In this document: in pieces, positions 1 to 64,000 of the stretch
Layout of the letters: the number at the start of each line of letters is the position of its first letter
How positions within the stretch are numbered: the first letter of the stretch is position 1
IMG/VR virus record: IMGVR_UViG_3300028920_002946
Span: 62,001-126,000 of that record
Reading direction: 5' to 3' (one strand)
DNA: 64,000 bases
DNA from: a virus
Position numbers and translations under genes: made by a program
Notes under the pieces: generated by a model
Databases searched by the model: none
Seen by the model: only the letters and a program-made list of their open reading frames with translations
What the model was told of the DNA's origin: nothing

Positions 1-30
1 GTCTATATGGGCGGAGGATCCCGCGGCCGC

Positions 31-753
31 CTACAGGTACTTCTTGGCGAGGTCGTCGATGTCTGCGCTCGCCTTCTTCGGGAACTCGAACTTCGGCGTC
101 TGATCCTTCGGGAGGCTCGGCTTGCCGTCGTCGGGCTTGTCCTTCTTCTTGGGCTTCTTCTTCGGTTCCTCAACCTCCCCTTCGGCCTCCTCCGAAACCT
201 CCTCCGAAACCTCCTCCGGGGCTTCCTCGTCCCCGTCGCCCGGCGCGGATTCGTCCTCCTCCCCGTCGCCCTCGTAATCGAGGTTGATCTCCTCCTCCTC
301 GTCCGGCTCGGCCATCTCCTCCTTCTGCTCGTCGACGGGCTTGAAGATTTCCCCCCCGGAGTCGTCCTCGTCGCCCTCAGGCTTCTTCTTCGGCGGCTTC
401 GGCACACCCTGCCCCTCGGGGGCCGGGACCGGTGTCTCCTCGACTGCCCCGGCCGGGACGGCCAGCGGGTCGTCGCCCTCGGCGGCCTCCACGTAGAACC
501 GCTCGCTCATTTCCGTCGGCACGTACCTCATGTCGCCCTGGCAGGCCGGGCAGCCGATGACCTCGTTCACCGTGACCGGCTCGACATCCGGGATGCCCTC
601 TGCCGCGGCGGCCTTGGCGCGCCTCGCGTTGATGGAGGCGAGGCTGGCGGTGTGGTTGCAGGACGCGCAAACGAAGTAGGAACTCTCGGCGGCTTCCTTG
701 TCGATGGCGTCCGCTATCTCAAGCAGCTTCTGCGCGGCGGTCTTGCGATCCAT
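31..753 (-). CDS. Acidic zinc-ribbon protein, probably virion-associated
   Basis: The 240-residue product has an N-terminal helix (about 1-22) that distantly resembles the LESKG module of the proteins near 10-13 kb. A two-CxxC zinc ribbon follows (CASC near 29, CPAC near 69). The rest, from about 100, is a very acidic Glu/Asp-rich tail with Pro-Lys clusters, probably disordered. The ATG has GGGAG seven bases upstream, and a TAATnnTCT-type motif lies about 48 bases upstream. The gene follows tail genes in the same direction. The exact function is unknown; a virion or assembly role is inferred from position and composition. Confidence 0.75.
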   Translation of the reverse strand: MDRKTAAQKLLEIADAIDKEAAESSYFVCASCNHTASLASINARRAKAAAAEGIPDVEPVTVNEVIGCPACQGDMRYVPTEMSERFYVEAAEGDDPLAVPAGAVEETPVPAPEGQGVPKPPKKKPEGDEDDSGGEIFKPVDEQKEEMAEPDEEEEINLDYEGDGEEDESAPGDGDEEAPEEVSEEVSEEAEGEVEEPKKKPKKKDKPDDGKPSLPKDQTPKFEFPKKASADIDDLAKKYL

Positions 754-800
754 TTGTCAACTCCCTTGAATCCGTGGGTATATGCCCTGCATATCGATGC

Positions 801-820
801 CTGCATGAATAGAAAATTAA
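801..820 (-). promoter_or_regulatory. Candidate late promoter motif, site 1
   Basis: The minus strand reads TAATTTTCTATTCAT here, matching TAATnnTCTnnTnAT. It lies about 48 bases upstream of the zinc-ribbon gene starting at 753, in the gap after the gene ending at 827. Confidence 0.6.
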
Positions 821-826
821 TAGACA

Positions 827-2209
827 TTAATAAACAATGTTCTCGAACGTTACCGTCCTGCCCTTCAGCTGGTACTGCTCCGGTATCTCCGGCTTGTCCG
901 GGATGGTCGGGCTGGCGTCGGTCGGCCTGCCCGTCCTGTAGGCGTTCCAGGCCGGCGGCACGCCGTCCTCGCCGCCCGTTATCGGCACCTTGTACCGGAC
1001 ATCGTTGTGGTCCAGCGGCGCCAGGTTGAAGTGCTGCTGGAAAATCGCCCCGCGCGCCCCCTGGGGGTTCACGTGGGCTATCGAGTAGCGGTCGTTGTTC
1101 TGGCGGACCACGAAGTCCCTGTCGTTGATGAGCGGGTACGGCCCCGTCCACGTGGTCCAGTCGTAGTTCACGTGCAGGCCGACGTCCATCAGCTCCACGA
1201 TCTTCTCCGTCTCCGGGGGCGCCACGAGGATGTCGTACGGGCCGTAGTAGCCGCCGACATAGCCCGTGCCGTAGCACCTCAGGCAGCTGGCCCTCCCCGT
1301 GCGGTACTCCTGGTCCCAGCAGGAGCACCTCTGGCCGGCCCAGCGCCGGATGAACAACCTCACCCGCTCGCCGCCCTGCTCGAGGATGAACCTGTTCCTG
1401 CGGATGGACTCGGCCCAAATCCAGTCGATCCGCTCCATGTCGTAGGGGTTCACGGGCACGGTCTCGGCGAGCGGGGTCTCCCTGCCCTCCCCCGTGTCGG
1501 GGTCAACGGCCACCGACGTGACCCGGTAGTAGATCTTGCGGTTGATGTCGGTCTGGATCCAATTGTTGATGTACGTGTACGTGACGCGTATCTCGCCCCC
1601 GCGCGCGAGGTCGGGCAGGATGGGGTCGTCCAATCGGTTCGTCGTGTGGTTGTAGACCTTGTTCTTGATGAGGAATATCTCGCCCGTCTCGCCCATGACC
1701 CTGAACGCCGGCACGACCTGCCAATCGGACGACGAGGTTTCCTTGATCCGGACAATGACGCTGTCGATGCCGTCGGCGACCTTGCCGTTCGTCCCCGGGA
1801 TGACGATGGGCTGGTGGTACGTCTTCACTATCCAGTCGCCCGTGGCGTTCGTCCCGGCGATGAAGCGGCCGCCGGCGACGGGGTCCTCGTCCACCACCTC
1901 GACCTCGCGCGTCTGGTCCCTGTAGAACATGACGCCGACGGGCGTCGCGTTCAGCTTCTCGTAGGGCGCGTCCGGGGCGTCGAACGCGCGGTACACGTTG
2001 ACCCCCTCGAAGTCCAGGCCGTTGTTCTCGGCGTATATGGACGGGTCGTCCCACCGCACGTCGAGCACGCCTATCATGTAGGGGCTCGTGACCATGAGGT
2101 TCTTGGGCGCGAGCGGCAGCGACAGGGGCGTGTCGTCGTTCGTGCGGTACGGCAGCCTGTAGTCCGGCGCGCCGTAGTTGTAGATGAAGTTGTGCGGGCC
2201 CTCTGCCAT
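827..2209 (-). CDS. Tail/neck structural protein with Fn3-like region and zinc knuckle
   Basis: The 460-residue protein looks like a virion structural component. The N-terminal half, about 40-250, is beta-rich and resembles fibronectin type III repeats. A four-cysteine cluster at C295, C297, C309 and C312 ends in a CYGTG pattern like the CxxCxGxG zinc knuckle of DnaJ, and probably binds one zinc. It lies 9 bases downstream of the beta-helix spike gene in a tail operon. Baseplate, neck or head-closure roles all fit; none is proven by the sequence. Confidence 0.7.
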   Translation of the reverse strand: MAEGPHNFIYNYGAPDYRLPYRTNDDTPLSLPLAPKNLMVTSPYMIGVLDVRWDDPSIYAENNGLDFEGVNVYRAFDAPDAPYEKLNATPVGVMFYRDQTREVEVVDEDPVAGGRFIAGTNATGDWIVKTYHQPIVIPGTNGKVADGIDSVIVRIKETSSSDWQVVPAFRVMGETGEIFLIKNKVYNHTTNRLDDPILPDLARGGEIRVTYTYINNWIQTDINRKIYYRVTSVAVDPDTGEGRETPLAETVPVNPYDMERIDWIWAESIRRNRFILEQGGERVRLFIRRWAGQRCSCWDQEYRTGRASCLRCYGTGYVGGYYGPYDILVAPPETEKIVELMDVGLHVNYDWTTWTGPYPLINDRDFVVRQNNDRYSIAHVNPQGARGAIFQQHFNLAPLDHNDVRYKVPITGGEDGVPPAWNAYRTGRPTDASPTIPDKPEIPEQYQLKGRTVTFENIVY

Positions 2210-2218
2210 GGCCTCCCC

Positions 2219-4636
2219 CTACTCTATCCCCGTCCACCCGGGCATCCCGGTGGCCCCTATCACGCCGTACCCGTGCCTCTCCGTGTGCGTGGACGACACC
2301 CCCGTGGCCCCCGACACCGCCCCGCCCGAGAACCACAGGTCCGACAGCACGGTCGTGCCCGTCTCCGTCGTCCGGGCGAAGAACCACCACGGGCCCGTCC
2401 ACAGGGAGGGCAGTTCCATGGCGACCGTCCGCCGCGGCACCGAGCCGCCCACCGTCACGCGGGCCAGATCGCCCTGCAGCGACACGTTGAGGTTCACCGC
2501 GCCGTACGTGCTGCCCGTCGTGCCGAACAGCCAGTCGTAGTCCGCGCCGCTCGTGCCGATGCGCAGCGTCACCGTGTCGTTGACCGTGTCCACGATGGCC
2601 CCGGCCCGGTTGTCGCCGTTGTCGGCGCCGAGGTACAGGGTGTCCGCCCCCACGTCGCCGCGCACCTTCAGGTCGAAGTCGGGCGTCACCTCGTACTCGC
2701 CGACGATGTCGATCTCGTTCGTGGCGGTCAGGCTCCTCGCGACCGTGTACGTCCCCGTCCCGGTGTAGCCCCCGTCCGAGAACCTCGCCACGGCCGGGCT
2801 GGCCAGCGCCTGCGTCGCCGACTGCGGCACCCCCACGAGGGTGGCCCCGCTCGCGCCCTGGAAGGACGGGTAGTACCCGGGCCTGACGGCGACGTACCGG
2901 GCGCCCGAGGCGAGGGCGGCCTGTATCGACCTGTACGGCCCGGTCTCCGAGCCGTCGTTCGAGTCGTCGCCGTCCGGGGACACGAAGACCGCCCCCGTCT
3001 CGTAGACGGAGAGGTCGGGGTGCACGATGATCGTGTCGACCGTCCGGCCGCCCTGCACCAGCAGGAGCCCGTCGGTCACGGTCATCCCCCGGCTTCTGTA
3101 CACCCCTCGCCTCGCCGCACCCGTGTACCCCGTCCAGGACCCTCCCCCCGTGGACCCCGACAGGGCCGGCACCTCGTGGGTGCCCGCGTCCAAGGGGCCG
3201 CCGTCGGAGTGGCTGTACGCGTAGTCCGGCGTCCAAAACGGCCCCGTCTCCGTGCCTTGGTAGATGACGTCGTAGCCCCGATCCGAGAACCAGCTGCCCG
3301 TCGACCCCTCGTTTGGGTTGCGCTCGTGGGCGCCGACGTCGCCGTAGCCGTCCAGCACGTACCTGTGGGCGCCCGCGATGTCGACATCCCTCCCGAAGGG
3401 GGTCACGTTGCCGCGCGTGTCCGGCCCGATGCTTGTCCACCCGCCCGCCGTGAGGCCCACCCCCATCTCGCCGAGTATGTCCGTCCACCGCCCCGGGTCG
3501 CCCGCGTCGATGTCCGGCGACCCGGACTCGAGCCTGTAGTCCCCCACCGAGGCGTCCGCGTACATGGGCGCCCCCGTGAAGTTGCCCGCATCATCTGTCG
3601 GGACGGCGCCGGTATAACCAACGTCGGCATGCCAGAAGTTGTTGTATCGGATGTTTATGGGCTGGTTGAAGTAGACGCCCAGGCTGATGTTGTCGACGTC
3701 GTTGCCCGTGATGTTGTTGGAGTCCACCCTGCTGTCGGGGGACACGGTGACCCCAAATATCTTCACCGTGTTTGAGGTGGCCGCGTAGCCCGCCTCGGAG
3801 TACATGACTCGCACGACATCCCCCACGGCGAACTCGTCCTCCAGCCGCAGGCCCTCCCACTTCACGATAGAACCGCTGCCGACGACTATGTAGTCCTCGC
3901 CGTACGCGAACGACGGCCCGTTCACCACGTTCATGGCCACGTCGTACTGCCCGTTCTGGTCGACGGAGGCCCAGCCGGGCAGCGCTATGACCATGTTCGT
4001 GATGTTCGCCGCGGTCAGGGTGCGGTAGATGACCCGCATGTCCTGGTCGAGCTGCGCGGGGGGCGGCGCCCCGTCCTTGGCGTATATGGTGTTGCGCCAC
4101 AGGTCTATCCAGTCGACGGTCTCGACATCCACGGCCTTGTATCCGTCGTCGAAGACATTCTGGGCGATGGACACCTCCTCGGCGTCCCTGAGGTAGATGC
4201 CGGAAAGGTGCCGCACCATCCTGTTTCGCAGGATGGACACATAGGCCGCGTTGTCGATGATGACCGGGTTGTCCACGTCCTCGAAGACGCAGTCGACGAC
4301 GGACACCCCGCCGATGTGGTCGCCGCCCATGGGGGGCTCGTTGTCGAGGGTGATGCCCGTGTCGAGGTTCTCGAAGTGGAGGTGCTCGAAGGTGCCCTGG
4401 CAGTCGTCGACGGTGAGCGTGCCGACCCGCGGCCTGGCGCCCGGGGTGCCGATGACGCTCACGCTCCTGGACACCGCGAGGTCGCCGTAGGACGCCCCGT
4501 CCCCCGGCTGCACGGACATGACGCCCCCGTCGGAAACAAGCGAGTACCCCTGCGCCAGCGTCCGCACCGGCTTGAGGAGGCTGCCCTCGCTCGAGTCGGA
4601 GCCGTTGAGGGAGTCAATGTAGACGACGGGACGCAT
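2219..4636 (-). CDS. Tailspike-like protein with two parallel beta-helix regions
   Basis: The 805-residue protein is a probable receptor-binding or polysaccharide-active tail spike. The N-terminal region (about 1-240) shows right-handed beta-helix features: short repeated strands rich in V, I, N and D, such as VSVVDCVFEDVDNPVIIDN. A second region near 550 restarts with the same opening motif (GSDSSEGSLLKPVRTL near 10; DDSNDGSETGPYRSIQ near 556), implying an internal duplication. The last 200 residues are a beta-rich C-terminal domain. No catalytic residues could be assigned. It sits 3 bases from the PKD/lectin gene. Confidence 0.75.
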   Translation of the reverse strand: MRPVVYIDSLNGSDSSEGSLLKPVRTLAQGYSLVSDGGVMSVQPGDGASYGDLAVSRSVSVIGTPGARPRVGTLTVDDCQGTFEHLHFENLDTGITLDNEPPMGGDHIGGVSVVDCVFEDVDNPVIIDNAAYVSILRNRMVRHLSGIYLRDAEEVSIAQNVFDDGYKAVDVETVDWIDLWRNTIYAKDGAPPPAQLDQDMRVIYRTLTAANITNMVIALPGWASVDQNGQYDVAMNVVNGPSFAYGEDYIVVGSGSIVKWEGLRLEDEFAVGDVVRVMYSEAGYAATSNTVKIFGVTVSPDSRVDSNNITGNDVDNISLGVYFNQPINIRYNNFWHADVGYTGAVPTDDAGNFTGAPMYADASVGDYRLESGSPDIDAGDPGRWTDILGEMGVGLTAGGWTSIGPDTRGNVTPFGRDVDIAGAHRYVLDGYGDVGAHERNPNEGSTGSWFSDRGYDVIYQGTETGPFWTPDYAYSHSDGGPLDAGTHEVPALSGSTGGGSWTGYTGAARRGVYRSRGMTVTDGLLLVQGGRTVDTIIVHPDLSVYETGAVFVSPDGDDSNDGSETGPYRSIQAALASGARYVAVRPGYYPSFQGASGATLVGVPQSATQALASPAVARFSDGGYTGTGTYTVARSLTATNEIDIVGEYEVTPDFDLKVRGDVGADTLYLGADNGDNRAGAIVDTVNDTVTLRIGTSGADYDWLFGTTGSTYGAVNLNVSLQGDLARVTVGGSVPRRTVAMELPSLWTGPWWFFARTTETGTTVLSDLWFSGGAVSGATGVSSTHTERHGYGVIGATGMPGWTGIE

Positions 4637-4639
4637 CCG

Positions 4640-5461
4640 CTACACCCCCAGGGCCGCCGCGTCCGCGGCCATCAGTTCGCGCACCCAGGCGGGGTGCAGG
4701 TACAGGTCGCTCGCGTAGCGCCAGTTGTACAGCCCGACCGCCTGCCCGGCCTTGTCGAGGTACGGCACCCACACGTAGCCCGAGCCGCTCCTCGTGGCGT
4801 AGGACCGGGGGCGCGAGTACAGGATGCCGTCGGAGTCCGCGCCGGACCTCGCCGGGCACTCGACGCCGTCCACGTAGAAGGTGATGCGCCCGTCGGTGCC
4901 GCACACCCAGCAGAGCATGTGCCAGCCCTCGTCCGCCAGGCTCACCCCTGTGGTCGCCTCGACGAGGTTGGACTGCGAACCCTTGAATCCGAGCCGGTGG
5001 TCGCCAGCCGCGGCGTCCCACTGCAGTTCGAAGCACACGGCCTGGTCGGCGCCGCGCACGTCGCCATCGGGGTCCGACACCGCAAGCGGGATGATCGAGT
5101 ACCCCTCCGGGCCGAAGATCGGGTTCCTGACCCACCCCATGCACGTCAGCGCCCCGCAGTACTTCACCGACGGCCCCGAGAGCGACACCGCCGGGGACTC
5201 CGAGTGCGACGCGGACACGTAGGTGTCCACCACGCCCGTGGCGACCCCGTCCCCGTCCCCGTTGGAGGCCGTGAGGACGACGTCGAAGCTGTCCACGCCC
5301 GTGTAGAGGTGCGACGGGCTCGCGTCGCCGCCGGTGGTCCCGTCCCCGAACTCCCACAGGTAGGATGTCGGGAGGCCCGTGCTCAGGTCCGTGAACTGGA
5401 CGGTGAGCGGGATCTCGCCGTAGTCGGGCGCCCCGGTGAATCCGGCAATGGGTGCCGCCAT
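4640..5461 (-). CDS. PKD plus LamG-like adhesin, tail-associated
   Basis: The 273-residue protein begins with a PKD domain (about 1-85) containing the hallmark WEFGDG motif. A concanavalin A/LamG-type fold follows (about 90-270), with WHMLCWV and ITFYVDG strands typical of lectin-like domains. Both domains bind carbohydrates or protein surfaces in extracellular proteins. In a phage tail operon, next to a beta-helix spike, the likely role is host-surface adhesion. There is no signal peptide, as expected for a virion component. Confidence 0.75.
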   Translation of the reverse strand: MAAPIAGFTGAPDYGEIPLTVQFTDLSTGLPTSYLWEFGDGTTGGDASPSHLYTGVDSFDVVLTASNGDGDGVATGVVDTYVSASHSESPAVSLSGPSVKYCGALTCMGWVRNPIFGPEGYSIIPLAVSDPDGDVRGADQAVCFELQWDAAAGDHRLGFKGSQSNLVEATTGVSLADEGWHMLCWVCGTDGRITFYVDGVECPARSGADSDGILYSRPRSYATRSGSGYVWVPYLDKAGQAVGLYNWRYASDLYLHPAWVRELMAADAAALGV

Positions 5462-5481
5462 CTCAGCCGCCTTTCAGCCTA

Positions 5482-5790
5482 TCAAGAGCCGGTTTCGCCA
5501 TAGTTGTACACCACGCGCAGCGTCAGCGGCCCGGTCACGCCGTGGGACGTGTCGTTCATGACATCCTTGACATCCGAGTTCGCCAGGTCGAGGGCGATGA
5601 GGCCCGTCCAGCCGTGGTGCGTGACGCCGAAGTCCACGCCGTTGCGCTGGGCCGGCCCGTCGGTGGGGTCGAGGGCGACGTCGTAGTTGCCGTCCGGCCC
5701 CGTGGTCGGTGGGTACTTCAGGACGAGGTAGTCGTTGCTGCCCGGGCCGACCTGCCCCGTGATGCTGTAGAATTCGACCTCGATCGCCAT
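5482..5790 (-). CDS. Small beta-rich tail-operon protein, unknown function
   Basis: The 102-residue product is beta-rich and has no recognised domain. Its 5' flank carries a TAATnnTCT-type motif, so it is probably the first gene of the tail transcript that continues through the PKD/lectin and spike genes. The ATG is preceded by GGGAGATAAC. A small virion protein is the most likely role. Confidence 0.6.
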   Translation of the reverse strand: MAIEVEFYSITGQVGPGSNDYLVLKYPPTTGPDGNYDVALDPTDGPAQRNGVDFGVTHHGWTGLIALDLANSDVKDVMNDTSHGVTGPLTLRVVYNYGETGS

Positions 5791-5828
5791 GTTATCTCCC
5801 TTTCAAGGGGCGCCATACATCATAGCGC

Positions 5829-5847
5829 GTCTATTAAGAGAGAATTA
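5829..5847 (-). promoter_or_regulatory. Candidate late promoter motif, site 2
   Basis: The minus strand reads TAATTCTCTCTTAAT, a full match to TAATnnTCTnnTnAT, 39 bases upstream of the gene starting at 5790 and just past the end of the endonuclease-methyltransferase gene. Confidence 0.6.
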
Positions 5848-5859
5848 TGGCATCCCCGG

Positions 5860-8115
5860 TTACTTCCGCCAAACGTAGAGGGGTTCCCCCTCCTTCTGCC
5901 TGCTGCGGGTGTTCCAATACCGGGTGGGCAGCCCCTCGAGGCGCGTGCGCGGAAGGGCGCAATGCAAATTGCGCGGGAGATTGAGGACCAGGTAGCCGCC
6001 CGGCTCCAAAGCCGATTCGGCATACTGGAAAATCAGCCCCATAAGATCCCTCCACTCCCCGCGGCCCATTTTCCTGCCGTACACCTCCAAATCGATGTAC
6101 GGGGGCGAGGTAAACACAAGATGGCACCTTTCGGGGGCGCCCTCCAATGAGAACCCGCCGTGAACGAGGTCGCACCGGGCCGCGGACACGAAATCCCTCA
6201 TGGCGCACAAACCCTTGTGGGTCTTGCCCCAAGGCTCGAACCCCACGTAGGACCTCCCGCTGGAAACGGCCCCCAGCATCCGGCCGCCCCATCCCGCGCA
6301 CGGGTCAACGACAACGCCCCCAGGGGGGCTGTAGCGCTCGACGACAGCCTTGGCCACCACGCTCGGAAACGCGGTGACGCCCCCGCTGTACTGTATCAAC
6401 GCGTTCCGGACGAATTTGGGAAGTATGCTTTTCTTGGACTTCAGGCAATACTGCAGGGTCGAATGAAGCGTGGAGTGCCCGGAGAAGGTGTCAGCCGGCG
6501 AAACCCCGCGATATGTGGCCTCGCTCATATGGGGCATGTAGTGCTTGAACAACTCATCACCCACGTTTGCATACCTCAAGACCGTATCGGACTTCCACAG
6601 GTATCTGCTCTGAAACGACTCTATCAACTTCCAGGATCGGCGAAGATACTCGTCCCCGTACCGGGGAGCCGGGAACCCCTTGGAATGATAGTAGGCAACC
6701 GCGTCGTGCAGCACCTCCGGATTCAAGTCAACCACGTACTTGTTTACAAAAGACAAATCCAGGTCGGTGTTGACGGCGGGCTTGAACAACTCCGGAAAAT
6801 AGGTTTCCCAATAGGAGCCCAAATAACCCTCATCGGACGACTTGTACCAAAAGCCGGGCAGTATATACTCACCGGGCACAGGCTCGATGCGCAACGTCCT
6901 TCTGGCGGCGTTCTTGAAGAAGAATCGATTCTCCAACGACCCTATAATGGACTTCCCGGCAGTGACTATGTCCCCTTGTGAACCGTCATCCATGAAATAG
7001 CACGCCCGGCCGAGGTCATTCAATTCGGCGGCGATCATCTCGAAATTCCTGGACCCATCCGGGTTCAGATACCTGCAGTATTCATCGAACCCCGGGCACG
7101 AGAGGCCTATCTGCTCCTCGGACACTATCACACAGTCCTCATAGGCCTGGCCCTTCCTCGGCACCGTAACCACATTGGACAGATGATCCCGCAGTATCTG
7201 CGCCTTCACGTAGAGGTAGCTCAGCTGCGCCAAGGAATGGTTGACCACAAAGCGGCCGTTGAAGTCCAAATGGCCGTCGCCCATCAGCCATCCAAGCAGC
7301 ATCTGATGCACATCCTCGTCGCGGGGGGGCGTCTCCATCGGGGGGCGCCCCACGAGAAGATCCCGTATGGCCTCCAAGTCGCCGCTCCAGGCGACCCTTC
7401 TTTCAGGCAGCGCTATGCCCGCCTGCGCGATCCTGCGATGAAGGACGGTTTCCGAAACCCCCCTCTCCCGGCTGAGGGCCGCAACGCTGCCGGCCTTTTT
7501 CAAGGACTCCTCAAACTCCTCGTCGCTTCCGGAGTTGGCGATGCCCCTGGCCCTGTGTATCCGGTGCCACCTCGGGCCATCGAGGCCGATGCTCTTGATG
7601 TGGATCAAGAGGTCATCATCGTTTACACGGACGCCGTGGATGCGCTCTATCTCACCCGCCATGTCGACAACGCGCATGTCGCGGGACAGCATATCCTCCA
7701 CATCGCTCTTCTTGACATGCCCCCTGAGCCATGTCCGGTTATCCAATGACTTGATGCCGAACCTCCGGAGCCACCACCCAGCCGTATGTCTCGTAAGGGC
7801 CAGCCCGAATTCCTCATTCAAGGCCAAGGCGACCTGTTCGTAGCCGAACTTCTTGGTCTCGCACAGATACCGGGCCCGGTCTTTCATCGCCGCCGTCCAC
7901 GACGACTCCCCGAGAACCTGGGAAGCGGCGGCGCGCTTGGGCTGGATAAGGCCCTTTTTCTTGAGGAGGGAGATCTGCCTCTTGACCCAACGAGGCGTCT
8001 GACCGAGACGCTCAGCCATCTCGGCATTCTTCATCGATGAGTAGTTTTCGACGATAAACTTGAGGTTCTCGGGGGTCTTGCGGTCGGCGGTGACGCCCCT
8101 CTTTGGCGTGCTCAT
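5860..8115 (-). CDS. HTH array - LAGLIDADG homing endonuclease - DNA methyltransferase fusion
   Basis: The 751-residue protein joins three functions. Residues 1-250 look like several winged or helix-turn-helix segments (for example MAERLGQTPRWVKRQISLL, 33-51). Residues 272-440 form a LAGLIDADG-type endonuclease with motifs LLGWLMGDG (273-281) and ACYFMDDGS (371-379). Residues 465-751 are a complete amino-methyltransferase with SAM motif VVDPCAGWGGR (602-612) and catalytic TSPPY (669-673). The ATG at 8115 was chosen because a host-type promoter ends six bases upstream; there is no Shine-Dalgarno. Distinct neighbouring operons suggest a mobile insertion. It shares architecture with the gene at 28352-30946. 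N4-cytosine or N6-adenine specificity cannot be told from the sequence. Confidence 0.85.
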   Translation of the reverse strand: MSTPKRGVTADRKTPENLKFIVENYSSMKNAEMAERLGQTPRWVKRQISLLKKKGLIQPKRAAASQVLGESSWTAAMKDRARYLCETKKFGYEQVALALNEEFGLALTRHTAGWWLRRFGIKSLDNRTWLRGHVKKSDVEDMLSRDMRVVDMAGEIERIHGVRVNDDDLLIHIKSIGLDGPRWHRIHRARGIANSGSDEEFEESLKKAGSVAALSRERGVSETVLHRRIAQAGIALPERRVAWSGDLEAIRDLLVGRPPMETPPRDEDVHQMLLGWLMGDGHLDFNGRFVVNHSLAQLSYLYVKAQILRDHLSNVVTVPRKGQAYEDCVIVSEEQIGLSCPGFDEYCRYLNPDGSRNFEMIAAELNDLGRACYFMDDGSQGDIVTAGKSIIGSLENRFFFKNAARRTLRIEPVPGEYILPGFWYKSSDEGYLGSYWETYFPELFKPAVNTDLDLSFVNKYVVDLNPEVLHDAVAYYHSKGFPAPRYGDEYLRRSWKLIESFQSRYLWKSDTVLRYANVGDELFKHYMPHMSEATYRGVSPADTFSGHSTLHSTLQYCLKSKKSILPKFVRNALIQYSGGVTAFPSVVAKAVVERYSPPGGVVVDPCAGWGGRMLGAVSSGRSYVGFEPWGKTHKGLCAMRDFVSAARCDLVHGGFSLEGAPERCHLVFTSPPYIDLEVYGRKMGRGEWRDLMGLIFQYAESALEPGGYLVLNLPRNLHCALPRTRLEGLPTRYWNTRSRQKEGEPLYVWRK

Positions 8116-8121
8116 GGCATA

Positions 8122-8150
8122 AATATACAGCGACCCAAGAGCCGTGTCAA
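8122..8150 (-). promoter_or_regulatory. Host-type sigma70-like promoter of first fusion gene
   Basis: On the minus strand TTGACA (8150-8145) is followed after exactly 17 bases by TATATT (8127-8122). The ATG at 8115 begins six bases past the -10 box, so the transcript would be leaderless or nearly so. Confidence 0.8.
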
Positions 8151-8171
8151 CTAGGGCCTTACATTTTTTCG

Positions 8172-9053
8172 TTACATGGAGCCAATCCAATTACGCCTCG
8201 ATTGAACTCCGGGTTTGGAATAAGGCCCCAAAGCCGAACTGATTCCTATACCGTAACGCGGCTGCTTCAGACCGCGGACGATTTTTATCGATTCCTTGGC
8301 CTGCTCCGCGGCCTCCTTGAACTCGGTCAGGAAGTTGTTCTTCATCGACTCGTACTTCGACGACTTCTCGAGATCCAGGGAGACCCCCGATATGCTGTAG
8401 CCGTATTCGTCGGCGATCCAGTTGAGGGCCACGGCCGCGCAGGCCATGGCGGCCGCGCGCATCAGCACGGTAGTTCTCCACCTGATGGGCATGTCCGTGA
8501 GGCTGACCCCCGTGACGGGCGGGTAGGAGTTGAACAGGTCCACCGCCATGAGGAGGTACTCGTAGAGCTCCTCGTCCTCCCATATGTACCCGAACACCTG
8601 CGTCTGCGCCTGCAGGAACTTCTCGTGGGACGGCGGCCGGAAGCGGTAGTTGCGGTCGGGGTTGTTGTCCCGCAGGATGATGCGCAGCCTGCGGACCATG
8701 AGGTCGGCCGTCTCGTCGCCGGTGACGCTGACCGTGACGCAGTCCTTCACCACGTTGAAGGCCTGGACGGCCTCCACGAGCGGAGAGGTCGGGGTCTCGC
8801 GGAAGTTCCAGCGCACGAGCCAGTCGCCGATGTTCGAGTCCAGGGGCAGCGTGGCATCCACGTAGTACTGCCCGGTGCCGGAGGTCGCCGGCACCCTGTC
8901 CGGCGCCCCTATGAGCACCTCCACGCCCGTGGTGTCGTCGAAGAGGGAGTACCGGATGTAGGCCGGGTCCGTCGGGACCCCGGAGCCGTTCCTTACGGTG
9001 ATTTTCAGGTCGTCCTGCGCGAGGGTCTGCCCCGGCTTGAAGGCAACTGACAT
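8172..9053 (-). CDS. Virion structural protein with Ig-like N-terminal domain
   Basis: The 293-residue protein has a beta-sandwich-like N-terminal domain (about 10-100) that parallels the upstream neighbour at 9110-9568. Both contain a YIRYSL/WIRYDV strand, a W-x-x-RW-x-F/Y strand and a closing hydrophobic strand. The C-terminal part is helical (about 120-260). A TAATnnTCT-type motif lies 41 bases upstream of the ATG. It is probably a tail, neck or fibre-attachment component; no specific family was recognised. Confidence 0.65.
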   Translation of the reverse strand: MSVAFKPGQTLAQDDLKITVRNGSGVPTDPAYIRYSLFDDTTGVEVLIGAPDRVPATSGTGQYYVDATLPLDSNIGDWLVRWNFRETPTSPLVEAVQAFNVVKDCVTVSVTGDETADLMVRRLRIILRDNNPDRNYRFRPPSHEKFLQAQTQVFGYIWEDEELYEYLLMAVDLFNSYPPVTGVSLTDMPIRWRTTVLMRAAAMACAAVALNWIADEYGYSISGVSLDLEKSSKYESMKNNFLTEFKEAAEQAKESIKIVRGLKQPRYGIGISSALGPYSKPGVQSRRNWIGSM

Positions 9054-9093
9054 CTCGAACTCCTTGCTGCTGGCGCCTCCTACGTTAACCCGA

Positions 9094-9112
9094 TGGTATC
9101 AAAAGGGTATTA
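9094..9112 (-). promoter_or_regulatory. Candidate late promoter motif, site 3
   Basis: The minus strand reads TAATACCCTTTTGAT, matching TAATnnTCTnnTnAT except at position 7, 41 bases upstream of the gene starting at 9053. It overlaps the last codon and stop of the preceding gene. Confidence 0.5.
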
Positions 9113-9568
9113 CGGGGTTACAATCAAGGAGGCCGCGAGATCGCGCCAGGGGTCGGTGACGGTGATGGTGCCGGACAGGCTGTGGTATGTCGCGGTGACA
9201 TCCAGGCTGCCCTCGTAAACGCCCGCGCATGCGACGGTGAACATCCTCTCGATGGCCTGGACGCCGGACGCGGCGGACACGCGGTATTTCCAGCGCAGGC
9301 GGTAAGTGCCGGTTGGCCAGTCGTCCGCTATGATGAAGTTGGCCCTGAACAGGCCCGTCCGGAGTTCCTCGGCGCGTCTGTTCAGGGATCCGATGCGCTG
9401 CGGGACGCCCGTGGATGGATCCACCCAGGCGACATCGTAGCGTATCCAGTAGGGCGAGTAGGCGTTGGAAATCCCGTCGGGGTGATAGACCGAGTTGGAC
9501 CAGAACGATACGTTGAGGTCGTCCCTCTCCAGCCTGTAGCCTTGGTAGTAAACGCCCGTCTCGCCCAT
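9110..9568 (-). CDS. Small Ig-like structural protein
   Basis: The 152-residue product is a beta-sandwich-like domain related in pattern to the first 100 residues of the next gene (8172-9053). The ATG at 9568 has GGGAG upstream; an ATG at 9589 is also in frame but lies right against a strong hairpin. The two neighbours probably arose by duplication of one Ig-like domain. A tail or fibre role is inferred from context. Confidence 0.6.
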   Translation of the reverse strand: MGETGVYYQGYRLERDDLNVSFWSNSVYHPDGISNAYSPYWIRYDVAWVDPSTGVPQRIGSLNRRAEELRTGLFRANFIIADDWPTGTYRLRWKYRVSAASGVQAIERMFTVACAGVYEGSLDVTATYHSLSGTITVTDPWRDLAASLIVTP

Positions 9569-9592
9569 GTCGCCGGCTCCCTCGTACATGAA

Positions 9593-9620
9593 GGGCCGGC
9601 GGCGTCACCGCCGTCGGCCC
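9593..9620 (-). terminator. Stem-loop between two structural genes
   Basis: A 12-bp GC-rich stem with one wobble pair and a 4-base loop lies between the stop of the 49-residue gene (9644) and the start of the next. There is no U-tract, so it may be a weak terminator or an RNA-stability or processing hairpin. Confidence 0.45.
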
Positions 9621-9643
9621 GAGTTCCCCTCTCAGGGCAACCC

Positions 9644-9793
9644 CTAGCTCTTGACGGAGCTCTTGACCTCGCCCGAAATCAGCCCGCTCTGGGTCACTGC
9701 GACCTTGGACGCATCCTTCTTGTCCTTGTTCTGCAGATGCGGGTATGCGTTGGGCTTGGCCTTGTTCTCATAGATTCCGGATCCGTTTGGCAT
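9644..9793 (-). CDS. 49-residue hydrophilic peptide
   Basis: This small reading frame starts MPNGSGIYENKAK and ends SGEVKSSVKS. It is Lys- and Ser-rich, without membrane segments. The start has GGAGG five bases upstream, the best ribosome-binding site in the interval. It fills what would otherwise be a 230-base gap in a tightly packed operon. The function is unknown. Confidence 0.6.
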   Translation of the reverse strand: MPNGSGIYENKAKPNAYPHLQNKDKKDASKVAVTQSGLISGEVKSSVKS

Positions 9794-9826
9794 AAGTGCC
9801 TCCTTTATTGCGTGCTGAATCGCGGC

Positions 9827-10228
9827 CTATTCCCCGGGGCCGCCCGGTTTTGGTACCTCGTACGGGTTGGCCAGCATAGAGAAGCTGTCCAGCGTGAACT
9901 CCATGCCGGGTGCGTCGAAGTGGCGCAGGTCGATTGTCTTGACCGGCTCGCCCTCGCCGAAGAAGACAAGACGGTGCTTGACAGGCTGCCCGTCCAGCCG
10001 GAGCAGCTGCACGTCGTTGACCTTCACCTTCAACTCGCGCGCGATGCGGCTGTAGTCCGGGTCGGAGATGAATTTCTTCTTCTGACCCGGCGTGAGGTAC
10101 ACTTTTCTCTCCGTACCGGAGACGGCCGCCTCGATGGCGTTGCTGACGGCGTCGATGTCCGCGGCCTCCTTGAGGAGGCCCTTGGACTCCAGATCCGACG
10201 CGATGCGGTCGAGTCTCTCGGTGATCAT
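9827..10228 (-). CDS. LESKG-module protein, head/tail region
   Basis: The 133-residue protein begins with the helical module found in three neighbours: DRIASDLESKGLLKEA (about 7-22) then DAVSNAIEA. The remaining 100 residues are a compact basic and beta-containing domain of no recognised family. The start codon overlaps the upstream gene's stop (ATGA), implying coupled translation. The shared N-terminus suggests a targeting or cleavable propeptide for virion assembly; this is inference. Confidence 0.65.
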   Translation of the reverse strand: MITERLDRIASDLESKGLLKEAADIDAVSNAIEAAVSGTERKVYLTPGQKKKFISDPDYSRIARELKVKVNDVQLLRLDGQPVKHRLVFFGEGEPVKTIDLRHFDAPGMEFTLDSFSMLANPYEVPKPGGPGE

Positions 10229-10686
10229 TCCCCGTCCTCCGGCTCGTCTATGTCGAGCACGAGTTCTATTTCGAAGTCGATGGTGCCTTTCCCCTCGTCG
10301 ACATCCGGCATGTAGTCCACCTGGTCCTCCCAGATGTAGTCGTCGAAGTCCTCGTCAAGGTCGCTGGTGTCGAGGTCGGAGTACGTCTTCTTGAGGTAGG
10401 GGATCAGCTTCGGGTTGATCTCCTTCTTGAGATCCCCCTCGTGCTCCTCCACCCAGTCCATGATGGCGGCGTTGAGGACGCGGTAGCTCTCGGGGATCGC
10501 CCCGTCGAACGACAGCCTCATCTTCGCCCACACGTCGACCTGGGCGAACATGTCCCGCTCGCCGTCCGCGACGGCCTCGACGGTCGTCTCGTCGACGCTC
10601 TCGAAGCCGAGGAACTCGACGTCCTTGAGCCGGAGGTTGCGCGAGGCCGCCACCTTCATGGCCTGTACAGCTGAAAGCCTGAGCAT
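10225..10686 (-). CDS. Acidic structural-operon protein, unknown
   Basis: The 153-residue product is acidic, with a DLDTSDLDEDFDD stretch near 108-120 and a Glu/Asp-rich C-terminus. The N-terminal 40 residues look like a helix followed by strands. No family was recognised. Its stop overlaps the next gene's start by four bases, so the two are probably made in fixed ratio. A role in tail or head assembly is inferred from position only. Confidence 0.6.
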   Translation of the reverse strand: MLRLSAVQAMKVAASRNLRLKDVEFLGFESVDETTVEAVADGERDMFAQVDVWAKMRLSFDGAIPESYRVLNAAIMDWVEEHEGDLKKEINPKLIPYLKKTYSDLDTSDLDEDFDDYIWEDQVDYMPDVDEGKGTIDFEIELVLDIDEPEDGE

Positions 10687-10694
10687 CGTCGAAC

Positions 10695-10922
10695 CTACCT
10701 GTAGGTTTTACCGAACTCGCCGTCGTCGGTGTTGGTGAAGTTGGCCCCGTCGATCCCCGTCACGCCCTGGTCCCAGTCGGTCGGCTGCAGGGGGGCCTCG
10801 TACACCTCACCCATGATGCCGGTGTACCCCACGGCGATGTCGATGTCGGTCGATATCTTGTACGGCCCCATGGCGGGGGAAACCGACCCTATGGTGCCCT
10901 GGTTCGTCTTTTCCGTTGCCAC
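10695..10922 (-). CDS. 75-residue protein, unknown
   Basis: The short product starts at GTG (MATEKTNQGTIGS) and is rich in Gly, Thr and Asp, with no membrane segment or motif. It lies 8 bases upstream of the 153-residue gene in the same operon. Repeated TG and DG turns resemble other structural proteins here, so a minor virion protein is possible. Confidence 0.5.
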   Translation of the reverse strand: MATEKTNQGTIGSVSPAMGPYKISTDIDIAVGYTGIMGEVYEAPLQPTDWDQGVTGIDGANFTNTDDGEFGKTYR

Positions 10923-10940
10923 TTTGCGGCCCCCGTCCGG

Positions 10941-11225
10941 TTATCCCCTGCGCACGTCGCTTCCCATGATGCTCGCGCAGAGGCTCTTGAGAGACTTGAT
11001 GTTGTCCGCGTGGGAGAGGGCGTCGATGGGCGCCTGCCTCATGAAGTACGCGTCCTTGAGCTTCTGGAGGATTTCGTTGTTCTCGAAATGGAAGAACACC
11101 TTCCTGGTATCCCTCGTCGTCCTCTTGATCTTGTTGCCCGCCGTGGTGAGGAAGGCGGCCAGGTACAGGTCGCAGGTCTTGTAGCCGTCCTCCGTGGCTA
11201 TCAGGTCGCCGTGGATGTTTCCCAT
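10941..11225 (-). CDS. Small protein resembling phage DUF5659 proteins
   Basis: The 94-residue protein carries a DLYLAAFLTTAGNKIKR segment followed by a VFFHFEN strand, a pattern like the small DUF5659 phage family, whose role is unknown. It is helical in its second half. It is the last gene but one before the 147-residue gene in transcription order, separated from it by a hairpin. The family resemblance is from memory and is tentative. Confidence 0.5.
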   Translation of the reverse strand: MGNIHGDLIATEDGYKTCDLYLAAFLTTAGNKIKRTTRDTRKVFFHFENNEILQKLKDAYFMRQAPIDALSHADNIKSLKSLCASIMGSDVRRG

Positions 11226-11280
11226 GCTGTTCCCCTATCGCTATCTTCGATTTGGCCCCGGAACGGCCCATTTAAGCGAA

Positions 11281-11311
11281 AGGTTGCCGAGGCTCCGAAC
11301 CCCGACAACCT
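11281..11311 (-). terminator. Hairpin downstream of the 147-residue gene
   Basis: On the minus strand a 12-bp stem (AGGTTGTCGGGG paired with CCTCGGCAACCT, two G-U pairs) has a 7-base loop and is followed by TTTCGCTT. It lies in the 116-base gap between the stop at 11342 and the start at 11225. Nothing else was seen in this gap. Confidence 0.55.
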
Positions 11312-11341
11312 CGCGATGTCACTCCTGATGTCGGACGACCA

Positions 11342-11785
11342 CTACAGGTCGCTGTTGCCGTAGTAGTAGCCGGTCTCGCCCGAGGCGGGCGCGCCCGTGA
11401 CGCCGGACTGGTCGTTGGCCAGATTCGCCATCACCGCATCGGTGAAGAGGCCGGAGCCGGTGTCGCCGATGTCCTGCCGCGGCCACTCGTCGGCCAAGGT
11501 GAACGTGCCCTCGGTGAGCACCAGCGGCGCGCCGTTGTGCCCGGTGAACACTGCCGAACTCGCGGCCGTCGAAAAGTACTTGAGGACCCCCTGCAGCATG
11601 CTGAACTGCACCTCGTCCGTGATCTCGAGCACGATCGTCTGTCCCCAGACGATGTATTGGTCCTGCCCGATGTTGTATCCGCCCTCCTGGCCGCCGCCGA
11701 GGCCGAGCCTCTTCGTGCAGTCCCTCAGGTAGATCTTGCCGACGTTCGTGCCGAAGTATTCGACCTTGAGCTGATTGTCTGCCAT
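11342..11785 (-). CDS. Virion protein of unknown function (147 aa)
   Basis: The protein is beta-rich and Gly/Thr-rich (VEYFGTNVGKIYLRD, TIVLEITDEVQFSML), reminiscent of tail-tube or decoration-type subunits, but no family was firmly recognised. It has its own upstream TAATnnTCT-type motif and a hairpin terminator after it, so it may be a separately controlled, abundantly made structural protein. Confidence 0.55.
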   Translation of the reverse strand: MADNQLKVEYFGTNVGKIYLRDCTKRLGLGGGQEGGYNIGQDQYIVWGQTIVLEITDEVQFSMLQGVLKYFSTAASSAVFTGHNGAPLVLTEGTFTLADEWPRQDIGDTGSGLFTDAVMANLANDQSGVTGAPASGETGYYYGNSDL

Positions 11786-11825
11786 CTCATCCTCCTTGGA
11801 TGTGCCTCTCTCTGTTGCTGTTGTT

Positions 11826-11841
11826 GGCCCCGTGCGGGGCC
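11826..11841 (-). other. Short GC hairpin in 5' leader
   Basis: A perfect 6-bp GGCCCC/GGGGCC stem with a 4-base loop lies between the candidate promoter at 11857-11875 and the ATG at 11785. There is no U-tract, so it is more likely a leader structure than a terminator. Confidence 0.35.
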
Positions 11842-11856
11842 TGACGTTATTTCAAT

Positions 11857-11875
11857 CCCTATTACTAGATAATTA
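11857..11875 (-). promoter_or_regulatory. Candidate late promoter motif, site 4
   Basis: The minus strand reads TAATTATCTAGTAAT, a full match to TAATnnTCTnnTnAT, 72 bases upstream of the ATG at 11785. Confidence 0.6.
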
Positions 11876-11877
11876 CA

Positions 11878-13173
11878 CTACATAATCATAGCGTGGCTGT
11901 TCCAGAAGGCCTCCGACTGCGACAGCTCCTCGGGGGTGTGCTGGTGGCCTGACCCGCCGCCCTTGATGCCCTTGATGTTTCTTCTGATGGTCTCCGGCGC
12001 CATGGGCGTGCCCGCCGGGGTCGGTTCCGCGTTGAAGGTGATGATGTCCCAGTCCGCCCCTGTCGGCCTGCCGTCCGGCTCCTTCTCGAGCTGTGCCTTG
12101 GAGTACAGCACGACATCGACGTGGTCGGAGGGGATGGGTTGGACGTCCTTGGCCTCGAAATACCTCTGCTCGTACTCCTCCTCGAAGTCGCGCCTCTTCG
12201 TCGTCCTGGTCTTGAGGAGGGGTTCGTTCTGGGGCGTTATCTTGGCGATGGGGCACTTGATGTTCGGATCCTTCACCCTTGCTATCCTCACGAAGTCCGC
12301 ATAGCCCAATTTGGCCTGCCCCGTGCGGATCTGCCTCTCGGCCTCCTTGCGGAGGCTCTCCATCTGCGCGCGCGAGAGTTTCGTGCCGACGAAGTCCGGC
12401 TTCGCCTGCCTGAGCGCGAACTTGTTGATGCCCACCGCCGCCTCCGCATCCTGCTGCGCGGCTGCTGCCTCTATGGTGTTCGAGACGATGTCCAGCTCCT
12501 CGGCCTCCCGGACCAGGCCCTTCGACTCCAACCTTCCAGCTATTTTGTCGATAGCCTCGGCGCATGCATATTTCAAGCCGCTGTATTTGTCCGCCAGGGA
12601 TTCCGAGCCGCCATACTTCTCCATCTGCTCGGTCTCCTCCTGTTTGTCCCATGCGGCGCGCTGCTGCTGCGCCCGCTGCACCATGGCCTTGACCTCGTTG
12701 GGGCCGAGCCTCTTGGCCGTCTGGAACATCTGCTCCACCTTCGCGGCGGGAAGACGACTTAAGATGTTCTGCGTCCAGCGGCCCATCCCGCCGGGCTGCT
12801 CGAAACCGGGCACCACCAGCCAATCGCGGAGTTGCTTACCCTTAAGGCCGACTGCGACCTCGTAGGCATCGTAATCCCCGGGATTGGGGAGATCCTTCTG
12901 TGGGATGCAGTTATGCTTCTGCGAAGCCTGTATCGAGAATGAAAGGCCGTTGGGAAGGTCTATCGGCTCGTTCATCTGAGGGTCGTCGGTTCTTCTTTTG
13001 AGTCTTCTGATGAACTCGTAGTTCGCCTTGCGCGCCTGCGGGGCGCGGGGGTCGATAGCATACGCTTCAACCGTATTGGACACGGTGTCCAGCTCCTCGG
13101 CTTCCTTAAGGAAACCCTTCGACTCGAGGGAGTTGGCGATCCCGTCAATCTTCGAAGCTATCCTGTCGTACAT
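11878..13173 (-). CDS. Protein with two LESKG modules, probable fusion
   Basis: The 431-residue protein holds two copies of the helical module: residues 3-37 (IANSLESKGFLKEAEELDTV) and 205-236 (IAGRLESKGLVREAEELDIV). Each copy is followed by its own domain, so the gene looks like a fusion of two module-bearing proteins. The first unit has a globular region about 75-160; the second is mixed alpha/beta. It follows the 239-residue module protein by 3 bases. Position and repetition suggest virion assembly; the biochemical role is unknown. Confidence 0.65.
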   Translation of the reverse strand: MYDRIASKIDGIANSLESKGFLKEAEELDTVSNTVEAYAIDPRAPQARKANYEFIRRLKRRTDDPQMNEPIDLPNGLSFSIQASQKHNCIPQKDLPNPGDYDAYEVAVGLKGKQLRDWLVVPGFEQPGGMGRWTQNILSRLPAAKVEQMFQTAKRLGPNEVKAMVQRAQQQRAAWDKQEETEQMEKYGGSESLADKYSGLKYACAEAIDKIAGRLESKGLVREAEELDIVSNTIEAAAAQQDAEAAVGINKFALRQAKPDFVGTKLSRAQMESLRKEAERQIRTGQAKLGYADFVRIARVKDPNIKCPIAKITPQNEPLLKTRTTKRRDFEEEYEQRYFEAKDVQPIPSDHVDVVLYSKAQLEKEPDGRPTGADWDIITFNAEPTPAGTPMAPETIRRNIKGIKGGGSGHQHTPEELSQSEAFWNSHAMIM

Positions 13174-13176
13174 CGG

Positions 13177-13896
13177 TCACCCCAAGTATGAGTTGGTTTC
13201 GTACTTGCCGGACGGCATCTTGAACCACGACACCACGAGCTTCGCGTTCTCGATCGGCGTGCGCATGCCGTCCCTCGGCACTTCCCCCAGAGACGCCACG
13301 TCCATGATCGCGCGCCCCTCCCTGCCGGTAAGGAACCCCTCCCACTTCGTGCCGTCCTCGGCTATCGCGACGAGGCCGTTGTCCTCGAGTGCCTTGAATA
13401 TCTCGTCCAACGGTATCTGCGGCCGGTATTCCTTCGACACCTGGCTCAGGATACTGTTGACGCGCTTGCGGCGCGGATCCGATGCCTTCAACATAGGCTT
13501 CGTCTCGCCGGCGTCGATGGTGTTCGCGACGATATCCACCTGCTCGGCCTCGGCGAGGAGCCCCTTGGACTCGAGGTCGTTCGCGATTCTGTCCAAGGCG
13601 CGAGCCACGGACGCTTGAACCGCTTGCGCGGGCCCGCCGATCATGTTCAGCATCTCCGGCGTGATCGGCTTATCGTAAAAGGTGTCAGCTTCATCCTTCG
13701 CGATCTCCCTCGCTTGGGCCACAGACGTTACCACGGAACTGCGTGACACACCGTATCTCGCGTATGTGGTGCCCTCGGCCTCGCGTATTTTGTCCAAGAC
13801 TTGGGCGACGCTGTCGGCAAGTTGTTTGCTGGCGAAGACACCAATAGTCCTAGAACCCTCGTAGTCTCGGGAGAGATAGACCTCATAGATATCCAT
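13177..13896 (-). CDS. Protein with internal LESKG module
   Basis: The 239-residue product starts MDIYEVYLSRDYEG and has an N-terminal alpha/beta domain (about 1-95). The shared module follows at 98-129 (DRIANDLESKGLLAEAEQVD), then a basic region resembling a winged helix (about 145-190). The module being internal here, rather than N-terminal, argues that it is a mobile domain and not just a leader. It lies 14 bases after the Fn3-like gene. The function is unknown. Confidence 0.6.
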   Translation of the reverse strand: MDIYEVYLSRDYEGSRTIGVFASKQLADSVAQVLDKIREAEGTTYARYGVSRSSVVTSVAQAREIAKDEADTFYDKPITPEMLNMIGGPAQAVQASVARALDRIANDLESKGLLAEAEQVDIVANTIDAGETKPMLKASDPRRKRVNSILSQVSKEYRPQIPLDEIFKALEDNGLVAIAEDGTKWEGFLTGREGRAIMDVASLGEVPRDGMRTPIENAKLVVSWFKMPSGKYETNSYLG

Positions 13897-13910
13897 GGTC
13901 GATCTCCGGC

Positions 13911-14345
13911 CTACGGCGTGACATCCAAGACGCCGGCGATGCTCGGGTCGGTATCCTTCTCGACCTTGATCGGGCGCCAGATGTCGGTGTCGGGGTCGAA
14001 CCCGTAGATCTTCTGGCGAAGGGTCGGATCGATCTCGTCGAGGCGCGGCACGATTATCACCGGGCCGGCCGCCCCCTCCGCTCCCGCCGGCGTGACACCC
14101 TTGAGCCAGAGATAGACGGGCGTGATGCTGTTGAAGGGCCTCGGGAAAGCCACAACCACGTGGTGCTTGCTGTAGTACGCGTCGGCCACGTTGGGGATGT
14201 CCCCGATCAGCAAGGCATCATCGATGCCGAAGTTGCTGGCCCTGTACAGGTTCCAACGCGCGTAGGAGCCATCGAGGTTGAGGTCCCAGAAGACCTCCGT
14301 CTTGTCCCCGTTGAATGCGATCTGGACGGTCGGGGCAACAGCCAT
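13911..14345 (-). CDS. Fn3/Ig-like virion protein
   Basis: The 144-residue protein has the strand pattern of a fibronectin type III domain (VEVFWDLNLDG-like start near 16, ARWNLYRAS near 29, VYLWLKGVTPAG near 77), as in many phage tail proteins. Its leader has a TAATnnTCT-type motif 56 bases upstream and AAAGGTGG near the ATG. It probably starts the transcript carrying the LESKG-module genes. Confidence 0.6.
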   Translation of the reverse strand: MAVAPTVQIAFNGDKTEVFWDLNLDGSYARWNLYRASNFGIDDALLIGDIPNVADAYYSKHHVVVAFPRPFNSITPVYLWLKGVTPAGAEGAAGPVIIVPRLDEIDPTLRQKIYGFDPDTDIWRPIKVEKDTDPSIAGVLDVTP

Positions 14346-14400
14346 GTGGGGCCACCTTTATTGTCTGTTCGAGGGGGCGAAGCGCCCTCCGCAAGGCATG

Positions 14401-14419
14401 CCGGATGAAAAGATTATTC
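14401..14419 (-). promoter_or_regulatory. Candidate late promoter motif, site 5
   Basis: The minus strand reads GAATAATCTTTTCAT, matching the consensus except the first base, 56 bases upstream of the ATG at 14345, just after the exonuclease gene stop. Confidence 0.6.
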
Positions 14420-14422
14420 GAG

Positions 14423-15301
14423 TCAGCGGCCCGGGTTGCCGCGGCGGTCGCCGCGCTTGAAGTCCCGCACCCTCTTGAAGGCGCGCCCGAGGTGCCTGCG
14501 GTACTCCTCCGTGTCCGCCACGTCGATGTGCTCGCGGACGTACCCCATGATGGCCCTGAAGGCCGTCACCGTGGACTCGACGTCCGACATCGCCGCGTGC
14601 CACCCCTCTATCTTCACCCCCAGGGCCTGCAGGACCCTCTCCAGCGTCGCCGAGGGCCTCCCCTCGGCGTTGCGTATGCCCGACAGCACCTTGGCCGCTG
14701 TGGCGTCCCCAGAGGCCTCCAGCGCCTCGAGCATGGGGTAGAAGAAGAACCTGGCGAACAGCATGGTGTCCCAGACGCCGCGGTTGGGGATCCTCCCCAC
14801 CTTCGTGGCGACCATGCGCAAATCGAACTCCGGGTTGTGGCCCACGAGCAGGGCGTTGTGCCTCGCGCAGAAGTCCTTGAACTCCCGCAGAACCTCCATC
14901 TCGGGCCGGGCCTCGAGGCCGCTCTCCTCGTACCTGGTCATCTTGAGCACGTCCTCGACCGTCATGTGCCGCTTGTCGGCGGGCGTATTCTCGCCAACCT
15001 TCTGCTGCTCGATCTGCCTCCGCGTCTGATCCGTGAGCGCTGCCCGGGCGTGCATCGAGTCGATCTTCTTAAGGTCGGGGCCGCGGACGGCGACGGCGGC
15101 CACCTCGGTCACTTGGTGCGTGTGCTGGTCGAGGCCGGTCGTCTCCGTGTCGAAGAAGATGAAGGTCTCACTCGACAGGCGGTCGAGAAGCTCCCTGAGA
15201 GGCCCAAGATACTTCGCCTTGCCCGTGCCCGCCATCCTCTCCAGATAGGCTTCCACGACCCTCAGGCGCCTGCTCCCCATCCTGTGCATGCTCATCGACA
15301 T
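14423..15301 (-). CDS. DnaQ-like 3'-5' exonuclease (DEDDh)
   Basis: The 292-residue protein is a DnaQ/RNase T-type exonuclease. Metal-binding residues are visible: FFDTETTGLD (D51, E53), HNPEFD (D160), and the DEDDh motif HAAMSD (H235, D240). Such enzymes remove 3' nucleotides from DNA or RNA, as in proofreading or degradation of host nucleic acid. A basic tail ends the protein. It sits among structural genes, away from the replication cluster, so a nucleic-acid processing role other than proofreading is possible. Several in-frame Met codons (1, 3, 5, 8) leave the exact start open. Confidence 0.88.
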   Translation of the reverse strand: MSMSMHRMGSRRLRVVEAYLERMAGTGKAKYLGPLRELLDRLSSETFIFFDTETTGLDQHTHQVTEVAAVAVRGPDLKKIDSMHARAALTDQTRRQIEQQKVGENTPADKRHMTVEDVLKMTRYEESGLEARPEMEVLREFKDFCARHNALLVGHNPEFDLRMVATKVGRIPNRGVWDTMLFARFFFYPMLEALEASGDATAAKVLSGIRNAEGRPSATLERVLQALGVKIEGWHAAMSDVESTVTAFRAIMGYVREHIDVADTEEYRRHLGRAFKRVRDFKRGDRRGNPGR

Positions 15302-15311
15302 ACACAGATAA

Positions 15312-15330
15312 GGGCATTAGTAGGAAATTA
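15312..15330 (-). promoter_or_regulatory. Candidate late promoter motif, site 6
   Basis: The minus strand reads TAATTTCCTACTAAT, matching the consensus except at position 7. It starts 11 bases before the first ATG of the exonuclease gene and 32 before its fourth Met. It overlaps the stop codon of the 52-residue gene. Confidence 0.5.
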
Positions 15331-15486
15331 CTTCCGGATGGGTTCGACGATTTTGCAGAGGTAGCACTCCGTCCAATTCACGGACATATCCTCGTAGAGA
15401 GCGCGGGCGTCGAGTTCGTCCCCGAACGGAATCACCTCGACGGGCGCGTCATCGCGCTTGCGGATCACGATCCACTTGGGTTCCAC
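15328..15486 (-). CDS. 52-residue protein, GTG start
   Basis: A short frame starting with GTG encodes MEPKWIVIRKRDD and ends KIVEPIRK. It includes a CYLC pair near 41-44 that could bind metal. It fills the interval between the exonuclease gene and the AT-rich repeats. No strong ribosome-binding site is visible, so confidence is moderate. The function is unknown. Confidence 0.5.
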   Translation of the reverse strand: MEPKWIVIRKRDDAPVEVIPFGDELDARALYEDMSVNWTECYLCKIVEPIRK

Positions 15487-15505
15487 GGGATCTCGAATGC
15501 GAAAT

Positions 15506-15525
15506 TAATATTAGTTAATATTAAA
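15506..15525. repeat. AT-rich 20-bp direct repeat, copy 1
   Basis: The sequence TAATATTAGTTAATATTAAA recurs exactly at 15558-15577. Each copy is nearly palindromic (TTAATATT-type half-sites) and stands out in a GC-rich genome. An operator or a relic of insertion of the adjacent methylase gene is plausible. Confidence 0.7.
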
Positions 15526-15557
15526 ACGGCTGCCATCGGCATCCGACGGTGCAAAAC

Positions 15558-15577
15558 TAATATTAGTTAATATTAAA
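15558..15577. repeat. AT-rich 20-bp direct repeat, copy 2
   Basis: This is an exact copy of the repeat at 15506-15525, offset by 52 bases, and overlaps the stop codon of the MT-A70 methylase gene. Confidence 0.7.
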
Positions 15578-16133
15578 TCAGAGACAGGTCCACATCACAG
15601 TCAATCTCGTCACCCCACACATCCCATCCGACAGACTTCTGCCTAGCGAACAGCTCTATTCGCGGAACATCGCCGCAAACATCAACAATCTTTCCCCGTA
15701 TGTCATCAGGCTTTTTAGAATGACCGCCTCTTTGATGCATAAACACATTAGGAATTCTACTCACGGTATCAACCGTAAACCTTCCTCGAGTACCAAACAG
15801 AATATGCTCAGTCGCACCCCTGAAATAAAATCCCATGCCATTGTTAATGACATTTCCTTGCTTATCAACCTTCACCCAGGTAAGAGTTGTTTTGTAACTG
15901 AATCCCCAAGCACTCATAACCTCAAAACCATACACTATCTTAGGATTCGTAACCCACAGAAAAAGGGCGCTGTTGTCGTCCGCTATCTCCGAAACAGGTA
16001 GCCGACAGATCTTCTCAACCGTCATCGTACCGTAATGGGCCTGCGGATTTCCCCCACGAGCGGCTTTTCTCCGCTTCTTCATCTTACCGTAATCCCAAGG
16101 GGGGTCGGCGTAAATAACGCTATACCTCTTCAC
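15573..16133 (-). CDS. MT-A70-family adenine methyltransferase
   Basis: The 186-residue protein is an MT-A70-type N6-adenine methyltransferase. It opens KRYSVIYADPPWDYG, with the catalytic DPPW at 10-13, and has the family's conserved later segments (ALFLWVTNP, GFEVMSAWGFSYKTTLTWVK, ATEHILFGTRG). The GTG start at 16133 overlaps the stop of the glycosyltransferase gene (GTGA), so translation is coupled. Its base composition is clearly more AT-rich than its neighbours, and exact AT-rich repeats flank its 3' end, suggesting recent acquisition. It probably modifies phage or host DNA; self-protection is inference. Confidence 0.88.
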   Translation of the reverse strand: MKRYSVIYADPPWDYGKMKKRRKAARGGNPQAHYGTMTVEKICRLPVSEIADDNSALFLWVTNPKIVYGFEVMSAWGFSYKTTLTWVKVDKQGNVINNGMGFYFRGATEHILFGTRGRFTVDTVSRIPNVFMHQRGGHSKKPDDIRGKIVDVCGDVPRIELFARQKSVGWDVWGDEIDCDVDLSLI

Positions 16134-19100
16134 CCCTTGAACTTCTCGATCCACCCGTCCGCGATCTTCTCCCACGAGTACTCCTTCATCTTCGCCTGCG
16201 CCTTGTCAGCCCACTCTCTTCGATAGTTGGCATCCGTGAGTAGCTTGATCGACTCCTCCACAAATCTATCCGTGTACTCCTTCGGATAGTCGGCGTCCAT
16301 GGGCAGGCCGTCGCCCGGAATGAGTATCCCGGACGGCCCAACGGTCGTCTTGAGGCCCGCGCGGTCGGTGGAGAGTATCGCATTGTGGGACAGGCCGTTC
16401 TCGACGGCGCCTATGCAAAATGTCTCGTCAAACCAACAGGGATAAAGCCAGACGTTGGCCCTCTTCTGATGCTCCGCCAATGTGGCCTTGTCGATGCGAT
16501 CAAGATACTCGACGCCCGGCTGCTCCATCGCCGCCTTGATCTTCTGGATGAAAGCCATGCCCCTCTGGTCGTTCCTGCGCTTCACGGCCGACTCCCAGTT
16601 GTAGAAGCCGTAGGCCACCTTCAGCTTGAAGTCCGGGACGGCCTTCCGTATCTCCGGCATCATCTGCAGCAGCTGATACAGGCCCCTGTCCGGACTCGAC
16701 GAATACACGGAGCAGTTCTCCTTCGCGGAGTCGTCGACGTCATTGTACAGATCCTGCACGACGCCGTTGGCGGTGAGGAACATCTTCTCGGGCGGCAGCT
16801 GCTTGTGGTGGCCGCAGAGGAACTCCTTGTGCCAATCGGAGAGGTAGGCGTACCCCTGCACCTTCCACGCCATCACATCGTAGTTGGGGTCGGGGTTCAG
16901 CCATATGTCGTGCACCATGACGTAGTTGCGCCCGCTGTGCAAACTCTGCCTCATGGGCTCGCAGCTACGGGACGATATGAAGTAGTCGATGTAAAGGTAC
17001 TGTATGTCCTCCATCATCTTCGTGTGATCCACGTACCGCACGGCGCCGTAATCGACGCCCCCCTCGACGACCGGGTCGAGGGCCACATCGTCCTTCGAGT
17101 CGGCGAGGAGGTCGTTGTAGACGGTGGCCTCGTAGCCCTTCCTCACGAACGCGCGCGCGAGGTACGCGGCCCACGTCTCCGACCCCGCCATCCCCTCGTC
17201 CACCCTCCGGCGGTTCCACGGCTCCCACGCGGGTCCCGTCCAGATGGCGATGCGCTTCCTCTCCCACTTCCGCTTGAGCATGACATGGTTCTCGCGGTCC
17301 TCGGCGTCGTAGCTCTCGCGGTCCTCGTCCTGGTAGGCGCCGCGGCTCACGCCCCCGAAGTGGAACACGAAGGAGCCGATCGACTGCCCGCACGCGAACC
17401 CGGCCTTCCCAAGCCGCATGCACAGGTCGAGATCCTCGCAGCCGTTCTTGAACCGGGTGTCGAACAGCCCAACCTCGTTGATGGCGCTGCGCGCGAATAT
17501 GGTGGCGTAGGCCGCGACCCACTCCTGCGGCTGGAAGATGTCCCTGTGCCTCCTGTTGGAGGCCTCCATGAACTCGTACAGCTCGTCGATGTGCGGGGTG
17601 ATCTCCTCCAGCTTCATGCCGGGGTGCAGCTCGACCCCCGCCCTCTCCAGGCGCATCGGGTAGGTCGGCTTCCCCGGGGCGCCGTGAAGCCATGACCTGT
17701 CGCAGTTCGACAGGACGCCGCAGGACGCCAGCCGGTGCACGGTTTCCATGTGCCTGACCATGTTGCCGAGCCAGCCCTTGGACACGACGACGTCGGAGTT
17801 CATGATGACGAAGAACTTGCTGCGCGAACTGCGTACCCCCGCGTTGCAGGCCTCCGAGAAGGTCTTTCGGGCCCCCTCCTCGCCGAGGACCGTTATCCCC
17901 TTCAGCGTCCTCAGATACTCCCACACCTCCGGCCCGCTCCCCGCGTCGCTGACGACGATGTGGAACGGGTGCACCGTGTTGAGGCGTATGGAACTGAGGC
18001 ACAGCTTGAGGTACTCGAGGTTGTTGTAGTTCGGGATCACGAGGTCGACGACATCCCGCGCCTTCTCCACGCTCGCGGGTGCCTCCGCGTGCTCCAGCCT
18101 GATGGTGCCATTCACGAGGCTGTCGAAGAGGTTGATGTAGTTCTGGACGTTGTTCTCGAGCCTGTAGGGGGCGACCGACCTCTTCGCGGCCTTGCCCACC
18201 CGGCGTCGCTCGCCCACGTCCCCCAGCTTGCGGAGGGCCTCGCCCCACTCCTCCTTCGTCTCGGCGATGAAGCCGTTCTCGCCGTGGGCGATGATCTCCT
18301 TGTAGGCCTGCAGCGGGCTCGCGATGACGGGCATCCCGAAGGCCATGGCGGTCGTCGCCTTCACGCTGCTCTTGCCGGGCTGCACGTCGACCCTCTGCGG
18401 GCAGAGGGCCACGTCGCAGGCGGCGAGGTCGTCCGGCCACGTGTCCGGGTCCCACTTGATGTCGGCGTTGTCCCACTCGGAGATCACCACCAGGTCGTAT
18501 CCGGCCGACTCGATGGTGTCCCGGAGGTGGTCGGTGACGAGGAAGGAGTTGCCGCCCATCCCCATGAACACGGCCTTCGGCCTCTCCCCCTTGATCTCCT
18601 TGTATTGGTGGGGCTTCCGCGGTTCGCGCTCCTCGACGCTGTCCTTGAGCACGACCGTGTGCAGGAACCCCCGCTCCCGCGTCATCTCCGCCAGCTTCGT
18701 CGAGCAGCAGAGGATGGCGTCGGCCTCGTGCATGCACTCGTCCTCGAGGGGGAACCCGAAGATGCCCTCGCAGTGGTCGAAGCATATCCTGCGGTTCTTG
18801 GCCTTCATGGCCCGCATCAAGTCCAGTTCGGCGGGGCCAAAGCTCGTGAACACGACGACGTTCGCCGTGCCGACGGCCTCCTCGACATCCTCCGCCGACA
18901 TGTTCTGGTACCCCACCACCCTGCGGCTCTCCACCCTCTTGCCCCGAAGCTTCTCGTCGATGATGAGTCGACGCAGTCTCGTGGAGGGGTTGGTGGCGTC
19001 GTCGTTGGGCAGCAGCCACACGACGGACGTCTTGCGGTGCTTGCGCAGTCGAAGGTCGGCGTGCAGTCCGTTGTTGGCGAGCACCTCCACCATGAGATCG

Positions 19101-20257
19101 CGGTTGCGCAGGAGGTTGCCGAGGGCGTCGAGATCCCCCTGCTCGATCGTCGACCCGCCGGTGCCCTTGCGGGTCTCCTCCTCGATGGCCGCCTTCAGCG
19201 CGCGGGCCTCCCTGCTCTCCGGCTTCTTCGATATCGCGTGGTCGACATGCTTGAGCGCCTCGCCCAAGCTCCTCCTCTTGAGCATGATCGTCGCCAGCTT
19301 CATCGAGGGGATGTACCCGTAATAGTCGACCAGCTGGGACATGCCCCCGGAGAGGGTCTTGGTGAGGGCCTCCCTGTAGTACGTGACGGCCTCGTCCTCG
19401 CGCCCCTCCTCCTCGGCTATGAGGCCCAGGACGACATGGTTCTCGGCGTATATGCCGTTGAACCGTATCCCGAGCATCGCGTAGTTGCGGGCCGCCTCCT
19501 TGTTGCCCTGCTTCATGTAGTAGTTGGCGAGCCGGATGCAGCCGACGGTGAGGTTGTCCACGAAGCCCTCGCCCCTCGCCACGAACTTCTCGAGGACGGG
19601 GACGGCCTCCTCCCACTTGCCGATGTCCGCCAGCTCCTTGCCGTAGTAGAAGGCGATCCTGGCGGACGCGGCGCCCGTGTCGTACTCCTGCTTGAGCAAG
19701 GTCAGGTTGCGCTTGGGGTCGTACGGCCGGTTGCGGTAGTGGTCGATCTTGATGTCGAGGCGGCTGATCCGCATCGACCCGTCCATGTTGAGGTACTCGT
19801 GGATGGGATCGTGCCAGCGTATCTTGGGCGTGTTGCGGACGAGCCGCTCCCTCGGGAGAATGAGGACGGGTCGGTCCTTGTCGTCGTGCGAGTAGACGTA
19901 GTCCATGAGGACCACGTCGATCTCCGGCAGCTTCTCGACGAGGGCGTTGATCTTGTCGTGTTCGGACTCCTTGACCACGTCGTCGGAGTCCAGCCAGAGG
20001 ATGTGCGCCGCCTCGCTCTGCTCGAACGAGTAGTTGCGGGCCTTCGAGAAGTCGTCGCACCACTCGAAGAAGGCGACCTTCGTGGCGTACTTCTCGGCGA
20101 CCTTCACGACCTCCTCGTCGCGCATCCTGGTGGCGTGCGTGATGACCACCTCGTCGAAGTTGATTCCCTGCACGCTCTTGAGGCACCGCTCGAGGATGTC
20201 GGCCTCGCCGGATCCCACTATCAGGTTCAGTCCCAGCTTCTTCGTGTGCTCCGCCAT
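16130..20257 (-). CDS. Giant multidomain glycosyltransferase
   Basis: The 1375-residue protein strings together four sugar-transfer units. Residues 8-170 are a GT-A (GT2-like) domain with WLDSDD (88-93). Residues 195-360 are TPR-like helical repeats. Residues 405-710 are a GT-B/GT4-like domain (CPQRVDVQPGKSS and FGMPVIASP near 620-648). Residues 738-985 are a second GT2-like domain (IPNYNNLEYL, MNSDVVV, GCEDLDLCMR). Residues 1005-1375 are a second GT4-like domain (WFDETFCIGAVE near the C-terminus). It could glycosylate virion proteins, host surface polymers or modified DNA bases; no acceptor can be read. The following MT-A70 gene is translationally coupled. Confidence 0.88.
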   Translation of the reverse strand: MAEHTKKLGLNLIVGSGEADILERCLKSVQGINFDEVVITHATRMRDEEVVKVAEKYATKVAFFEWCDDFSKARNYSFEQSEAAHILWLDSDDVVKESEHDKINALVEKLPEIDVVLMDYVYSHDDKDRPVLILPRERLVRNTPKIRWHDPIHEYLNMDGSMRISRLDIKIDHYRNRPYDPKRNLTLLKQEYDTGAASARIAFYYGKELADIGKWEEAVPVLEKFVARGEGFVDNLTVGCIRLANYYMKQGNKEAARNYAMLGIRFNGIYAENHVVLGLIAEEEGREDEAVTYYREALTKTLSGGMSQLVDYYGYIPSMKLATIMLKRRSLGEALKHVDHAISKKPESREARALKAAIEEETRKGTGGSTIEQGDLDALGNLLRNRDLMVEVLANNGLHADLRLRKHRKTSVVWLLPNDDATNPSTRLRRLIIDEKLRGKRVESRRVVGYQNMSAEDVEEAVGTANVVVFTSFGPAELDLMRAMKAKNRRICFDHCEGIFGFPLEDECMHEADAILCCSTKLAEMTRERGFLHTVVLKDSVEEREPRKPHQYKEIKGERPKAVFMGMGGNSFLVTDHLRDTIESAGYDLVVISEWDNADIKWDPDTWPDDLAACDVALCPQRVDVQPGKSSVKATTAMAFGMPVIASPLQAYKEIIAHGENGFIAETKEEWGEALRKLGDVGERRRVGKAAKRSVAPYRLENNVQNYINLFDSLVNGTIRLEHAEAPASVEKARDVVDLVIPNYNNLEYLKLCLSSIRLNTVHPFHIVVSDAGSGPEVWEYLRTLKGITVLGEEGARKTFSEACNAGVRSSRSKFFVIMNSDVVVSKGWLGNMVRHMETVHRLASCGVLSNCDRSWLHGAPGKPTYPMRLERAGVELHPGMKLEEITPHIDELYEFMEASNRRHRDIFQPQEWVAAYATIFARSAINEVGLFDTRFKNGCEDLDLCMRLGKAGFACGQSIGSFVFHFGGVSRGAYQDEDRESYDAEDRENHVMLKRKWERKRIAIWTGPAWEPWNRRRVDEGMAGSETWAAYLARAFVRKGYEATVYNDLLADSKDDVALDPVVEGGVDYGAVRYVDHTKMMEDIQYLYIDYFISSRSCEPMRQSLHSGRNYVMVHDIWLNPDPNYDVMAWKVQGYAYLSDWHKEFLCGHHKQLPPEKMFLTANGVVQDLYNDVDDSAKENCSVYSSSPDRGLYQLLQMMPEIRKAVPDFKLKVAYGFYNWESAVKRRNDQRGMAFIQKIKAAMEQPGVEYLDRIDKATLAEHQKRANVWLYPCWFDETFCIGAVENGLSHNAILSTDRAGLKTTVGPSGILIPGDGLPMDADYPKEYTDRFVEESIKLLTDANYRREWADKAQAKMKEYSWEKIADGWIEKFKG

Positions 20258-20287
20258 TCCTCTCTCTTCCTGTGCGGGTTCGGGGTG

Positions 20288-20608
20288 CTACAAGGTGTAT
20301 CCGACGACCGTCATGGTCTCATAGTCCGGGATGCCCTCGCCGTAGACCCTCGTCAGCTCCCCGAGGAGGCCACCCCGCGATCTGCAGACGGGGTCGTGCT
20401 CCATGTCCAGCAGCCACTGCGGGATGTCCTCCAGACTGCATCTGTGGATAAAGGACACCGTGGCCACCTTTATCGTGTTCCCCCCGAGCGCCCTGATCCC
20501 GACCTCCGTGCCGATTTGGAGATCCGACCATTTCGTCCCCCGGCGGATCGTGACCTGTGTCTTGCCCTCCTCGTGCACGTTGTTGCCGTCGAACAATAGC
20601 ACCCTCAT
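20288..20608 (-). CDS. Possible ASCH-domain small protein
   Basis: The 106-residue protein has a KTQVTIRRGTKWSDLQIG segment followed by alternating strands, a layout like the ASCH/PUA-like fold used for RNA or modified-base binding. The match is by pattern only. It lies just upstream of the giant glycosyltransferase gene in the same operon. Confidence 0.45.
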   Translation of the reverse strand: MRVLLFDGNNVHEEGKTQVTIRRGTKWSDLQIGTEVGIRALGGNTIKVATVSFIHRCSLEDIPQWLLDMEHDPVCRSRGGLLGELTRVYGEGIPDYETMTVVGYTL

Positions 20609-20617
20609 ACCACCTCC

Positions 20618-21061
20618 TCAAGCCTTGTCGGCCTTGTCCTTCGCGGCTTTCCACTTCTTGTCGTTCACGCCGCTTTCCTTCGATGTGTGCCTCTCCTCGT
20701 ACACCTTCCTGGCGTACGAAAGGCTGTCCTTGCCTTTCTCCTTCGCAAGCTTCGCGGCGTCCGACCAGCTCCCCGTGACCTCGCCGCCGACGTTCGGGAC
20801 GAGGGGCGTCCCCTCGGACCCGTAGCGCTCCATCTGCCTCAGCTCCAGCTTCGCGTTCCTCTTCATCCTCTGGCGCTTCTCGCGCCACCCCATGGTCTCC
20901 GTGGAGCCGAGGACGAAGCCCGCCCCGCCGGATATGAGGCGCACCATCTCCACCTCCTCGCCCTCGCAGGCGGGGCAGTACACGACGGGATCCGACTTGA
21001 TGCTGTGGACGACTTCCTGGATTGTGCCGCATTTCGGGCACTCGTACTCGTAGGTGGGCAT
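20618..21061 (-). CDS. FmdB-type zinc-ribbon protein
   Basis: The 147-residue protein begins MPTYEYECPKCG, the hallmark start of FmdB-family zinc ribbons, with the partner CPAC near 29. The rest is a Lys/Glu-rich helical region. These small proteins are often called putative regulators, but their role is poorly known. A TAATnnTCT-type motif lies 39 bases upstream of the ATG, making this the first gene of the transcript that carries the glycosyltransferase and MT-A70 genes. Confidence 0.75.
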   Translation of the reverse strand: MPTYEYECPKCGTIQEVVHSIKSDPVVYCPACEGEEVEMVRLISGGAGFVLGSTETMGWREKRQRMKRNAKLELRQMERYGSEGTPLVPNVGGEVTGSWSDAAKLAKEKGKDSLSYARKVYEERHTSKESGVNDKKWKAAKDKADKA

Positions 21062-21099
21062 ATGGTTCCCTATCTGGAATGTGTATCTACCTGATATGC

Positions 21100-21118
21100 C
21101 CCGATTAGGAGAATATCA
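21100..21118 (-). promoter_or_regulatory. Candidate late promoter motif, site 7
   Basis: The minus strand reads TGATATTCTCCTAAT, matching the consensus except at position 2, 39 bases upstream of the ATG at 21061. A weaker look-alike with CATCTAGTAAAT lies at 21135-21155. Confidence 0.55.
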
Positions 21119-21167
21119 GGCCCTTCCAGCCGTATACACTCTAATTTACTAGATGGAACCTGAAATC

Positions 21168-21470
21168 TTAAAGCTCCGGCGCGCGGATTCGCACGACCAT
21201 GTCGCCGTCGTGGCTGAGCAGGCGCATCTCGCGGTCGGTGGGGAGGTTGCGGTACTTGAGGTACACGGTGCGGAGCCTTCCGATGCCCTCGGGGATGTAG
21301 TCGAACTCGACCTCCTCCGGCATCGCCAGGACGATGGCCTTGACCATCTTGGGCGTCGCGTACAGGATGCCCGGTATGTGGTCCCTCGACTCCATCAAGT
21401 CGAAGGCGCCGAGTATCGCGGCTCTGACATCCGCGCCGTCCCATTCGAAGTCGACAACATCGAAGGCCAT
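21168..21470 (-). CDS. 100-residue protein, unknown
   Basis: The small alpha/beta protein starts MAFDVVDFEWDG and ends MVVRIRAPEL. Its ATG overlaps the stop of the SWIM-finger gene (TGATG), so it is coupled to it. It has no recognised motif and no membrane segment. Confidence 0.6.
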   Translation of the reverse strand: MAFDVVDFEWDGADVRAAILGAFDLMESRDHIPGILYATPKMVKAIVLAMPEEVEFDYIPEGIGRLRTVYLKYRNLPTDREMRLLSHDGDMVVRIRAPEL

Positions 21471-22930
21471 CAGAGGTTCTCGTTCTGGTTGGGCTCCGAG
21501 GACGGCCCGCCCCCCGGCTCCCCGTGCTCCGCGCCCTCGCCGGCGGACTCCTGGGTCTCCTCGGGGGGCTGGTTCGGGAGAACGGCCCGCGTGCCGGGCC
21601 TCTTGTAGGTCGGGCCCTCCGGCTCCCGCCCGTTTTCGGGCTGGACGACCTTGCTCATGAGCTCGTACGCCCTCTCCACCAGGCGCGGGCTCGGGGGCTT
21701 GCCCTCCATCGCGTCCTTGACCAGAAGGTAGAATATCTCCTCGGGATGCTCGACGAGCGTCTCGAGGACCCGGATCTTGGCCGCGTCGTCGCGGTCGGTG
21801 TATGTCTCGCGGAACCACTGGTCGAGCTGGACGTTCTGCTGGCGGTTCCTGAAGAAGTTCGTGTAGTAGAACCTCGGGAGCCTGGGCCTGCGCGAGGACA
21901 GCCTGCGCTTGATCTCGTCCAGGTCGAACGGGAACCCCATGAGGCGCTCCCACTCCCTGGCGTTCATGACCTTCGCCGGGGGCCCCACGCGGGGATACCG
22001 CCTGTAGTGCATCAGTATCCGAAGGTTCCGGGACTCCAGCCAGTTGTAGCACGCCAGGACATGCTTGCAGACCCTGAAGTTCAGACCCCTGCCCGGGTTC
22101 GCGCGGCCCCCCTTGAAGCTGGACACCATGTCCTGCGGCACCGGCGGGACGAGCGACGGCCTGAACCCCGGCATCCACATGTACTTGCCGTTCACGGCGT
22201 AGTACTGCGCGCCGAAGAAGAGGAAGGACGGGCAGGAGCAGCTCAGCTGGACCGGGTACTGCAGATAGCTCCGCGGCCTCGCCCGGCCCTTGGGGCGCAG
22301 GAACTGCATCGTCACCGTGCGGATGTCCGGGCTCGACTGCGACTGGCAGCGGAACCGGAACAGGCCCTTGAGCATCGAATCCTGCTCCGAGTCCATGAGC
22401 GTGACGCTGACCCTCCCGGCGCGCCGGATCTTCTGGTCGTTCTTGTAGTGGTAGTCGTGGTTCACGACCTCGTCGAGCGTGGCGGCCTCCCTCCCCATCG
22501 ACGCGAACTTGCGGTCGATGCTGATGGCGGGCCTCTGCTCGCTCGGGTCGGCCGTCCAATCCTTGTCCCTCGCCTTGAACCACTCCTCGAGCACGCCCTG
22601 CGGCCCGTACCTGTTCGGGCTGTTGAAGATGCCGTACTCGGCGTCCGGCTCGTAGGGCCAGTCGTTCGAGAAGGGCGGGGAGCCCCTCATGTCCTTGGGC
22701 TTGTCGCTGGGGTCGCGGTAGTCGTACGGGTTGTACGCCGTGAAGGTGGGCCGGGGGCGCTCGCCCCTGCGCCGCATGTCGCGCAGCATCTCGGAGACGA
22801 CCTCGGGCTCTTTCGCCTTGCTGCCCTCGTTCCTCTCCTCCATGTACTCCAGCCACGACAGGTCGTCCGTCGGCCCCTGGTCCTCCAGGTACCGGGAAAC
22901 GACCTCCATGGGTGCTGCGGCGAGCGCCAT
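21470..22930 (-). CDS. SWIM-type zinc-finger protein in virion region
   Basis: The 486-residue protein has a central CxC...CxH pattern (C231, C233, C288, H290), the signature of a SWIM zinc finger, here with a long insert. The N-terminal third is polar and disordered, and the C-terminal 60 residues are Pro/Gly/Glu-rich. SWIM domains bind DNA or proteins in recombination and transposase-like proteins. It sits between a low-complexity protein and a small coupled gene. A DNA-binding virion or assembly role is inferred. Confidence 0.65.
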   Translation of the reverse strand: MALAAAPMEVVSRYLEDQGPTDDLSWLEYMEERNEGSKAKEPEVVSEMLRDMRRRGERPRPTFTAYNPYDYRDPSDKPKDMRGSPPFSNDWPYEPDAEYGIFNSPNRYGPQGVLEEWFKARDKDWTADPSEQRPAISIDRKFASMGREAATLDEVVNHDYHYKNDQKIRRAGRVSVTLMDSEQDSMLKGLFRFRCQSQSSPDIRTVTMQFLRPKGRARPRSYLQYPVQLSCSCPSFLFFGAQYYAVNGKYMWMPGFRPSLVPPVPQDMVSSFKGGRANPGRGLNFRVCKHVLACYNWLESRNLRILMHYRRYPRVGPPAKVMNAREWERLMGFPFDLDEIKRRLSSRRPRLPRFYYTNFFRNRQQNVQLDQWFRETYTDRDDAAKIRVLETLVEHPEEIFYLLVKDAMEGKPPSPRLVERAYELMSKVVQPENGREPEGPTYKRPGTRAVLPNQPPEETQESAGEGAEHGEPGGGPSSEPNQNENL

Positions 22931-22939
22931 TGCGGCCCC

Positions 22940-23947
22940 CTACAGTATGTCGGAGACGTCCAAATCGTCCCCGAGGTCTATGCCCTCGTCCGCCGACCCG
23001 GACGTCAGCTTGCTCCTCATGGCCCCCTTGGACATATCCTCCTCGGGGCGCCTCGTCACCTTGGCGACCTCCCGGGCCTCCGGGTTGCCGACCACCTCCA
23101 CCTGCGGGCTGTTCGGGGCGGAAACCGTCCCCTTCTTGCTCGCGGGCGTGGAGGCCTTCTTCGCAACCGTGTTCTGCTGCACCACCTGGCGCTTTCGGGC
23201 CTCGGCGTTCTGCTTCGCGCGCGCCTTGGGGCCGCGGTCGGTGACCTTCGCCACCTCCACGCCGCCGGCCTCGCCCTCGACCACCAGGTGCTTGCGCCCC
23301 TTCTCGGCGGGCTCGGGCGGCGGGGCGGTCTCCTTGACCACCCTCTGGCCCTCCACCACCGGAAGGTGGCCCTCCTCGATGTCCTCGGCGAGGGTTATCG
23401 CCCCGTCGGACGACTCGGCAGCCTGCCGCGTGCTCTCGGAAACGGTAGCCGCCACGCGAGCGTCCCCGTTTTGGGCGCGGATTTCGCCGCGGATGTCGTC
23501 CATGTCGCTCTGGACCACGGTATCCTTGTCGGAGTAGCTCTGGCTCTCGTACTCGCGCACGATCTGCCCGAGGTCGTCCGTCTCGACGCGCGCCGCGCCG
23601 GCGCCGCGCCCCGTGCGGCCCTTGTAGAAGTTCTGCTCGATCGCGGGGTCGCTCTGCTCGACCTGCCTGCCGCCCATGGCGTTGTACGTCCTCGCCGGGT
23701 TCACGACAGGCCGATCGTGCATGTCGGGATCCTCCGCCTCCTCGTCGCCGTCGGCCTCCTGCAGCCACTCGCCCTCGCGGACGGCGACCTTGAGGGAGGA
23801 CGACGACCCGCGCACGTCGCCCACCTGGAAGTTGACCCCGTCGTAGTCGATCATGTCGCCGGGGCCGACCTCGAGATTCTGCTTGCCGCCCTCATAGCTG
23901 ATGCTGAACGGCTGCGTCACGATGTACCTCTTCATCCTGTTGGCCAC
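22940..23947 (-). CDS. Low-complexity structural protein
   Basis: The 335-residue product begins with a small beta domain (MKRYIVTQPFSISYEGG, then VGPGDMIDYDG). It continues as a long polar region rich in Ala, Glu, Lys and Gln, probably disordered or coiled. The GTG at 23947 was chosen because AAGGAGG lies six bases upstream; an in-frame GTG at 23998 would overlap the upstream stop. It may be a scaffold or connector; no family was recognised. Confidence 0.6.
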   Translation of the reverse strand: MANRMKRYIVTQPFSISYEGGKQNLEVGPGDMIDYDGVNFQVGDVRGSSSSLKVAVREGEWLQEADGDEEAEDPDMHDRPVVNPARTYNAMGGRQVEQSDPAIEQNFYKGRTGRGAGAARVETDDLGQIVREYESQSYSDKDTVVQSDMDDIRGEIRAQNGDARVAATVSESTRQAAESSDGAITLAEDIEEGHLPVVEGQRVVKETAPPPEPAEKGRKHLVVEGEAGGVEVAKVTDRGPKARAKQNAEARKRQVVQQNTVAKKASTPASKKGTVSAPNSPQVEVVGNPEAREVAKVTRRPEEDMSKGAMRSKLTSGSADEGIDLGDDLDVSDIL

Positions 23948-23994
23948 GTGGCCCTCCTTTTGGATAGGGATGTCCTTTGTTCTGTATATGGCGC

Positions 23995-25236
23995 TCACGC
24001 CGCGGATCCCCGCAGCGGTATCTCCTCCACGTCCTTGTCCGAGTTCTTGAAGACCACCTTGTCCACCTTGAACGTCCTGCCCCTGAAGGAGTCGTCGCCC
24101 AGCACCCTGTCGCCCCTGCCCTTCTTCACGTAGGCGATGGTGATGTGCGGGACGTACGTCGGGTAGGAGTTCTCGTTCGGGACCGCCTTCTCTATGGCGT
24201 AGTGCAGGTCCTGCAGCTCCGGGGACTCGGCGTCTATCTTCACCACGTCCTGCTTGTCCGAGTCCTTGAAGACGGTCACCAGGCCGAGCCTGACCTCGAA
24301 CGGCCCCACCTTCCCGACCTCCGACCGCAGCGTGTCCGTGACCCTCCTGGGCTTCAGCCCGTAAAGCAGGGTGATGTGCATCTCGTCCTCCCTGCCGGCC
24401 GTCCCGTCGTCGTCCTCCTTCAAGTCGGCGTCGGGGACGTTCTTTTTGCCCCAGGCGATGATCTGGTCGCCCAGATCCTTCGGGAGGTCCACCTGCGTGG
24501 TGGAGTGGTCGTACTCCCCCTCGCTGTTCGCCTTCTTGTTGCGCGGGAGCGCGGGCTTTCTCGGCCTCTTGCCGTCGCGCACGTCGCGCAGGAACTTGAA
24601 CAGCGCGTCAAGGCTGTCGAACTCCTCGTAGGAGCCGCCGGAGCCTATGTCGTCCAGGAACCTCTTCTCCCTCTCCGAACCCTTGCCCCCGCGGTAGAAC
24701 AGCACGTGGTCGACGTTCAGGACGCAGGCGAGCTCGTCGTATATGTTCTCCTCCGGCTCCCAGTCCTCGTCCGTGGGGTCGATGAAGGCGAAGTCGCCCC
24801 CGAACTCCTCGACGACGGCCCTGCGCCATTTGTCGCCGTCCGAACACCGGCCGCCCAGGAAGACGGACGGCTTGTCTGACTCGATGGCCTTGAACATCCT
24901 CCCGCGGAGATCCGACGCGAACTTGGCCACGACCGACTCGGGGGAGGCACCCTCGTGCATGGGCACGTACTCCCCGCCGACGTACCTGAACTTGGGGTTC
25001 AAGGACTCCATCCTATCCCAGGGATAGGCTTCCAAGACACCCTTGAAGTCCGGCCCCAGGTCGTTGATCGAGATGACGCGCGCCGGATCCCCGCGCATCG
25101 GGGGGAGCCTGACGCTCCTGCCGTCCCTCAAATCCTGGATGACCCGTTTGACATCGCCCCCGGGCAGACACTCGAAACAGAGATCCACGGTTTTCCCGCC
25201 GTGGGAGGCCCATGGGGCGGCGGTGCGGTCAGTCAT
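23995..25236 (-). CDS. Deoxyribosyltransferase-like plus 2H phosphoesterase fusion
   Basis: The 413-residue protein ends in a 2H phosphoesterase domain: two HxT motifs, HITLLYG (H287, T289) and PHITIAYV (H364, T366). This superfamily includes 2'-5' RNA ligase-like cyclic phosphodiesterases and phage Acb1, which destroys CBASS cyclic-nucleotide signals. Residues about 122-225 (SVFLGGRCSDGDKWRR, then FIDPTDEDW) resemble a nucleoside 2-deoxyribosyltransferase-like Rossmann domain. An N-terminal segment is unassigned. The start is the ATG after GGGGAGGGCTTG. A weak host-like promoter lies upstream. A counter-defence or nucleotide-metabolism role is inferred. Confidence 0.75.
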   Translation of the reverse strand: MTDRTAAPWASHGGKTVDLCFECLPGGDVKRVIQDLRDGRSVRLPPMRGDPARVISINDLGPDFKGVLEAYPWDRMESLNPKFRYVGGEYVPMHEGASPESVVAKFASDLRGRMFKAIESDKPSVFLGGRCSDGDKWRRAVVEEFGGDFAFIDPTDEDWEPEENIYDELACVLNVDHVLFYRGGKGSEREKRFLDDIGSGGSYEEFDSLDALFKFLRDVRDGKRPRKPALPRNKKANSEGEYDHSTTQVDLPKDLGDQIIAWGKKNVPDADLKEDDDGTAGREDEMHITLLYGLKPRRVTDTLRSEVGKVGPFEVRLGLVTVFKDSDKQDVVKIDAESPELQDLHYAIEKAVPNENSYPTYVPHITIAYVKKGRGDRVLGDDSFRGRTFKVDKVVFKNSDKDVEEIPLRGSAA

Positions 25237-25274
25237 CAAGCCCTCCCCTCTCCGGGGACTCCCGCTTTGTAGAC

Positions 25275-25303
25275 AATATAATGGCTCGGAGCCCCATTCT
25301 TAA
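25275..25303 (-). promoter_or_regulatory. Possible weak sigma70-like promoter
   Basis: The minus strand has TATATT (25280-25275) 17 bases after TTAAGA (25303-25298, 4 of 6 matches to TTGACA). It lies 39 bases upstream of the 2H phosphoesterase gene. The -10 is identical to that of the four stronger promoters. Confidence 0.35.
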
Positions 25304-25307
25304 CCCT

Positions 25308-25517
25308 TCAAAGTTCGATAAGGGCTTGGGCGGCGCACCTGACGGCCTCGGAGGCGCATTTCCTGGACTTCTTGCCCTTCTTCTTGTCCCTCCGGCGCCA
25401 CATGCTCAGGCAGATGGCGACCGACTGGTCCTGCGGCCTGTCCTCCTCCTTGCGCATGGTGTGCATGCACTCGTCCATGAAGGCCGGCTGGCTCTTGAAC
25501 CTCTTGGGGTCGGGCAT
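25308..25517 (-). CDS. Small phage protein with FMDxCM pattern
   Basis: The 69-residue product contains FMDECMHTM and QSVAICLSMW, a pattern common to short phage proteins (and C-terminal tails) found near head-maturation genes. It is followed by a Lys-rich stretch. The function is unknown. It lies 9 bases downstream of the holin-like gene. Confidence 0.55.
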   Translation of the reverse strand: MPDPKRFKSQPAFMDECMHTMRKEEDRPQDQSVAICLSMWRRRDKKKGKKSRKCASEAVRCAAQALIEL

Positions 25518-25526
25518 CTCGTCCTC

Positions 25527-25805
25527 CTACTGCGTCTTGTCCACGGGCACGTCGTCCGTCCTCGGCGCCGGCGCCCCCTTGCCGTTGCGCGTCTCGCCGA
25601 AGTGCTGGGCCGCCTTGGCGCCCAGAGTCAGGGCGACGAGCATCGCCTCCTCGGCGCCCATGCTCACAAACCCCCCGCCGTTCACCATCGCGACGACGTT
25701 GTGCGCCACAAAGACGCCCATGATGGACGTCACGACCATGGCCGTGGCGACCCTCATCATGCTGACCTTGCCGTTCGCATCGCCCTTCAACACGTGACCC
25801 ATCAT
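25527..25805 (-). CDS. Small membrane protein, holin-like
   Basis: The 92-residue protein has one clear transmembrane segment (about 17-42, MRVATAMVVTSIMGVFVAHN) and a second weaker hydrophobic stretch (about 50-66). A hydrophilic tail ends in charged residues. Small proteins of this layout in phages are often holins or lysis-associated membrane proteins. A peptidoglycan-degrading partner was not recognised nearby, so the lysis role is tentative. Its ATG overlaps the upstream stop. Confidence 0.5.
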   Translation of the reverse strand: MMGHVLKGDANGKVSMMRVATAMVVTSIMGVFVAHNVVAMVNGGGFVSMGAEEAMLVALTLGAKAAQHFGETRNGKGAPAPRTDDVPVDKTQ

Positions 25806-27247
25806 CTCTGGCCCCCCTTGATGACCTCCCCGACCTCCAGAAGCTTCTGCATCATCAGGCCGCTCGGTATCATGACCTCCCTCACGGCCTCCTCGAGGTC
25901 GGAGGGGTCCTGCATGTCAGCCTTCGCCTTCCTCAGCAGCGCCGCGGCGCCCTCGAACACCCTGATGTACTTGTCGTACATCTCGTCGAACAGGTTCTTG
26001 GTGTTCGTGACCTCGGCCTTGGAGTCCGCGATGTGCTCCGGCAGCGACTTGATGCGGACGCCGTCGCCCTGCCTGAAGATGCCGGCCGCCACCTTGCCCT
26101 CGAGGCGCGACGCCAGGGCCTCGTAGCCCCTCCCGCGTAGGTTGGCGGCGCACCTCCGCACGAGGGAGGAGGCCGAGGAGGCGACGATGCGCTTGTGGCC
26201 GCGCTCGTACTTGTCGATCAGCTCGTAGATGACATCCCTTTTCGCCGTGTCCCTCTCGGACATCGCCTGCGACTCCAGGAACCGCAGCGTCGGGTCAGCC
26301 CGCGCCGGGATCCCCTTCCGCAGGGCGCCGGCGGGGGACGGCTGCGAAAGCCAATGCTTCCCCTCCGCAGCCTGGCGGCCCGCCGGGGAAACCTCGCCGG
26401 CCTTGGCCGCGTCTATCAGCTCCCGGAACCACCGCTTGCGCTCGGGGTCGGTTTCCCTCTGCATCTCCCTCGTGAGGTAGTCCGACACGAGGACGCCGAC
26501 GACGCGCGGCGAATAGGTGGCAGGCGACTCCCGGCCCGTCCCCGGCTCGATTTCGGTGTACGGCTCGCCCCTCCGCAGCATGGGAGCGCCGTACGGCACC
26601 TCGCGGGGCTCCCTTCCCGGCGGCGCGCCCCGGCCCCTCGGCCTCCTCGCCGGCGGGGTCCACAGCGGGGGCAGCGAGGCGGCCACCTCCTTCACGAGGG
26701 AGGCGTATTTCTCAAGGCCCCTCTGTTCCAGATCGCCCATCAGATCCTCGAGCGAGGGCGCGGGCCCGGCCGCGCTGCGGTCCGCCCTCTCCTCCGTCCA
26801 ATTTCTCCTGTCCCCGAGGTAGTCTTCGATGTACCCCTTGGCGGCCTCGGAGAGCCACCCCTTGATTTCGGCGTCCGACTTGAACGCGCCCAGCTCGCGG
26901 AAGGTGACATTCCCCCCGCCGGCCTCGTCGACCGACAGGAGGGCCCTGTCAGGCGGGACCCCGGCCGCCTTGGCCTTTTCGGTCAGCGACGCGAGGCTCG
27001 GTGCGGGGATGTCCACCCTGTCCAGAACGTCGCCGGCGCCGGCGCCCCCGGCGCCCGCATAGAGCCTCATCCCCTTGTTTCCGAACCGACCGACGCCCGG
27101 GCCGATATTCCTGTCCCGCGCCGAGTCATAAAGGTTGGCCACGAGGGCGTTCTCCGGGAAATCCACCACATCGTAACGGCCCGTCGGCTTCGGCGTCGGC
27201 GGCTCCGGAACATCGTGGGGGGACCAGACGGCTGCGCGCTCGCTCAT
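25802..27247 (-). CDS. 481-residue structural protein with helical segments
   Basis: The protein has a Pro-rich N-terminus, a helical middle with DLEQRGLEKYASLVKEVA (about 168-186), and a later ANLRGRGYEALASRLEGK (about 373-391). Both segments loosely echo the LESKG module of the 10-13 kb proteins. The C-terminal 90 residues look coiled-coil. No enzyme motif was seen. It lies 13 bases after the metallopeptidase gene. A virion or injected-protein role is possible. Confidence 0.55.
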   Translation of the reverse strand: MSERAAVWSPHDVPEPPTPKPTGRYDVVDFPENALVANLYDSARDRNIGPGVGRFGNKGMRLYAGAGGAGAGDVLDRVDIPAPSLASLTEKAKAAGVPPDRALLSVDEAGGGNVTFRELGAFKSDAEIKGWLSEAAKGYIEDYLGDRRNWTEERADRSAAGPAPSLEDLMGDLEQRGLEKYASLVKEVAASLPPLWTPPARRPRGRGAPPGREPREVPYGAPMLRRGEPYTEIEPGTGRESPATYSPRVVGVLVSDYLTREMQRETDPERKRWFRELIDAAKAGEVSPAGRQAAEGKHWLSQPSPAGALRKGIPARADPTLRFLESQAMSERDTAKRDVIYELIDKYERGHKRIVASSASSLVRRCAANLRGRGYEALASRLEGKVAAGIFRQGDGVRIKSLPEHIADSKAEVTNTKNLFDEMYDKYIRVFEGAAALLRKAKADMQDPSDLEEAVREVMIPSGLMMQKLLEVGEVIKGGQR

Positions 27248-27260
27248 GAGTCTTCACCTT

Positions 27261-27980
27261 TCATGCGGGAAAGTATCCCCCGATCCTGTCGTCGAAATAC
27301 TTGACCTTCCGCGGCGGCAGAAACGACTTCAGCCCGCCCACGTAGTAGGAGAAGGAGTCCGCCCAGTCGTCCCACGGGTTGCGGCGGGCGTAGAACCTCG
27401 TGTACCCGGCGTCCGGGTCGTACCACCACTCGCCCGTCATCTCGGGGGCGCCTCGCTCCCTTATGCGGAGCCTCCTCAGCCCCGGCGCGGGCTTCTCGGA
27501 CCATTTCGAAAGCCCCGTCCAATCCGGCCGCTTGCTCAGTTCCAGCCCGCCGGCCCCCCGCGCCTCGTCCCAGCCGTGCCCCAGCTCGTGGAACAGCGTC
27601 TGGTCGAACTTGTCGAGGCTCGCGCCCGCGTCGGGATCCACCTCGAAGAGGCCGTCGTCCAGCAGCCTGCTGTTCAACACCAGGGCGCCGTTGCTGTAGA
27701 CACCGTGGTTGGGGAAGTACTCGCGCGACTCGCCCATGTCCTCGAAGCCGATCGACGTGACGCCGCAGTCCCGCACGAGCGTTGGCGGCAGCCTCGATAT
27801 GCTCTCCCCCAAATGGCGCAGGCAATCAATGCCGGGGTGGCCGGTAACGGTGATGCCGTACCTGCCCTTGAGCATGGACAGTATCTCGCCGCGGTCGACG
27901 GAGTCGTCGAGGTCCGCCGCGACGCGCCTCAGCTTCCTGGCGATTTTGACGGTAAGCAAATGTCCCTCCACAGACACCAT
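27261..27980 (-). CDS. Zinc metallopeptidase (HExxH)
   Basis: The 239-residue protein carries a zincin motif, FHELGHGWDE (H131, E132, H135), followed at about 203-213 by WDDWADSFSYY, whose acidic residues could supply the third zinc ligand. The N-terminus (VKIARKLRRVAADLDD) is helical. The chosen ATG at 27980 lacks a good ribosome-binding site; a TTG at 27959 is preceded by GGAGGG and is an alternative. It might act on virion proteins, the host envelope or host proteins after infection. Confidence 0.75.
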   Translation of the reverse strand: MVSVEGHLLTVKIARKLRRVAADLDDSVDRGEILSMLKGRYGITVTGHPGIDCLRHLGESISRLPPTLVRDCGVTSIGFEDMGESREYFPNHGVYSNGALVLNSRLLDDGLFEVDPDAGASLDKFDQTLFHELGHGWDEARGAGGLELSKRPDWTGLSKWSEKPAPGLRRLRIRERGAPEMTGEWWYDPDAGYTRFYARRNPWDDWADSFSYYVGGLKSFLPPRKVKYFDDRIGGYFPA

Positions 27981-28048
27981 ATGTGCTATGGACGGAACAT
28001 TAACAGAGTATTGGATTTAGGGCAGTAGGCGGCACCCCGCCGGCGCGG

Positions 28049-28276
28049 TCAGTACCCCTGTTGCTGGCTTCTGCCGTACGGGTAGAAAAACGTCGTGCCT
28101 GCGCCCTGCAGGTTGCGCTGGTGCTGGAAGTCTATGTCGCGGACAAGATTCCCCGAAACGTTGATGACGGCGTCGCCGTCGGCGCCGCCCATGTCGGAGT
28201 CGCGGAGGTTGTAGAGGCCCCCGGTCCCGCCCGTGCTCTGGTTCGCGCCCTCCTGCCCGACCCTTCTGTCTGACAT
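28049..28276 (-). CDS. 75-residue Gly/Gln-rich protein
   Basis: The short product is rich in Gly, Asn and Gln (ANQSTGGTGG, ending YGRSQQQGY) and probably disordered. The ATG at 28276 has AGGAG seven bases upstream. A TAATnnTCT-type motif lies 36 bases upstream. It may be a small virion protein. The function is unknown. Confidence 0.6.
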   Translation of the reverse strand: MSDRRVGQEGANQSTGGTGGLYNLRDSDMGGADGDAVINVSGNLVRDIDFQHQRNLQGAGTTFFYPYGRSQQQGY

Positions 28277-28311
28277 GTCGCCGACTCCTATGCTGTGTGG
28301 CACATAGGATC

Positions 28312-28330
28312 CGGCATGAGAAGAATATTA
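28312..28330 (-). promoter_or_regulatory. Candidate late promoter motif, site 8
   Basis: The minus strand reads TAATATTCTTCTCAT, a full consensus match, 36 bases upstream of the ATG at 28276 and just after the second fusion gene. Confidence 0.6.
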
Positions 28331-28351
28331 CCTGAAAGGAAGTCCGCGGGA

Positions 28352-30946
28352 CTACCGGAACATACCCAGGAACGAGTCCCTCAAGCCCTTGTCCCGGGCG
28401 GCCGCGAAGAGACTCGCCTTGAGGTGCGCGTACGGTTTGCCCGCGTTGAAGAGGCGCTTCATCCTCGATGCAGGATTGCCTGTCGCACTTTCATAGGCGC
28501 CGAACCCCAACGCATCGCCCGCCAAATCGCAAGCATCAAAATACTCCCGTATCCTGTCGACGGGCTTCTTCACGACCCGCCCCGGCTTAAACCCGCACGA
28601 TTCAACGAACTTGTTCCATGAGCCGAATCTGCGCTCCAACACGTGTGCGGGCACGCCGTTGATGCCGTGCCCCTCATAATTGCCCCGTGCAAGCCCGATG
28701 GACGGCGCATTTTCCTTGAACCAACAAACCGCGCCGTCCAAGTCATACCTTTCACGGAAGACACGACGTCCCCTTCTTCTCCTCACCCCTCGAGGCGGGC
28801 GCTGTGTGTGCCTGTCAGGGGGCTCCCAAGTGATAGGGGGGGCCTCGTCAACCGAACAGAAGGACAGAATATCCTCATGGGCCCCGCCATTGAAGTTTCT
28901 GACAGGAACGGCAAACTTCTCAAACAGATGAAACCCCACAGACTTGCAGAGTCGTATGGTGTCCTCTATCAAAGGCGCGCAGGAGCGCTCCGAAAGACAC
29001 ACGGAGAACACCCCGCCGGGCGCAAGCGACCCTATGCAGTTGCGGACGGTGGGATCCCAATAACCCTCTATCCACCGCCGATAGTCGGGGAACTTCGCCA
29101 CACTCTGGGTGCTCTCGTCGCTGTACCTTTCGTAATCGAAGTACGGGGGGCTCGAGAAGGCGACGCTAAAGGCCCCGGGTTTGGGGCCGAAACCCTCCGA
29201 TCCGGATTTGACCACATCAAACCTCCCCCCGACCACGGGACGAAGAAACGACCCGAAGCGCTCCAAGTTGGAGGCCGTCTCCGAACAGGGTTCGACGCAC
29301 ACATAGTCCATGCCCAGAGACATGGCCCCGAGCATGCGGGACCCGTACCCGCCGCTGTAGTCCAGCACCCGCCCGTTGGCGCCATACCTGTAGAACACAA
29401 ACCTCGCCACGGAGGGCTTGAAATTGCTCACGCATAGCCGCATGGCCTTGAATCCCCTGCGCATCGAAGCCTCGCCCACGCGGTCCGCATGCTCAAGGCG
29501 GTTTCTGACATAGCCCCGCATGAAGGACTCGTCCCGCCACAAATCAACAGGCGAGGCGTGGCCCTTGCGGCTCGCGGAGTACATGTTCGGAAAAAAGCCC
29601 TCGCACAGTATCATGCCCGCCGAACTATGAGCCAAAACGCCCCCCTCGTCCCTGATAATCGATGAACGCTTGAAAGACGAAGCCAGATACTCGGCCCTCT
29701 TCGCGCTGAGGGACATATAGGGAAACGGTTTGCCCCAATATCTTCTGAACAGGGTGTCCTCCATCGCCGACTTCACGGGATCCGGGGACAGCCGATAGAA
29801 TTTCGGGCGCGGGTCGCCGACGAGCGCGGACACCCGGGCGACCTCCTCCGCGGACAGGAAATCCTCGGGTATCTTGTAGTACATGTCGGGGGTGGCGACC
29901 CCAAGCACGATGCGGAAAAAATCGCGGTAGTGGCTTTTCGACACTGTCACGTTATGGCCCGAAAGGGAAAACCCCCATCCGTATCTGTCCTCCAACCAAC
30001 CGACGAAGCGCTCAATCTGCGAGCGGTCGCCGCAGAAGTTGGCTATGGACATCTGCCTCCTCTCGTCGTCGTAACTGCCGTCGTCCAGGAACCAATAGCC
30101 CAAAATGCGGTCATCCCAATTCTCCTCGATGAACTTAAGAGGGACTGCCTTGCCCGGCACACCATCGGTGTAGAAGGCTTCTCGAAACTCCGCGAAAGCG
30201 GGATGCGTGACCGTATTAATTCTGAACTCATTTCTATCGTGATCCTTCATAATTCTATTTGAGTAGGGCTCAAGGGCAACCATCTTGCTTCTTAAGTAGT
30301 CTTTTTGTTTTGCCGAGTGAGTTTCATAATATCTCGGTGACCTGTCGATGCCGCCGTCGCCGAGGAGGCCCCCTATGATGAGGAAACGCTGCTCTTTGGT
30401 AAGAGCGGGATATTGACCCTGTCGCCAATCCTCCTTTGGCCCTATGCCCCTCTGACGTAGAACAGGAAGCCAAACGGTCTTCGACAACCCCACCTTCTCC
30501 GAAAAAGCGTCGTTCGTCATGGAGTGGTACATGGATCGCAATTCATCGGTCGACATGGAAACCAGACGTTCGGACGCGTTCCGCGTCTTTGAAAATTTGT
30601 CCGTAGCGAGCAGACCTATCCTTTTTCGTCGGTATGCCACACCCGGGCCTGTCAAGCCGAAACGACGCCCAATTTCCTCGTCGGAAAGTCCCTGCTCGCA
30701 AAATCCCTTGAGGACATCATCCGTCAATAGCTTTCTCAGCCCCTTTTTCTTGCCCGTGTACGCAACACGGACATCAGAGCGACCAACGCTCTTGGGGTTT
30801 GTGGGAATGCCGTATTTCCTCAAGAGCTTAAAAACGGCGTCCTCAGTCACTCCGACCAACGAACCTATCTCCCGGCACCGAAGACCGTGTGTGGAGTACA
30901 GCTGCCTAAGACTCTCTTCATCGAGTTTGTCAAACGAATAGTTCAT
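28352..30946 (-). CDS. HTH - LAGLIDADG homing endonuclease - DNA methyltransferase fusion (second copy)
   Basis: The 864-residue protein has the same order of parts as the gene at 5860-8115. Residues 1-170 hold HTH-like segments (REIGSLVGVTEDAVFKLLRK, 25-44). Residues 185-345 are the LAGLIDADG endonuclease (IIGGLLGDGGID 190-201; ILGYWFLDDGSYDD 281-294). Residues 395-700 are the methyltransferase, with SAM motif VLDYSGGYGSRMLG (527-540) and SSPPY (598-602). A C-terminal extension (about 735-790) ends FGSWNKFVESCGF, like homing-endonuclease-associated repeats. The ATG at 30946 lies seven bases past a TATATT box. The proteins are diverged, so this is not a recent duplication. Confidence 0.85.
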   Translation of the reverse strand: MNYSFDKLDEESLRQLYSTHGLRCREIGSLVGVTEDAVFKLLRKYGIPTNPKSVGRSDVRVAYTGKKKGLRKLLTDDVLKGFCEQGLSDEEIGRRFGLTGPGVAYRRKRIGLLATDKFSKTRNASERLVSMSTDELRSMYHSMTNDAFSEKVGLSKTVWLPVLRQRGIGPKEDWRQGQYPALTKEQRFLIIGGLLGDGGIDRSPRYYETHSAKQKDYLRSKMVALEPYSNRIMKDHDRNEFRINTVTHPAFAEFREAFYTDGVPGKAVPLKFIEENWDDRILGYWFLDDGSYDDERRQMSIANFCGDRSQIERFVGWLEDRYGWGFSLSGHNVTVSKSHYRDFFRIVLGVATPDMYYKIPEDFLSAEEVARVSALVGDPRPKFYRLSPDPVKSAMEDTLFRRYWGKPFPYMSLSAKRAEYLASSFKRSSIIRDEGGVLAHSSAGMILCEGFFPNMYSASRKGHASPVDLWRDESFMRGYVRNRLEHADRVGEASMRRGFKAMRLCVSNFKPSVARFVFYRYGANGRVLDYSGGYGSRMLGAMSLGMDYVCVEPCSETASNLERFGSFLRPVVGGRFDVVKSGSEGFGPKPGAFSVAFSSPPYFDYERYSDESTQSVAKFPDYRRWIEGYWDPTVRNCIGSLAPGGVFSVCLSERSCAPLIEDTIRLCKSVGFHLFEKFAVPVRNFNGGAHEDILSFCSVDEAPPITWEPPDRHTQRPPRGVRRRRGRRVFRERYDLDGAVCWFKENAPSIGLARGNYEGHGINGVPAHVLERRFGSWNKFVESCGFKPGRVVKKPVDRIREYFDACDLAGDALGFGAYESATGNPASRMKRLFNAGKPYAHLKASLFAAARDKGLRDSFLGMFR

Positions 30947-30953
30947 GATAGGT

Positions 30954-30982
30954 AATATAGCATTTGGAGATGCTACTGTCAA
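30954..30982 (-). promoter_or_regulatory. Host-type sigma70-like promoter of second fusion gene
   Basis: On the minus strand TTGACA (30982-30977), 17 bases, TATATT (30959-30954), then seven bases to the ATG at 30946. The spacing and leaderless layout mirror the first fusion gene's promoter. Confidence 0.8.
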
Positions 30983-31041
30983 TAGTTCTTTTCCCTATTT
31001 CCCAAATGCATATGTTTGCGCTAACGACCCTATAAGTAGAC

Positions 31042-31072
31042 AAAAAAGAGTCGGGGACGAATCCCCGACTCT
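31042..31072 (-). terminator. Strong intrinsic terminator after the capsid gene
   Basis: On the minus strand an 11-bp perfect stem (AGAGTCGGGGA paired with TCCCCGACTCT) is closed by a TTCG tetraloop and followed by six T residues counting the stem end. It lies 22 bases after the stop of the capsid gene and ends the head operon before the second fusion gene. Confidence 0.92.
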
Positions 31073-31094
31073 CTAATCTGCAACTCGACTGCTA

Positions 31095-31976
31095 CTAGCG
31101 AGCAATCTTCACGCGGCACAGCGCCAGCGGGTTGTAGCAACCAATCCCAAGGTGTTCGAAAATGCTGAACCCTATCCTTCTTGCCCGGGGATCGTCTGCG
31201 CTCAGAACTGTGAGTTCTGTACGGACGGGAATACGCCCGAAGAACTCCGGCTCCGCGCACACGTAGGCGTACCCACGCGCGACCTTACGAGAGACGATGA
31301 CCTGCGCGCCCCAGAGGGTGGCGAGCATGCCGCTCTTCAGCAGCGTGGCCTGGCTCTCGAGGTCGAGGACATCGCGGCCCCACTTCCTCAGGTCGGCGAA
31401 GTCCAGCGCGTTCATGAACACGCGGGCGACCCTGAGGTCGTGCGTCTCGATGCGCGCGTAGGCGTCGATGAGGTTGGAGGGGGTGAGCGGCGCCACGGCG
31501 TTGACCTGGGCGTTGGTGTAGCTGCTGTCCAGGTTGTCGAAACCGTTCGCAGCGACGGCGTCCATGACGTCGAAGATGCGTCCGTCCTCAGCGGCCTGGA
31601 TCTGCGCCTTGCCGAGGTCCTGGGCGCGCTCGATGATGTCGAAGCGGCGCTCCTTGACCTGGGTCAGCGGGATCTCAGGGTTCGAGGCGAGCTCGAAGAG
31701 CGGGAAGGTCACCCTGCGGCCCTTGACCACGGCCAGGATGTTCTCGCCCTCTTCGCCGACCACGAATGCGGTGACGTTGGGGTCCTTGTCGTAGATGGGC
31801 AGTGCGCCATCCGGGAGCTGCTCGACCAGGAATGCCTTCCTGGCGACCGACGTGTAGTCTCTCCGCAGACGGAGAGGCTGGATCATCGACGCAGCGATCT
31901 TCGCACGGCCGGAGGCCGTCTTCAGATACTCGTTGATGATTTGCTGCTTGACCTCGTTGCTGATAGTGTCAGGCAT
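31095..31976 (-). CDS. Major capsid protein, HK97-fold-like
   Basis: The 293-residue protein has the layout of an HK97-type capsid subunit. An N-terminal helical arm is followed by a region with LVEQLPDGALPIYDKD and VTFPLFELAS. A long helix comes next (about 105-140), then an A-domain-like part (YARIETHDLRVARVFMN). The C-terminal strands include an APVIVSRKV-like turn (WGAQVIVSRK). Strong AGGAGG upstream of the ATG, a structured leader and a powerful terminator downstream all fit very high expression. It follows the decoration-like and scaffold-like genes. Confidence 0.8.
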   Translation of the reverse strand: MPDTISNEVKQQIINEYLKTASGRAKIAASMIQPLRLRRDYTSVARKAFLVEQLPDGALPIYDKDPNVTAFVVGEEGENILAVVKGRRVTFPLFELASNPEIPLTQVKERRFDIIERAQDLGKAQIQAAEDGRIFDVMDAVAANGFDNLDSSYTNAQVNAVAPLTPSNLIDAYARIETHDLRVARVFMNALDFADLRKWGRDVLDLESQATLLKSGMLATLWGAQVIVSRKVARGYAYVCAEPEFFGRIPVRTELTVLSADDPRARRIGFSIFEHLGIGCYNPLALCRVKIAR

Positions 31977-31989
31977 GTTCCTTCCTCCT

Positions 31990-32030
31990 GTGTGTCACCC
32001 GATCCCCACGAGGGGCGGGATAGTGGTCTT
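31990..32030 (-). promoter_or_regulatory. Structured 5' leader of the capsid gene
   Basis: The minus strand holds CCCGCCCC, a short loop, GGGGATCGGG, then TGACACACAGGAGG before the ATG. The same block, slightly changed, precedes the neighbouring decoration-like gene at 32590-32620. Confidence 0.5.
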
Positions 32031-32043
32031 TTCCTCTCCGCCC

Positions 32044-32580
32044 CTAGATGCGCATCTGGACGGCCATGAACGGATCCGACGTCGACGGGGCGATCAGGCA
32101 GATGCCCACGACGACGCTGCCGCCGGACTCCCTCGTCAGCAGGCCGTTCGGGGACACGTACAGCCGGTCGCCAGCCAGATATGTCTGCGCGGCGGCCGCC
32201 TCGGTGTGCGTCTCGTACAGGTCGGTCGTGAACACCGAACTCGCACCGTGCAGGTACGGGCACTTGCCGCTGGCCACGCCCGAGCTGGACTCGAACGGGT
32301 AGCCGACGGCGTTGTTCAGCACGACCCCGATCACGTCGTAGTCGGCTTTCGCCGCCTTGACGGCCACGCCGCTGTCGCCGACGGACACGACCGATCCCGC
32401 CAGCAGACCCTTCGGGGTGTCGGCGCTGAGGCGCGTGTTGGCCATCGCCTGGGCGTTGGTGGCGGGGCGGTTGTCCTGGGTGAGGTCATCCTCGTTCAGG
32501 TTCATCAGCGTGTTGAGGTTCCCGCGAGACAGGACGTTCATGCCTCTGTCAGGGACGATCCCACTTGCTTCTCCGATCAT
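32044..32580 (-). CDS. Capsid decoration-like protein
   Basis: The 178-residue protein lies immediately upstream of the capsid gene in transcription order. It is beta-rich in its C-terminal two thirds (SVVSVGDSGVAVKAAKADYDVIGVVL, YLAGDRLYVSPNGLL), resembling head decoration or DUF2190-like proteins. The ATG has AGGAGG six bases upstream. Position next to the capsid gene supports a head-stabilising role. Confidence 0.6.
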   Translation of the reverse strand: MIGEASGIVPDRGMNVLSRGNLNTLMNLNEDDLTQDNRPATNAQAMANTRLSADTPKGLLAGSVVSVGDSGVAVKAAKADYDVIGVVLNNAVGYPFESSSGVASGKCPYLHGASSVFTTDLYETHTEAAAAQTYLAGDRLYVSPNGLLTRESGGSVVVGICLIAPSTSDPFMAVQMRI

Positions 32581-32589
32581 GCGAAGCCT

Positions 32590-32620
32590 CCTGTTTTTTC
32601 ACCCAATCCCCAACCCGGGG
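32590..32620 (-). promoter_or_regulatory. Structured 5' leader of the decoration-like gene
   Basis: The minus strand has CCCGCCCCGGGTTGGGGATT, then GGGTGA, a run of A and ACAGGAGG before the ATG. It parallels the capsid gene leader. Confidence 0.5.
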
Positions 32621-32636
32621 CGGGTAGTCGTTCACA

Positions 32637-32660
32637 TGCGCCCCCTCGCGGGGGCGCGGA
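32637..32660 (-). other. GCGA-loop hairpin downstream of the scaffold-like gene
   Basis: A GCGCCCCC/GGGGGCGC stem with a GCGA (GNRA-type) loop lies just after the stop at 32668. There is no U-tract; it may stabilise the 3' end of an mRNA segment or partially terminate. Confidence 0.5.
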
Positions 32661-32667
32661 GTTCCCT

Positions 32668-33879
32668 CTACTGCTGGAAGAGGTGGTTGATGTCCGGCGG
32701 CGTCCCGGCCATCAGGACCGAGTCCAGGTCGGCCGCGGCGCCCTCGCTGGCCTGCTTCCTCACCAGGCCGCTGAGCTTCGACGCGCCCTTCTTGTCCGCC
32801 GAGGCGGTCACGTTCGAGAAGATCTGGCTGAGGATGTCGTCGCTGGCGTCCTTGCCCTCGTCCTCGTCCTCGCCGAAGGAGATGTCCATCTCGTCGTCGT
32901 CCTTCTTCTCCTCCTTCTTCTCTTCCTTCTCCTCCTTCTTCCCGTCGCCCTCGTCGTCCTTGCCGTCGTCGCCCGTCATCGGGCACTCGTCGGTGCCGCC
33001 GCGCGGGCCGGTGCCGTCGGGTATACCGGGACCCTTCTTCGATCCGGCGGTCTTCTCGGCAGTCTCCTCATCGGCGGCCTCGGACTCCTTCGGCTCCTCC
33101 TCCTCCGACGCGTTGCTGATGTTCATCTCCGGGTCGTTGGTGTTGATGGAGGACACGCCCTTCTTGGCGGCTTCCTTCACGATCTCCTGCGCCAGTTCCA
33201 TGGCCATCGAGGCGAGCTTCTTCTGCAGGAACGGGGGAAGTTCCTCCTTCTCCTTTTCCTCCTTCTTCGCCTCCTTGTCGTCGGACGCCTCCGCCTCGGC
33301 GGGGGCCTCGGCGGCTGCCTCGGCGGGGGCCTCGGCGGCTGCCTCGTCGGGGGCCTCGGCGGCCTCCTCCGCGTCATCGGCGGACTTCTCGGCGGCGGCG
33401 GCGATCTCGCGGGCCAGCTTCTCCTGGCGGGCGAGCGTGCCGTTCAGGCAGTCGTCGGGCATGTGCATGAACGCGGCCGACTGGGCCTCGATGTCCTTCT
33501 TCGAGGCGCCGGGGAGCGCGCGCTGTGACGCGACGATGGCCCGCACGGCCTTTTCCTCGAGCCTGCGGACGTTCGCGATCGCCTCGGCGGCGTCCTTCTC
33601 GGTGTCGCCGGCGTACTTGTGCTTGTCGATGAGGGGCGCGTGGCCGGTCTCCTCGCGCTTGCTGTCGTCCGCGGCCGGGTTCTTCGTGTTCGGGTCCTCG
33701 GCCCAGGCGGAGGGGTCGCCCTTGGCGTACTCCTCGCGGGACGGATCGTTCCTCTCGTGATCCGTGTCGTTCATGTCGTAGACATCGTTGTCGATGCCGG
33801 AGCCCTTGGACTCCTTGGTTGCGCCGCGGCCCTGCACCGTGAGATCCTCGGCGACGCGGGTAGTCAGTCGTTGCCTCAT
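32668..33879 (-). CDS. Acidic scaffold-like head protein
   Basis: The 403-residue protein is highly charged and rich in Ala, Glu, Lys and Asp, with Ala-Glu-Ala-Pro repeats (about 180-205) and helical segments. This is typical of prohead scaffold or core proteins degraded by the prohead protease. It contains GSKKGPGIPDGTGPRGGTDE (about 287-306), nearly identical to a segment in the protein at 37699-38847. It sits between the protease and decoration-like genes. The structured leader ends in ACACAGGAGGAAC. Confidence 0.7.
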   Translation of the reverse strand: MRQRLTTRVAEDLTVQGRGATKESKGSGIDNDVYDMNDTDHERNDPSREEYAKGDPSAWAEDPNTKNPAADDSKREETGHAPLIDKHKYAGDTEKDAAEAIANVRRLEEKAVRAIVASQRALPGASKKDIEAQSAAFMHMPDDCLNGTLARQEKLAREIAAAAEKSADDAEEAAEAPDEAAAEAPAEAAAEAPAEAEASDDKEAKKEEKEKEELPPFLQKKLASMAMELAQEIVKEAAKKGVSSINTNDPEMNISNASEEEEPKESEAADEETAEKTAGSKKGPGIPDGTGPRGGTDECPMTGDDGKDDEGDGKKEEKEEKKEEKKDDDEMDISFGEDEDEGKDASDDILSQIFSNVTASADKKGASKLSGLVRKQASEGAAADLDSVLMAGTPPDINHLFQQ

Positions 33880-33953
33880 GCTGTTCCTCCTGTGTCCTGT
33901 AGGAAGTCTCCCTCACGGGGGGACCGGACCATGTACATTCGACACTAATTTTC

Positions 33954-33972
33954 CTACATGAATAGATTATTA
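33954..33972 (-). promoter_or_regulatory. Candidate late promoter motif, site 9
   Basis: The minus strand reads TAATAATCTATTCAT, a full consensus match, 75 bases upstream of the scaffold-like gene start. This site could drive scaffold, decoration and capsid expression independently of the protease. Confidence 0.65.
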
Positions 33973-33990
33973 GAATTGCGCCGCCGGATT

Positions 33991-36885
33991 CTATCCGCCG
34001 GTCGACGGATTCCGCACCTTGTTCAGGATCCCCGCCCACTTCAGGAGCTTCCTCGACTCCGATTTGGATGGCCTCCTGCCCGTTTCCACTATGATTTCGG
34101 TGAAGAACCGCCGCGCGTCGCCGTCGGACGCCAGGCGCACCTTGCTGAGCGCCCTGACCGCGTCGGGCCCGACAGGCTCCCTTGAGAGCTTTCCGTCCAC
34201 GTACCACAGGATTCCGAGCACGTCGTCCCTCGAGTACCCGTAGCGGGCCATGCGCCCCCAGTCCCGCAGGTTGGACATGATGAGCATGGCGTTCGCGAGC
34301 CTCTCGCCTATCTCGCCCGACGCCTCCCTGAGCATCCTGGGGAACGAGGCCTCCTTGACGAGGTCGTCGTTCGAGGCGAGGTCGGACTCCGCCGGCCTCT
34401 GGTCGGGCCTCGTGGCCGACTGGGCGCCGCCCTCCATGAGGTCGTGCCTTATCTCGTTGAGGACCGTGCGCTTGAGCATGTCCTTCACTTCCTTGGCGGT
34501 CGCGTCCTGCGGGGGCTCCTCGACCTGCGGCTGCGGGGGCTGGTCGGGCGCCCCTCCCGGGGCCGCTCCGCCCAGTCCGGCGGCGTCCCCGCCGGGGGCC
34601 GCGCCCTCCGCGGGCGGCGGCGCGTCCTCGCCGAGCGGCTTCTCCGCGTCGGCGGGGGCCTCCGGGAAGCGCGTGTCGTCCGTCGGCGCGGGGGGCGCGT
34701 CGGCGGGCGGCGCCTCGGGCGCCGGGGCCGGGGCCGGATCCTGCGCCTCGATCTCGGTGACTATCTCGTTGGCCGCCTGCTCGGCGGCGGCCTTCACGTA
34801 CATGCCGTCCGTCTTCACGAACTCCGGCACGGCGAATGCCTTGGTGAACTTCTCGGACAGGTCGAAGTCCGGCTCCACGAGGTTGCGGAGCACGGCCCCG
34901 CCGAAGGCGGGCTTGCGGACCCAGCTCGCGTCGATGAACCTGCAGCTCTCGGGGTCCTCCACGCGCCCGCACAGCTCCGCGACGATGCGCCTGACACCGT
35001 TGGGGTCGTAGAAGAAGTTCCGCTTGAAGAAGCGCACGTGCTTGCAGGCCTTCGACTCGTCCTCGGCGATCTGCCCGCACTGGCTGCACTGCGAGTATTT
35101 TATCAGGCAGCCCATGCTGGTGGCGTTGTACTCGCCTGAGGTGATCTTGTTGATCAGATCCTCGTGCTTGCGGTTCGTGGCGATGAGGATGTCGACGTAG
35201 AGCGTAGTGAGGTCCTTGCCGTCCTTGTCCTTCACGAAGGGCACCTCACGCAAAGCGACGTCTATGACCTTGCCCTTAGCGAGCTCGGGTATCTGCACGT
35301 GTTCACAGTTATGCACCGCCACACCCTCGGCGATGTACGAATTATCGCCCTCGACCTCGATGTTATGCACGGTGAAGGAACCTTCGACAGGCCCCACTCC
35401 TTCGATTTTGGACAGAAGCCACGACCCGTCATCATTGGAGAATTTGTACGTGAACCTGTTGTCCCTCTTGCCGAACATCAACGAGGAAGAATCACCCGCG
35501 GCGGCATCCAGGGCCTTGGAATCGCGACAGGAGTACCTAATCATGTACCCGGGACGGGATTTCTTTCCTGTCTCCGGATCCGTATACACATCATACCCAT
35601 CGACAACATTGCACTCAGCGTATCGACCCAAGACACCCGTTTCCTTGTAGGTCGGCAACAGCCCCAAACGCCATGAAATCCACATGAATTGCTGCACAAG
35701 CTGGCGCGACTTCAACTCCATGATGTACCCGCGAGACTTGAGCACCCCGCACCCATCACCGGAAATGCAGGATCTCAAAATCCTCGTTTGCAAACCCTTC
35801 GGAAGCCACATGGCCTCCTCAGGTAGCTTTTTGGCCCACGCATACTCGCCGCACCATTTCTTGAAGAAATCAGCCACGACCTTATTGCTAACACACAACG
35901 TGTAACTTCCGCTGTGCGTCTCACGCACGCGAGGCGAACACCCGGTCCTGAAGCCCTCCCCGAACTCTTTTTCCAACAGATCCTTCAGCATCACGGCGAC
36001 GTCGTACTCGTCATTTCCAAGGGCAAAGCAAACCCCGGACTCCTCGTCGGAGGAGTTGTTCGTCCGCATGTAGAAACCCTCGGCGAGGAACCAACCTATT
36101 AGAGTCGCGCGATTCTCGTTGACCTCCTCGTTCGGCACCTCAAGATCTGAGACAGGATGCGTCAGAAAATCGCGATCAGGGTCAATGCAGCCCGCGTCCT
36201 TCCAAGATCCGGATATCCCACATGGAAAGCTTTCCCCAGCGGCTTTGTGCACGCCCACCGAAAAACCAAGCCACTTATCGAGGCGGCAGAAGTCCTTGTC
36301 CTTGTCAAAGCGGTTCGGCCGGCCTGTCTTGGGACACGTCTTCCGTGCGCTGTACACCCAAAATGGGTGGTTAGCAGTAACGAAAAGGCTCCTCGACATA
36401 ATCGCGCGCGACTTGATTTCCACCAAATCATTTGCCTCATGCACAAATGTTCTCAACACGGCTGCTGGCTTTCCAAGCCTGTTGATCACCTTGTCACCGA
36501 CTTGTATCTCATCTATTGGCTTGTACGTTCCATCGGACATTAGCACGCGCGTACCAGCCGTGAAACAGTAGTTGTTCGCGCCCAAGAAGGACTTGTAGCA
36601 GGCGCGGAGCATGTCGCGCTCCCACGAGTCCCCGTTGTTGTTCACGAAGACGGAGTACTCGGGCTTGATCAGGTAGTTGGACTTGGGATCCTCGGGGTCG
36701 GCGCGGTCGGTGTCGACGGAGGCGATGATGGTCACGTGGCTGAGCAGCCACTGCGACGGGTCATAGGTGGCGATGACATTCTTGGCCACCTTGATCCTTC
36801 CCGCCGGGACCACCTTGTCGACCCACTTGCCGGGGTCGACCATCGCCGTCGTGACGGCAGCGTGTCCGTATTTCAACATCGCCAT
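33991..36885 (-). CDS. Prohead protease precursor interrupted by an intein
   Basis: The 964-residue precursor splices to about 544 residues. The N-extein (1-106) and first C-extein part resemble phage prohead core proteases. EHVQIPELAKGKVIDV supplies the likely catalytic His just after the intein, and NATSMGC (about 592-598) the likely Ser. A CSQCG...CKH cluster follows, and a Pro/Ala-rich linker (about 720-780) leads to a helical C-terminal domain, perhaps scaffold-like. It lies between the neck-like gene and the scaffold-like gene. Activity would require protein splicing. Confidence 0.82.
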   Translation of the reverse strand: MAMLKYGHAAVTTAMVDPGKWVDKVVPAGRIKVAKNVIATYDPSQWLLSHVTIIASVDTDRADPEDPKSNYLIKPEYSVFVNNNGDSWERDMLRACYKSFLGANNYCFTAGTRVLMSDGTYKPIDEIQVGDKVINRLGKPAAVLRTFVHEANDLVEIKSRAIMSRSLFVTANHPFWVYSARKTCPKTGRPNRFDKDKDFCRLDKWLGFSVGVHKAAGESFPCGISGSWKDAGCIDPDRDFLTHPVSDLEVPNEEVNENRATLIGWFLAEGFYMRTNNSSDEESGVCFALGNDEYDVAVMLKDLLEKEFGEGFRTGCSPRVRETHSGSYTLCVSNKVVADFFKKWCGEYAWAKKLPEEAMWLPKGLQTRILRSCISGDGCGVLKSRGYIMELKSRQLVQQFMWISWRLGLLPTYKETGVLGRYAECNVVDGYDVYTDPETGKKSRPGYMIRYSCRDSKALDAAAGDSSSLMFGKRDNRFTYKFSNDDGSWLLSKIEGVGPVEGSFTVHNIEVEGDNSYIAEGVAVHNCEHVQIPELAKGKVIDVALREVPFVKDKDGKDLTTLYVDILIATNRKHEDLINKITSGEYNATSMGCLIKYSQCSQCGQIAEDESKACKHVRFFKRNFFYDPNGVRRIVAELCGRVEDPESCRFIDASWVRKPAFGGAVLRNLVEPDFDLSEKFTKAFAVPEFVKTDGMYVKAAAEQAANEIVTEIEAQDPAPAPAPEAPPADAPPAPTDDTRFPEAPADAEKPLGEDAPPPAEGAAPGGDAAGLGGAAPGGAPDQPPQPQVEEPPQDATAKEVKDMLKRTVLNEIRHDLMEGGAQSATRPDQRPAESDLASNDDLVKEASFPRMLREASGEIGERLANAMLIMSNLRDWGRMARYGYSRDDVLGILWYVDGKLSREPVGPDAVRALSKVRLASDGDARRFFTEIIVETGRRPSKSESRKLLKWAGILNKVRNPSTGG
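35308..36567 (-). mobile_element. LAGLIDADG intein in the prohead protease
   Basis: Residues 107-526 of the precursor (420 aa) form a canonical intein. It starts CFTAGTRVLMSDG, with a block-B TANHPF near intein residue 64. It has two endonuclease motifs (ATLIGWFLAEG near 154, LRSCISGDG near 264) and ends VAVHN followed by Cys. All splicing residues (Cys1, block-B His, penultimate His, terminal Asn, +1 Cys) are present, so splicing and homing both look intact. Base composition is more AT-rich than the exteins. Confidence 0.93.
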
Positions 36886-36888
36886 ACG

Positions 36889-37680
36889 CTACTTCCCCTT
36901 GCGCATCCTGTCCCATGCCGCCTGCGGCATGGCCTTGAGGCCATGGTCGTTGGCGTATTCGACGAGTTCCTCGTGCCATTTCCCCGGGTTTCGGCCGAGG
37001 AAGCCGCTCTCGGACATGTCGTCCACCTCGTCGTCCCACCACTGTATGATGGAGTTGCCGGTCTTCTTGTCGTCCAGCCCAACGAATTTGCGGTCGCGCT
37101 CGAACCACTTGTCGAAGGTGGTGTTGTAGGTGTCCCATTTCTGGGGGCCGGCGGCCGCGTACACCCTCCTCACGGCGCCGCGCAGGAACGCGTCGGAGCA
37201 GCGGGAGGCGTATTTGGGGTAGATCTCCTGGTAGGCGCGGGCGTCGTTCATCCCCTCGCCCATGCAGGAGAGGACGTCGGAGGCGAGGTCGCCCACGACA
37301 TCGGAGGCGAACTTCCTCGCTATGGCGGAGGCCATCCCCGCCAGTTCGTCTGACGCGCTCCTCATCGACAGGCCGCGCAGGTTCTGCTTGAGCGTGCCGT
37401 ACGAGTCGCCCGACCGCCCCTTGTCGTAGCTGTCGTACCCCGAGTCGCCCGTGAGCGCGGTCTGGCCCGTGAACCTCGTCACGAGTATGAGATCCTCCGG
37501 GGCCAGCCTCTGGTTGCCGCCCACCGGGAACTCGACATCGACCTTCTGTATGCCGGGGTGCACCTCGGTGACCACCCCCACGTAGGGGGACACGTGCGCC
37601 TCGCCTATGTACCAGCGCACCTGGTCGCCGGGCCTGAGGGCCTCGGGCGCCGCCGACGGGTTCGGGAAAAGTCCCGGCAT
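36889..37680 (-). CDS. Head-neck region protein, unknown
   Basis: The 263-residue protein has an N-terminal SH3/KOW-like beta barrel (about 15-70: GDQVRWYIGEAHVSPYVGVV, then DVEFPVGG). A long helical domain follows. It lies four bases from the protease gene and 18 from the second scaffold-like gene. No family was recognised; a head-assembly role is inferred. Confidence 0.6.
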   Translation of the reverse strand: MPGLFPNPSAAPEALRPGDQVRWYIGEAHVSPYVGVVTEVHPGIQKVDVEFPVGGNQRLAPEDLILVTRFTGQTALTGDSGYDSYDKGRSGDSYGTLKQNLRGLSMRSASDELAGMASAIARKFASDVVGDLASDVLSCMGEGMNDARAYQEIYPKYASRCSDAFLRGAVRRVYAAAGPQKWDTYNTTFDKWFERDRKFVGLDDKKTGNSIIQWWDDEVDDMSESGFLGRNPGKWHEELVEYANDHGLKAMPQAAWDRMRKGK

Positions 37681-37698
37681 CTTGAAACCCCCTATGGG

Positions 37699-38847
37699 CT
37701 AGTCCCTCTTGACGGGGTACGGCAGCGACGCGGCGGTCTTGCCGACCACCCCGGCCACCTGCGTGGTCAGGTCGGTGTCGTACTCCTTCATGTACGGCTC
37801 GTCGGCGTCCTTCTCCGGCGCGCCGGCGTGGAAGGCCTTGCGCATGAAGTCCTCGTCGGGATCCGACTGCAGGACGGCCGCGTCCTTCTCGCCGCTCAGG
37901 TAGTCGGACACGCAGTCCAGCTGGAAGGCGATGCGGAACAGGTCGAGATCCTCCTTGTCGCGCGCCTCCTTCTCGACCATCTCGGCGATCTCGTCGATGG
38001 CGCCGACGACCGAGGCCTCAGCCGTCTCCGGCTCTTCCTTGGACTTTTCGGACTCCTTTGACTCGTCCTCCCCGGGCTCCTCGGGCTCCTTCCCGGACTC
38101 CTTCTTCGACATCTGGCACTCGTCGGTGCCGCCGAACGGGCCGGTGCCGTCGGGGACCCCGGGACCCTTCTTGGATCCGGCGAACTTCTCGCAGGCCTCG
38201 ACGTCGTCCCCGTCGCCTTCGTCGTCGAGCAGTACCTTCAGAGCGTCCAGCTTCTTGCTGAGACTCGCTGCCTCCTTGCGGAGAGCTTCCTTGTCCATCA
38301 TGGCCTCCTTGGGGGGTGCCGCCTCCTGCGGCGCCTTGCCCTTGGGTTGACCGCCACCGGCGCCTCCGCTGGTGACGGGTATTGATTCGATAAGGGTGTC
38401 TATGTCGGCCGCCTCCGCATCGTCGGAGGCCTCCTTCGACTTTTTGCCGCCGCCCTTCATGACATCCAGGATGAGCGCCTGGGTGCTGGCGCCGACGCGG
38501 TTCTGGTACATGCCGTCGCCCATGGACCACACGGCCTTCATCATGGCGTCCTGCATCGCCGCGTCGCTGTCGTACTTCTCCAGCAGCGGGTCGATTCTGG
38601 ACTTGGCCTCCTTGGCGATCTTGCGGATGTCATCGTCCGTCAGGTCGGCCTCGGTGCGCGGCATGATGACGGCGTCCTGCGGAAGGTCGCCTCTCGGCAC
38701 CCTCTCCTGGACGATGGTCTTGCCGTTCTCGTTGCGGAAGTAGCCCCGCGCGTTGCTGCGCACGTCGGGGTGCCGCTCGAGCACGCCCTCCAGCTTCTTC
38801 TCGGCGGGCTTGACCTCTTTCTTTTTCTTGGCTTTCTTGTCGGCCAT
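37699..38847 (-). CDS. Acidic scaffold-like protein with KGPGxPDGTGP motif
   Basis: The 382-residue protein is Lys/Glu/Ala-rich and mostly helical, like a prohead core protein. It shares GSKKGPGVPDGTGPFGGTDE (about 222-241) with the scaffold-like protein at 32668-33879. A TAATnnTCT-type motif lies 52 bases upstream. The start MADKKAKKKKEV is strongly basic, then the chain turns acidic. A second scaffold or an internal head protein fits. Confidence 0.65.
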   Translation of the reverse strand: MADKKAKKKKEVKPAEKKLEGVLERHPDVRSNARGYFRNENGKTIVQERVPRGDLPQDAVIMPRTEADLTDDDIRKIAKEAKSRIDPLLEKYDSDAAMQDAMMKAVWSMGDGMYQNRVGASTQALILDVMKGGGKKSKEASDDAEAADIDTLIESIPVTSGGAGGGQPKGKAPQEAAPPKEAMMDKEALRKEAASLSKKLDALKVLLDDEGDGDDVEACEKFAGSKKGPGVPDGTGPFGGTDECQMSKKESGKEPEEPGEDESKESEKSKEEPETAEASVVGAIDEIAEMVEKEARDKEDLDLFRIAFQLDCVSDYLSGEKDAAVLQSDPDEDFMRKAFHAGAPEKDADEPYMKEYDTDLTTQVAGVVGKTAASLPYPVKRD

Positions 38848-38898
38848 AGTCGATCCTCGGCGCGCGGGGCGCGGCAGTCACGGTGTTCGACAACGCCA

Positions 38899-38917
38899 CC
38901 GTATTAACAGAAAATTA
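38899..38917 (-). promoter_or_regulatory. Candidate late promoter motif, site 10
   Basis: The minus strand reads TAATTTTCTGTTAAT, a full consensus match, 52 bases upstream of the gene starting at 38847, in the gap after the stop at 38930. Confidence 0.65.
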
Positions 38918-38929
38918 GAGTTTCCGGGA

Positions 38930-39226
38930 TCACTCGTCGTTCGGGCCGGCGAGAAAGCCGTCCAAAACCCTCTCGCGCGACGCGAACCTGGCGCTCTCGT
39001 AGAACTTGTACGTGGCGGCCTCCTCCATCTTGTTCTTGAAGACCTCCAGCCTCCCCCTGAGGGCCATCGCCTCCTTCTGCATCTCCACGAGCGGCTCGAG
39101 GAACTCCTCCCCGTAGTACTGCATCTGCACCTTGTCCGTGCTCGTGAAGTCGCTGAGGGACTTGATGACGTCCTCCATGATCGATATCTGCCTGGTGAGC
39201 TCGCGCGGCACTTTGTTTTTCGCCAT
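38930..39226 (-). CDS. Small helical protein near portal
   Basis: The 98-residue product is almost entirely helical, with heptad-like segments (TRQISIMEDVIKSLSDF, VEMQKEAMALRGRLEVFKNKM). It sits between the portal operon's 121-residue gene and the second scaffold-like gene. It may be a small head or connector chaperone. No family was recognised. Confidence 0.6.
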   Translation of the reverse strand: MAKNKVPRELTRQISIMEDVIKSLSDFTSTDKVQMQYYGEEFLEPLVEMQKEAMALRGRLEVFKNKMEEAATYKFYESARFASRERVLDGFLAGPNDE

Positions 39227-39230
39227 GTTG

Positions 39231-39596
39231 CTACGCCCCTCTCGTCTGCGGTTTCCGCTCGTTTATCCTGCCGGTGCCCCTGTATTCCTGCATATACCCG
39301 CGCATCAGCGGCTTGCGGGTGTCCGGGTTCCACTTCCGCCTGTGCGAGGGCTTGCGCCTCGGCGCCTTGATGTCGGGGGCGGCGGTCGTCCTGTGCTCCT
39401 CCGTCTGGCCCGTGGTTCGCGGGGCACCCGGCCCCCCGGGGGCCTCGACGGGGTCCCCGTCCCCCCGCGCCGGGTTTTCGGCATCAGGCTCCTCGATCGG
39501 ATCCCCGTTGATGTCCACCTTGTTCCGGAGGGCCTTCCTCCGGGGCTCCATCTCGGCGGCCGACCGCCTGAGGTAGTCGGAGACGCGGCTACGCAT
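39231..39596 (-). CDS. Basic disordered protein after portal
   Basis: The 121-residue protein is basic and rich in Pro, Arg, Glu and Gly, mainly disordered, with an N-terminal helix (RVSDYLRRSAAEMEPRRKAL). Its start overlaps the portal stop by eight bases. It might bind DNA or the portal; the function is unknown. Confidence 0.55.
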   Translation of the reverse strand: MRSRVSDYLRRSAAEMEPRRKALRNKVDINGDPIEEPDAENPARGDGDPVEAPGGPGAPRTTGQTEEHRTTAAPDIKAPRRKPSHRRKWNPDTRKPLMRGYMQEYRGTGRINERKPQTRGA

Positions 39597-41535
39597 TCCT
39601 CCTCCTGATCTTTCCGCCGGTTTTGGGGTTGGCCTTCATCTTGTCGATCACCATATCCAGCTTCGAGGGGTCGGCCGTGAGCGTCCGTATGACGCTGTTC
39701 AGGGCCGCCTGCCTCTTCGGCGTCAGCCCCGCCGACGAGAACCTCCCCATCGGGCCGCCGAGCCCGCCCATGCCGCCCATGCCGCCCTCCTGGCCCGGCT
39801 GCGGCGGCACCTCGCTGAGATCCAGGTACTGCGCGATCCTCTGGAGGACGTCGTACCTCTCGACGGCGGCGTTGCCCGCGGCCTGGTAGACGCCCACCAT
39901 GAACTGGTTGAAGGCGGGGTCGTTCGTGGTGAACAGGTCGGCCTCGACCTTGCGGCGGGTCGATATCGGGTCGATGTTCATCATCTCGAGGATGATGTCC
40001 ACGGACACGCTGCCCTTGTTGAACAGCTGCATGGCCTGGTCGAAGAAGCTGTCGTTGTCCCTGATGGCCAGCCGCGTGAAGCTGAGCCGCGGGTACAGCA
40101 GGCGCTCGCGGCCGTACTTGTCCTTCTCGACGAAGCCCTTCTTCTTGGCGACGGGCTTGAACAGGTAGTTCTCGACGTACTCCTGCAGGGTCTCCCGGAA
40201 GAGGAGGTACTGCGTGTTGAGGATCTCGAGGGTCAGCCTGTTGCCCTGGTAGGTGGACTCGCCGGTCATCAGCTCGCGCGTGACGCCGAGCCCCGCGAAC
40301 AGGGCGTTCTCGCACTGCTCGTACTCGGCCGTCAGGTTCATGAGCCTGCCGTCCGACCCCTGCTCCTCCCAATGTATCTCGTAGTTGGCGATGATCGAGT
40401 AGTCGGGGTCGACCAGCGCGAGGTCCACCTGCTCCCGGAGGTCGTTCACGTCGGCCTCGGAGAGGTTCGGGGACCACACGATCCGGAACGGGGTCATGTG
40501 GCGGCTGGCGATGGACGTCTGCGCCTGGCGCAGCTTGTCCCAGAACAGCAGGGTGTTGACGCAGCGCTCGAGGATGGACACGCCGTACGTCTGGTAGGGG
40601 CTCTTCTGGTTGCACATGTGGTACACGTGCGAGCCGCTGTAGGGGTCGGTGTCCAGCGGTATGGCGCCGTTGTCCTGCAGCTTGTCGAGGATCTCGGGGG
40701 GCACGTCCGGCTTCGGGCCGAGCGGCTGCCTGCCGTCCTGCGTGAAGACGAAGTCGCTCTCCTGGGAGCGCAGTATCGCCTTGCGCGTCTCGGTGTCGGG
40801 CACGAACTCGATGTACGGCTCGTCCGAGAGCACCACCCTCTTGACCGTCACCTGGTCGGGCGGGAGGACGTAGAGCCGCTTCCAGCCCCTGTAGTTGGGG
40901 TCGCGGTCGATGACCCCGAATTCCTTGAAGAGCCTCTCGGACTCGAGGCGCCCCTTCTCCTTCAGCTCCCCGATGACGTCCTCGTTGTCGCTCTCGTAGG
41001 GGTTGTCCTCCTCAGCATACACAAAACAATTCCCGAGGAGATTCTTCTCGTGGCTGATATCGAGCAGGCTCTTGAACAGCTTGACCTCCTCGCACATCTC
41101 CTCGAAGAAGTCGAACATGTAGTCGATCTGCTCCTGGTTGGAGCCCTTGGGCTTCTCCAGGCGGATCTTCGACATGGGCATCATCGTGTGGAGGTCGATG
41201 GCCCTGCCCACGTACTCGTTCTGCTCGTAGAAGTGGCGGTACCAGGCCCTGCGCTCGCGGAGGTTCTGGGGCTTCTCGAGGAAGTCGGTCGACAGCTGCG
41301 GCGAGTAGAAGTTGCCGTACTGCGACATCGCGGTGCCGCCGGTGCCGTAGGCGTCGAACGCGGCCCTGCTGTGGAACCCGAAGGTCGTCGTGGCGTACTT
41401 GCGCACGGCGCGGGCCTGCCTCTCGCGGGCCGTCAGCTTGGTCGAGGCCTCCACCGAATCCGTCTCGGTGACCTTAATGGCCTTGTTCGCGGCCGTCTTG
41501 ACCACCCTCGTGCGCGGTCGCTTCTTGTTAGCCAT
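39589..41535 (-). CDS. Portal protein
   Basis: The 648-residue protein is the likely head portal. After a basic N-terminus it has the portal-typical helical and beta regions: FYEQNEYVGRAIDLHTMMP near 85-103, a stem-like segment near 325-360, and GEQ-type loops. A wing-like domain includes GLGVTRELMTGESTYQ near 418-433. The C-terminal 90 residues carry a GGMGGMGGLGG run. It lies between small helical proteins and upstream of scaffold and protease genes, as expected in a head operon. Length and segment order match large-phage portals. Confidence 0.75.
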   Translation of the reverse strand: MANKKRPRTRVVKTAANKAIKVTETDSVEASTKLTARERQARAVRKYATTTFGFHSRAAFDAYGTGGTAMSQYGNFYSPQLSTDFLEKPQNLRERRAWYRHFYEQNEYVGRAIDLHTMMPMSKIRLEKPKGSNQEQIDYMFDFFEEMCEEVKLFKSLLDISHEKNLLGNCFVYAEEDNPYESDNEDVIGELKEKGRLESERLFKEFGVIDRDPNYRGWKRLYVLPPDQVTVKRVVLSDEPYIEFVPDTETRKAILRSQESDFVFTQDGRQPLGPKPDVPPEILDKLQDNGAIPLDTDPYSGSHVYHMCNQKSPYQTYGVSILERCVNTLLFWDKLRQAQTSIASRHMTPFRIVWSPNLSEADVNDLREQVDLALVDPDYSIIANYEIHWEEQGSDGRLMNLTAEYEQCENALFAGLGVTRELMTGESTYQGNRLTLEILNTQYLLFRETLQEYVENYLFKPVAKKKGFVEKDKYGRERLLYPRLSFTRLAIRDNDSFFDQAMQLFNKGSVSVDIILEMMNIDPISTRRKVEADLFTTNDPAFNQFMVGVYQAAGNAAVERYDVLQRIAQYLDLSEVPPQPGQEGGMGGMGGLGGPMGRFSSAGLTPKRQAALNSVIRTLTADPSKLDMVIDKMKANPKTGGKIRRRNA

Positions 41536-41538
41536 GGC

Positions 41539-41832
41539 TTAGTTGCCCTCCTCCGCCAGTTCCTCGAAGTCGTACCCGGCGGCGGCCGAAACCCGGTTGG
41601 CGATTATGGCGCGGGCCCCGTTCGCGGCCGCGGCATCCTTCATCAGCGACCGTGAAAGGGTCTGGTAGTCGTCCAGGCCGACCGTGTTGCCGTCGGCCCT
41701 CGCGACCTCCTCGTGGTAGAGCCTCTTCACCTCGTTGCTCATCTCGGAGCACATCCCGCCGAGCTTCTGGAGGTCAGCCGCGACCCTCTTCTGGAGGCTT
41801 TGTATCTCGTCGCGCTTCCTGGTCAGGTTCAT
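41539..41832 (-). CDS. Coiled-coil small protein next to portal
   Basis: The 97-residue product is helical and coiled-coil-like (LTRKRDEIQSLQKRVAADLQKL). The ATG at 41832 follows GGAGG; an ATG at 41853 is also in frame. It overlaps the end of the 90-residue gene by about 59 bases. The function is unknown; a portal-associated factor is possible. Confidence 0.55.
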   Translation of the reverse strand: MNLTRKRDEIQSLQKRVAADLQKLGGMCSEMSNEVKRLYHEEVARADGNTVGLDDYQTLSRSLMKDAAAANGARAIIANRVSAAAGYDFEELAEEGN

Positions 41833-42046
41833 TCTCGTCGCCCTCCGTGTCATCTCGATGTATATCCTTGAGGCGCCTCATGATGCGGCTGATCATGCCC
41901 CTGAGGGGCGACCTCTTCCGCCACTCCTTGAAGGCGCCCACGTTCCCGTAGTTGGCGGTCATCCACTCGCCGCCCGACTGGGGGTACCGCCGCTCGTAGT
42001 AGCCCACCCACGGCTGCAGTTCCTCGTTCCCAAGCTCTCCCGGCAT
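41774..42046 (-). CDS. 90-residue hydrophilic protein at head operon start
   Basis: The product starts MPGELGNEELQPWVGYYERR and ends in a charged tail. The ATG at 42046 has GGGGAG about five bases upstream; an upstream in-frame ATG at 42076 lacks this. A TAATnnTCT-type motif lies 37 bases upstream, so it begins the portal operon. The function is unknown. Confidence 0.55.
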   Translation of the reverse strand: MPGELGNEELQPWVGYYERRYPQSGGEWMTANYGNVGAFKEWRKRSPLRGMISRIMRRLKDIHRDDTEGDENEPDQEARRDTKPPEEGRG

Positions 42047-42082
42047 GGATCTCCCCCAAGGTGGTTCCGATGCCATGCTCGC

Positions 42083-42101
42083 GCTAATAGTAGTTTATTA
42101 G
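42083..42101 (-). promoter_or_regulatory. Candidate late promoter motif, site 11
   Basis: The minus strand reads TAATAAACTACTATT, matching the consensus except for an A at position 7 and T at position 14. It is 37 bases upstream of the portal-operon first gene and overlaps the 3' end of the regulator gene. Confidence 0.55.
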
Positions 42102-42286
42102 GTCCCGCCGGCTTCGCTCGCCTCGGACGCCGCCGACTCCCCCTGGCTCCAGGAGACTTGGATAGGGCCGAGGTGGTCGTCGAGCACCCTCCGTATCAGT
42201 TCCGAAACGGAGATTCCGATCTTCCTGGCCTCCTTGGTCAGTTCCTCTATCTGCCTCTCGGTCAGGTGCACCAGCTTCGCCTTCAT
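42098..42286 (-). CDS. Ribbon-helix-helix DNA-binding protein
   Basis: The 62-residue protein has a short beta strand (KAKLVHLT) followed by two helices (ERQIEELTKEARKIG, SVSELIRRVLDDHL), the ribbon-helix-helix (CopG/MetJ/Arc) fold used for operator binding as dimers. The ATG has AGGAGG upstream. It is divergent from the plus-strand unknown gene, and its own late-type motif abuts that gene's host-type promoter, so it may repress one or both. Confidence 0.75.
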   Translation of the reverse strand: MKAKLVHLTERQIEELTKEARKIGISVSELIRRVLDDHLGPIQVSWSQGESAASEASEAGGT

Positions 42287-42329
42287 GCCCCCTCCTATAT
42301 CATCTGCATATCCATCGGATATAGGAAAT

Positions 42330-42348
42330 TCACATGAAGAGATCATTC
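42330..42348 (-). promoter_or_regulatory. Candidate late promoter motif, site 12
   Basis: The minus strand reads GAATGATCTCTTCAT, a near-full match (first base differs), 44 bases upstream of the regulator gene. It ends six bases from the plus-strand -35 box at 42354, so the two promoters are back to back. Confidence 0.6.
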
Positions 42349-42353
42349 GAGGC

Positions 42354-42382
42354 TTGACGGCGGCGTTGTAAAAACGTATATT
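42354..42382 (+). promoter_or_regulatory. Host-type sigma70-like promoter of plus-strand gene
   Basis: TTGACG (42354-42359), 17 bases, TATATT (42377-42382). It drives the plus-strand gene whose ATG is at 42399, with a GGAGGG ribosome-binding site between. Confidence 0.75.
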
Positions 42383-42398
42383 ATGATTGGAGGGCGCC

Positions 42399-43103
42399 AT
42401 GATAGCTTTGGTGAAAGACGGATGGAACGCCCTGTGTCCAGCGCCGAACCGTTGGTATGTGGCAATGGAGTGCTACAAGCCACATTTCTGGTCGAAACCC
42501 GGCTGCTACGTGGTCTTGGCCACGGACTACGAGTTCGACATGCATCACTTCTCGGACGTGGACGGTGGCTGGGTCGTGCGCCTGGGGAGAGTGGTGGCGC
42601 CCTACGAGCGCCACTATCAGCATGGCGAACATGATCGGTTGAAAGCCCTGCTTGAGGCGATGCCGCCAGAGGACGTGGTCAAGGTGGCCCGGGACCACGA
42701 ATACGACGCGAGTCACATCAGGCAGTTCGCCGTGGAGGCCGCGGAGAGGCGCGGTTTCGGGGATCTCATGCGTGAGGCCGGCATATGGCCGCGCCGGGTC
42801 GAATGGGTCGTAGGCAGAGAGATATCGAGCATATTCCGGCGGAAGATCCCGTACATCGCGGACAAGAGGCTCGAATACTACGCGCGCCGCAGGATCGCGA
42901 TGAATCACGGGTCGATGTGGCTACCGCCTATCAACCAAGCGCTAAACGCGTCCAGGGGCCTCACGACAAGGGAAACGAGGCGGCGCGACAGCTGGACAGC
43001 GGACAACGTCGAACTCTACGAGCGCAAAGCCGTCAGGCGCGCCTTCCGATTGGGCCATTTCACCGGTTACAGGGCCTCGATCTCGGACGACTTGGGGTTC
43101 TGA
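42399..43103 (+). CDS. Plus-strand cargo gene, unknown function
   Basis: The 234-residue protein is soluble, with Trp- and His-rich segments (NRWYVAMECYKPHFW; HHFSDVDGGWVVRLG) and a basic C-terminal half (RKAVRRAFRLGHFTG). No domain was recognised. The ATG at 42399 was chosen over a TTG at 42387 because GGAGGG lies four bases upstream. Opposite orientation to the phage operons and its own host-type promoter mark it as a cargo (moron) gene. An anti-phage or exclusion role is possible but unproven. Confidence 0.75.
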   Translation: MIALVKDGWNALCPAPNRWYVAMECYKPHFWSKPGCYVVLATDYEFDMHHFSDVDGGWVVRLGRVVAPYERHYQHGEHDRLKALLEAMPPEDVVKVARDHEYDASHIRQFAVEAAERRGFGDLMREAGIWPRRVEWVVGREISSIFRRKIPYIADKRLEYYARRRIAMNHGSMWLPPINQALNASRGLTTRETRRRDSWTADNVELYERKAVRRAFRLGHFTGYRASISDDLGF

Positions 43104-43169
43104 AACGCGTTTGACAAGAGGATTCCACATACGCGCTCCAAGCCATAACCAACTTTTTTCAAAAAACTG

Positions 43170-43198
43170 TTGACAGAGGCTTTTGAAAAAAGTATATT
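43170..43198 (+). promoter_or_regulatory. Host-type sigma70-like promoter of LamG gene
   Basis: TTGACA (43170-43175), 17 bases, TATATT (43193-43198), about 50 bases before the ATG, with AAGGAGG at 43234-43240. This is the strongest host-type promoter in the window. Confidence 0.8.
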
Positions 43199-43247
43199 AG
43201 ACTGTGAGAGGAAGTGGGAGGCAATCAACCGAGAAGGAGGACTTCCC

Positions 43248-44111
43248 ATGAGAAAGACGGCACTCGCAGTCATCGCGCTGGTTGGCATGGCCCTGGCGCA
43301 GCCGAACCCGATGATCCCGACGGACGGGCTCCTTGCCCGGTACGACTTCACGAACGGGAGCCTCGAGGACGGTTCCGGCAACGGACGGACGCTCGAGAAC
43401 TTCGCGGGTACATCAAATCTGCCGGAACTCACGGCCGACCGCGACCTTTCCCCGAACAGCGCATATCATTGGAAGGGATCGATTTCGGATCCTTGGATGA
43501 CAGACGATGCGGGGATGCCCGCGGGCTCGGCGGATCGGTCAATCTGCGCGTGGGTATCACTCGTTTCCTGGGATTCGTGCCAATACATTGTTTCGTGGGG
43601 ACTCACCCGGTGGGGTGAGCCAAAGGATGGGTCGTTCAGCCTTGCGTTCCTCTACGACTCCATCGCAGTCCTGCAAGGCGACACGCGCCTCGGGGGCGTG
43701 AGGGTTGCCCATTCGGAGATACCCGCGGACGGATCATATGACGAGCCTTGGGCGCACGTCGCCGTGACCATCGAGGGCACCACGGCCAAGTTCTTCATCG
43801 GCGGGTCGTTGAAGGGGACGGTGACCATACCCGAACTGGCGACGGCCACGGACAACACCAAGCTGATGGTCGGGGGTTCCTTGGGGCACAACATCGACGC
43901 CAAAATGGACGAGATTCTAATCTACGACCGCGCCCTTACCGACAACGAGGTGCTGAACGTCTACGAGCCGCAGGTAGGCATATCGAAGTCTGCCTCAAGG
44001 ATCGTCCATATGACTCCGGCGCGATCAGTCGCCGGATACTACGACTTGAGCGGGCGTCGCATGGCACGTCGGCCGGACGGCGAATTCGCCGTGCGCTACT
44101 TGCGCAGATAG
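43248..44111 (+). CDS. Secreted LamG-domain protein, possible sorting tail
   Basis: The 287-residue protein starts with a signal peptide (MRKTALAVIALVGMALAQ). A concanavalin A/LamG-type domain follows (about 25-245: YDFTNGSLEDGSGNGRTL, HVAVTIEGTTAKFFIGG, KMDEILIYDRALTDNEV). The C-terminus (MTPARSVAGYYDLSGRRMA, then basic RYLRR) resembles the type 9 secretion or Fibrobacter-like tails of FCB-group secreted proteins. It has its own host promoter, so the lysogen or infected host probably secretes it. It could bind host-surface glycans; a role in exclusion or adhesion is inference. Confidence 0.8.
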   Translation: MRKTALAVIALVGMALAQPNPMIPTDGLLARYDFTNGSLEDGSGNGRTLENFAGTSNLPELTADRDLSPNSAYHWKGSISDPWMTDDAGMPAGSADRSICAWVSLVSWDSCQYIVSWGLTRWGEPKDGSFSLAFLYDSIAVLQGDTRLGGVRVAHSEIPADGSYDEPWAHVAVTIEGTTAKFFIGGSLKGTVTIPELATATDNTKLMVGGSLGHNIDAKMDEILIYDRALTDNEVLNVYEPQVGISKSASRIVHMTPARSVAGYYDLSGRRMARRPDGEFAVRYLRR

Positions 44112-44134
44112 TCGCCTTTGCCGCGCGGTGAACG

Positions 44135-44160
44135 GGGGTGGGCATCACTGCCCTCCCCCT
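44135..44160. terminator. Hairpin between convergent genes
   Basis: An 11-bp stem with one mismatch (GGGGGTGGGCA/TGCCCTCCCCC) and a 4-base loop lies between the plus-strand LamG gene and the minus-strand fibre-like gene, so it could terminate both. The U-tract is weak. Confidence 0.55.
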
Positions 44161-44163
44161 CTG

Positions 44164-47100
44164 TTATGCCTGGACGTAACTGATGTAGAGCCTGCCCGTC
44201 AAATTCGCCAATCTGCCGACAACCTCCGGGAAGAACACCACGTCGAGATCCCACTCGCCGTTGTACATGCGCTCAAGGTTGCTCCCCGCGCTCGTGTCGA
44301 ACGGCAGGCGTGTCTGCTTCACCAAGCGAGGATAGACCGCAGCCTTCCACGTCGCGGCGGAGATGTAGCCGCCACACAGCGTCTGCTGCGTGACGTTGAG
44401 GATGTTGAAGTTCTCCGTCACGTTCTCGTAGGGATACCACAGGACGAAGGAGCGGTAGTCTCCGGATTTCGGCCCGTACCCCCTCCAATTGACCTTCGGG
44501 ATATACACCGCCAGATTGCCCTCGACGCTGTATATCCTGGGGAAGTCGGGGTGCGTGTCGATGAGGTTGCCCTCCACGTGCACGATGAAGTTCTCGTCCC
44601 CGAAGCGCGATCCCGGCATCCAGTTGATGACCGACCCGCCGTCGCGGTTTCGGAAGTACGGGGACTCGAACGTGTACGACTGTATGACGTCATCCGCGTT
44701 GATGTGGATAGGGGTTGGGTCATAGGCATACCCCGTCCACTCGACCTTCAGCGTGCCGAGCGTGCACACGTTCACATGTTTGAAGGCGTACCGCTTCTTG
44801 GACTCCTCCGTGATCTCGTCGATGTAGAGGTCGTTCTCCGTGGACCCCACGAGGTCGGTGATCTCGTCCTCCCTGAACGTGAGGGTGTCGTGCCCGAACC
44901 AACCTTTTAGAGGCGGGGTGGTATCCGTCATCACCTCGTAATACTCTTTCGCCCCCGTGACCCCGGCATAGTCAAGCTTGTTCTCGTTGTTGAGGTACAC
45001 GCGCTCGGTGATTGTGAACTTCTTGTCACGGAGGATGACCTCGTTGTTGTGGAAGTTCAACTGGTCGTTGTCTACCACCACCACGTTCACCGGCGTGACG
45101 ATGTCCGTGTCCCCGGACGGCGCCTCCGCCCCCACGAATCGAAGCGACTCGACCGACAGCTCGCCGTTCACGTAGCCCCGGCCCTCGATGTACAGGGGGT
45201 AGTCTGTGTCGATGTTCGTCGTGTCGCCCGCGGCCAAATACGGCACGATGATGCCGCGCTGCGCCTTCACGTCCCCGCGAACGTCCAGCGTCGCCTGGCC
45301 CGTCGAGCCGATGCCGCCGCTGAAGTCGATCACGAATGTGCTCAGCGGAGTGTTCGTCGTCCTGCGGTCGTAGAGGTGTATGCCGACGGGGTCGCTGGAA
45401 CTTCCGGCGGTGCCTCCGAACCGCACATACATGGGTGCCCGCGCCGCCGCGTTCCTGAGGTACACGTCGCCGACCTTGTTGCCGTCCGACGCCTCGGACT
45501 CCGCCACCAGCGGGTTGCCCTGTATGCCGCCCCTCACGAAGCACTTGATCCTGGGGTCGCTGTTCGGGTTGCTGCCGGCCATCCCGTCCAGGGTCGTCCT
45601 GGCGTCCTGACCCACCGCCAACGTCTCGCCGAACGTGCCGTCGCGGTCGACTATGATGTCGTTGTCGACGAGCAGGCGCCCCACCCTGGCGAAGTTGAAC
45701 CTCAGCTGGTCCGCGAACAGCGTGCCGTAGATGTAGACGTCGTCACGGCAGATGACGTTCGGGGAGAACACGACCCGGTTGAGGTTGCCGCCGACGGAGT
45801 TGAAGAACACGTCCCCGTTGAACAGCCACGCGTCCGCGCCCTCGCCGAGGTCCAGCTTGGCGAAGCGGATGCCGCTGACGTCGCCGCCGTAGGTCCCCGA
45901 CCCGTAGTAGTGGTACTTCGTGAACGGTATGTCCAGCGTGGCCAGGAGGGCCCTGCTGACGCTCACGGACTCTATCGAGCGGATCTCCGCGTTCACGGGA
46001 TCCTCGGGCATCTCCTTGATGATGATGCTGCCGTGGCTGTCGTCGATGGCCCCCGTGTAGCCCGCACCGGTGAACCCGTAGACGTTCTCCACGACCTGGA
46101 CGCCGAAGGCCTCGCCGATGCCCGTGGACACCGTGTAGGGGTCCGTCAGCGAGCCGGTCGTCCCCCGGTAGTCCGTGTACACGAACTGCCTGTAGAGGCC
46201 CGTGGGGGCTCCCCAGCCCGTGTTGTATATGATGTCGTCCCTGACCTCCTCGGCGCCGTCCAGGGCGCTCTGCGTGACTGTCACGGCGCCCGTGACGTGT
46301 CCGCCGTCCTCCTTGAGGATGTCGTAGGAGACCGTGTCCCCGGCCTGCAGGTAGTCGTAGCCGCCCGGCAGGGCGAGGAAGCTGTAGTCGGAGTGGTACG
46401 CCTCGCGCAGGCCCGCGCCGTAGAGGGTCTTGATGATCCTGTCGAACTCCGGCCCGAGGTCGCCGATGGTGAACATGCGGCGCCCGAGAAGGTCGTAGCA
46501 CTCGTACTGCCCCGCCACGCCCGTGTAGCCGTAGCCGGAGATCCCCGACTCCCCGACGACCGCGACCCCGCGCTTCACAAGCACGGCCGACACGGCCCCG
46601 GTGACCCCGAAGGCGCCCGTCGCCCCGAAGACGGCGGGGTTGAGCTCGCTCAGCTCGGCGGGGACCACCCATGTGCGGCCCCCCACGCTCGCGTCGAACC
46701 TGGCGTCCCCTTCGGCGATGAAGTCGCCGCGCACGCGCGCGGAGTCGTTCACGTCGAGCACGATGTTGCTACCGCTGAGGCCGTACGAGTCCTTCGGCGG
46801 CTCCCACCCCGGCTCCATGGTGTTGAGGCCCACGCGGCCCATGTGGTCCACCGACACGTAGTTCCGGGGCAGGCCCGTCTCACGCGCCCTGACAAGCGCC
46901 GCGTAGGCGCCGGTCTCGCCGTCCTCCATGACCACCTCGACGCCGACGGTGCCGCTCTCGCCACGCGCGTAGACGCTGACGTTGTGGCGGTACTCCCTGG
47001 CGCCGGTCGAGCCGGCCATGCCGGTGTAGCCGCGGTCGTAGCCCACGTAGACGCTGCCGGCGGACAGCTCCGAGGAGACTATCTCGCCGTCGTGCAGCAT

Positions 47101-48192
47101 CTCCGGGCCCGTCTCGTAGGTGACGAGGCCCGTCGCGTGGCCCGCCATGAGCGAGCCGACCATGAACTTGCCGTCCTGGTCGACGACCCTGGGGGTCACC
47201 GACTCGGAGTTGAGGGCCTCGGTCCCGAGGCCCTGGTTCAGCCCGGTCGCGAAGGCGCCCTCGTCGACGACGGCCCCCGGGAACCTGCCGTCGAACCCGG
47301 TGAGGCCGAGCTGATCGACATCCCGCTGCGTGTAGCCGCCGTGCTCCGTCCTCCAGGACAGCTCGTCGACGCTCTTTACCCGCTTGTCGTAGGTCGAGAG
47401 CAGGTCGACGATGTCGGCGTCCGCGATGTTGTCGCTGAAGGCGTGCCTGTAGATGACCGCGATGGGCACCTTGTAATCGTTGTCGGTCGGGTCGGTGTCG
47501 TCGGGGGACACGCCGCCGAGGAACTCGGTGTGCGTGAATATGTTCCCGTTGATCGGGTCCGTCCAGCCCTCGCGGACCCGGATGTCGATGACCGCGCGGA
47601 GCCTGTTGGCCGTGTCCGTGCCGACCATCGGGCTCTTCATGCTCGTGTCCTTGTAGACATCGAGGTCGGTGCCCGACACCGAGGAGACCTCCTCGAAGTG
47701 GAGGTGCACGTAGACGATGTCGATGCGCTCGGCGTCCGGCGTGGTCAGCGCCGGTATGGGCGTGATCGTCTTGTACTTGTCCGTCTCGGTGGCGAGGTCG
47801 GGATCGGCGCCGTACATCTGCTGGTTGTACTCGACGTCCCCCGCCAAAAAGACGTAGAAGCCCTTCACGTAGAGCGCCGAGGCGTGGTCGAGGCTGCCCC
47901 CGCCCGCGTTGCCGCCCGTCACCGTGAAGTTGCGCACGGTGGTGACCCCGGACTCCTTGACCTTGAAGGCCTCGGCCGTCGACACCGCCGACGCGGCGTA
48001 CGGGTTGTACGGGGCCGCGACATCCCCCCAGGCGCGCTGGACGCCGCGCCGGGCCTGGTCGAGCAGGCCGATGCCCATGTCGCGCACCTCGTCGTCGAGG
48101 AGCGGCCTGTTCCGCTGGGGCCACATGTAGAAGTAGCGCCTGCGCTCGTCGTAGACTATCACGTTCGAATAGTTGCCGGACTTTCCTGCCAT
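44164..48192 (-). CDS. Very large fibre/baseplate-like protein (1342 aa)
   Basis: The protein has a helical N-terminus, then beta-rich domains. It carries repeated Gly-Thr-Gly/Thr-Gly turns (GATGAFGVTGA near 545, GYTGMAGSTGA) and a knob-like segment (VDHMGRVGLNTMEPGW) typical of phage tail-fibre or base-plate proteins. No enzymatic motif is visible. It follows the terminase by 14 bases and ends before the plus-strand island. The exact position in the virion cannot be told; a fibre or tail-tip protein is most likely. Confidence 0.7.
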   Translation of the reverse strand: MAGKSGNYSNVIVYDERRRYFYMWPQRNRPLLDDEVRDMGIGLLDQARRGVQRAWGDVAAPYNPYAASAVSTAEAFKVKESGVTTVRNFTVTGGNAGGGSLDHASALYVKGFYVFLAGDVEYNQQMYGADPDLATETDKYKTITPIPALTTPDAERIDIVYVHLHFEEVSSVSGTDLDVYKDTSMKSPMVGTDTANRLRAVIDIRVREGWTDPINGNIFTHTEFLGGVSPDDTDPTDNDYKVPIAVIYRHAFSDNIADADIVDLLSTYDKRVKSVDELSWRTEHGGYTQRDVDQLGLTGFDGRFPGAVVDEGAFATGLNQGLGTEALNSESVTPRVVDQDGKFMVGSLMAGHATGLVTYETGPEMLHDGEIVSSELSAGSVYVGYDRGYTGMAGSTGAREYRHNVSVYARGESGTVGVEVVMEDGETGAYAALVRARETGLPRNYVSVDHMGRVGLNTMEPGWEPPKDSYGLSGSNIVLDVNDSARVRGDFIAEGDARFDASVGGRTWVVPAELSELNPAVFGATGAFGVTGAVSAVLVKRGVAVVGESGISGYGYTGVAGQYECYDLLGRRMFTIGDLGPEFDRIIKTLYGAGLREAYHSDYSFLALPGGYDYLQAGDTVSYDILKEDGGHVTGAVTVTQSALDGAEEVRDDIIYNTGWGAPTGLYRQFVYTDYRGTTGSLTDPYTVSTGIGEAFGVQVVENVYGFTGAGYTGAIDDSHGSIIIKEMPEDPVNAEIRSIESVSVSRALLATLDIPFTKYHYYGSGTYGGDVSGIRFAKLDLGEGADAWLFNGDVFFNSVGGNLNRVVFSPNVICRDDVYIYGTLFADQLRFNFARVGRLLVDNDIIVDRDGTFGETLAVGQDARTTLDGMAGSNPNSDPRIKCFVRGGIQGNPLVAESEASDGNKVGDVYLRNAAARAPMYVRFGGTAGSSSDPVGIHLYDRRTTNTPLSTFVIDFSGGIGSTGQATLDVRGDVKAQRGIIVPYLAAGDTTNIDTDYPLYIEGRGYVNGELSVESLRFVGAEAPSGDTDIVTPVNVVVVDNDQLNFHNNEVILRDKKFTITERVYLNNENKLDYAGVTGAKEYYEVMTDTTPPLKGWFGHDTLTFREDEITDLVGSTENDLYIDEITEESKKRYAFKHVNVCTLGTLKVEWTGYAYDPTPIHINADDVIQSYTFESPYFRNRDGGSVINWMPGSRFGDENFIVHVEGNLIDTHPDFPRIYSVEGNLAVYIPKVNWRGYGPKSGDYRSFVLWYPYENVTENFNILNVTQQTLCGGYISAATWKAAVYPRLVKQTRLPFDTSAGSNLERMYNGEWDLDVVFFPEVVGRLANLTGRLYISYVQA

Positions 48193-48206
48193 TCACGTTC
48201 CCCGTT

Positions 48207-50192
48207 CTAGCGGTGTAACATCGCCCCGCGGCCCCCGAATCTGCTGCCGAACCTGACGCCCCTCTGCGCCCGGAACCTCCCGGACGGCCTGTTGAGCTCG
48301 GCCTTCACCCTCTCGGAGTGGCTCCGTATCCTCTGCGCCCGCATGGTCGCGACCCTGCCCGACGAGGCGGCCGTGCTGGTGCTGTATCCCTTGTTGCGGT
48401 ACTCCACGGCGAGCAGCGCCGCGCGGCCCAAGGAGTCGCTCAGGTCGTTGTGCATCCCCTTGCGTTCGGGTTCGTGGACGCGTATGATGTACTTCGACCT
48501 CTGCTCCGCCTGCAACGTCAGCAGCTCCCTCACGAGGACGCTGTCCTTCTCCACCCTGTCGCCGACCATGACGGGGTCGCCCTCCGGGAGGCGAAGCTCG
48601 GATCCGACGAAGAGGCTGAGCAGATTCTGGTAGACGTACGAGTTGAGGCCCTCGTGGAAGTTCCTGTACTCGATCTGCTTGATGCCCTTCTTTATGAGCA
48701 TGGGCTCTATGCTGAACCCGTAGTATTGGTCCATCAGCCCGTGCACGACGAAGAACCTCTTCGTGAACTCCTCGATCCAGTCGGCGATCTCCTGGGGGTC
48801 GAAGTACGACAGCTTGATCCTCTGCTCCGCCTCCCGGCCCTCCTCGCCGTCGACGTGGTCGATAACGGGCTCCTGCGCCTCCTCGCCGTCGGCGTCGTCG
48901 GATATGTCCTTGTACCGGACGTCCGACGCGTCCACCTCGAGCCTGTCGGTCTGCGCGCCGTGGACTGCCTCCTTCACCCAATGGGCCACGGTTATCGCGG
49001 TGCCGTCGTTCTTGAAGCCGACGTCGATGCCCATGAAGTGCGGCACGCGCAGCATGCTGGTGGACTTGTACTTGAGCCCCGGCACCACGCACTGCCTGAC
49101 GATCTCGGCGTCCTCTATCCACCCGAAGAGCCTGTCCGAGAACTGCGCCCCGAACTCGCCCCGGAACGATATGGGGTTCTGCTTGTACTTGTTGCGGAGG
49201 TAGCTGGACGACAGGCTCGGGTCCAGCTCCCAGGACGGGGCCTGGATGACCAAAAGGTCGTCGCAGTCGTCCTCGAACCCGCGCTCGAACTCCTCGTAGA
49301 ACTTGCCGGACTTCGGCCCCGGGGACGAGATGGCTATGATCTTCCCGTCCGGCTCCCCGGTGACGGGATCCTTGAACTTCGCCACCGACGGGGTGACGGC
49401 CTCGTACACCGCCTTGTCGTCGTGACCCGTGCCGGCGCCCTTCTTCTTGCCGCTGCTCTCGTCCGTGAAGAAGAAGGCCATCTCGTCGAGGCCGACGATC
49501 ATGTTGCCGGGGCCGCGGAGGCCCTTGGCGTTGCAGGGCGCGATGCGGACGTTGATGGACGGCCGCCCGCGCACGCCGTACCGGTCGATGTCCCTCTGCG
49601 TGCGGAACTTCAGCCATTGCGACGTGGGCTTGGTCCTGAACTTGCGGAAATACTCCGACCGCTCTATGTGGCCCACGACCATGTTGTAGAGGATGGAGGC
49701 AGTCTCGCGGCTGGTCGACAGGCACGTGAACCGGATCTCGTCCTCCGGCATGATGCCGTAGTGCTCCTGCGGGGAGAACTTGTTGAGCAACCTGTACGTC
49801 TCGTAGGCGATGATGCAGCTGGTGAGCATGGTCTTCCCGCCCCTCCGACCGACGACCATGATGATGTTCGGGAAGAACTTATCGATGCGGCGGTTGAGGC
49901 GCCCCTCGTTGTACAGGTAGTCGGCATACTCGACCTCGTTGAACCTGTACAGCTGCTTCTCGTTGAACTTGTCGTTGATGATGATGTCGCGGTTGGAGCC
50001 GCCATCGAGTTCGAGGCCGTAATAGACATTCAGAATGAAGCGCTGGACGGGATAGAGCGGGGGCACCTCGTTCACCCCGAGGGCGAGCCCCCAGGGGGCG
50101 GTGATGAACTCGAGCGCGTTCTTGTCAAGAAGCTTGGAGTGCTCGGAGTCCTTCTTCGTCACCATGTTGGCGCATATTTCCGAAAGGCTCAT
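48207..50192 (-). CDS. terL: Terminase large subunit
   Basis: The 661-residue protein is the packaging motor and nuclease. Its ATPase has a Walker A GRRGGKT (115-121) and a Walker B MIVGLDE (231-237). The nuclease domain starts MGIDVGFKND (D390), with further acidic residues at DQYYG (D488) and NDLSDS (D583, D586). An unusual acidic insert of roughly 35 residues (about 420-455) lies in the nuclease domain. The C-terminus is basic. The upstream 248-residue gene could encode the small subunit. Confidence 0.93.
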   Translation of the reverse strand: MSLSEICANMVTKKDSEHSKLLDKNALEFITAPWGLALGVNEVPPLYPVQRFILNVYYGLELDGGSNRDIIINDKFNEKQLYRFNEVEYADYLYNEGRLNRRIDKFFPNIIMVVGRRGGKTMLTSCIIAYETYRLLNKFSPQEHYGIMPEDEIRFTCLSTSRETASILYNMVVGHIERSEYFRKFRTKPTSQWLKFRTQRDIDRYGVRGRPSINVRIAPCNAKGLRGPGNMIVGLDEMAFFFTDESSGKKKGAGTGHDDKAVYEAVTPSVAKFKDPVTGEPDGKIIAISSPGPKSGKFYEEFERGFEDDCDDLLVIQAPSWELDPSLSSSYLRNKYKQNPISFRGEFGAQFSDRLFGWIEDAEIVRQCVVPGLKYKSTSMLRVPHFMGIDVGFKNDGTAITVAHWVKEAVHGAQTDRLEVDASDVRYKDISDDADGEEAQEPVIDHVDGEEGREAEQRIKLSYFDPQEIADWIEEFTKRFFVVHGLMDQYYGFSIEPMLIKKGIKQIEYRNFHEGLNSYVYQNLLSLFVGSELRLPEGDPVMVGDRVEKDSVLVRELLTLQAEQRSKYIIRVHEPERKGMHNDLSDSLGRAALLAVEYRNKGYSTSTAASSGRVATMRAQRIRSHSERVKAELNRPSGRFRAQRGVRFGSRFGGRGAMLHR

Positions 50193-50198
50193 GACCGC

Positions 50199-50945
50199 TC
50201 ATTTCTTGCCGTAGTAAATCTTCTCGGCCTTCTTCTCGAAGCCGTCGAAGTCCTTCGCGAGCTGCGTGAAGAAGATGTCCTCGTACTGCGGCGGTATCTT
50301 CACCTTGTTGAAGGTCTTGTTTATGACCTGCATGAAGAACTTCAGCACCTGCTGGAAGTTCTCGCTGTGGAAGTCGACCTTCCCAACCGCCTTCTCGCGC
50401 TTCATCTTCTCGCGCTCCACCAGCGTGTCGACGAGGTTCTTGAGCATCTTGATGCGCGACAGGGTCGAATCAGAGATGTCCGTCTCCCCGTTCCACACGG
50501 CGTTGCGCCACGCCTTAAGGTAAGCCGCCTCCTCGGCTATCTCCTCCATGACAACGTTGAGTATCCCGAGGGTCGAGTCGTCCCTCCGGACGGTTTCCAC
50601 CAGCTTGTCGTTCGCGGCCGGGTTGGCGAGGGCCTTCTTGATCTCGGAGGCCTCCGGCAGGTTCGCCGCCGCCTGCGCCTCCTCGTCACCCATGGCGTTC
50701 ACTATCACGGAGGTGGTCGGCATCGGGTTGCAGTTCCCGGAGTCGTGGAGGGTGGGCATCTCTATAATGGGGTCGCCCCCGCCAGCCTCGGCCTCGCGCC
50801 CCTCCGGCTCCGGCGCCGGCCCGGACTTCGCCCCGGGATCCCGTTTCCCTACGACGGGGGGCTTTTCCTCCCCGGGGCCTCCCCCGGCCGCGTCCGCGTC
50901 GTCGGCGGCGTACCCGTCCATGACCTCGTCAATCTCGTCTGCCAT
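50199..50945 (-). CDS. Possible small terminase subunit
   Basis: The 248-residue protein has an acidic, disordered N-terminal 85 residues and a helical C-terminal two thirds (RIKMLKNLVDTLVEREKMKRE; FQQVLKFFMQVINKTF). It sits 6 bases upstream of terL. The ATG at 50945 has GGAGAG upstream; an in-frame ATG at 50972 is an alternative. The adjacency supports a small terminase role, but no HTH is clear. Confidence 0.5.
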   Translation of the reverse strand: MADEIDEVMDGYAADDADAAGGGPGEEKPPVVGKRDPGAKSGPAPEPEGREAEAGGGDPIIEMPTLHDSGNCNPMPTTSVIVNAMGDEEAQAAANLPEASEIKKALANPAANDKLVETVRRDDSTLGILNVVMEEIAEEAAYLKAWRNAVWNGETDISDSTLSRIKMLKNLVDTLVEREKMKREKAVGKVDFHSENFQQVLKFFMQVINKTFNKVKIPPQYEDIFFTQLAKDFDGFEKKAEKIYYGKK

Positions 50946-50974
50946 GCTCTTCTCTCCATATGGATGTGCCACCG

Positions 50975-53212
50975 CTATTTGCCGCCGAACTCCCTCTTGA
51001 GGGACTCATACATCATCGACGCGACCTCCCCCTCGTCCTTCACGGACTTGTGCGCCGGACCCGGCTTGAACTTCGACGTGGACAGCGCGCTGTAGAGATC
51101 CGATGCCTGGCCCCCGTGGAAGTCGTTGGCGTACCAATAGATGGCGGCCTCGATATCGAAGTCGCCGCCCTCCTCGCCGGGATGCTCCTTCTTCAGGAAG
51201 GCGCGCATCTCCTGGGCGGATGGATCCTGCGAGGCGGTCTTCACCTTCTTTCCCCTCCCGCCCTTCTTCTCGCCCTTCTCCGCCGGCACGGCCTTGTCGG
51301 CCTCGCGCATGGCGTCGAGGGTCTTGTTGCCGCCGCTACCGTGCACGGTCGAGACATCGTAGGGCTGCTTCATGTCCTCCCGCTCGACATCGGGGTTCTC
51401 GTCCTGGAGGACGGCCTTCATGTGCGGCTCGATGTCCTTGCTCGGGTCGCTCTTGGGCTTATCGCCGCCCCCGGACTTCCCCTCGCCCTTCTTCGTTTCC
51501 TCATCCGCCCCGAGCTTGGACATGTCGAAGAACGCCTTGTCGAGGTCGACCTCGCCGGCGAACTTCGCGCCCTGCTTCATGCAGCCGCTGCCGACGTTGT
51601 TGACGCACCCGCCGCACTTGGACGCCTTCTTCAGCCTGGCGCCCTTCATGATCGGGTAGGTCTCGACGACGCACCGGTCGAGGCAGTTCGCGTCCACCTC
51701 GGGCATCTTGTAGAGCAGGCTCTGCACGATGCCGGCCGCCTCGCCGGCGGTCACGAAACTCGCGATCTTCGACTGCACCTTCTTGAGCGAGACGCCGCTT
51801 TCCAGCGCCTTCTGGGCCGCCTCGTGGATCTGCGTGCGATCCTCGTGTCCCTTGATATCGCCCGTGTGCCACGACCCCTGCACTCCACCGACCCTCTTCT
51901 CGGGACGATACTCGGACGCCGACTTGAACGCGTCCTGCAGGACAGCCAGCAGACTTTCGCCAGCCTGTATCCTCTTCATATACGCATCGGAGGCGTCCCG
52001 CGACAGCCTGTTGGCCACGCGGAGGTTGGTAATGTACTTGGCTGCGACCTTCTCGCTGAACTTTCCGTCCATGGGGAGTGGCACACAGCCGGTCGCCCTG
52101 GCGACCTTCTCCAGCCTCGTGTCATACTCGCCCTGTGGGTGAGAGTTAACAAGGAAGGACGGATCGGTAGAGGCGCCCTTGATAGCCTGGATGGCCTCTT
52201 CGGCTGTCTTGTAGTAGCCAACGTCGATGTAGACGTTGCCCAGGAGCCCCTGCAGGGAGGCAACCTTTCTGAGTTCGTCGCTGTGGGCCTTGATATCACT
52301 CGATGAAAACTTGCCCCCCAGGGACTCGACGATGTCCTTGCCCATGCGACCCTTGAGCGTCTCGCCCTGGACGTACGCCAGGATGGGGCGCGCCTTGGCA
52401 AACTTGAGATCGGACGCCGTGCGCTCGGCCTTCTCCGCAGCGTTGAGGAGCTGATCCCCCAAGGCCTCTGCGGTCGCCTGGACGTCGATGGGCTTGTCAG
52501 CCTCCTTCTCCGGCCCCTCGCCCTTGCTCGGGATGCGGAGAAGGGCATCCCTCAGCGTCTCCTTGTCGGTCACCGACTCGTCGGCGGCCAGCTTTCCCGC
52601 CACGCGGAGGTGCTTGGTGTACTCCGCGAAGAGCTCATCGCCGTAAGGCACTTCGGAGACGACCCTCTTGCCGAGTTCCTTGCAATACCCCTCGTGGTGG
52701 CTCGAGCAGACCTTGCGGCGCGGCTCGCCCACGACGTACTGCGCCAGGCGCACCCGATTCGGGCCAAGCTTCTCGGCGGCCTCGCGGCAACTGTCGAAGC
52801 ACGACAGATCCACGTAGACGTTGCCGAGGAGCCCCTGCTCCTCCGCCGCCTCCTTCAAGCGCGGCGCCGCCTCCCTGATGAGTGACGGCGGGTAGAGCGA
52901 CGCGAGCTTTTTTCCGAGCTCGTCGCCCCTGACGCCCATCATCATCTCCCTGCGGGCGCGCTCCACGACGCCGTCCACCTCGGCGGCGACGTCGAACGAC
53001 TTTTTGGAGACGGGGGCGGCGACTTGCCCGGACAGGCGGGTGCCCACCTCGGGCCTGTTGCTCCACTGCTCAACCAGCTGAGGGACCACCTCAACCGGGT
53101 TCTCCGTCGGTATGTTGTCGACATCCTTCGCTTCCAGGCTCGCCCAGTCGAGGTCGGGCACCTTCGCCTCGTATCCGTTGCCGAGCACCCTGTCCAGATC
53201 CTGCATGGCCAT
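50975..53212 (-). CDS. 745-residue virion-like protein with internal duplication
   Basis: The protein contains two related units, about 125-210 and 325-410. Each begins QGLLGNVYVDLSCF or QGLLGNVYIDVGYY and ends in a helical THLRVAGKL/TNLRVANRL segment. Cys-rich sites (CSSHHEGYC; NCLDRCV; CGGCVNNVGSGC) suggest metal binding. The last 80 residues form a helical domain (IEAAIYWYANDFHGG). It lies between the putative small terminase gene and a helical protein. A large internal or connector virion protein is likely; the function is unknown. Confidence 0.65.
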   Translation of the reverse strand: MAMQDLDRVLGNGYEAKVPDLDWASLEAKDVDNIPTENPVEVVPQLVEQWSNRPEVGTRLSGQVAAPVSKKSFDVAAEVDGVVERARREMMMGVRGDELGKKLASLYPPSLIREAAPRLKEAAEEQGLLGNVYVDLSCFDSCREAAEKLGPNRVRLAQYVVGEPRRKVCSSHHEGYCKELGKRVVSEVPYGDELFAEYTKHLRVAGKLAADESVTDKETLRDALLRIPSKGEGPEKEADKPIDVQATAEALGDQLLNAAEKAERTASDLKFAKARPILAYVQGETLKGRMGKDIVESLGGKFSSSDIKAHSDELRKVASLQGLLGNVYIDVGYYKTAEEAIQAIKGASTDPSFLVNSHPQGEYDTRLEKVARATGCVPLPMDGKFSEKVAAKYITNLRVANRLSRDASDAYMKRIQAGESLLAVLQDAFKSASEYRPEKRVGGVQGSWHTGDIKGHEDRTQIHEAAQKALESGVSLKKVQSKIASFVTAGEAAGIVQSLLYKMPEVDANCLDRCVVETYPIMKGARLKKASKCGGCVNNVGSGCMKQGAKFAGEVDLDKAFFDMSKLGADEETKKGEGKSGGGDKPKSDPSKDIEPHMKAVLQDENPDVEREDMKQPYDVSTVHGSGGNKTLDAMREADKAVPAEKGEKKGGRGKKVKTASQDPSAQEMRAFLKKEHPGEEGGDFDIEAAIYWYANDFHGGQASDLYSALSTSKFKPGPAHKSVKDEGEVASMMYESLKREFGGK

Positions 53213-53216
53213 ATGA

Positions 53217-53927
53217 CTACTCTCCCCTCAATAGGTTTGCCATAATGCTTTTGCCGAGGCCGGCCGCCACCTTGTCCGTGGCCCCGCCCCTGATGAGATC
53301 GCCGTAGCGGGCGAGGGCCAGCGCGTCGGTCGAGTCCACGACGTCCGACGGTTTGATCTCGTCGATCTCCGGGGGCACCTCGTCGCGCTGCTGCTCAAGG
53401 CGCTTGCGGACCTCGCTCTCCTTCTTCTCCTCGCCATCCCCGGTCGACTTATTCGGCTTGGCCTTCGCCTCGAGCCCCTCGGCGGTGTCCTCGACCTCGT
53501 CGACCCTCTCCTCTATCTGCGCCTTCTCCTTCTTCACGGATGCCCTCGCCTTGGTGCTGAGGCCCCATTTGGGGTTCGTCAGCTCGTCGGCGATGGTGTC
53601 CGTGATGTCGGAGAGGCTGCCGATGGACTCCGTGATGCGGGTCTTGATCTCCCTGAAGGGCATCACGAACCCGCGGCCGCCCAGCATCCCGTCCGGCGTG
53701 ACGTCGGATCCGCGCAGGAGCGCGAGATCCTTGACCGCCGCCAAAAGCGTCCCGAGCGACACGTTTATGTTGTGGAGGGCGCGCTTCAAGTGCTTGGCCT
53801 TGGACGGGTCGTACTCGAACCCAGACAGGTTCCTCGCCGGGGCCTCCTCCTTCGCCTTCGCCTTGGTCTTCCCGGCGGCCGCTGTCTTGGCCATGCCGAG
53901 CCGTGCGGTGATTCTCTGTCTCGCCAT
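53217..53927 (-). CDS. Helical, coiled-coil protein upstream of terminase genes
   Basis: The 236-residue protein has a basic N-terminus (ARQRITARLGMAKTAAAG), then long helices with heptad character (VSLGTLLAAVKDLALLRG, EEKKESEVRKRLEQQRDEV). The start at 53927 is the only ATG with reasonable upstream context. It is four bases from the 745-residue gene. The role is unknown. Confidence 0.6.
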   Translation of the reverse strand: MARQRITARLGMAKTAAAGKTKAKAKEEAPARNLSGFEYDPSKAKHLKRALHNINVSLGTLLAAVKDLALLRGSDVTPDGMLGGRGFVMPFREIKTRITESIGSLSDITDTIADELTNPKWGLSTKARASVKKEKAQIEERVDEVEDTAEGLEAKAKPNKSTGDGEEKKESEVRKRLEQQRDEVPPEIDEIKPSDVVDSTDALALARYGDLIRGGATDKVAAGLGKSIMANLLRGE

Positions 53928-53932
53928 GTGCG

Positions 53933-54583
53933 TTACCCCTTGATTGGTTCGCCGTTGCCGTCGAACAGCCTGGTTATGCGCACGCCGTCGCCGTCCGCCT
54001 CGATGGTCCACAAATCCTTCGTGGACTTGTGGATGAGGTGCTTGTCCCCGGCCCTGTGGAACGCAAACAGGTCGTCGATGCTCGCGACCTTCACGGTGTT
54101 CACGTTGAAGAACGGGTCGACCCCGCTCGTCACCGCCATGCCGGCCACTGACGACGCATTGGGCTTGCCCTGCAAATCCTCGTACAGCCTGTCGGACACC
54201 GCGCGGTCCCACTCACGCAGGGACGCGCATTTCCTGTTGACCCTCTCGACGGCTTCCTTGAAGTCCATATCCCTTCCCTTCTTGAAACCCGGACATCTGC
54301 TGTCGTACTTCATCGGATATTCCCTGCACTGCCTCGGCCGAGCCGCATAGACGCCGCACTCGTTGCCCCGCAGGAAGACGCAATCGCTGCCCCCGCCCCT
54401 GTTCCGAAGGACCGTGAAGCCGGCCTCCGGCCTCGTGTAGCCTTTCAGAAACCGGCCGACGCCGATTCCCAAATGAGCCGCGAGCGACTTGATGTCGCCC
54501 GGTTCCAGCCTCACGACGCCGCCCCACCGGCAGCACTCGCCGCATCTCACGCACTCGAAAGGGCGGCCGTCCACGACGCGCAC
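53933..54583 (-). CDS. YkgJ-like cysteine-cluster protein
   Basis: The 216-residue protein starts (GTG) with ECVRCGECCRWGG (C11, C14, C17, C18) and continues to CVFLRGNECGVYAARPRQC (C68, C76, C86), the YkgJ/CxxCxxCC cluster thought to bind zinc or iron-sulphur. It is followed by a helical C-terminal part. Such proteins are often uncharacterised metal-binding enzymes. Its presence in a packaging operon is unusual. Confidence 0.8.
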   Translation of the reverse strand: MRVVDGRPFECVRCGECCRWGGVVRLEPGDIKSLAAHLGIGVGRFLKGYTRPEAGFTVLRNRGGGSDCVFLRGNECGVYAARPRQCREYPMKYDSRCPGFKKGRDMDFKEAVERVNRKCASLREWDRAVSDRLYEDLQGKPNASSVAGMAVTSGVDPFFNVNTVKVASIDDLFAFHRAGDKHLIHKSTKDLWTIEADGDGVRITRLFDGNGEPIKG

Positions 54584-54586
54584 GGG

Positions 54587-55009
54587 TCACTCCACCAATT
54601 GCCCGCCCGGACCCTCCGAACGGTAGGTTTCCCGATTCAGCTGCTCCCAGTTCTCCCCGAGCCCGCGGGCCGGGACGTTATCCCTCGGCTCCCCCTGCGC
54701 GTCCGTCTTGCCATCGTCCTGGATGATCGTCACCTCGACGGGCAGTTGCTGCTGCTCGTCGAATATGTCCCTGTGCGGCCTCGGACCCTGCCTCCGTATG
54801 TCCTTGATGTTCTTGATCCTGTCCTTGCGCTCCAGGTCGTTGTACATGCTCGGGGGCCCCAGGCCCACCTCGCCGCCGGGGTCGGACGGATCCATTCTCG
54901 TCTGGTAAATCGGGATGTTCACGTAGGGTGACTCGCTGTAGCCCGCCAGGGCGTCCTTGTCGATGAGGGACGCGCACTTCCGTAGTCTGTCGGAGACTCT
55001 TGCCAGCAT
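54587..55009 (-). CDS. 140-residue protein, first gene of packaging operon
   Basis: The product starts MLARVSDRLRKCASLIDKDAL, then becomes polar and Pro/Asp/Gly-rich. No family was recognised. A TAATnnTCT-type motif lies 53 bases upstream, so it likely opens the transcript carrying the cysteine-cluster, coiled-coil, virion-like and terminase genes. Confidence 0.6.
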   Translation of the reverse strand: MLARVSDRLRKCASLIDKDALAGYSESPYVNIPIYQTRMDPSDPGGEVGLGPPSMYNDLERKDRIKNIKDIRRQGPRPHRDIFDEQQQLPVEVTIIQDDGKTDAQGEPRDNVPARGLGENWEQLNRETYRSEGPGGQLVE

Positions 55010-55061
55010 GCGGAATCCCGTGGCAAAGGTTACTGGGATAAATCCAAACTCATCGAAGGAT

Positions 55062-55080
55062 GTGTAATACTAGATCATTA
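55062..55080 (-). promoter_or_regulatory. Candidate late promoter motif, site 13
   Basis: The minus strand reads TAATGATCTAGTATT, matching the consensus except position 14, 53 bases upstream of the ATG at 55009. Confidence 0.6.
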
Positions 55081-55081
55081 T

Positions 55082-55101
55082 GCCCCCGCGCCGGCGGGGG
55101 C
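55082..55101 (-). terminator. GC hairpin after ADP-ribosylglycohydrolase gene
   Basis: A GCCCCCGC/GCGGGGGC stem with a 4-base loop lies between the stop at 55129 and the candidate promoter at 55062. There is no U-tract. Confidence 0.45.
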
Positions 55102-55128
55102 CTCGCAACCTAACGGCGCATAAGGGGA

Positions 55129-56037
55129 TTAAGCGCCGCGGAGCCAGCGGTCGAAGCGGAGGAGGATGCGCCTCAGATCCTTGGTGAGCATCCCGTAGGC
55201 CGTGTGGGCGATGTGAAGCGGCACGTAGTCGTAGTACGCCTGCGCTATGGCCCCGGCGAGGCACCCGAGGCTGTCGGCGTCGCCGCCGAGCGACACCGCC
55301 CGGCGCACGCAGTCCTCGTACGACGTGGAGCAGAGGAAGCATATGACGGCGTGGGGGACGGTGACCTGGCACGAGACGTCGAAACCGTTGGCGGGCCTTA
55401 TGTCGTCGTCGGTCTTGGACAGATCGTAGCCGTAGGACAGCTCCATGTAGCTTTTCAGGATGTCCTTGCTCGCCCCCATGCGGGCGAGGCTCACGGCCTG
55501 CACCGCCGCGTCGGCCCCCTTAAGGCCCTCGTCGTGGTTGTGGGTGACCTCCGCGGAAAGCCGGGACTGCCTGTGGAGCGAGTCGTGGTCCTTGTAGATC
55601 CAGCCAAGGGCGATGGCCCTGACCGCGCTCCCGTTGCCCCAGCTTTTGTACGGGCCGGCGACGCTCGACCCCACCCAGGACGAAAAGAGCCTCCCGTACC
55701 CCGCCCCCGGGTGGCGCTTGCAGACTTTCCTCAGATGCGAGGCGTAGTCCCCGTTCGACATGGCGGCCTCGGCGACCGCGAGGAGCATCACGGTGTCATC
55801 CGTGAACCGCGAGCCCTCCTTGAACAGGTCGAGTCCGTAATCCTTCTCCGGATGCCTCTCGCGCGTGGATCCTATGATATCCCCGGCGATGGCCCCTATG
55901 AGAGGGGTTTTGGACAGATCGACGCGCGTTTTGGGGGCGCGCCTATTCCCTGTATCTGCGGTAGATGATCGAGAGGACGCCGGTCGGGTTCCAATGCTGG
56001 CTTCCAGTATGCTTGCCGAGTTTGAGTTTTTGCGCAA
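55129..56037 (-). CDS. ADP-ribosylglycohydrolase (ARH/DraG-like)
   Basis: The protein has the family's conserved motifs: LIGAIAGDIIGS (about 46-57), RFTDDTVM (TDDT, 79-82), HNHDEGLKGADA, and the closing GGDADSLG. These place two metals for hydrolysis of ADP-ribose from proteins or nucleic acids. The only standard start in frame is a TTG at 56037, and the first 37 residues overlap the 65-residue gene in another frame, so the real N-terminus is uncertain. Entry by +1 frameshifting or a rare start is possible. It could reverse host ADP-ribosylation defences. Confidence 0.8.
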   Translation of the reverse strand: MRKNSNSASILEASIGTRPASSRSSTADTGNRRAPKTRVDLSKTPLIGAIAGDIIGSTRERHPEKDYGLDLFKEGSRFTDDTVMLLAVAEAAMSNGDYASHLRKVCKRHPGAGYGRLFSSWVGSSVAGPYKSWGNGSAVRAIALGWIYKDHDSLHRQSRLSAEVTHNHDEGLKGADAAVQAVSLARMGASKDILKSYMELSYGYDLSKTDDDIRPANGFDVSCQVTVPHAVICFLCSTSYEDCVRRAVSLGGDADSLGCLAGAIAQAYYDYVPLHIAHTAYGMLTKDLRRILLRFDRWLRGA

Positions 56038-56140
56038 CTACATCCACCTTCCCCTTGTTCTCCGCCATCCATTTGCCAGCGGCCTCCCGAATGTCGTTCG
56101 GAGTGCCGGAGAACACCTTGAGTTCCCTGGACCCTTCCAT
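55943..56140 (-). CDS. 65-residue protein overlapping ADP-ribosylglycohydrolase
   Basis: The product starts MEGSRELKVFSGTPNDIRE and ends GVLSIIYRRYRE. The ATG has AAAGGGGG upstream. It overlaps the ADP-ribosylglycohydrolase reading frame by about 95 bases. The function is unknown; it may be coupled to, or fused by frameshift with, the next gene. Confidence 0.55.
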   Translation of the reverse strand: MEGSRELKVFSGTPNDIREAAGKWMAENKGKVDVVAQKLKLGKHTGSQHWNPTGVLSIIYRRYRE

Positions 56141-56278
56141 GCCGTGCCCCCTTTCAAGAGGGCGCGGAGGTTAGCACTTACCTTTCGCCGCCGGCGAACG
56201 CCCTGCACCTAGCCGCGGGACGACTACTAGTGGCTTGACCGTATGTAGCAGGGATACAGCTCCTCCGCGCCTACCTTG

Positions 56279-56307
56279 AATATACTATCTAGCGCCCATT
56301 TTGTTGA
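56279..56307 (-). promoter_or_regulatory. Possible weak sigma70-like promoter
   Basis: The minus strand has TCAACA (56307-56302, 4 of 6 matches to TTGACA), 17 bases, TATATT (56284-56279), about 139 bases upstream of the 65-residue gene. The 186-base gap otherwise holds only a short TTCGCC/GGCGAA hairpin at 56184-56198. Confidence 0.4.
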
Positions 56308-56325
56308 GCAAAGGCCGGAGGATAG

Positions 56326-56952
56326 TCATGAAACCTCGTCGTATTTCACCCGCTTGCCGCGGTTGAAGTGCGGGAGGATGACCTCGTGCATCATGTAGAG
56401 GTTCCCCTTGACGTAGACGGCGAGGTCGTGGACGGTCGCAAGCTCCTTGTGGTCCTCCTTGAGGGAGGCCAGCTTGCCGATGGCCCGCTCGAAGCGGTGG
56501 CGGACCTTCACCTGCGTCATCCGCTTGTCGCCGCGGAGCCTGTGCCTCTTGTTGAGTATCGCGGCGGTGCGCGACTGGCACGTGGTCTCTATCATCGTCT
56601 GGATGACGTCTATGTCGAAGGGGTCGAAATGGCCGGCGAGGAGTTCGCCGAGGTCGCCCTCGACCTTGGGCATGTCCCTGAGGAACTCCAGCCTCCGGAT
56701 GGCCCTGCAGAGCCTGTGGCTGACGGCCCCCTGGGTGACGCCGAAGAACGCGGCGATCTCCTTCTGCTTCTTCCTGGCGCGGCAGTACATCTCGATGAGG
56801 TCCTGCTCGCGCTGCGGCAGCCGGCTGATGAACTCCTGGTAGTCCTCCAGCCTGAACTGGCTGCTCTGCAGCTTGTAGAAGGAGTACTTCTCGGAGGAGA
56901 AGCGGTTCTGTATCTCGAGCGGGTCCATGCTGCGATAGCGCCTTGATGACAT
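56326..56952 (-). CDS. Sigma-region-4-like HTH protein
   Basis: The 208-residue protein has a sigma-70 region-4-like segment (about 43-95): FISRLPQREQDLIEMYC, then the HTH KEIAAFFGVTQGAVSHRL, then RAIRRLEFL. The flanking regions are not typical sigma region 2, so it may be a divergent sigma factor or a promoter-binding co-factor. It is the last gene of the replication cluster. It is the best candidate in the window to recognise the TAATnnTCTnnTnAT motif. Confidence 0.75.
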   Translation of the reverse strand: MSSRRYRSMDPLEIQNRFSSEKYSFYKLQSSQFRLEDYQEFISRLPQREQDLIEMYCRARKKQKEIAAFFGVTQGAVSHRLCRAIRRLEFLRDMPKVEGDLGELLAGHFDPFDIDVIQTMIETTCQSRTAAILNKRHRLRGDKRMTQVKVRHRFERAIGKLASLKEDHKELATVHDLAVYVKGNLYMMHEVILPHFNRGKRVKYDEVS

Positions 56953-56965
56953 CAACCACCACCTT

Positions 56966-57892
56966 TCAGAACAGCGAGTACGTCTCCACCTTCTCGGCCG
57001 TGACGGATTCCCCGTATCTCACATTGAGGGACGAGGCGAACAGATCCCCCACGGCATCCGGATCCACTGACTTGACGCTGTAGGATTTCAGCACCTCGGC
57101 CATAACCCCCTTGTCCACGGACCCCGGCGTCTCGACGATGCCGCCGACGTCCTCCCTCAGCTTCATAAGCGCCATATTTCGGTAGGCCGCGTCCCTGAAT
57201 CCCTTGAAAGCCGCCCTCTCCCTCTCGGTAAGCGACGCAGCCCCCAACGCGGAGTAGAGCGCGTCAATCCCCTTGTGTTCGGAGATGAGCGACGCCACGA
57301 CCTTGCGCCTCACGCGGGGTATCCCGCCGAGGCCGTCGCTCTGGTCGCCGTCGAAGCTCCTGAACTGCGCCAGGAGAGCCGGCGGGACGCCGAACCGTTC
57401 GACCACGGCCGACTCGTCGTAGAACCTTTCGGGCTTCTGGCCGCTTTTGGGCCTGAACACGATTATCTTGCCGTCCTCGACCAACTGAAGGAAGTCTTTG
57501 TCGTTTGAATATACCACTATATGGCCGTCCTGGCAACGCCAACGCGAAACCAAGGTCGCGACGACATCGTCGGCCTCCTCGTCCGGGCATCTGTATTGGT
57601 CGACGCCGCAAGCGGTTAGGAACCTTTCCAGATCCCTGACCTCGTCCATCACAGGGTTCGGGAGGCGGGTGCGGTCGGCCTTGTAGTCAGGCTTGATCTC
57701 CAGCTTCCGCCTCGAGCGGCTGTCCCACACGACGGCAAACTTGTAGCCCCGGTATCGTTTCTTCAAAGAAACGATGGTGCGCACGAAGCCGAAGAACATG
57801 CCGGACGGCCTGCCATCCGCCGTCTTCAGTTCGAAGTTGGCGTTGTGCGACCTGTGGGCCAGGTTCATGCCGTCTATGACGAATCTGTTCAT
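56966..57892 (-). CDS. FEN-type 5'-3' exonuclease
   Basis: The 308-residue protein is a FEN/PolI-type 5' nuclease. Visible metal-site motifs include IDGMNLAHR near 6-14, IKPDYKADR near 73-81, PDEEADDVVATL near 108-119, YSNDKDFLQLV near 134-144, and FDGDQSDGLGGIP near 190-202 (helix-hairpin-helix region). It removes RNA primers or flap DNA at replication forks. The start at 57892 is supported by AGGGGCGGT. It sits in the replication cluster next to the NusG-like gene. Confidence 0.9.
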   Translation of the reverse strand: MNRFVIDGMNLAHRSHNANFELKTADGRPSGMFFGFVRTIVSLKKRYRGYKFAVVWDSRSRRKLEIKPDYKADRTRLPNPVMDEVRDLERFLTACGVDQYRCPDEEADDVVATLVSRWRCQDGHIVVYSNDKDFLQLVEDGKIIVFRPKSGQKPERFYDESAVVERFGVPPALLAQFRSFDGDQSDGLGGIPRVRRKVVASLISEHKGIDALYSALGAASLTERERAAFKGFRDAAYRNMALMKLREDVGGIVETPGSVDKGVMAEVLKSYSVKSVDPDAVGDLFASSLNVRYGESVTAEKVETYSLF

Positions 57893-57900
57893 ACCGCCCC

Positions 57901-58605
57901 TCACTGTTGCTGTATCTCCATGTTGAGGACGCTGATCGGGGCCTGCACGGTGCGCGAGGACCGCTTGAACACCACGCTCGCCGTTCTCCTGTCCCGCGCG
58001 ACCGACTTGACCTTCCCCTCGAGATTCTTGAACGTGCCGACCTTCGGGACGATGATATCGCCCCTCTTCGGGGCGAGATCCTTGATGGAGGAGACGATTT
58101 GCCTCTTGAACTTGTTGATCTCCCCGCCGGTGACGGTGTCCGGGCGGTTGCCCCGTATCTCGCCCCTCAGGTACGGGCTCTGCATCTTGGCGAGCATCGA
58201 CTCGGATTCCTCCGTCTTCTCGATGAAGACGTACCCCGCTATGAGGTCTATCCCGACGCACTTGTCCTTGACCCTCTCCACGTAGGCCGGTATGAAAAAG
58301 CCGGTGCGATCGCCGAATATGCGGACGATCTCGCACTCCAGGAGGTCGTACATCGTGTGCGTGTCGGACTCCTGATCGTGCAACTCGACGATCATCCACA
58401 CACCGTCGCGCCTGTGCTTGGAGGACAGGTCGCGCGAGGCCGCCACATTCGCCGGCACCGCCTTCGGCCTCGTCCTCGAGCCCTTCGGCCTGCCCCTCCT
58501 TCTCTTGGGGGGGCCCGCCCCGATCGCCCTGCGCCCCCTTTTTCTCGCCACCTTCTTGGCCGGCCTGCGGCCCCGCGCCGGAGCGCGGTCAGATTTTCTC
58601 CCCAT
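57901..58605 (-). CDS. NusG-like transcription elongation factor
   Basis: The 234-residue protein has a basic, disordered N-terminal 65 residues. An NGN-like domain follows (about 68-145: WMIVELHDQES, FFIPAYVERVKDK, LIAGYVFIEKTEE), then a KOW-like domain (about 180-232: PKRGDIIVPKVGTFKNLEGK ending AMPI-like ISVLNMEI). NusG binds RNA polymerase and affects pausing and termination. A phage-encoded paralogue would be suited to antitermination across long operons. Its start overlaps the clamp-loader stop. Confidence 0.75.
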   Translation of the reverse strand: MGRKSDRAPARGRRPAKKVARKRGRRAIGAGPPKRRRGRPKGSRTRPKAVPANVAASRDLSSKHRRDGVWMIVELHDQESDTHTMYDLLECEIVRIFGDRTGFFIPAYVERVKDKCVGIDLIAGYVFIEKTEESESMLAKMQSPYLRGEIRGNRPDTVTGGEINKFKRQIVSSIKDLAPKRGDIIVPKVGTFKNLEGKVKSVARDRRTASVVFKRSSRTVQAPISVLNMEIQQQ

Positions 58606-59950
58606 CTGTGCTTCCCTTGAGAACGCGTTCCACGTCATCCCTCGAAACCGGCCGCCTGTGCGGCAGCTCCTCGATTTTCTCTTTTTGCTCGGGTCCCCAA
58701 ATCTTGGACACCCTCTCCGGGACGCGTTCATCGACCCTCTGCCTTCTCCTGCCCTCCTTGTACCCTCTGACGACATCCTCCCTCTTGCCGCTCGGCAACT
58801 GCGCCAGTTCGCTTATGGACGGCGCGCGCGACACGCCAGCCTCCGGCCCCTCCTCCCGCCGGCCCTTGGCCTGCGGCCGCTCCTGCCGCGCCGGGACCTC
58901 CTGAGGCACGAACGAACCCCTTCTGAACCTGTAATGTATGATCAATAGGTCGCTCTGGAACATGGGGAGGTCGTTCAGCCTGTTCCTCGAAACTATGTAG
59001 TCCAGTACCTCGAACGCCATGGCCCCGTACTTGCGGTTCACGGCCTCGACGAGATCGCGGTACCGCCCGGGGGCGAAGGGGAGCCCGTTCGCCAGCTTCA
59101 CGGCGTCGATCAGTATCCTCACGGCGAGAGCGTATATGCGGTGCACCGACATCTTGGACACGAGATAGTTGGCAAAGGTGAGCGCCTTCGCGAGATCGTC
59201 CGGGATGGTCATCAGCATACCCGCCGTCTCGTCCGTGTACATCGCCACGGCCTTCTTGACGTTGTCGCGGGTGATGTCGCCGAGCATCGACACCTGCCGC
59301 AGCCTGTTCTCGGCGTCGCGGTAGTGCCTCCCGACTGCCCTGACGATCTCGTCGAGCGCGCCGTCCTCGTGCTCCAGGCCCTTCGCCACGCATATCATCT
59401 CCAGCTTCGACCGGATGTTCCCGTCGCTCGGCTCCTGGATGGAGAACTCCATGCACCTCGACCGCAGGGTCTGGTGCATCTTCTCCGGGGCCGTGGTGCA
59501 GAATATGATGATGACATTGGGGTCGCGTTTCTCCAAATGCGTCAGGAGCGCGTCCTTGCCCGCGTCCGATATGTCGTGCGCCTCGTCGAAGAGGATTATC
59601 TTGCGGCTGGACAGGGTTTCGTAGCGGAGGCTGTCCTTGATGTCCTGGATCCTCTCCTTGGTGCCCTGGTTGGCGGCGTCTATCTCGAGGTAGGCCGAGT
59701 TCCTGTCCTCCAAGAACTCCCGGCAGGATCGGCACTCGTTGCAGGGGGACATGTCCCCGCGCCGGTTCTCGCACAGCACGGCCCGCGCGAATATCCTCCC
59801 GAGCGTGGTCTTCCCCGTGGCGTGCGACCCGCCGAAGATGTAGCCCTGGTCGTAGTCCTGCCTGCGCAGGATGTTGCGCAGTATCTCCTTGACGTCCTCC
59901 AACCCGAGGACCTCGTCGAACACCAGCGGTCTGAACTCTACACCGAACAA
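58589..59950 (-). CDS. Clamp-loader subunit (DnaX-like AAA+)
   Basis: The 453-residue protein is a DNA polymerase III gamma/tau-type ATPase. It has Walker A GGSHATGKTT (40-49), a four-Cys zinc site (C60, C70, C73, C76), Walker B LFDEAHD (120-126) and the arginine-finger segment LRSRCMEF. Regions after 330 are basic and Pro-rich, perhaps a tau-like polymerase-binding tail. It loads the sliding clamp at phage forks. It overlaps the 194-residue gene by 13 bases. Confidence 0.9.
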   Translation of the reverse strand: MFGVEFRPLVFDEVLGLEDVKEILRNILRRQDYDQGYIFGGSHATGKTTLGRIFARAVLCENRRGDMSPCNECRSCREFLEDRNSAYLEIDAANQGTKERIQDIKDSLRYETLSSRKIILFDEAHDISDAGKDALLTHLEKRDPNVIIIFCTTAPEKMHQTLRSRCMEFSIQEPSDGNIRSKLEMICVAKGLEHEDGALDEIVRAVGRHYRDAENRLRQVSMLGDITRDNVKKAVAMYTDETAGMLMTIPDDLAKALTFANYLVSKMSVHRIYALAVRILIDAVKLANGLPFAPGRYRDLVEAVNRKYGAMAFEVLDYIVSRNRLNDLPMFQSDLLIIHYRFRRGSFVPQEVPARQERPQAKGRREEGPEAGVSRAPSISELAQLPSGKREDVVRGYKEGRRRQRVDERVPERVSKIWGPEQKEKIEELPHRRPVSRDDVERVLKGSTDGEKI

Positions 59951-60522
59951 GTGTCACCCCGTTTCTTCTTTTTTCGCACCATCTCGCATCGGCCCGTGCC
60001 CTCCCCGGGCAGCGAGCCGACCCCAACATACCCGCCCACGGTCTCCGAAGCCGGCCTGCTGAGCATCACGACCTTGTACTCCCGAAGCCGGTTGGACTTT
60101 ATCACGTCGGAGATGGAGGCTGCGAAATCCTTCGGCTTGACGTACATGTCGACAAGCACGGGCCTCAAGGTTTTCCATTCGCCGCCTTTGAAACTGATGG
60201 AGGGCTTCTTGACGCTTTCGCCCACGGTGTACGTTCTCCTGAACCACCTCGTGTAGAGGGGGATCTCCGCCCACCCGACGCGCTGCAGGTCAATCTTGCC
60301 CCGATCCACCCCGAACCCCGACACATAGTCGGCAATGGACTCGGCGTCCCAGCCGAACTTTGACACATAGTGGCCATAACTCGACCTATCGAGGGCTTTG
60401 AGCGCCGTCCGAAGGAGGCTCCTGCCGGGCCGAAAGGCGAAATCAATGCTCCATTCGCCCGACTTCGTGCACCTCAAGCCGGTGGATTCCATGATTTTGA
60501 CCACCTCGGACTGTGACTTCAT
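59938..60522 (-). CDS. 194-residue replication-cluster protein, unknown
   Basis: The product has alpha/beta character (VVMLSRPASETVGGYVGVG near 151-169) with a short basic C-terminus (RKKKKRG). It is translationally overlapped by both neighbours. No family was recognised; a DNA-replication accessory role is inferred from the operon. Confidence 0.6.
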   Translation of the reverse strand: MKSQSEVVKIMESTGLRCTKSGEWSIDFAFRPGRSLLRTALKALDRSSYGHYVSKFGWDAESIADYVSGFGVDRGKIDLQRVGWAEIPLYTRWFRRTYTVGESVKKPSISFKGGEWKTLRPVLVDMYVKPKDFAASISDVIKSNRLREYKVVMLSRPASETVGGYVGVGSLPGEGTGRCEMVRKKKKRGDTCSV

Positions 60523-61220
60523 GCGGCGTCCTCCTGCAGCACGCGGGGGACGCGCGACTTGACATGCCTCACGAACCTGTCCGGCCCCATCACCTTGAGA
60601 AGGTCGTTGGCGTCCGAGTCCCCCATGCTCACGAACTCCAGCCTCGACGTCCCGTACTCCTGGGCCAGCTTGTACCGCCCTATGTCTCCGGCCTTGTCCT
60701 GGTCGAACACGACGATGACGAGGTCCACCAGGAACGTGAGCAGTTCGTACTGGGCCTTCCCGAGGAAGGATGTCAGGCAGGCGACGGAGTTGGGGAACGC
60801 CTTGGAGAAGGCCATGCAGTTGAACGCGCCCTCGTGCACGAACACCCTCCTCGTCCTGCGGATTTCCGGCAGCGCCTCGCGCAGCCCGAAGAAGGCGCCG
60901 ATGGCCTTCGCCTCGGACAGCAGGAACTGCACGTACCTCTTCTCCGACAGCGCGCGCGTCTGCAGCCCGTTCACGTTGCCGAGGATGTTGCGCAGCGGGA
61001 TGAGGATGCGGTTCTCGAGCCCCTTGAACCCGTAGCTGGCCTCCTTGAGGTCCTCGTAGTCGGGCGACTTCGACTTGGGGGGCCGCGCCACACGGGTGTA
61101 CCCGATGCCCCACTTGGACATGTCCCCCGTGGAGAAGCCGCGCGACGCCATGTAGCGCACCGCCTCCTCGTGCTCCAGGGCGGACCGGGAGGCCCTATCG
61201 ACCAGACCGTCGAGATACAC
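60519..61220 (-). CDS. TOPRIM primase-like protein
   Basis: The 233-residue protein has the DnaG-type core: GLENRILIPLRN near 67-78, then a TOPRIM domain with catalytic E130 (VFVHEGAFN) and DxD (VVFDQDKAG, D173, D175). There is no N-terminal zinc finger, so template recognition may be supplied in trans. It makes RNA primers for lagging-strand synthesis. The GTG start lies four bases after GGGA and overlaps the upstream gene's end. Confidence 0.85.
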   Translation of the reverse strand: MYLDGLVDRASRSALEHEEAVRYMASRGFSTGDMSKWGIGYTRVARPPKSKSPDYEDLKEASYGFKGLENRILIPLRNILGNVNGLQTRALSEKRYVQFLLSEAKAIGAFFGLREALPEIRRTRRVFVHEGAFNCMAFSKAFPNSVACLTSFLGKAQYELLTFLVDLVIVVFDQDKAGDIGRYKLAQEYGTSRLEFVSMGDSDANDLLKVMGPDRFVRHVKSRVPRVLQEDAA

Positions 61221-61689
61221 GTCCCTTGCCTTTCTTCCCTGAGGGCTTCCCGGCGGCCCGCCTTGCGGGCTTTTTGGCCGTTTTCGCCCCCGGTTTCTCG
61301 AGCCTGAACAGAGCCTGCTTCCTCTCCTTGAGAATGTCGTCCAAAACCCATGCCGGCATGGGCGAGAAAAGTTCGAGCTCGGTCCCCGGGAACCTCCGCG
61401 GCATGACCTCCTCGATCACCATGCCACGCTGGCCGTCATTGACCAGCTCGGGGTAGAATATGGACAGGACGAACTTGAAGTCGCGCGGATCCAGCTTGCC
61501 CCACTTGCCCGACTTCTCCCGGGCCTCCAGAAGCATCCGGCCCTCCTCGGTGTCCCAATCGAACACCTTCGACACGCGGGCCAGCCTGTTGGCCATCGGG
61601 ATGTTGAAACGGGGGTTCGCGTCGCGGAGCCACCTGTCGGCGTGCGCCGTGATGAATACGACCCTGTTGAGAAGTTCGCTGTCCTCCAT
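61195..61689 (-). CDS. 164-residue replication-cluster protein, leaderless candidate
   Basis: The product is alpha/beta, with a basic, Lys/Ala/Gly-rich tail (KPARRAAGKPSGKKGKG). The ATG at 61689 follows a TATATT box by only five bases and lacks a ribosome-binding site, echoing the two fusion genes. It may open the replication transcript. No family was recognised. Confidence 0.55.
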   Translation of the reverse strand: MEDSELLNRVVFITAHADRWLRDANPRFNIPMANRLARVSKVFDWDTEEGRMLLEAREKSGKWGKLDPRDFKFVLSIFYPELVNDGQRGMVIEEVMPRRFPGTELELFSPMPAWVLDDILKERKQALFRLEKPGAKTAKKPARRAAGKPSGKKGKGRVSRRSGR

Positions 61690-61694
61690 GCCTA

Positions 61695-61723
61695 AATATA
61701 ACGGCATGGCAGGCGGAAATTAA
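61695..61723 (-). promoter_or_regulatory. Possible promoter of the replication operon
   Basis: The minus strand has TATATT (61700-61695) 17 bases after TTAATT (61723-61718; 3 of 6 matches to TTGACA). The -10 is five bases before the ATG at 61689. The weak -35 makes this tentative. Confidence 0.4.
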
Positions 61724-61754
61724 ACGGGATCCTCAGGTTCGGTCGCATTAACCG

Positions 61755-62084
61755 CTAAAGCGAGCGTATGATGTCGAGGACGTCGATATCCCTCTGAAGC
61801 AGATGGTGCAGCTCCTCCATGCTCCTCGTGCTCACGATATCCTTCGCCTCGGCGCTCAGCTTGGTGGCCGTGATGTTGCCGCACGGGCGCACCCTGTGCA
61901 GCCTCATCAGTTCCGTGACCGCGGAAACGGGCACCGTGAACAGCCTGTTCTGGTGCATGACGAGCACCCTGCCGCACCCGGCGCATATGATCATGACCGG
62001 GCTGGCCTCCTCGCACACCATCTTCGTCTGCGTCTGGCACGTGGGGCACTTCACCAGGTATTCGGACATTTCGACTTCATTCAT
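61755..62084 (-). CDS. Small zinc-ribbon protein
   Basis: The 109-residue protein carries two CxxC pairs (CPTCQT near 13, CAGCGR near 35) forming a zinc ribbon, then a helical region. The ATG has GGGGGA upstream. A role in regulation or nucleic-acid binding is possible; the family is unknown. Confidence 0.65.
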   Translation of the reverse strand: MNEVEMSEYLVKCPTCQTQTKMVCEEASPVMIICAGCGRVLVMHQNRLFTVPVSAVTELMRLHRVRPCGNITATKLSAEAKDIVSTRSMEELHHLLQRDIDVLDIIRSL

Positions 62085-62097
62085 GAGCCATCCCCCT

Positions 62098-62658
62098 TCA
62101 GCTGACCACGACCGACAGCGAATTCGCCAACAGGTTGACGCCGAGCGCGTGAAGGTACTCGTCGGAGGAGGATGTCAGCGCCTCCGGCACAACCACCTCG
62201 TAGTCCCTGTTCCTCAGCTCCTCCGCCGTGAAAAGCACGGCCATGTGCGTCTCGAGGCCGACGACGTGCACCCGCTCCGGCCTCGCCTTACCCAACTCCG
62301 AGTCGAGCATCGTCGCGAAGAAGGCGCTCGGCCTGGTGGCGTTCACGATGAGCTTCAAGTGGGGCTTGAACGCCTCCGGTATGTCCACGTCGTGCGACCC
62401 GACGACCGAGTGGCTCCTGCCCCTGCGGTAGAAGGTGTCGCTGGCGTGGTGCACCTCCCGCACCCCGAATATCAACCCCCCGCGCGCCCTCTGCTCGCGC
62501 AGGTAGGACTCCATCCTCACCTTCAGCACGTCCGCCCGGTCCCCGAGGTACATCGAGCCCTTCTTCGAGAACCACGCGTTCTGCAGCCCGCAGGCTATCA
62601 CCGCATCCACGACGACACCGCCCGGACGACCCCCGACCACCATATCCGGATCCGGCAC
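62098..62658 (-). CDS. Isochorismatase-fold protein lacking catalytic residues
   Basis: The 186-residue protein has the fold of nicotinamidase/isochorismatase hydrolases (CGLQNAWF; FGVREVHHASDTFY; RPSAFFATMLDSEL; VHVVGLETHMAVLFTAEEL). The three catalytic residues appear replaced: Asp by G24, Lys by R109 and Cys by A140. It is probably an inactive ligand- or nucleotide-binding relative. The start is uncertain (GTG at 62658 or ATG at 62643), and it overlaps a small gene. Confidence 0.65.
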   Translation of the reverse strand: MPDPDMVVGGRPGGVVVDAVIACGLQNAWFSKKGSMYLGDRADVLKVRMESYLREQRARGGLIFGVREVHHASDTFYRRGRSHSVVGSHDVDIPEAFKPHLKLIVNATRPSAFFATMLDSELGKARPERVHVVGLETHMAVLFTAEELRNRDYEVVVPEALTSSSDEYLHALGVNLLANSLSVVVS

Positions 62659-62750
62659 CAGAGCGAAAGCCTTATGACGGCCCGCCTGTCGGGTGGCGAC
62701 GCGACGAACGAAAAGTCCACGAGCCTGTAGCCCTCCGAAACTTCGGCCAT
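62598..62750 (-). CDS. 50-residue overlapping protein
   Basis: The frame starts MAEVSEGYRLVDFSF with GGAGGA upstream. Its ATG overlaps the stop of the 77-residue gene (TGATG), a layout seen at other junctions here. Its 3' part overlaps the isochorismatase-fold gene in another frame. A real small gene is plausible but not certain. Confidence 0.45.
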   Translation of the reverse strand: MAEVSEGYRLVDFSFVASPPDRRAVIRLSLWCRIRIWWSGVVRAVSSWMR

Positions 62751-62983
62751 CACCAGTCCTCCTCCGGATCCTCCCCGAGCACCTCTATGCACGCCTGGCG
62801 GAACGCCTGCTGGCGGACGTCGGCGAGGGCCTTCATCTCCTCATTGTACCGCCGCCTCTCCCTCCAGGTCAACCTCCCGAACTTGGGCTTCAGCATCCTG
62901 TCGCCATGCCCACCGAAACCGACCTCGCACGACACCTTGTCGATCACCTTCTTCAGCTTCCTCGGGACCTTCGGCCGCCTCAT
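62750..62983 (-). CDS. Small basic protein in DNA/zinc operon
   Basis: The 77-residue protein is basic and helical (RRPKVPRKLKKVIDKV; WRERRRYNEEMKALADV). The start at 62983 overlaps the upstream gene's stop by four bases (ATGA). A DNA-binding or accessory role is possible; the family is unknown. Confidence 0.6.
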   Translation of the reverse strand: MRRPKVPRKLKKVIDKVSCEVGFGGHGDRMLKPKFGRLTWRERRRYNEEMKALADVRQQAFRQACIEVLGEDPEEDW

Positions 62984-63468
62984 CTCGCCCCCGCCTGCTT
63001 GCAGTTGTCGGAGCAATACTTCGCGTACTTCCCCTTGTGGGAGAAAAACCTCTTGCACACGGGGCAGCGCTTCAACTCACGGATGCCGTACATCTTCAGG
63101 TAAAGGCACATGTTGTAGCACACCACGGCCTCCGGCCACGGGGCGTCGGCCGCCTTTATGGCCACATTCCTCTTCTCCCCCGCCCTGCCGCCCTGCAGCG
63201 GCTCCACGAACTCCTCCAGGGACGGCTTCATGTAGGAGTCGACGTAGTTGACGACCCGCCTGGACACGCCGTTCTCGACGAGGTCCACGAGCATCTTTTT
63301 GAAGTCGGCCCTGAACTGCGACATGTCCGGCAGGCTCTCGACCGCCCTCCCGGCCGTCTCCGCCGTGAACCCGTGGTCTGACTCGGACAGCGCGGAAACG
63401 ACGTCCTGCGCGCCCGCGTCGCCGTTGGCGAACCTCACGAAGAGTGGCTCGACCCTTCCCGCCGGCAT
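62980..63468 (-). CDS. Zinc-finger protein with CGNR-like C-terminus
   Basis: The 162-residue protein ends RCPVCKRFFSHKGKYAKYCS, then DNC (C135, C138, C152, C156), the pattern of CGNR-type zinc fingers. The N-terminal part is helical (FRADFKKMLVDLVENGVSRR). A DNA-binding regulatory role is likely. It is coupled to the following gene by an ATGA overlap. Confidence 0.7.
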   Translation of the reverse strand: MPAGRVEPLFVRFANGDAGAQDVVSALSESDHGFTAETAGRAVESLPDMSQFRADFKKMLVDLVENGVSRRVVNYVDSYMKPSLEEFVEPLQGGRAGEKRNVAIKAADAPWPEAVVCYNMCLYLKMYGIRELKRCPVCKRFFSHKGKYAKYCSDNCKQAGAR

Positions 63469-63472
63469 CGCG

Positions 63473-63793
63473 CTACCCCAGTATCCTCATGAACCTGTTC
63501 ATCCTCGCCGCCCTCTTCTTCTGCGCCGAGAGGAGATGGACCTTCCTGCGCTTCGGGTCAACCCTCAGCCGGAGATCCGGCACCTTTTCGCAGCCGATCG
63601 GTATCACGAACACGGCCGCCGTGATGCCCGCCGCAATCTGCCTCTCGAGGTGGCCCAGGACATCCCCCTTGCCGACGAGCATCCCGGATCCGACGTGCTC
63701 CTCGACCATGCGGTAGGCCTCGGACACCACCTCCCGGAGCCTGTCGACGTCGAGATCCAGCCTCGGCCTTGGAACTTCGGAACCCACGGGCAC
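63473..63793 (-). CDS. 106-residue protein, unknown
   Basis: The product is alpha/beta with a basic C-terminus (KKRAARMNRFMRILG). The GTG at 63793 has a nearby alternative GTG. A TAATnnTCT-type motif lies 18 bases upstream, so it is probably the first gene of a transcript. The function is unknown. Confidence 0.55.
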   Translation of the reverse strand: MPVGSEVPRPRLDLDVDRLREVVSEAYRMVEEHVGSGMLVGKGDVLGHLERQIAAGITAAVFVIPIGCEKVPDLRLRVDPKRRKVHLLSAQKKRAARMNRFMRILG

Positions 63794-63810
63794 CCCCTCA
63801 TGGGCGCAGA

Positions 63811-63829
63811 CTAAATCAACTCGTTATTA
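63811..63829 (-). promoter_or_regulatory. Candidate late promoter motif, site 14 (weakest)
   Basis: The minus strand reads TAATAACGAGTTGAT, matching the outer TAAT and T-AT positions but not the central TCT. It lies 18 bases upstream of the GTG at 63793. Confidence 0.4.
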
Positions 63830-63857
63830 CGTGTTTGACCTGCGCGACACGGCCCCG

Positions 63858-64000
63858 TCACGTAACACTTTGGTATCCCGCGGCCGCGAGGGCCCGGCGC
63901 ATGCCCGAAACCAGGAACCTGCTCCCCCCGAACACCACGAGCACGGACGGGAACGGGGCGCTGTTGCTCATGCCCCCGAACTTGAGCCGGCCCTTTATGT
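63858..64000 (-). CDS. Partial Dam-like N6-adenine methyltransferase, C-terminus
   Basis: The visible 47 residues end a gene that continues past the right edge: GRLKFGGMSNSAPFPSVLVV, then a Gly-rich basic tail ending YQSVT. The NSAPFPSVLVVF segment closely resembles the C-terminal end of phage Dam-type DNA N6-adenine methyltransferases. The catalytic motif lies outside the window, so the call rests on the tail only. Confidence 0.5.
   Translation of the reverse strand, partial: IKGRLKFGGMSNSAPFPSVLVVFGGSRFLVSGMRRALAAAGYQSVT

Follow-up and report, generated by a model that had tools for sequence, protein, structure and literature searches.

Homing endonucleases of the I-SceI / I-WcaI group, which carry the LAGLIDADG_2 domain, are intron-encoded enzymes and are not known to have helix-turn-helix (HTH) arms or a methyltransferase (MTase) as fused partners. 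Type IIG restriction-modification enzymes carry a PD-(D/E)XK nuclease at the N-terminus. When a free-standing homing gene has its target in a conserved neighbour, differences in sequence or the presence of the insertion are usually taken to explain why its own genome is spared. In mycobacteriophages, lone LAGLIDADG insertions and the HNH insertion of ShiLan lie within a DNA methylase gene (PMC11855218). Among the titles and abstract starts of the open-licence literature we found no description of fusions between such nucleases and a DNA modifier. The window analysed here, a stretch of 64,000 nucleotides of phage DNA, holds two genes, copy 1 and copy 2, in which a LAGLIDADG nuclease is followed by an MTase in a single polypeptide. 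We read both as site-specific homing elements in which the fused modification enzyme would protect the element's own target, and place the probability of this reading at roughly 0.52.

The reading frame of copy 2 is open from 28352 to 30982 on the minus strand with zero internal stops (Table 1). The first TTG of this ORF doubles as the -35 box in a promoter-like site, and the likely translation start is ATG 30946, which agrees with the ORF end given in the initial annotation; counted from this ATG, the motif residues listed there are recovered as G196 and D197, D288, D289 and G290, D529 and G533, and S599, P600 and P601. The frame of copy 1 spans 5860-8190 on the minus strand and likely starts at ATG 8115. 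Each copy appears to have a sigma70-like promoter of its own. A frameshift or chimeric assembly was ruled out by intact orthologues in separate contigs.

Table 1. Features of the two fusion genes and of their insertion sites in the window
Feature	Position	Strand	Basis
Copy 1, HTH array-LAGLIDADG-MTase fusion gene, 751 aa	5860..8115	-	tblastn from copy 2; domain profiles; likely start ATG 8115
Copy 1 MTase domain	5926..6702	-	profile matches
Copy 1 LAGLIDADG domain	6829..7320	-	profile matches
Copy 1 N-terminal arm, residues 1-255	7351..8115	-	first part recurs as C-terminus of same-site DUF7487-Mom proteins in relatives
Copy 1 promoter-like site, TTGACA-N17-TATATT	8122..8150	-	sequence match
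Gene downstream of copy 1	5482..5790	-	in L199, where the site is empty, its orthologue follows that of gene 8172 at 29 nt
Gene upstream of copy 1, marker of the second insertion site	8172..9053	-	scan of relatives
Gene following the copy 2 cassette	27261..27980	-	in L015, where the site is empty, its orthologue follows the capsid gene at 481 nt
Small ORF between copy 2 and gene 27261	28049..28303	-	DNA resembling part of it is present at the unoccupied site in L015
Copy 2, HTH-LAGLIDADG-MTase-repeat fusion gene, 864 aa	28352..30946	-	single intact ORF; Pfam/PHROG/PDB/fold matches
Copy 2 C-terminal arm, HNH_repeat motif at 28586-28645	28355..28801	-	E 4.9e-4, below curated cut-off; arm common to clades A and B
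Copy 2 SPPY amino-MTase domain	28928..29752	-	profile and fold matches
Copy 2 LAGLIDADG_2 nuclease domain, both acidic motifs intact	29861..30403	-	Pfam, profile and fold matches
Copy 2 N-terminal HTH arm, about residues 1-165, proposed targeting module	30452..30946	-	short-helix pattern in model; weak HTH matches; module common to capsid-site elements
Copy 2 promoter-like site, TTGACA-N17-TATATT	30954..30982	-	11/12 consensus bases; ends 8 bases before ATG 30946
Terminator-like hairpin behind the capsid gene, ahead of the copy 2 promoter	31045..31074	-	hairpin scan of window
Major capsid gene, next to copy 2 and its relatives on the upstream side	31095..31976	-	Pfam Phage_capsid 1.3e-5

Pfam LAGLIDADG_2 was matched by copy 2 at E 1.1e-13 (51.9 bits against a cut-off of 25), and a profile of the nuclease region matched I-SceI at 4.3e-27; the family profile aligns the two acidic residues with D44 and D145, the catalytic residues of I-SceI. 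The profile of the MTase region matched a putative modification methylase (2.8e-11) and a DNA cytosine-N4 methyltransferase (6.9e-10), and it matches copy 2 and stand-alone MTases as one unbroken stretch. Motif I and an SPPY motif IV lie within a class I fold, as in amino (N4-cytosine/N6-adenine) MTases. N6_N4_Mtase was above cut-off in the relatives L017, L045, L061, L008 and L018 and was not reported for copy 2. The AlphaFold model of copy 2 (pLDDT 87.8, pTM 0.62) aligned by VIA-align with I-SceI at Z 21.1 and with Trm11 at Z 17.5, so that the nearest folds of the MTase are RNA MTases, whereas the sequence profiles favour DNA MTases. We consider it a complete SPPY-type domain and probably a DNA-marking enzyme, with DNA as the putative substrate. 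HTH matches in the N-terminal arm were weak in Pfam. The added C-terminal repeat, said initially to be associated with homing endonucleases, corresponds to an HNH_repeat match at residues 780-799 (numbered from the TTG), which lies under the cut-off.

When copy 2 was used as tblastn query in the window, copy 1 was found at 25% identity with E 1.5e-17, the next-best place having E 0.54. LAGLIDADG_2 in copy 1 scored 26.1 bits against the cut-off of 25, and the whole record of 182,677 bases holds exactly two matches to this domain, which are copy 1 and copy 2. Both are ORFs with the HTH, LAGLIDADG and MTase order first noticed by the initial annotation. A known defence system was rejected as their identity, as PADLOC, with seven proteins scanned, gave homing endonuclease matches, weak matches to Type II MTase or Mad2, and one CARF match, in copy 1, at 0.0036.

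The low similarity reported between the copies was borne out by local identities of 24% in the nuclease and 31% in the MTase, and a comparison of the two N-terminal arms found no similarity. Orthologues of each copy are present at that copy's own site in other phages. Recent duplication is ruled out by the 24-31% identity, the differing arms and these own-site orthologues; by their sequences, the two are old, distantly related copies. They belong, as had been proposed, to a real element family and are not a one-off fusion, since we collected 33 distinct LAGLIDADG-MTase fusions (59 before removal of near-copies), four of the copy-1 type and 29 behind the capsid gene. All 33 keep motif I of the MTase as well as the two acidic motifs of the LAGLIDADG domain, and motif IV reads SPP[YF] in 30 of the 31 which are uncut within the MTase, the remaining one (L049) having CPPY; the shortened proteins L044_5680 and L071_2462 were left out of this count, of the MTase tree and of the Mantel test.

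Separate trees for the two domains, which the initial annotation had suggested as a check, hold the same clades. Nuclease and MTase distances are correlated (Mantel rho 0.595, with 0 of 2000 permutations as high) and nearest neighbours agree between the domains for 26 of 31 proteins; the pair therefore travels as a unit. This picture is refined in two ways: stand-alone MTases sit between the fused clades in the MTase tree (four changes, at least two forced by starred branches), which makes repeated fusion or loss likely deep in this tree, and the N-terminal arm seems to have a history of its own, since copy 2 and clade B show 39-51% identity in it as against 26-31% in nuclease and MTase. The interspersed stand-alone MTases speak for an origin in which homing endonuclease genes inserted in frame ahead of an MTase gene on several occasions, with the MTase as a passenger. 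We hold such accidental fusion to be improbable, because the nuclease-then-MTase order recurs with similar spacing in 33 distinct proteins, because both domains are constrained, and because other nucleases and another modifier are combined alike at the same sites. Six pairs were analysed for dN/dS, most of them saturated or near-identical; in L035/L038, where alone dS was close to 1 throughout the gene parts compared, it was 0.058 for the nuclease and 0.070 for the MTase, which points to purifying selection on both domains. In L017 the acidic nuclease motifs are lost and the MTase is kept, as would be expected of a resistant allele.

Both copies are free-standing genes, intergenic and outside introns or inteins. 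An intein or intron origin of copy 2 was ruled out, as a scan of copy 2 found no Hint domain, an Rfam scan of the window gave no match, and empty relatives exist. The Hint scan did find such a domain in the gene at 33991-36885. The capsid gene is directly upstream in 13 of the 14 LAGLIDADG_2-MTase fusions among 78 MTase-seeded loci (from the best 80 of at least 581 relatives, confirmed against copy 2), the 14th starting at a contig end; of these 13, six come from contigs that the capsid set also contains, and one is nearly identical to L007. Among the other 64 of these loci, which include L118 (no MTase ORF found), L142 and L143 (short MTase fragments), it is upstream in one, the LAGLIDADG_3-MTase fusion L159, which was classed as non-fused because its LAGLIDADG_3 domain was missed by the profile.

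Downstream of the capsid gene, 58 loci from the best 80 of 96 relatives offered 1500 nt (22 of the 80 had less and were excluded, and near-copy contigs were kept). A fusion was present in 22 of the 58, no modelled gene in 17, and ROS/DUF7487-type genes in 17, some of them beside a fused gene; the ROS and VSR profiles overlap, and these two labels at capsid loci are not independent. LAGLIDADG_2-ParB_N fusions were seen at three of the 58, two being near-copies, and are a poor obvious fit to a DNA-marking role; L039 probably owes its PARB label to an HTH match. On the capsid tree, which has 59 rows after removal of identical rows and a bootstrap that had not settled, the presence of the fusion needs 12 changes, of which at least seven are forced. 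This set also includes the window, L007 and seven MTase-seeded loci, and some loci with less than 1500 nt were kept if a gene was seen. The capsid site is empty in L015, the sister of the window, and the copy-1 site is empty in L199. Taken together, this suggests that each copy is a free-standing, site-specific mobile cassette. The cut site was sought by comparing empty and filled sites and was not located, the capsid 3' end being conserved and the intergenic flanks too diverged. That the copies lie between operons of different genes, as first described, holds in outline: copy 2 is placed between the terminator-like hairpin of the capsid gene and the next gene, copy 1 between two neighbouring genes. 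The hairpin scan of the window found three such structures against 3.9 expected, and the one behind the capsid gene has the longest stem. The fixed place behind the capsid gene, together with the HTH arms, would also suit a domesticated regulator which binds and methylates near this gene to time its expression and in which the nuclease is vestigial. We give this very little credence, given the nuclease motifs kept in 33 of 33 fusions, the lack of the gene in close relatives such as L015, and the second site elsewhere.

Furthermore, the same pairing is built from other parts. LAGLIDADG_2 is joined to a phage-Mu-like Mom domain in L023/L024, LAGLIDADG_3 to an SPPY MTase in L159, a DUF7487-type putative nuclease to an SPPY MTase in L052, L061 and L080, and Vsr to an MTase in LR756508, where Vsr is over cut-off and the nuclease part matches the mobile intron protein 3r3p at 9.6e-7. 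The N-terminal parts of L052, L061 and L080 match DUF7487 with an hhalign probability of 98.7%. In the comparison with Vsr-like nucleases, a shared xGxYWH motif was noted for the DUF7487 type. A PDB search with profiles of DUF7487 and of these N-termini gave no nuclease match, and the N-termini matched the Vsr part of LR756508 with a probability of 3%; the label 'Vsr-like' was dropped on these grounds for both, and we treat the DUF7487-type partners as putative nucleases. DUF7487-Mom proteins occupy six of 80 gene-8172 loci (best 80 of 106 relatives), the Mom fold being confirmed by a profile match of 8.3e-9 and, in the L192 model, by a VIA-align Z of 17.7 which covers the Mom part only. Apart from copy-1 orthologues, five of these six proteins were the only ones in which the DNA-binding arm of copy 1 was found. 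In sister elements a Mom domain occupies the place of the MTase. A search of the window's own record for Mom gave no match and carries little weight, since its control likewise gave none.

Nucleases without a known modifier also stand at the capsid site, namely the ROS/DUF7487-type genes and L004, in which the nuclease is kept and the MTase ends before motif I; protection is therefore not always needed. The MTase itself is an ordinary stand-alone phage gene at 60 of the 78 MTase-seeded loci (from the best 80 of at least 581) and is therefore useful without a nuclease. This prevalence, the known anti-restriction role of Mom and the purifying selection on both domains would all fit an MTase or Mom that shields the whole phage genome from host restriction, the fused nuclease gaining its upkeep thereby and the two domains having no need to share a site. 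We consider such cargo or mutualism unlikely, as it is the fusion rather than the neighbourhood that recurs, and with more than one partner fold; as a DNA-binding arm is common to different cut-and-mark proteins at one site; and as none of the stand-alone MTases at these 78 loci has the capsid gene in the examined flank.

The reading we prefer, homing with self-protection, would work as follows. The gene would be transcribed from its own promoter, and the HTH arm, joined in copy 2 by the C-terminal arm, would bind a target within the insertion site or close to it, as the association of arms with sites suggests; copy 2 is proposed to target the capsid 3' region, and copy 1 the 8172/5482 junction. 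The I-SceI-like domain would then cut this target in a co-infecting genome without the element, and repair would copy the cassette in; the empty and filled sites observed fit this homing step, in which cutting is presumed. The fused MTase would mark the same target, so that element-bearing genomes and fresh copies are spared, and the whole may be seen as a single-chain restriction-modification enzyme put to homing use. Self-protection is favoured by the kept active-site motifs, the fixed locus, the signs of mobility, the repeated pairing with modifiers, the common arm and L017; against it stand the RNA-MTase nearest folds, DUF7487 without a nuclease match in PDB, the nucleases without a known modifier at the capsid site and the mostly stand-alone MTase. 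The same protein could instead be a weapon of competition: carried by the phage as a single-chain restriction-modification enzyme, it would destroy co-infecting phages, and its spread by homing would be a by-product. Its own promoter and a target adjoining an essential gene would suit this, and interference by a homing endonuclease in co-infection has a precedent (PMC11620839). The strict tie to a locus, the unoccupied sites and the patchy occurrence fit homing, with which the weapon is compatible, and we judge it quite unlikely as the explanation.

If self-protection by homing elements is true, a fused modification enzyme is a direct and testable answer to how a homing gene spares its own genome, and it links homing endonucleases with restriction-modification systems. 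More tentatively, and at somewhat less than even odds, there may be a general class of self-immune homing elements, in which a site-binding arm is combined with one of several nucleases (LAGLIDADG_2, LAGLIDADG_3, Vsr or the DUF7487 type) and one of several DNA modifiers (SPPY MTase or Mom), one protein cutting the empty site and marking the filled genome. Free-standing homing genes of such a class could use targets, within conserved essential genes, which survive their own insertion. With Mom taking the place of the MTase, and other partners that of LAGLIDADG_2, at the same sites, the idea can be tested with natural variants, among them L017 with its degenerate nuclease domain and L004 with its truncated MTase.

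With the I-SceI / I-WcaI group the copies have the fold and both acidic positions in common; unlike that group they are free-standing and fused to HTH arms and an MTase. The mobile intron protein 3r3p, of the EDxHD/Vsr-like class, resembles the nuclease part of LR756508, and its solved chain of 105 residues is without a modification domain. The intron endonuclease gp210 of PhiPA3 is a homing endonuclease acting in co-infection, as is proposed for the copies, and is an intron-encoded HNH enzyme, the word 'methyl' being absent from the main text of its report (PMC11620839). Insertions of the ShiLan type also bring a homing endonuclease and a phage methylase into one gene, but there the endonuclease interrupts the methylase (PMC11855218), whereas in the copies a complete MTase follows the endonuclease and the two together are sited outside other MTase genes. 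The fused Eco29kI endonuclease-methylase (PMC3039593) is likewise a one-polypeptide fusion, which its title presents as a model hybrid made from a restriction-modification pair rather than as a homing element. Type IIG/IIL single-polypeptide enzymes such as MmeI have cutting and methylating domains in one chain, as is predicted for the copies; unlike Type IIG, however, the copies have a LAGLIDADG nuclease, keep to a strict genomic locus and form a mobile cassette in a phage.

Two genes joining a LAGLIDADG nuclease (LAGLIDADG_2 unless LAGLIDADG_3 is named) to an SPPY-type methyltransferase (MTase) were claimed by the initial annotation, one being a diverged copy of the other, and both are present (see table) in bases 62001-126000 of the 182,677-base virus record, copy 2 as an intact ORF. 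The minus strand, on which they lie, also carries terminase-, portal- and capsid-like genes (terminase and portal assigned by reading the sequence, capsid by Pfam). The nuclease profile matched I-SceI (4.3e-27) with D44 and D145 aligned, and an AlphaFold model of copy 2 (pLDDT 87.8, pTM 0.62) matched the folds of I-SceI (Z 21.1) and the tRNA MTase Trm11 (Z 17.5). By sequence the MTase profile scored best against a putative modification methylase (2.8e-11), followed by a DNA cytosine-N4 methyltransferase (6.9e-10); identity as an amino-MTase is well supported, and DNA is its likely substrate. The copies have third-position G+C values of 0.705 and 0.779, compared with 0.857-0.965 in seven other measured genes; an eighth, intein-bearing gene (33991-36885) has 0.815.

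Features of the window and of related loci (L-numbers; mostly IMG/VR)
Record	Position (strand)	Feature
Window	28352-30946 (-)	Copy 2: HTH arm, LAGLIDADG, MTase, C-terminal repeat arm
Window	30982	TTG codon, upstream ORF limit of copy 2
Window	5860-8115 (-)	Copy 1
Window	8190	TTG codon, upstream ORF limit of copy 1
Window	31095-31976 (-)	Capsid gene
Window	42354 and 43170 (+)	Two promoter-like sites resembling those of both copies; strand opposite structural genes
Window	33991-36885 (-)	Structural-region gene with intein-like insert, Hint domain (Hom_end_hint 6.4e-9); insert absent from L004 relative
Window	827-2209	Gene whose L005 and L006 orthologues have stretches resembling that insert
Window	16130-20257	Gene whose L005 orthologue has such a stretch
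Window	23995-25239 (-)	2'-5' RNA ligase/Acb1-like (anti-CBASS) domain; nucleoside deoxyribosyltransferase-like part, below cut-off
L016	7890-9650	LAGLIDADG_2 + HTH + ParB_N fusion at capsid site
L029	7972-9630	LAGLIDADG_2 + HTH + ParB_N fusion at capsid site
L023	8104-9219	TnpB-like (OrfB_IS605/Cas12f1-like) gene directly behind capsid gene
L066	2129-3328	RRXRR gene directly behind capsid gene
L036	2954-3261	Capsid-gene insert, group I intron (RF00028, 61.3 bits)
L045	3594-6881	Single protein, LAGLIDADG + two MTase domains from different clades

We scanned IMG/VR with five queries (copy 1, copy 2, the capsid protein, an MTase alignment and gene 8172; 2 to 80 loci per scan), and local profiles detected 59 LAGLIDADG-MTase ORFs, 33 of them distinct after near-copy removal. 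Both acidic nuclease motifs and MTase motif I are kept in all 33, and motif IV reads SPP[YF] in 30 of the 31 uncut within the MTase (CPPY in L049). Four are of copy-1 type (the window, L101, L102, L107); the remaining 29 are capsid-site fusions, L026_10868 and L044_5680 being second in tandem; because the capsid-seeded scan supplied most of the 29, this number by itself proves little. The upstream TTG of copy 2 coincides with the -35 box of a TTGACA-N17-TATATT promoter-like site, the same site stands directly before the ATG of copy 1, and such a site (at most 2 mismatches) was found near the start of 21 of the 33 fusions (raw count) and at five other places in the window. Two natural variants depart from the intact form. 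L017, which shares 40% identity with L048 across residues 147-595, has lost both acidic nuclease motifs with its MTase motifs intact, which would fit a resistant allele. In L004 the nuclease is intact and the MTase ends before motif I; this nuclease standing without an MTase argues against a strict need for one.

The place behind the capsid gene was assessed in 78 MTase-seeded loci (among the best 80 of at least 581), chosen independently of that gene. The capsid gene was directly upstream in 13 of 14 LAGLIDADG_2-MTase fusions, the nearest fusion lying 2 to 522 nt away, and the 14th (L165) starts at a contig end; among the other 64 loci it was upstream in one, the LAGLIDADG_3-MTase fusion L159 (Fisher p 9e-13, raw table). 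Non-independent among the 13 are six contigs shared with the capsid set (L111, L112, L113, L115, L120, L128) and L148, a near-copy of L007; this leaves six independent additions (L114, L135, L154, L168, L181, L185), all with the capsid gene upstream. For the 58 capsid loci whose downstream sequence extends 1500 nt or more (multiple classes per locus possible, near-copy contigs retained) we counted LAGLIDADG-MTase in 22, LAGLIDADG-ParB_N in 3, LAGLIDADG joined to the phage-Mu-like DNA-modifying domain Mom in 2, DUF7487-type-MTase in 3, another MTase form in 2, LAGLIDADG alone in 4, ROS/DUF7487-type genes in 17 and none of the modelled genes in 17, the last class covering other genes such as those for an RRXRR protein (L066) and RecQ-like helicases (L073, L092). 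A TnpB-like gene stands between the capsid gene and LAGLIDADG-Mom in L023 and L024 (Pfam match: L023). Since TnpB-like and RRXRR genes adjoin the capsid gene too, we take its 3' side to be a general landing spot. The capsid gene itself is interrupted near codon 31 in some relatives (L033, L036, L038, L047), the L033 insert containing split LAGLIDADG ORFs.

Empty sites were found for both copies. L015, with a capsid protein 90% identical to that of the window, has no cassette: the capsid gene is followed by a hairpin, a short stretch and, after 481 nt, the orthologue of gene 27261, which follows the copy-2 cassette. A closer pair is L027 and L033, whose capsid DNA shows 87% identity across 298 bases; in L033 an additional ~2.8 kb separates the capsid gene from the part that is colinear with L027. 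Explaining the LAGLIDADG-MTase label on the capsid tree (59 rows) takes 12 changes, of which starred branches force at least 7. Copy 1 was found in 2 of 80 gene-8172 loci (L195, L198; best 80 of 106) and in L005 and L006, and its flanking genes are 29 nt apart in L199. Both copies occupy orthologous places in three records (G000, G001, G003). Such presence in lineages, together with patchy and empty sites, indicates that the elements both persist and turn over.

Separate trees of the two domains, as the initial annotation had proposed, share clades A (copy 2), B, C, D, E, F (copy 1) and G. Distances in the two domains are correlated (rho 0.595, n=31; none of 2000 permutations reached this value), and nearest neighbours agree in 26 of 31. 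The fused label changes 7 times on the LAGLIDADG tree (at least 5 forced), a figure inflated by 'LAG only' rows cut by contig ends (L019, L036, L040_9915, L046_6849). Compared with copy 2, clade B shows 39-51% identity in the N-terminus (across 112-140 residues) and 26-31% in the nuclease and MTase, one nuclease pair having no match; comparisons inside clade A give 37-47% for the arm and 44-51% for the nuclease and MTase bodies. Because arm identities run differently from those of the bodies in these clades, the comparison suggests an exchange of the N-terminal, DNA-binding arm between bodies.

Pairing with a DNA-modifying enzyme is seen again with other modules. L023 has a LAGLIDADG_2-Mom fusion (Pfam Mom 7.6e-8, above cut-off), and a separate Mom gene lies near LAGLIDADG_2 in L205, L206 and L223 (Pfam support: L205, L223); L207 has a Mom gene, with no LAGLIDADG found within the available stretch. 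The MTase follows LAGLIDADG_3 in L159, a Vsr nuclease in LR756508 (L010; no capsid gene within the available stretch) and a DUF7487-type domain at the capsid site in L052, L061 and L080. Other N-terminal parts before the same MTase are zinc fingers and NUMOD3 (below cut-off) in LR756508, and L014 (Prevotella phage Lak-B2) has it with another N-terminus. DUF7487-Mom fusions occur in 6 of 80 gene-8172 loci (best 80 of 106) on the strand opposite gene 8172, beginning 1.6 kb behind it in L254 and within ~100 bases of its end in L190, L191, L192, L194 and L197. The top match of the L192 model (pLDDT 73.3, pTM 0.46) is phage Mu Mom (Foldseek 8.3e-9; VIA-align Z 17.7, next row 13.3). DUF7487 profiles gave no nuclease match in the PDB; its conserved xGxYWH motif and the company it keeps point to a putative nuclease.

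In a phmmer search that covered every ORF of 60 aa or longer from the fetched loci, the copy-1 N-terminal arm matched nothing but copy-1 orthologues and five of the six DUF7487-Mom proteins, the latter at their C-termini (51-53% identity across 55 residues for L190 and L194, 29% across 172 for L254); L192 gave no match. The copy-2 arm matches only capsid-site proteins, among them a ROS/DUF7487-type protein in L072 at its C-terminus, and short fragments at that site. Clades D and G, also at the capsid site, do not match it; two or more different arms may therefore operate at that site. The strongest argument that arm, nuclease and modifier would target the same DNA is that different cut-and-mark proteins at one site have a DNA-binding arm in common.

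The excerpts considered of PMC11855218, PMC1564403, PMC12619734 and PMC11620839 do not describe a homing endonuclease that carries a modification domain of its own in the manner of these fusions. What they do describe is a mycobacteriophage methylase with an inserted lone LAGLIDADG and a hidden HNH gene (PMC11855218), phage competition by means of a homing endonuclease (PMC11620839), antitoxin genes paired with homing endonucleases in large phages (PMC12619734), and, in Lactobacillales, GIY-YIG nucleases joined to an NPPY MTase (PMC1564403).

Follow-up and report, generated by a model that had tools for sequence, protein, structure and literature searches.

The DNA analysed here, called the window, is the 64,000-nt stretch from base 62,001 to base 126,000 of the 182,677-base IMG/VR virus record IMGVR_UViG_3300028920_002946. 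The gene content of the record is that of a large tailed phage (portal, terminase, major head protein, baseplate, UvsX-like recombinase, sliding clamp and 22 tRNAs), and its GC content is 61.8%. Judged by the head protein, the nearest named phages are an uncultured phage (72%), Tunturiibacter phage Tunturi_5 (48%) and Bacillus phage G (39%). A search for the host with the head protein and p2 (Table 1) found no relative in the genome contigs covered, and queries with terminase and fusion 1 gave no confirmed relative among the viral contigs searched. A home-made caller was used for gene calling; it gave 169 genes in the record and missed small ORFs in the tRNA region.

The minus-strand genes fusion 1 and fusion 2 and the opposite-strand genes p1 and p2 are referred to below as cargo. 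Both fusion proteins carry N-terminal HTH-like repeats, and a LAGLIDADG fold with catalytic-type acidic motifs was found in each. Taken alone, fusion 1 stays under the Pfam cut-off for LAGLIDADG_2 (22.9 versus 25), and fusion 2 matches PF03161 at 52 bits. A profile built from fusion 2 and ten related proteins, one of them fusion 1, matched I-SceI with an E-value of about 4e-21 and an N4-cytosine methyltransferase at 4e-8. The motifs of both parts are invariant or nearly so in this profile, with the GD and DG pairs invariant in all 11. The structure predicted for fusion 2 has a mean pLDDT of 78.5, and I-SceI and SAM methyltransferases were its best PDB matches among those listed by Foldseek. 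Profiles and structural model together identify fusions 1 and 2 as predicted LAGLIDADG endonucleases of the I-SceI type, each fused to a DNA methyltransferase. p1 is an orphan, for which no relative was found, nor any family in searches that used the sequence from 42402, without the ATG. The GC content of the cargo is slightly low (57–62%). In codon usage, with genes as called, the four cargo genes are among the nine lowest of 113.

Table 1. Features of the window, numbered from its first base
Feature	Position	Strand	Remarks
Fusion 1 (751 aa)	5860..8115	-	HTH, LAGLIDADG-type and methyltransferase parts
Fusion 2 (864 aa)	28352..30946	-	predicted I-SceI-like LAGLIDADG endonuclease and DNA methyltransferase; directly behind major head gene
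p1 (234 aa)	42399..43103	+	opposite strand; GGAGGG before ATG
p2 (287 aa)	43248..44111	+	opposite strand; LamG domain PF13385; signal-peptide-like start by eye
Class I promoter of fusion 1	8122..8150	-	TTGACA-N17-TATATT; ATG 6 nt past -10 box
Class I promoter of fusion 2	30954..30982	-	TTGACA-N17-TATATT; ATG 7 nt past -10 box
Class I promoter of p1	42354..42382	+	TTGACG-N17-TATATT; exact match
Class I promoter of p2	43170..43198	+	TTGACA-N17-TATATT; exact match
Class II site before g063	25275..25303	-	TTAAGA-N17-TATATT; not a cargo promoter
Class II site before g098	61695..61723	-	TTAATT-N17-TATATT; not a cargo promoter
Class III motif before g042	5832..5847	-	13/16; downstream neighbour of fusion 1
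Class III motif before g044	9097..9112	-	12/16; upstream neighbour of fusion 1
Class III-like motif before g068	28315..28330	-	11/16; downstream neighbour of fusion 2
Class III motif before head operon g072-g071-g070	33957..33972	-	14/16; position conserved in relatives
Class III-like motif before g080	42333..42348	-	11/16; neighbour of p1
Major head protein gene	31095..31976	-	phrog_2522; insertion neighbour of fusion 2
Terminator-like hairpin and T-run	31042..31071	-	between major head gene and fusion 2 promoter
Hairpin behind p2, possible terminator	44134..44159	+	no clear T-run; 3/200 shuffles fold equally well
Protein with sigma70 region 4 domain	56326..56955	-	PF08281 35.4 bits, PF04545 33.4 bits

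Sigma70-type sites before the cargo genes

The initial annotation had placed host-type promoters before the two fusions and both plus-strand genes. Each of the four proved to be an exact match, in position and in strand, to TTGACR-N17-TATATT (class I; Table 1). The window holds this pattern four times and no more (expected count 0.00); in 100 dinucleotide shuffles of its sequence four matches were never reached, and no match appeared. Hexamers and spacer are of the sigma70 type (TTGACA, TATAAT-like, 16–18 nt), the −10 box TATATT being one letter off TATAAT, and it is this resemblance to the consensus that suggests a host-type promoter. When TTGAC and TATATT were sought at other distances over the whole record, with the −10 box outside called genes, seven pairs were found at spacer 17 and none at each of the 16 other spacers from 10 to 26.

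Promoters were ranked for the 93 called genes preceded by a gap of at least 25, a stretch of 200 bases before each gene being scored. For fusion 2 and p1 the start had first been corrected by hand, the one used for p1 being 1 base off. The sigma70-type score is hand-made and E. coli-like. Ranks 1–4 were taken by the four cargo genes (19.5, 19.5, 19.5 and 18.5), and the fifth gene scored 16.3. Among 3,000 coding windows the 99th percentile was 14.5 and the maximum 18.0. In this genome-wide scoring most phage operons had no equally good match.

Other promoter-like motifs in the record

The exact pattern occurs seven times in the whole record, and its reversed form not once. The three additional sites (record positions 168230, 173022 and 176201, all +) are each followed by a tRNA, 182, 189 and 579 nt away. 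The called genes downstream of these sites are g149, g155 and g160; because the caller misses small ORFs in the tRNA region, the sites fall within 200 nt upstream of none of the 93 genes. None of the seven precedes a gene identified as structural, packaging or replication, the families of g149, g155 and g160 being outside the search. The initial view that such promoters mark exactly the cargo genes is thus correct within the window; in the whole phage the motif marks cargo and the tRNA region.

The tRNA-region sites bring in another explanation, in which all of these are the phage's ordinary early promoters, belonging to an early regulon of the tRNA region and small genes, and are not specific to cargo. 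Two one-mismatch sites accompany the three exact ones in that region, and one of the five stands 12 nt before tRNA-Met, as this explanation would have it. However, in the late-type half of the record exact sites occur at the four cargo genes only. We consider a general early regulon rather unlikely to be the whole account, for this reason and for those given with the insertion sites below. It overlaps with the cargo-specific reading, in that both predict host sigma70 and early use. The region itself (record 168440–182397, outside the window) holds 22 tRNA genes, one of which, with anticodon tta, was called as a stop-reading tRNA. TTGTAA-N17-TATATT is also found at record 178168–178196 (+), ahead of an ORF with a lipoprotein-like start.

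Three weaker look-alikes listed initially, at 25275 (two mismatches), 56279 (two) and 61695 (three), were confirmed. A closer near-match that had not been listed, TTGCCA-N17-TATATT at 57508–57536 (−), has one mismatch, lies inside a 5′-3′ exonuclease ORF and is probably due to chance. Two of the look-alikes belong to a second set of sites, TTAA-N19-TATATT (class II), found before other phage genes; five occur at spacer 17 and one at the 16 other spacers. Behind one TTAA-N19-TATATT site lies a gene (23995–25236, −) for a 2′-5′ RNA ligase superfamily protein, whose match to the anti-CBASS protein Acb1 is barely above the cut-off.

Word counts in upstream gaps first indicated a further motif, near TAATAATCTATTAATA (class III). 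At 12 or more of 16 letters it stands before 20 of the 93 genes (15 in the minus-strand half) and before none of the four cargo genes; the best of 3,000 coding windows reached 11. Once it had emerged, the idea that the late-type genes are just without promoter signals was abandoned. Homologues of the head operon gene g072 have it at 13 letters or more before 15 of 15 starts. In the relative G005 the g057 homologue is inverted and its copy of the motif is turned the same way, and the motif is present before g080 as well, beside a LamG gene. Over all loci, our own included, 2 of 78 nuclease ORFs versus 38 of 277 resident starts have it at 13 letters or more, the reverse of the sigma70-type pattern. 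The motif is not family-wide. With up to two mismatches allowed, no match was found in 5 of the 16 records, and phage G gave 22 matches where the reversed control gave 27. The other 10 of the 16, our own included, were above the reversed control, which was not empty in AT-rich records.

The T4-type late promoter has the consensus TATAAATA. The class III motif was considered as a promoter of this type and rejected, being near TAATAATCTATTAATA and not TATAAATA, although it may still act in a similar way. Its presumed late use is deduced from the genes that it serves. The phage protein with a sigma70 region 4 domain (Table 1) may be what reads it; sigma region 2 (PF04542) was not found in the record.

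Occupied and empty insertion sites and their recurrence in relatives

The site of fusion 1 is occupied in two relatives, where an orthologue lies behind g044 (45% in G008 and 42% in G003) with TTGACT- or TTGGAT-N17-TATATT. It is empty in G005, in which g042 follows g044 directly and no such promoter was matched; the fusion 1 promoter lies inside the segment missing from G005. The site of fusion 2 is empty in L019, whose head protein is 90% identical. There the head gene is followed by a hairpin-like stretch (by eye) and then by homologues of g068 and g067, while in our DNA the order is hairpin and T-run, promoter, fusion. The hairpin stretch before the promoter folds at −24.7 kcal/mol over 51 nt, and none of 200 shuffles was that low. 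That the fusion 1 promoter is part of the insertion, and that unrelated nucleases occupying these sites in relatives have similar promoters, both argue against ordinary early promoters.

No empty site was seen for p1 or p2, and G005 has no match to p1. The p2 slot of G005 holds a LamG gene in the same orientation, with TTGTAA-N17-TATATT. In the late-type regions of two relatives, small opposite-strand ORFs (L031, 11442–10945; L160, from 1892) are preceded by TGGTAA- and TTGATT-N17-TATATT and have a common run near AAAAAAGTATATT, resembling the p2 promoter. Secreted-type proteins occur among the products of lysogenic conversion genes, and p2, with its LamG domain, is a protein of this type. The cargo promoters might therefore be meant for expression in the uninfected, lysogenic or carrier state, which we judge improbable: no match to an integrase of PF00589 or PF00239 was found in the record, which may be incomplete. 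For lack of such an integrase, the comparison with expression in a lysogen that had been proposed may not apply.

Since the exact motif is present in the whole records of just 4 of 22 relatives, a looser score was used on them. Behind the head gene 80 of 96 loci were kept, and p-values against matched shuffles were obtained for 65 distinct loci, our own included, after 11 near-duplicates had been removed by hand. In the first grouping, 14 of 31 LAGLIDADG loci and 4 of 34 others had p ≤ 0.02 behind the head gene, and none of 64 upstream of it. The four exceptions among the others are also nucleases, three of the zinc-finger/DUF7487 type and one TnpB; the two zinc-finger/DUF7487 nucleases tested match a PHROG labelled 'homing endonuclease'. 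With loci labelled by profile, p ≤ 0.02 was found behind the head gene for 18 of 43 nuclease loci versus 0 of 15 non-nuclease loci (Fisher p = 0.0024; 17/42 and p = 0.0025 without our own locus), a comparison that omits five short and two opposite-strand loci and uses a post hoc regrouping, made after inspection of 10 of the 34 loci, five of them picked for low p. At the second site, behind g044, the same profiles and threshold gave 4 of 11 nuclease loci versus 0 of 50, and 1 of 60 upstream. Five opposite-strand loci were omitted here, and L160 was added by hand with its promoter and fusion already known; without it and our own locus the counts were 2/9 versus 0/50 (p = 0.02).

Over all loci, a score of at least 16.3 was reached by 33 of 78 nuclease ORFs (two of them our own) versus 11 of 277 resident starts, and a score of at least 18 by 14 of 78 versus none of 277. 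The loci have a common ancestry, and consequently the counts are not independent. No strong match was found at 25 of the 43 nuclease loci behind the head gene. The full-length fusion 2 orthologue of L037 had none (p = 0.72), nor had the nuclease that follows the head gene in LR745208. A further possibility is that the matches simply come with AT-rich inserts placed in a GC-rich genome. The cargo does have a slightly low GC content, but the shuffles gave no match, the spacing is fixed at 17, relatives were scored against matched shuffles, and resident starts below 45% GC reached 16.3 in just 9 of 167 cases; we find this explanation scarcely credible.

The claim that the signal separates cargo from late genes holds in part. 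In its favour are the four top ranks, the other motif before resident genes, and the recurrence at two insertion sites and over all loci. Against it are the exact matches in the tRNA region, the five class II sites before other phage genes, and the five non-cargo members of the nine most codon-atypical genes, none of which has an exact site (one-mismatch sites lie 326 nt before g151 and 348 nt before g157).

Predicted expression of the cargo and comparison with known systems

The first in-frame ATG comes 5–7 nt past the −10 box in 13 of the 33 nuclease promoters, the next value being 10. The 13 comprise those of both our fusions and 11 others and include both profiled nuclease families. With the usual transcription start point, an ATG 5–7 nt past the −10 box is at about +1. 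The mRNAs of these 13 nuclease genes are thus predicted from spacing to be leaderless. The trait is not fixed, as in other nuclease promoters the ATG is 18–36 nt downstream, several with a Shine-Dalgarno sequence; both fusion 1 orthologues have it at 20 nt.

Given the observed sites, their ranking, the occupied and empty alleles and the recurrence in relatives, we believe it likely that the four sites are sigma70-type promoters of inserted, self-contained units of promoter and gene, placed at operon junctions in the late-type half. They would be read by host RNA polymerase, probably early, and independently of the late switch. Two of the units would be free-standing endonuclease-methyltransferase genes and two moron-type genes on the opposite strand. 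Resident genes would largely use the class III motif, possibly aided by the sigma-region-4 phage protein. Because the cargo has standard sigma70-type promoters and its neighbours mostly another signal, expression of the cargo probably starts independently of the phage programme. Host polymerase could then transcribe it upon DNA entry, before the late programme and whatever its orientation, and a leaderless start would make the fusion genes independent of resident signals. A nuclease made early could cut empty alleles in co-infecting phages, and the fused methyltransferase may shield DNA. More tentatively, and with rather less confidence, we suggest that the homing nucleases of this clade, of at least two families (LAGLIDADG-methyltransferase and zinc-finger/DUF7487, perhaps also TnpB), are portable cassettes with a consensus sigma70 promoter, often leaderless, set between operons with an undescribed late promoter near TAATAATCTATTAATA. 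Such cassettes would need only the host polymerase and ribosome, the opposite of what holds in T4.

As the available part of one source describes them, morons in the original sense are whole transcription units that a phage genome has acquired as additions (PMC6316719). Fusions 1 and 2 are added units in this sense, with promoters of their own at the sequence level; like morons, the cargo is added between phage genes, is patchy in presence and has atypical codon usage. Unlike morons, two of the units are homing-type nucleases, predicted to be leaderless, and a search for terminators behind the fusions found none. The cargo shares its intergenic position with the free-standing homing endonuclease genes of T4, of which segD too adjoins the major capsid gene. 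In the portion of that source available, however, endonuclease-specific promoters of T4 are middle (five) or late (two) and none is early (PMC2988022). The cargo promoters match the sigma70 consensus, and the T4 enzymes are GIY-YIG or HNH as opposed to LAGLIDADG with methyltransferase (PMC2988022).

Early promoters on single phage endonuclease genes have already been published. The direct precedent is Kayvirus vB_SauM-515A1, in which inserted genes with early promoters lie in or beside late genes; in the accessible text ksaI has the early promoter p72 and I-MsaI has p87 (PMC7698491). An intron-borne early gene is described for AR9 in the part of that report available (PMC5312081). These precedents, as far as the sources extend, are single cases, two of them intron-borne, and differ from the present cargo, which is free-standing, involves several nuclease families and two recurrent sites, and has leaderless spacing (PMC7698491). 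Each part of the fusions resembles proteins of solved structure, I-SceI and N4-cytosine methyltransferases, which are here joined in one phage protein. In the open-access literature, screened by title and the start of the abstract, no matching report was found of leaderless homing endonucleases or of a LAGLIDADG-methyltransferase fusion.

If the preferred reading is correct, promoter type could help to flag mobile cargo within the late regions of unannotated phage genomes. A host-readable promoter with a leaderless start would be one way in which homing nucleases stay mobile across phages with different transcription programmes. The T4 pattern of endonuclease promoters that are never early, as given in the available portion of the source, would then not be general (PMC2988022).

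Some other genes of the record are of interest in themselves. The head maturation protease gene (33991–36885, −) has an intein-like insert of about 420 aa (residues ~107–527), and the parts flanking it align contiguously in L031. NrdD (record 159241–162504) contains a long insert with an endonuclease-like match. A 1,375-aa protein with several glycosyltransferase matches (16130–20257, −) has a homologue that is inverted in G005. An ADP-ribosylglycohydrolase-like gene lies at 55129–55788 (−). Outside the window, adjoining genes at record 165269–167692, one matching nicotinamide phosphoribosyl transferase weakly and another matching NAD synthetase, may form an NAD salvage pair.

Follow-up and report, generated by a model that had tools for sequence, protein, structure and literature searches.

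The window (the whole stretch of 64,000 nucleotides analysed here) carries on its minus strand a cluster of replication genes, and next to the structural genes this cluster ends in a gene for a 208-aa protein with two sigma-region-4-like helix-turn-helix motifs (HTHs), hereafter the tandem R4 protein. A good ribosome-binding site precedes its ATG. That the gene stands at the end of the replication cluster had been claimed in an earlier note on this DNA, and it is indeed the last of a minus-strand cluster that includes clamp loader, primase and 5' nuclease genes. The locus contains the following features:

56326..56952, minus strand: tandem sigma-region-4-like protein, 208 aa (ATG at 56952, stop codon at 56326-56328)
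56665..56853, minus strand: HTH1, canonical sigma region 4, residues 34-96 (Pfam above cut-off; VIA structure matches)
56449..56655, minus strand: HTH2, diverged region-4-like, residues 100-168 (hhalign to HTH1)
56329..56406, minus strand: C-terminal tail, residues 183-208 (low-confidence structure; conserved EV.LP.F)
56966..57892, minus strand: 5'-3' exonuclease/FEN, conserved neighbour (PHROG 107, E 5.8e-20)
57901..58605, minus strand: phage NusG/Spt5-like (NGN-KOW) protein, conserved neighbour (family profile against PDB)
58589..59923, minus strand: clamp loader subunit (PHROG 5846, E 8.5e-46)
60519..61220, minus strand: DnaG-type primase (PHROG 47, E 2.3e-23)

The order primase, clamp loader, NusG-like and/or 5' nuclease, tandem R4 and structural genes was conserved over 82 loci. 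Primase was present in 60 of these, the clamp loader in 70, and the NusG-like and/or 5' nuclease genes, which formed one merged cluster, in 79; this merged cluster supplied the immediate upstream gene in 72 of the 82, and structural genes came after the tandem R4 gene in 50-54. The profile of the NusG-like family matched NusG/Spt5 structures in the PDB with E values of 1e-10 to 4e-9, one match being nearly full length, and one phrase search of the literature retrieved nothing on a phage-encoded NusG. The phage also encodes a beta-clamp-like protein, and its large terminase gene lies about 6 kb beyond the tandem R4 gene. In addition, genes for an ADP-ribosylglycohydrolase (55129-55788, minus strand; PHROG 6572, E 1.2e-31) and an isochorismatase (62098-62643, minus strand; Pfam, E 1.1e-17) adjoin the replication cluster. 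Gene calling relied on a simple script rather than a standard gene finder, and the domain scans covered part of the 174 predicted proteins.

The first HTH is a region 4 HTH of the sigma-70 family located in residues 36-88. These residues matched Sigma70_r4_2 (PF08281) with an E value of 8.3e-9 (35.4 bits, cut-off 25.7), residues 42-88 matched Sigma70_r4 (PF04545) with an E value of 3.2e-8 (33.4 bits, cut-off 24.1), and the top PHROG of the protein was PHROG 351, RNA polymerase sigma factor (E 1.1e-9). An AlphaFold2 model built from 53 family members had a mean pLDDT of 86, and in a VIA search the predicted fold of residues 34-94 matched many sigma region 4 structures (Z about 7-9, rmsd mostly 1-3 A). 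When the family profile was compared with solved structures, SigF (E 5e-8) and FliA (E 3e-5) were found. Thus, the resemblance to sigma region 4 claimed in the earlier note, for which it had quoted LPQREQDLIEMYC and KEIAAFFGVTQGAVSHRL (both present in the ORF), is upheld by Pfam, structure and family profile alike, and the structural comparison that the note proposed led to sigma region 4 and to no unrelated HTH family. The top VIA row for HTH1 was UPF0122 (Z 9.4, 65 residues, rmsd 1.1). The fold of HTH1 is similar to that of these YlxM-type proteins, but gene context and domain make-up differ, the neighbours here being phage replication and structural genes.

Judged from its sequence, the second half of the protein is another region-4-like HTH, which was overlooked previously. 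The HTH2 profile aligned with the HTH1 profile in hhalign (P 96.9%, E 1.8e-10), and in the relatives G014, G008 and G015 Sigma70_r4_2 matched the second half alone with E values of 3.6e-4 to 7.2e-4, below the cut-off. Across the family HTH2 carries the nearly invariant TTCQS and Q..VRH.F, and in the clade of the window it has a clade-specific insert of about 10 residues. A structure search with HTH2 alone gave generic HTH matches, the best being a small terminase HTH (VIA Z 6.6), and sigma region 4 entries were absent among the matches listed, which implies that HTH2 has diverged. The recognition helices of the two HTHs contain invariant residues (R80, Q74, Q147, R151 and H152). No region 2 (PF04542) was recognised in the 208-aa protein or anywhere in the genomes G000, G001 and LR745208, where a diverged one could be missed. 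Compared with sigma-70 factors (SigF, FliA, ECF), HTH1 is therefore alike in sequence and fold, whereas the protein as a whole lacks region 2 or 3 and has two region-4-like HTHs in tandem.

A scan of IMG/VR, whose records are possibly fragments of genomes, confirmed 128 relatives, the best 80 of which were fetched; they come from phages of up to 619 kb. More than 80 proteins belong to the family, nearly all of them encoded by uncultured large phages. Among 50,697 named phage records a clear relative was found in one, the uncultured 485-kb LR745208.1, and relatives were also present on five contigs of binned genomes. The protein of the window has the two HTHs, the TTCQS and VRH.F of HTH2 and the synteny with NusG-like and 5' nuclease genes that mark the family, and it is among the proteins common to all eight relatives compared. 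The Pfam sigma region 4 match was above the cut-off in 10 of 10 genomes tested, and in 9 of 10 phages the tandem R4 protein was the sole region-4 protein above it; LR745208.1 contains a second such match at 154165-154320 (plus strand) in a 288-aa frame. Our literature search found no paper describing the family.

The earlier note had linked the protein to a late motif, TAATnnTCT. In the window this motif occurred 9 times against 1.46 expected, a count reached in 0 of 100 shuffles, and it ranked first when upstream regions were searched for gapped words without bias. Genome-wide it extends to the 15-bp sequence TAATnnTCTnnTnAT, so that the late element proved to be real and conserved but longer than claimed. 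Because the motif is nearly mirror-symmetric, the reversed-pattern control was invalid, and expectations from an order-2 Markov model (10 simulations) were used in its place. The own genome contained 9 exact 15-bp sites against 0.0 expected, and the relatives G002, G005, G001 and G003 contained 25 against 2.2, 8 against 0.6, 7 against 1.6 and 4 against 0.4, respectively. All 9 exact sites of the own genome were intergenic, although intergenic DNA makes up 13% of the genome, and a weight matrix (PWM) located 24 intergenic sites, mostly before structural genes. The sites in the window are:

55066..55080, minus strand: late box TAATGATCTAGTATT before the first structural gene after the tandem R4 gene (motif search and PWM)
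805..819, minus strand: late box TAATTTTCTATTCAT (motif; conserved before orthologs)
5833..5847, minus strand: late box TAATTCTCTCTTAAT (motif; conserved before orthologs)
11861..11875, minus strand: late box TAATTATCTAGTAAT (motif; conserved before orthologs)
28316..28330, minus strand: late box TAATATTCTTCTCAT (motif; conserved before orthologs)
33958..33972, minus strand: late box TAATAATCTATTCAT (same gene boxed in G001, G002 and G005)
38903..38917, minus strand: late box TAATTTTCTGTTAAT (same gene boxed in G004 and G007)
9098..9112, minus strand: weaker late box TAATACCCTTTTGAT (PWM)
14405..14419, minus strand: weaker late box GAATAATCTTTTCAT (PWM)
21104..21118, minus strand: weaker late box TGATATTCTCCTAAT (PWM)
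27999..28013, minus strand: weaker late box CAATACTCTGTTAAT (PWM)
42086..42100, minus strand: weaker late box TAATAAACTACTATT (PWM)

In relatives with 26-64% protein identity the box precedes orthologous genes. The gene behind the box at 55066..55080 has a boxed ortholog in G001, G002, G003, G005 and G006, and the genes with a conserved box include those at genome positions 94668, 116587, 73342, 67482, 62031, 54480 and 99699. The halves of the box, TAAT and TAAT/TCAT, are fixed and lie one helical turn apart, and the box is identical in phages of 62% and of 38-39% G+C. Its distance to the start codon ranged from 15 to about 150 nt; in G002 two conserved start codons lay 15-16 nt from the end of the box, and many box sites of G015 were 25-29 nt from the start codon. 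Since these distances in G002 and G015 are short, the transcription start is apparently close by, which would place the box near -10. A search for downstream motifs, in which the box was considered as a classical -35 element with a variably spaced -10, did no clearly better than shuffles and a control region; the signals at fixed positions were weak and confined to T25/26, A27 and a purine at 30/31. A terminator hairpin before each box was also considered and rejected as not general, a strong hairpin preceding only a few of the sites. Two related long ORFs (5860-8115 and 28352-30160, both on the minus strand) are flanked by late boxes. Their N-termini are HTH-like and repeated, a part of each may be a homing endonuclease, their ends resemble DNA methyltransferases, and they are possibly homing elements.

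The early genes on the other strand are preceded by a separate class of elements, TTTAA-N17-TATATT, also with (AG)TATATT, a point in favour of the interpretation in the earlier note. TTTAA-N17-(AG)TATATT was common to G000 (131911-131939 and 142230-142258, both on the plus strand) and G002 (94765), among other positions, and in G002 an early-type element stands upstream of the gene orthologous to the one that opens the replication cluster. In the own genome TATATT elements are present in and before this cluster, and two elements were placed in the window:

61695..61723, minus strand: early-type promoter-like element TTAA-N19-TATATT, inside the replication cluster
56279..56286, minus strand: AGTATATT element just after the stop codon of the tandem R4 gene, before the next small gene

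The cluster holding the tandem R4 gene contains no late box. As the cluster has the other type of promoter and lacks the late one, production of the tandem R4 protein probably precedes that of the late proteins. The early region also contains 22 clustered tRNA genes (L018, genome 166001-182677), one of them called with the stop-reading anticodon tta. An 87-aa coiled-coil protein (genome 149421-149684; L017:3421-3684) scored just below the cut-off for GapR DNA-binding proteins and was found in 3 of 3 distant relatives tested. In G010, a member of a further clade (C), a repeated two-block element aATCGTGnAAA...CCCAATCGCTTnnnnGGTG stands before many genes, often divergent pairs (e.g., 18945-18980, plus strand), and probably represents the early promoters of this phage.

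The phage has no detectable RNA polymerase of its own. The beta' subunit (PF04997) was absent from 17 genomes, while 14 of 14 control genomes were positive, and phmmer with T7 RNA polymerase gave no match in the proteomes searched. PF00940 had no match in 18 genomes, nor in the control genomes. A T7-like polymerase was considered as the reader of the box, which resembles the T7 promoter (TAATAC...), yet no polymerase match was found. The gp55 family (PHROG 234) had no match in 17 genomes, nor was it among the matches of the 208-aa protein, and phmmer with T4 gp55 found nothing in the proteomes searched. Hence, the designation of the protein as a late sigma factor stood as far as region 4 is concerned but not in the sense of T4 gp55, as neither region 2 nor a gp55-like or RNA polymerase gene was found, although diverged versions of any of these may have escaped the searches.

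A link between the protein and the late box is plausible from sequence comparisons. The occurrence of an identical box in phages of 62% and of 38-39% G+C argues for a phage-encoded reader; moreover, there is one candidate factor per phage, and its distribution is shared with that of the box. In a second clade (clade B: G015, G014 and probably G013) the box is the 15-bp CGRTAnnnnnYYTAT, in which the form of the right half is kept and the left is changed; there the helix of HTH2 is almost invariant, and that of HTH1 changes from TQGA[VI]SHR to SQPTV[CS]YR. G015 and G014 had a strong clade B box, and 9 of 11 sites in G013 were on one strand; in G012 the box was strand-biased, but the reversed control was equally high. 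The prediction that similar helices share a box held in part and failed for G010 and G016 of clade C, in which the clade B box was not found despite helices nearly those of clade B.

We consider the tandem R4 protein the best candidate for a switch that turns the host RNA polymerase to a phage-specific late box. Produced from the replication gene cluster, it would bind the host polymerase, with one HTH probably occupying the place on the beta flap that region 4 of the host sigma otherwise takes, and would help to steer the enzyme to the late genes marked by TAATnnTCTnnTnAT. Two half-sites one helical turn apart would suit two HTHs on one face of the DNA, and promoters would be opened by region 2 of the host sigma or by a partner that escaped detection. 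Flap binding, box contact and the late role are what we infer from these data. We give an even chance to the reading that the protein acts on host RNA polymerase as a late-transcription factor of a tandem-region-4 type not characterised so far, while direct contact of the protein with the box is somewhat doubtful. A lone region 4 does not normally bind near -10, and a start-proximal box therefore counts against reading by region 4. In the full version, a single protein with two region 4 HTHs but no region 2 would act like a sigma factor, recognise the 15-bp box near the start by its two half-sites and set the choice of late promoters on host polymerase, together with a phage NusG paralog and, with clade-specific boxes, throughout a large clade of uncultured huge phages; this version is put forward as rather unlikely.

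Alternatively, though clearly less probable than the main reading, the protein could be a coactivator in the manner of gp33 that clamps the beta flap and touches upstream DNA nonspecifically, the box being read by an undetected region-2-type partner or by host sigma region 2. The apparent start-proximal position of the box would fit, as in T4 and phiEco32 the promoters with a single, start-proximal box are recognised by region-2 proteins that have no region 4 (PMC8948821; PMC7892883), and with a phage beta-clamp-like protein present one may speculate that the flexible tail with EV.LP.F binds the clamp. The searches with PF04542, PHROG 234 and phmmer, however, revealed neither a gp55 nor a region-2 gene, the tandem R4 protein is related in structure to sigma region 4 whereas gp33 is not (PMC7892883), and the invariant recognition-helix residues in both HTHs suggest DNA contact. 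That the protein acts away from the late box as an early-promoter repressor, a sigma-diverting factor or a middle-gene activator appears improbable: an HTH protein at such a position may act on any promoter, and AGTATATT follows directly after the gene, but its affiliation is with sigma region 4 rather than with a repressor family, and its position and the conservation of the late box favour a late role.

A replication or packaging protein, e.g., a small terminase, whose DNA-binding HTH resembles region 4 is quite improbable. The distance of about 6 kb to the large terminase gene, the VIA match of HTH2 and a weak match to PHROG 2538 (E 0.012) point in this direction; against them stand the SigF and FliA matches of the family profile, the Pfam sigma region 4 in all ten genomes and a model that lacks a long coiled-coil oligomerisation part. 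We regard it as very improbable that the box is an RNA element, i.e., a 5' UTR processing or translation signal instead of a promoter. It always lies upstream of start codons, with a strong hairpin before few sites, but its halves keep the spacing of one turn at very different G+C contents, the distance to the start codon is variable, and early promoters of ordinary form exist alongside it.

The T4 late system is similar in the location of the factor gene near replication genes, single-box promoters, the use of host polymerase and a phage clamp; it differs in its gp55, in gp33 not being a true homolog of sigma region 4, and in the sequence of the box. Likewise, phiEco32 gp36 and phage 7-11 gp47 are phage factors that work with host polymerase at late promoters of their own; the single box of the phiEco32 promoters is tAATGTAtA, and gp36 is without region 4, whereas here region 4 occurs twice and region 2 is absent. 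A "minimal sigma factor" with a single HTH occurs in group 2 jumbo phages (PMC7824862) and, compared by description, shares with the present protein a region-4-type HTH without other sigma parts; its HTH is single, in contrast to the tandem HTHs seen here, and those phages additionally possess sigma factors of other types and an ortholog of gp33.

A whole family of uncultured phages of up to 619 kb has one candidate factor in common, and in two clades its putative box is defined. To our knowledge, late-gene switching in large phages without their own RNA polymerase is understood for very few models. The late switch could be tested in vitro with few proteins and oligonucleotides. If the proposed reading is true, a factor with two copies of region 4 and no region 2 would be relevant to the question of which parts of sigma promoter choice requires.
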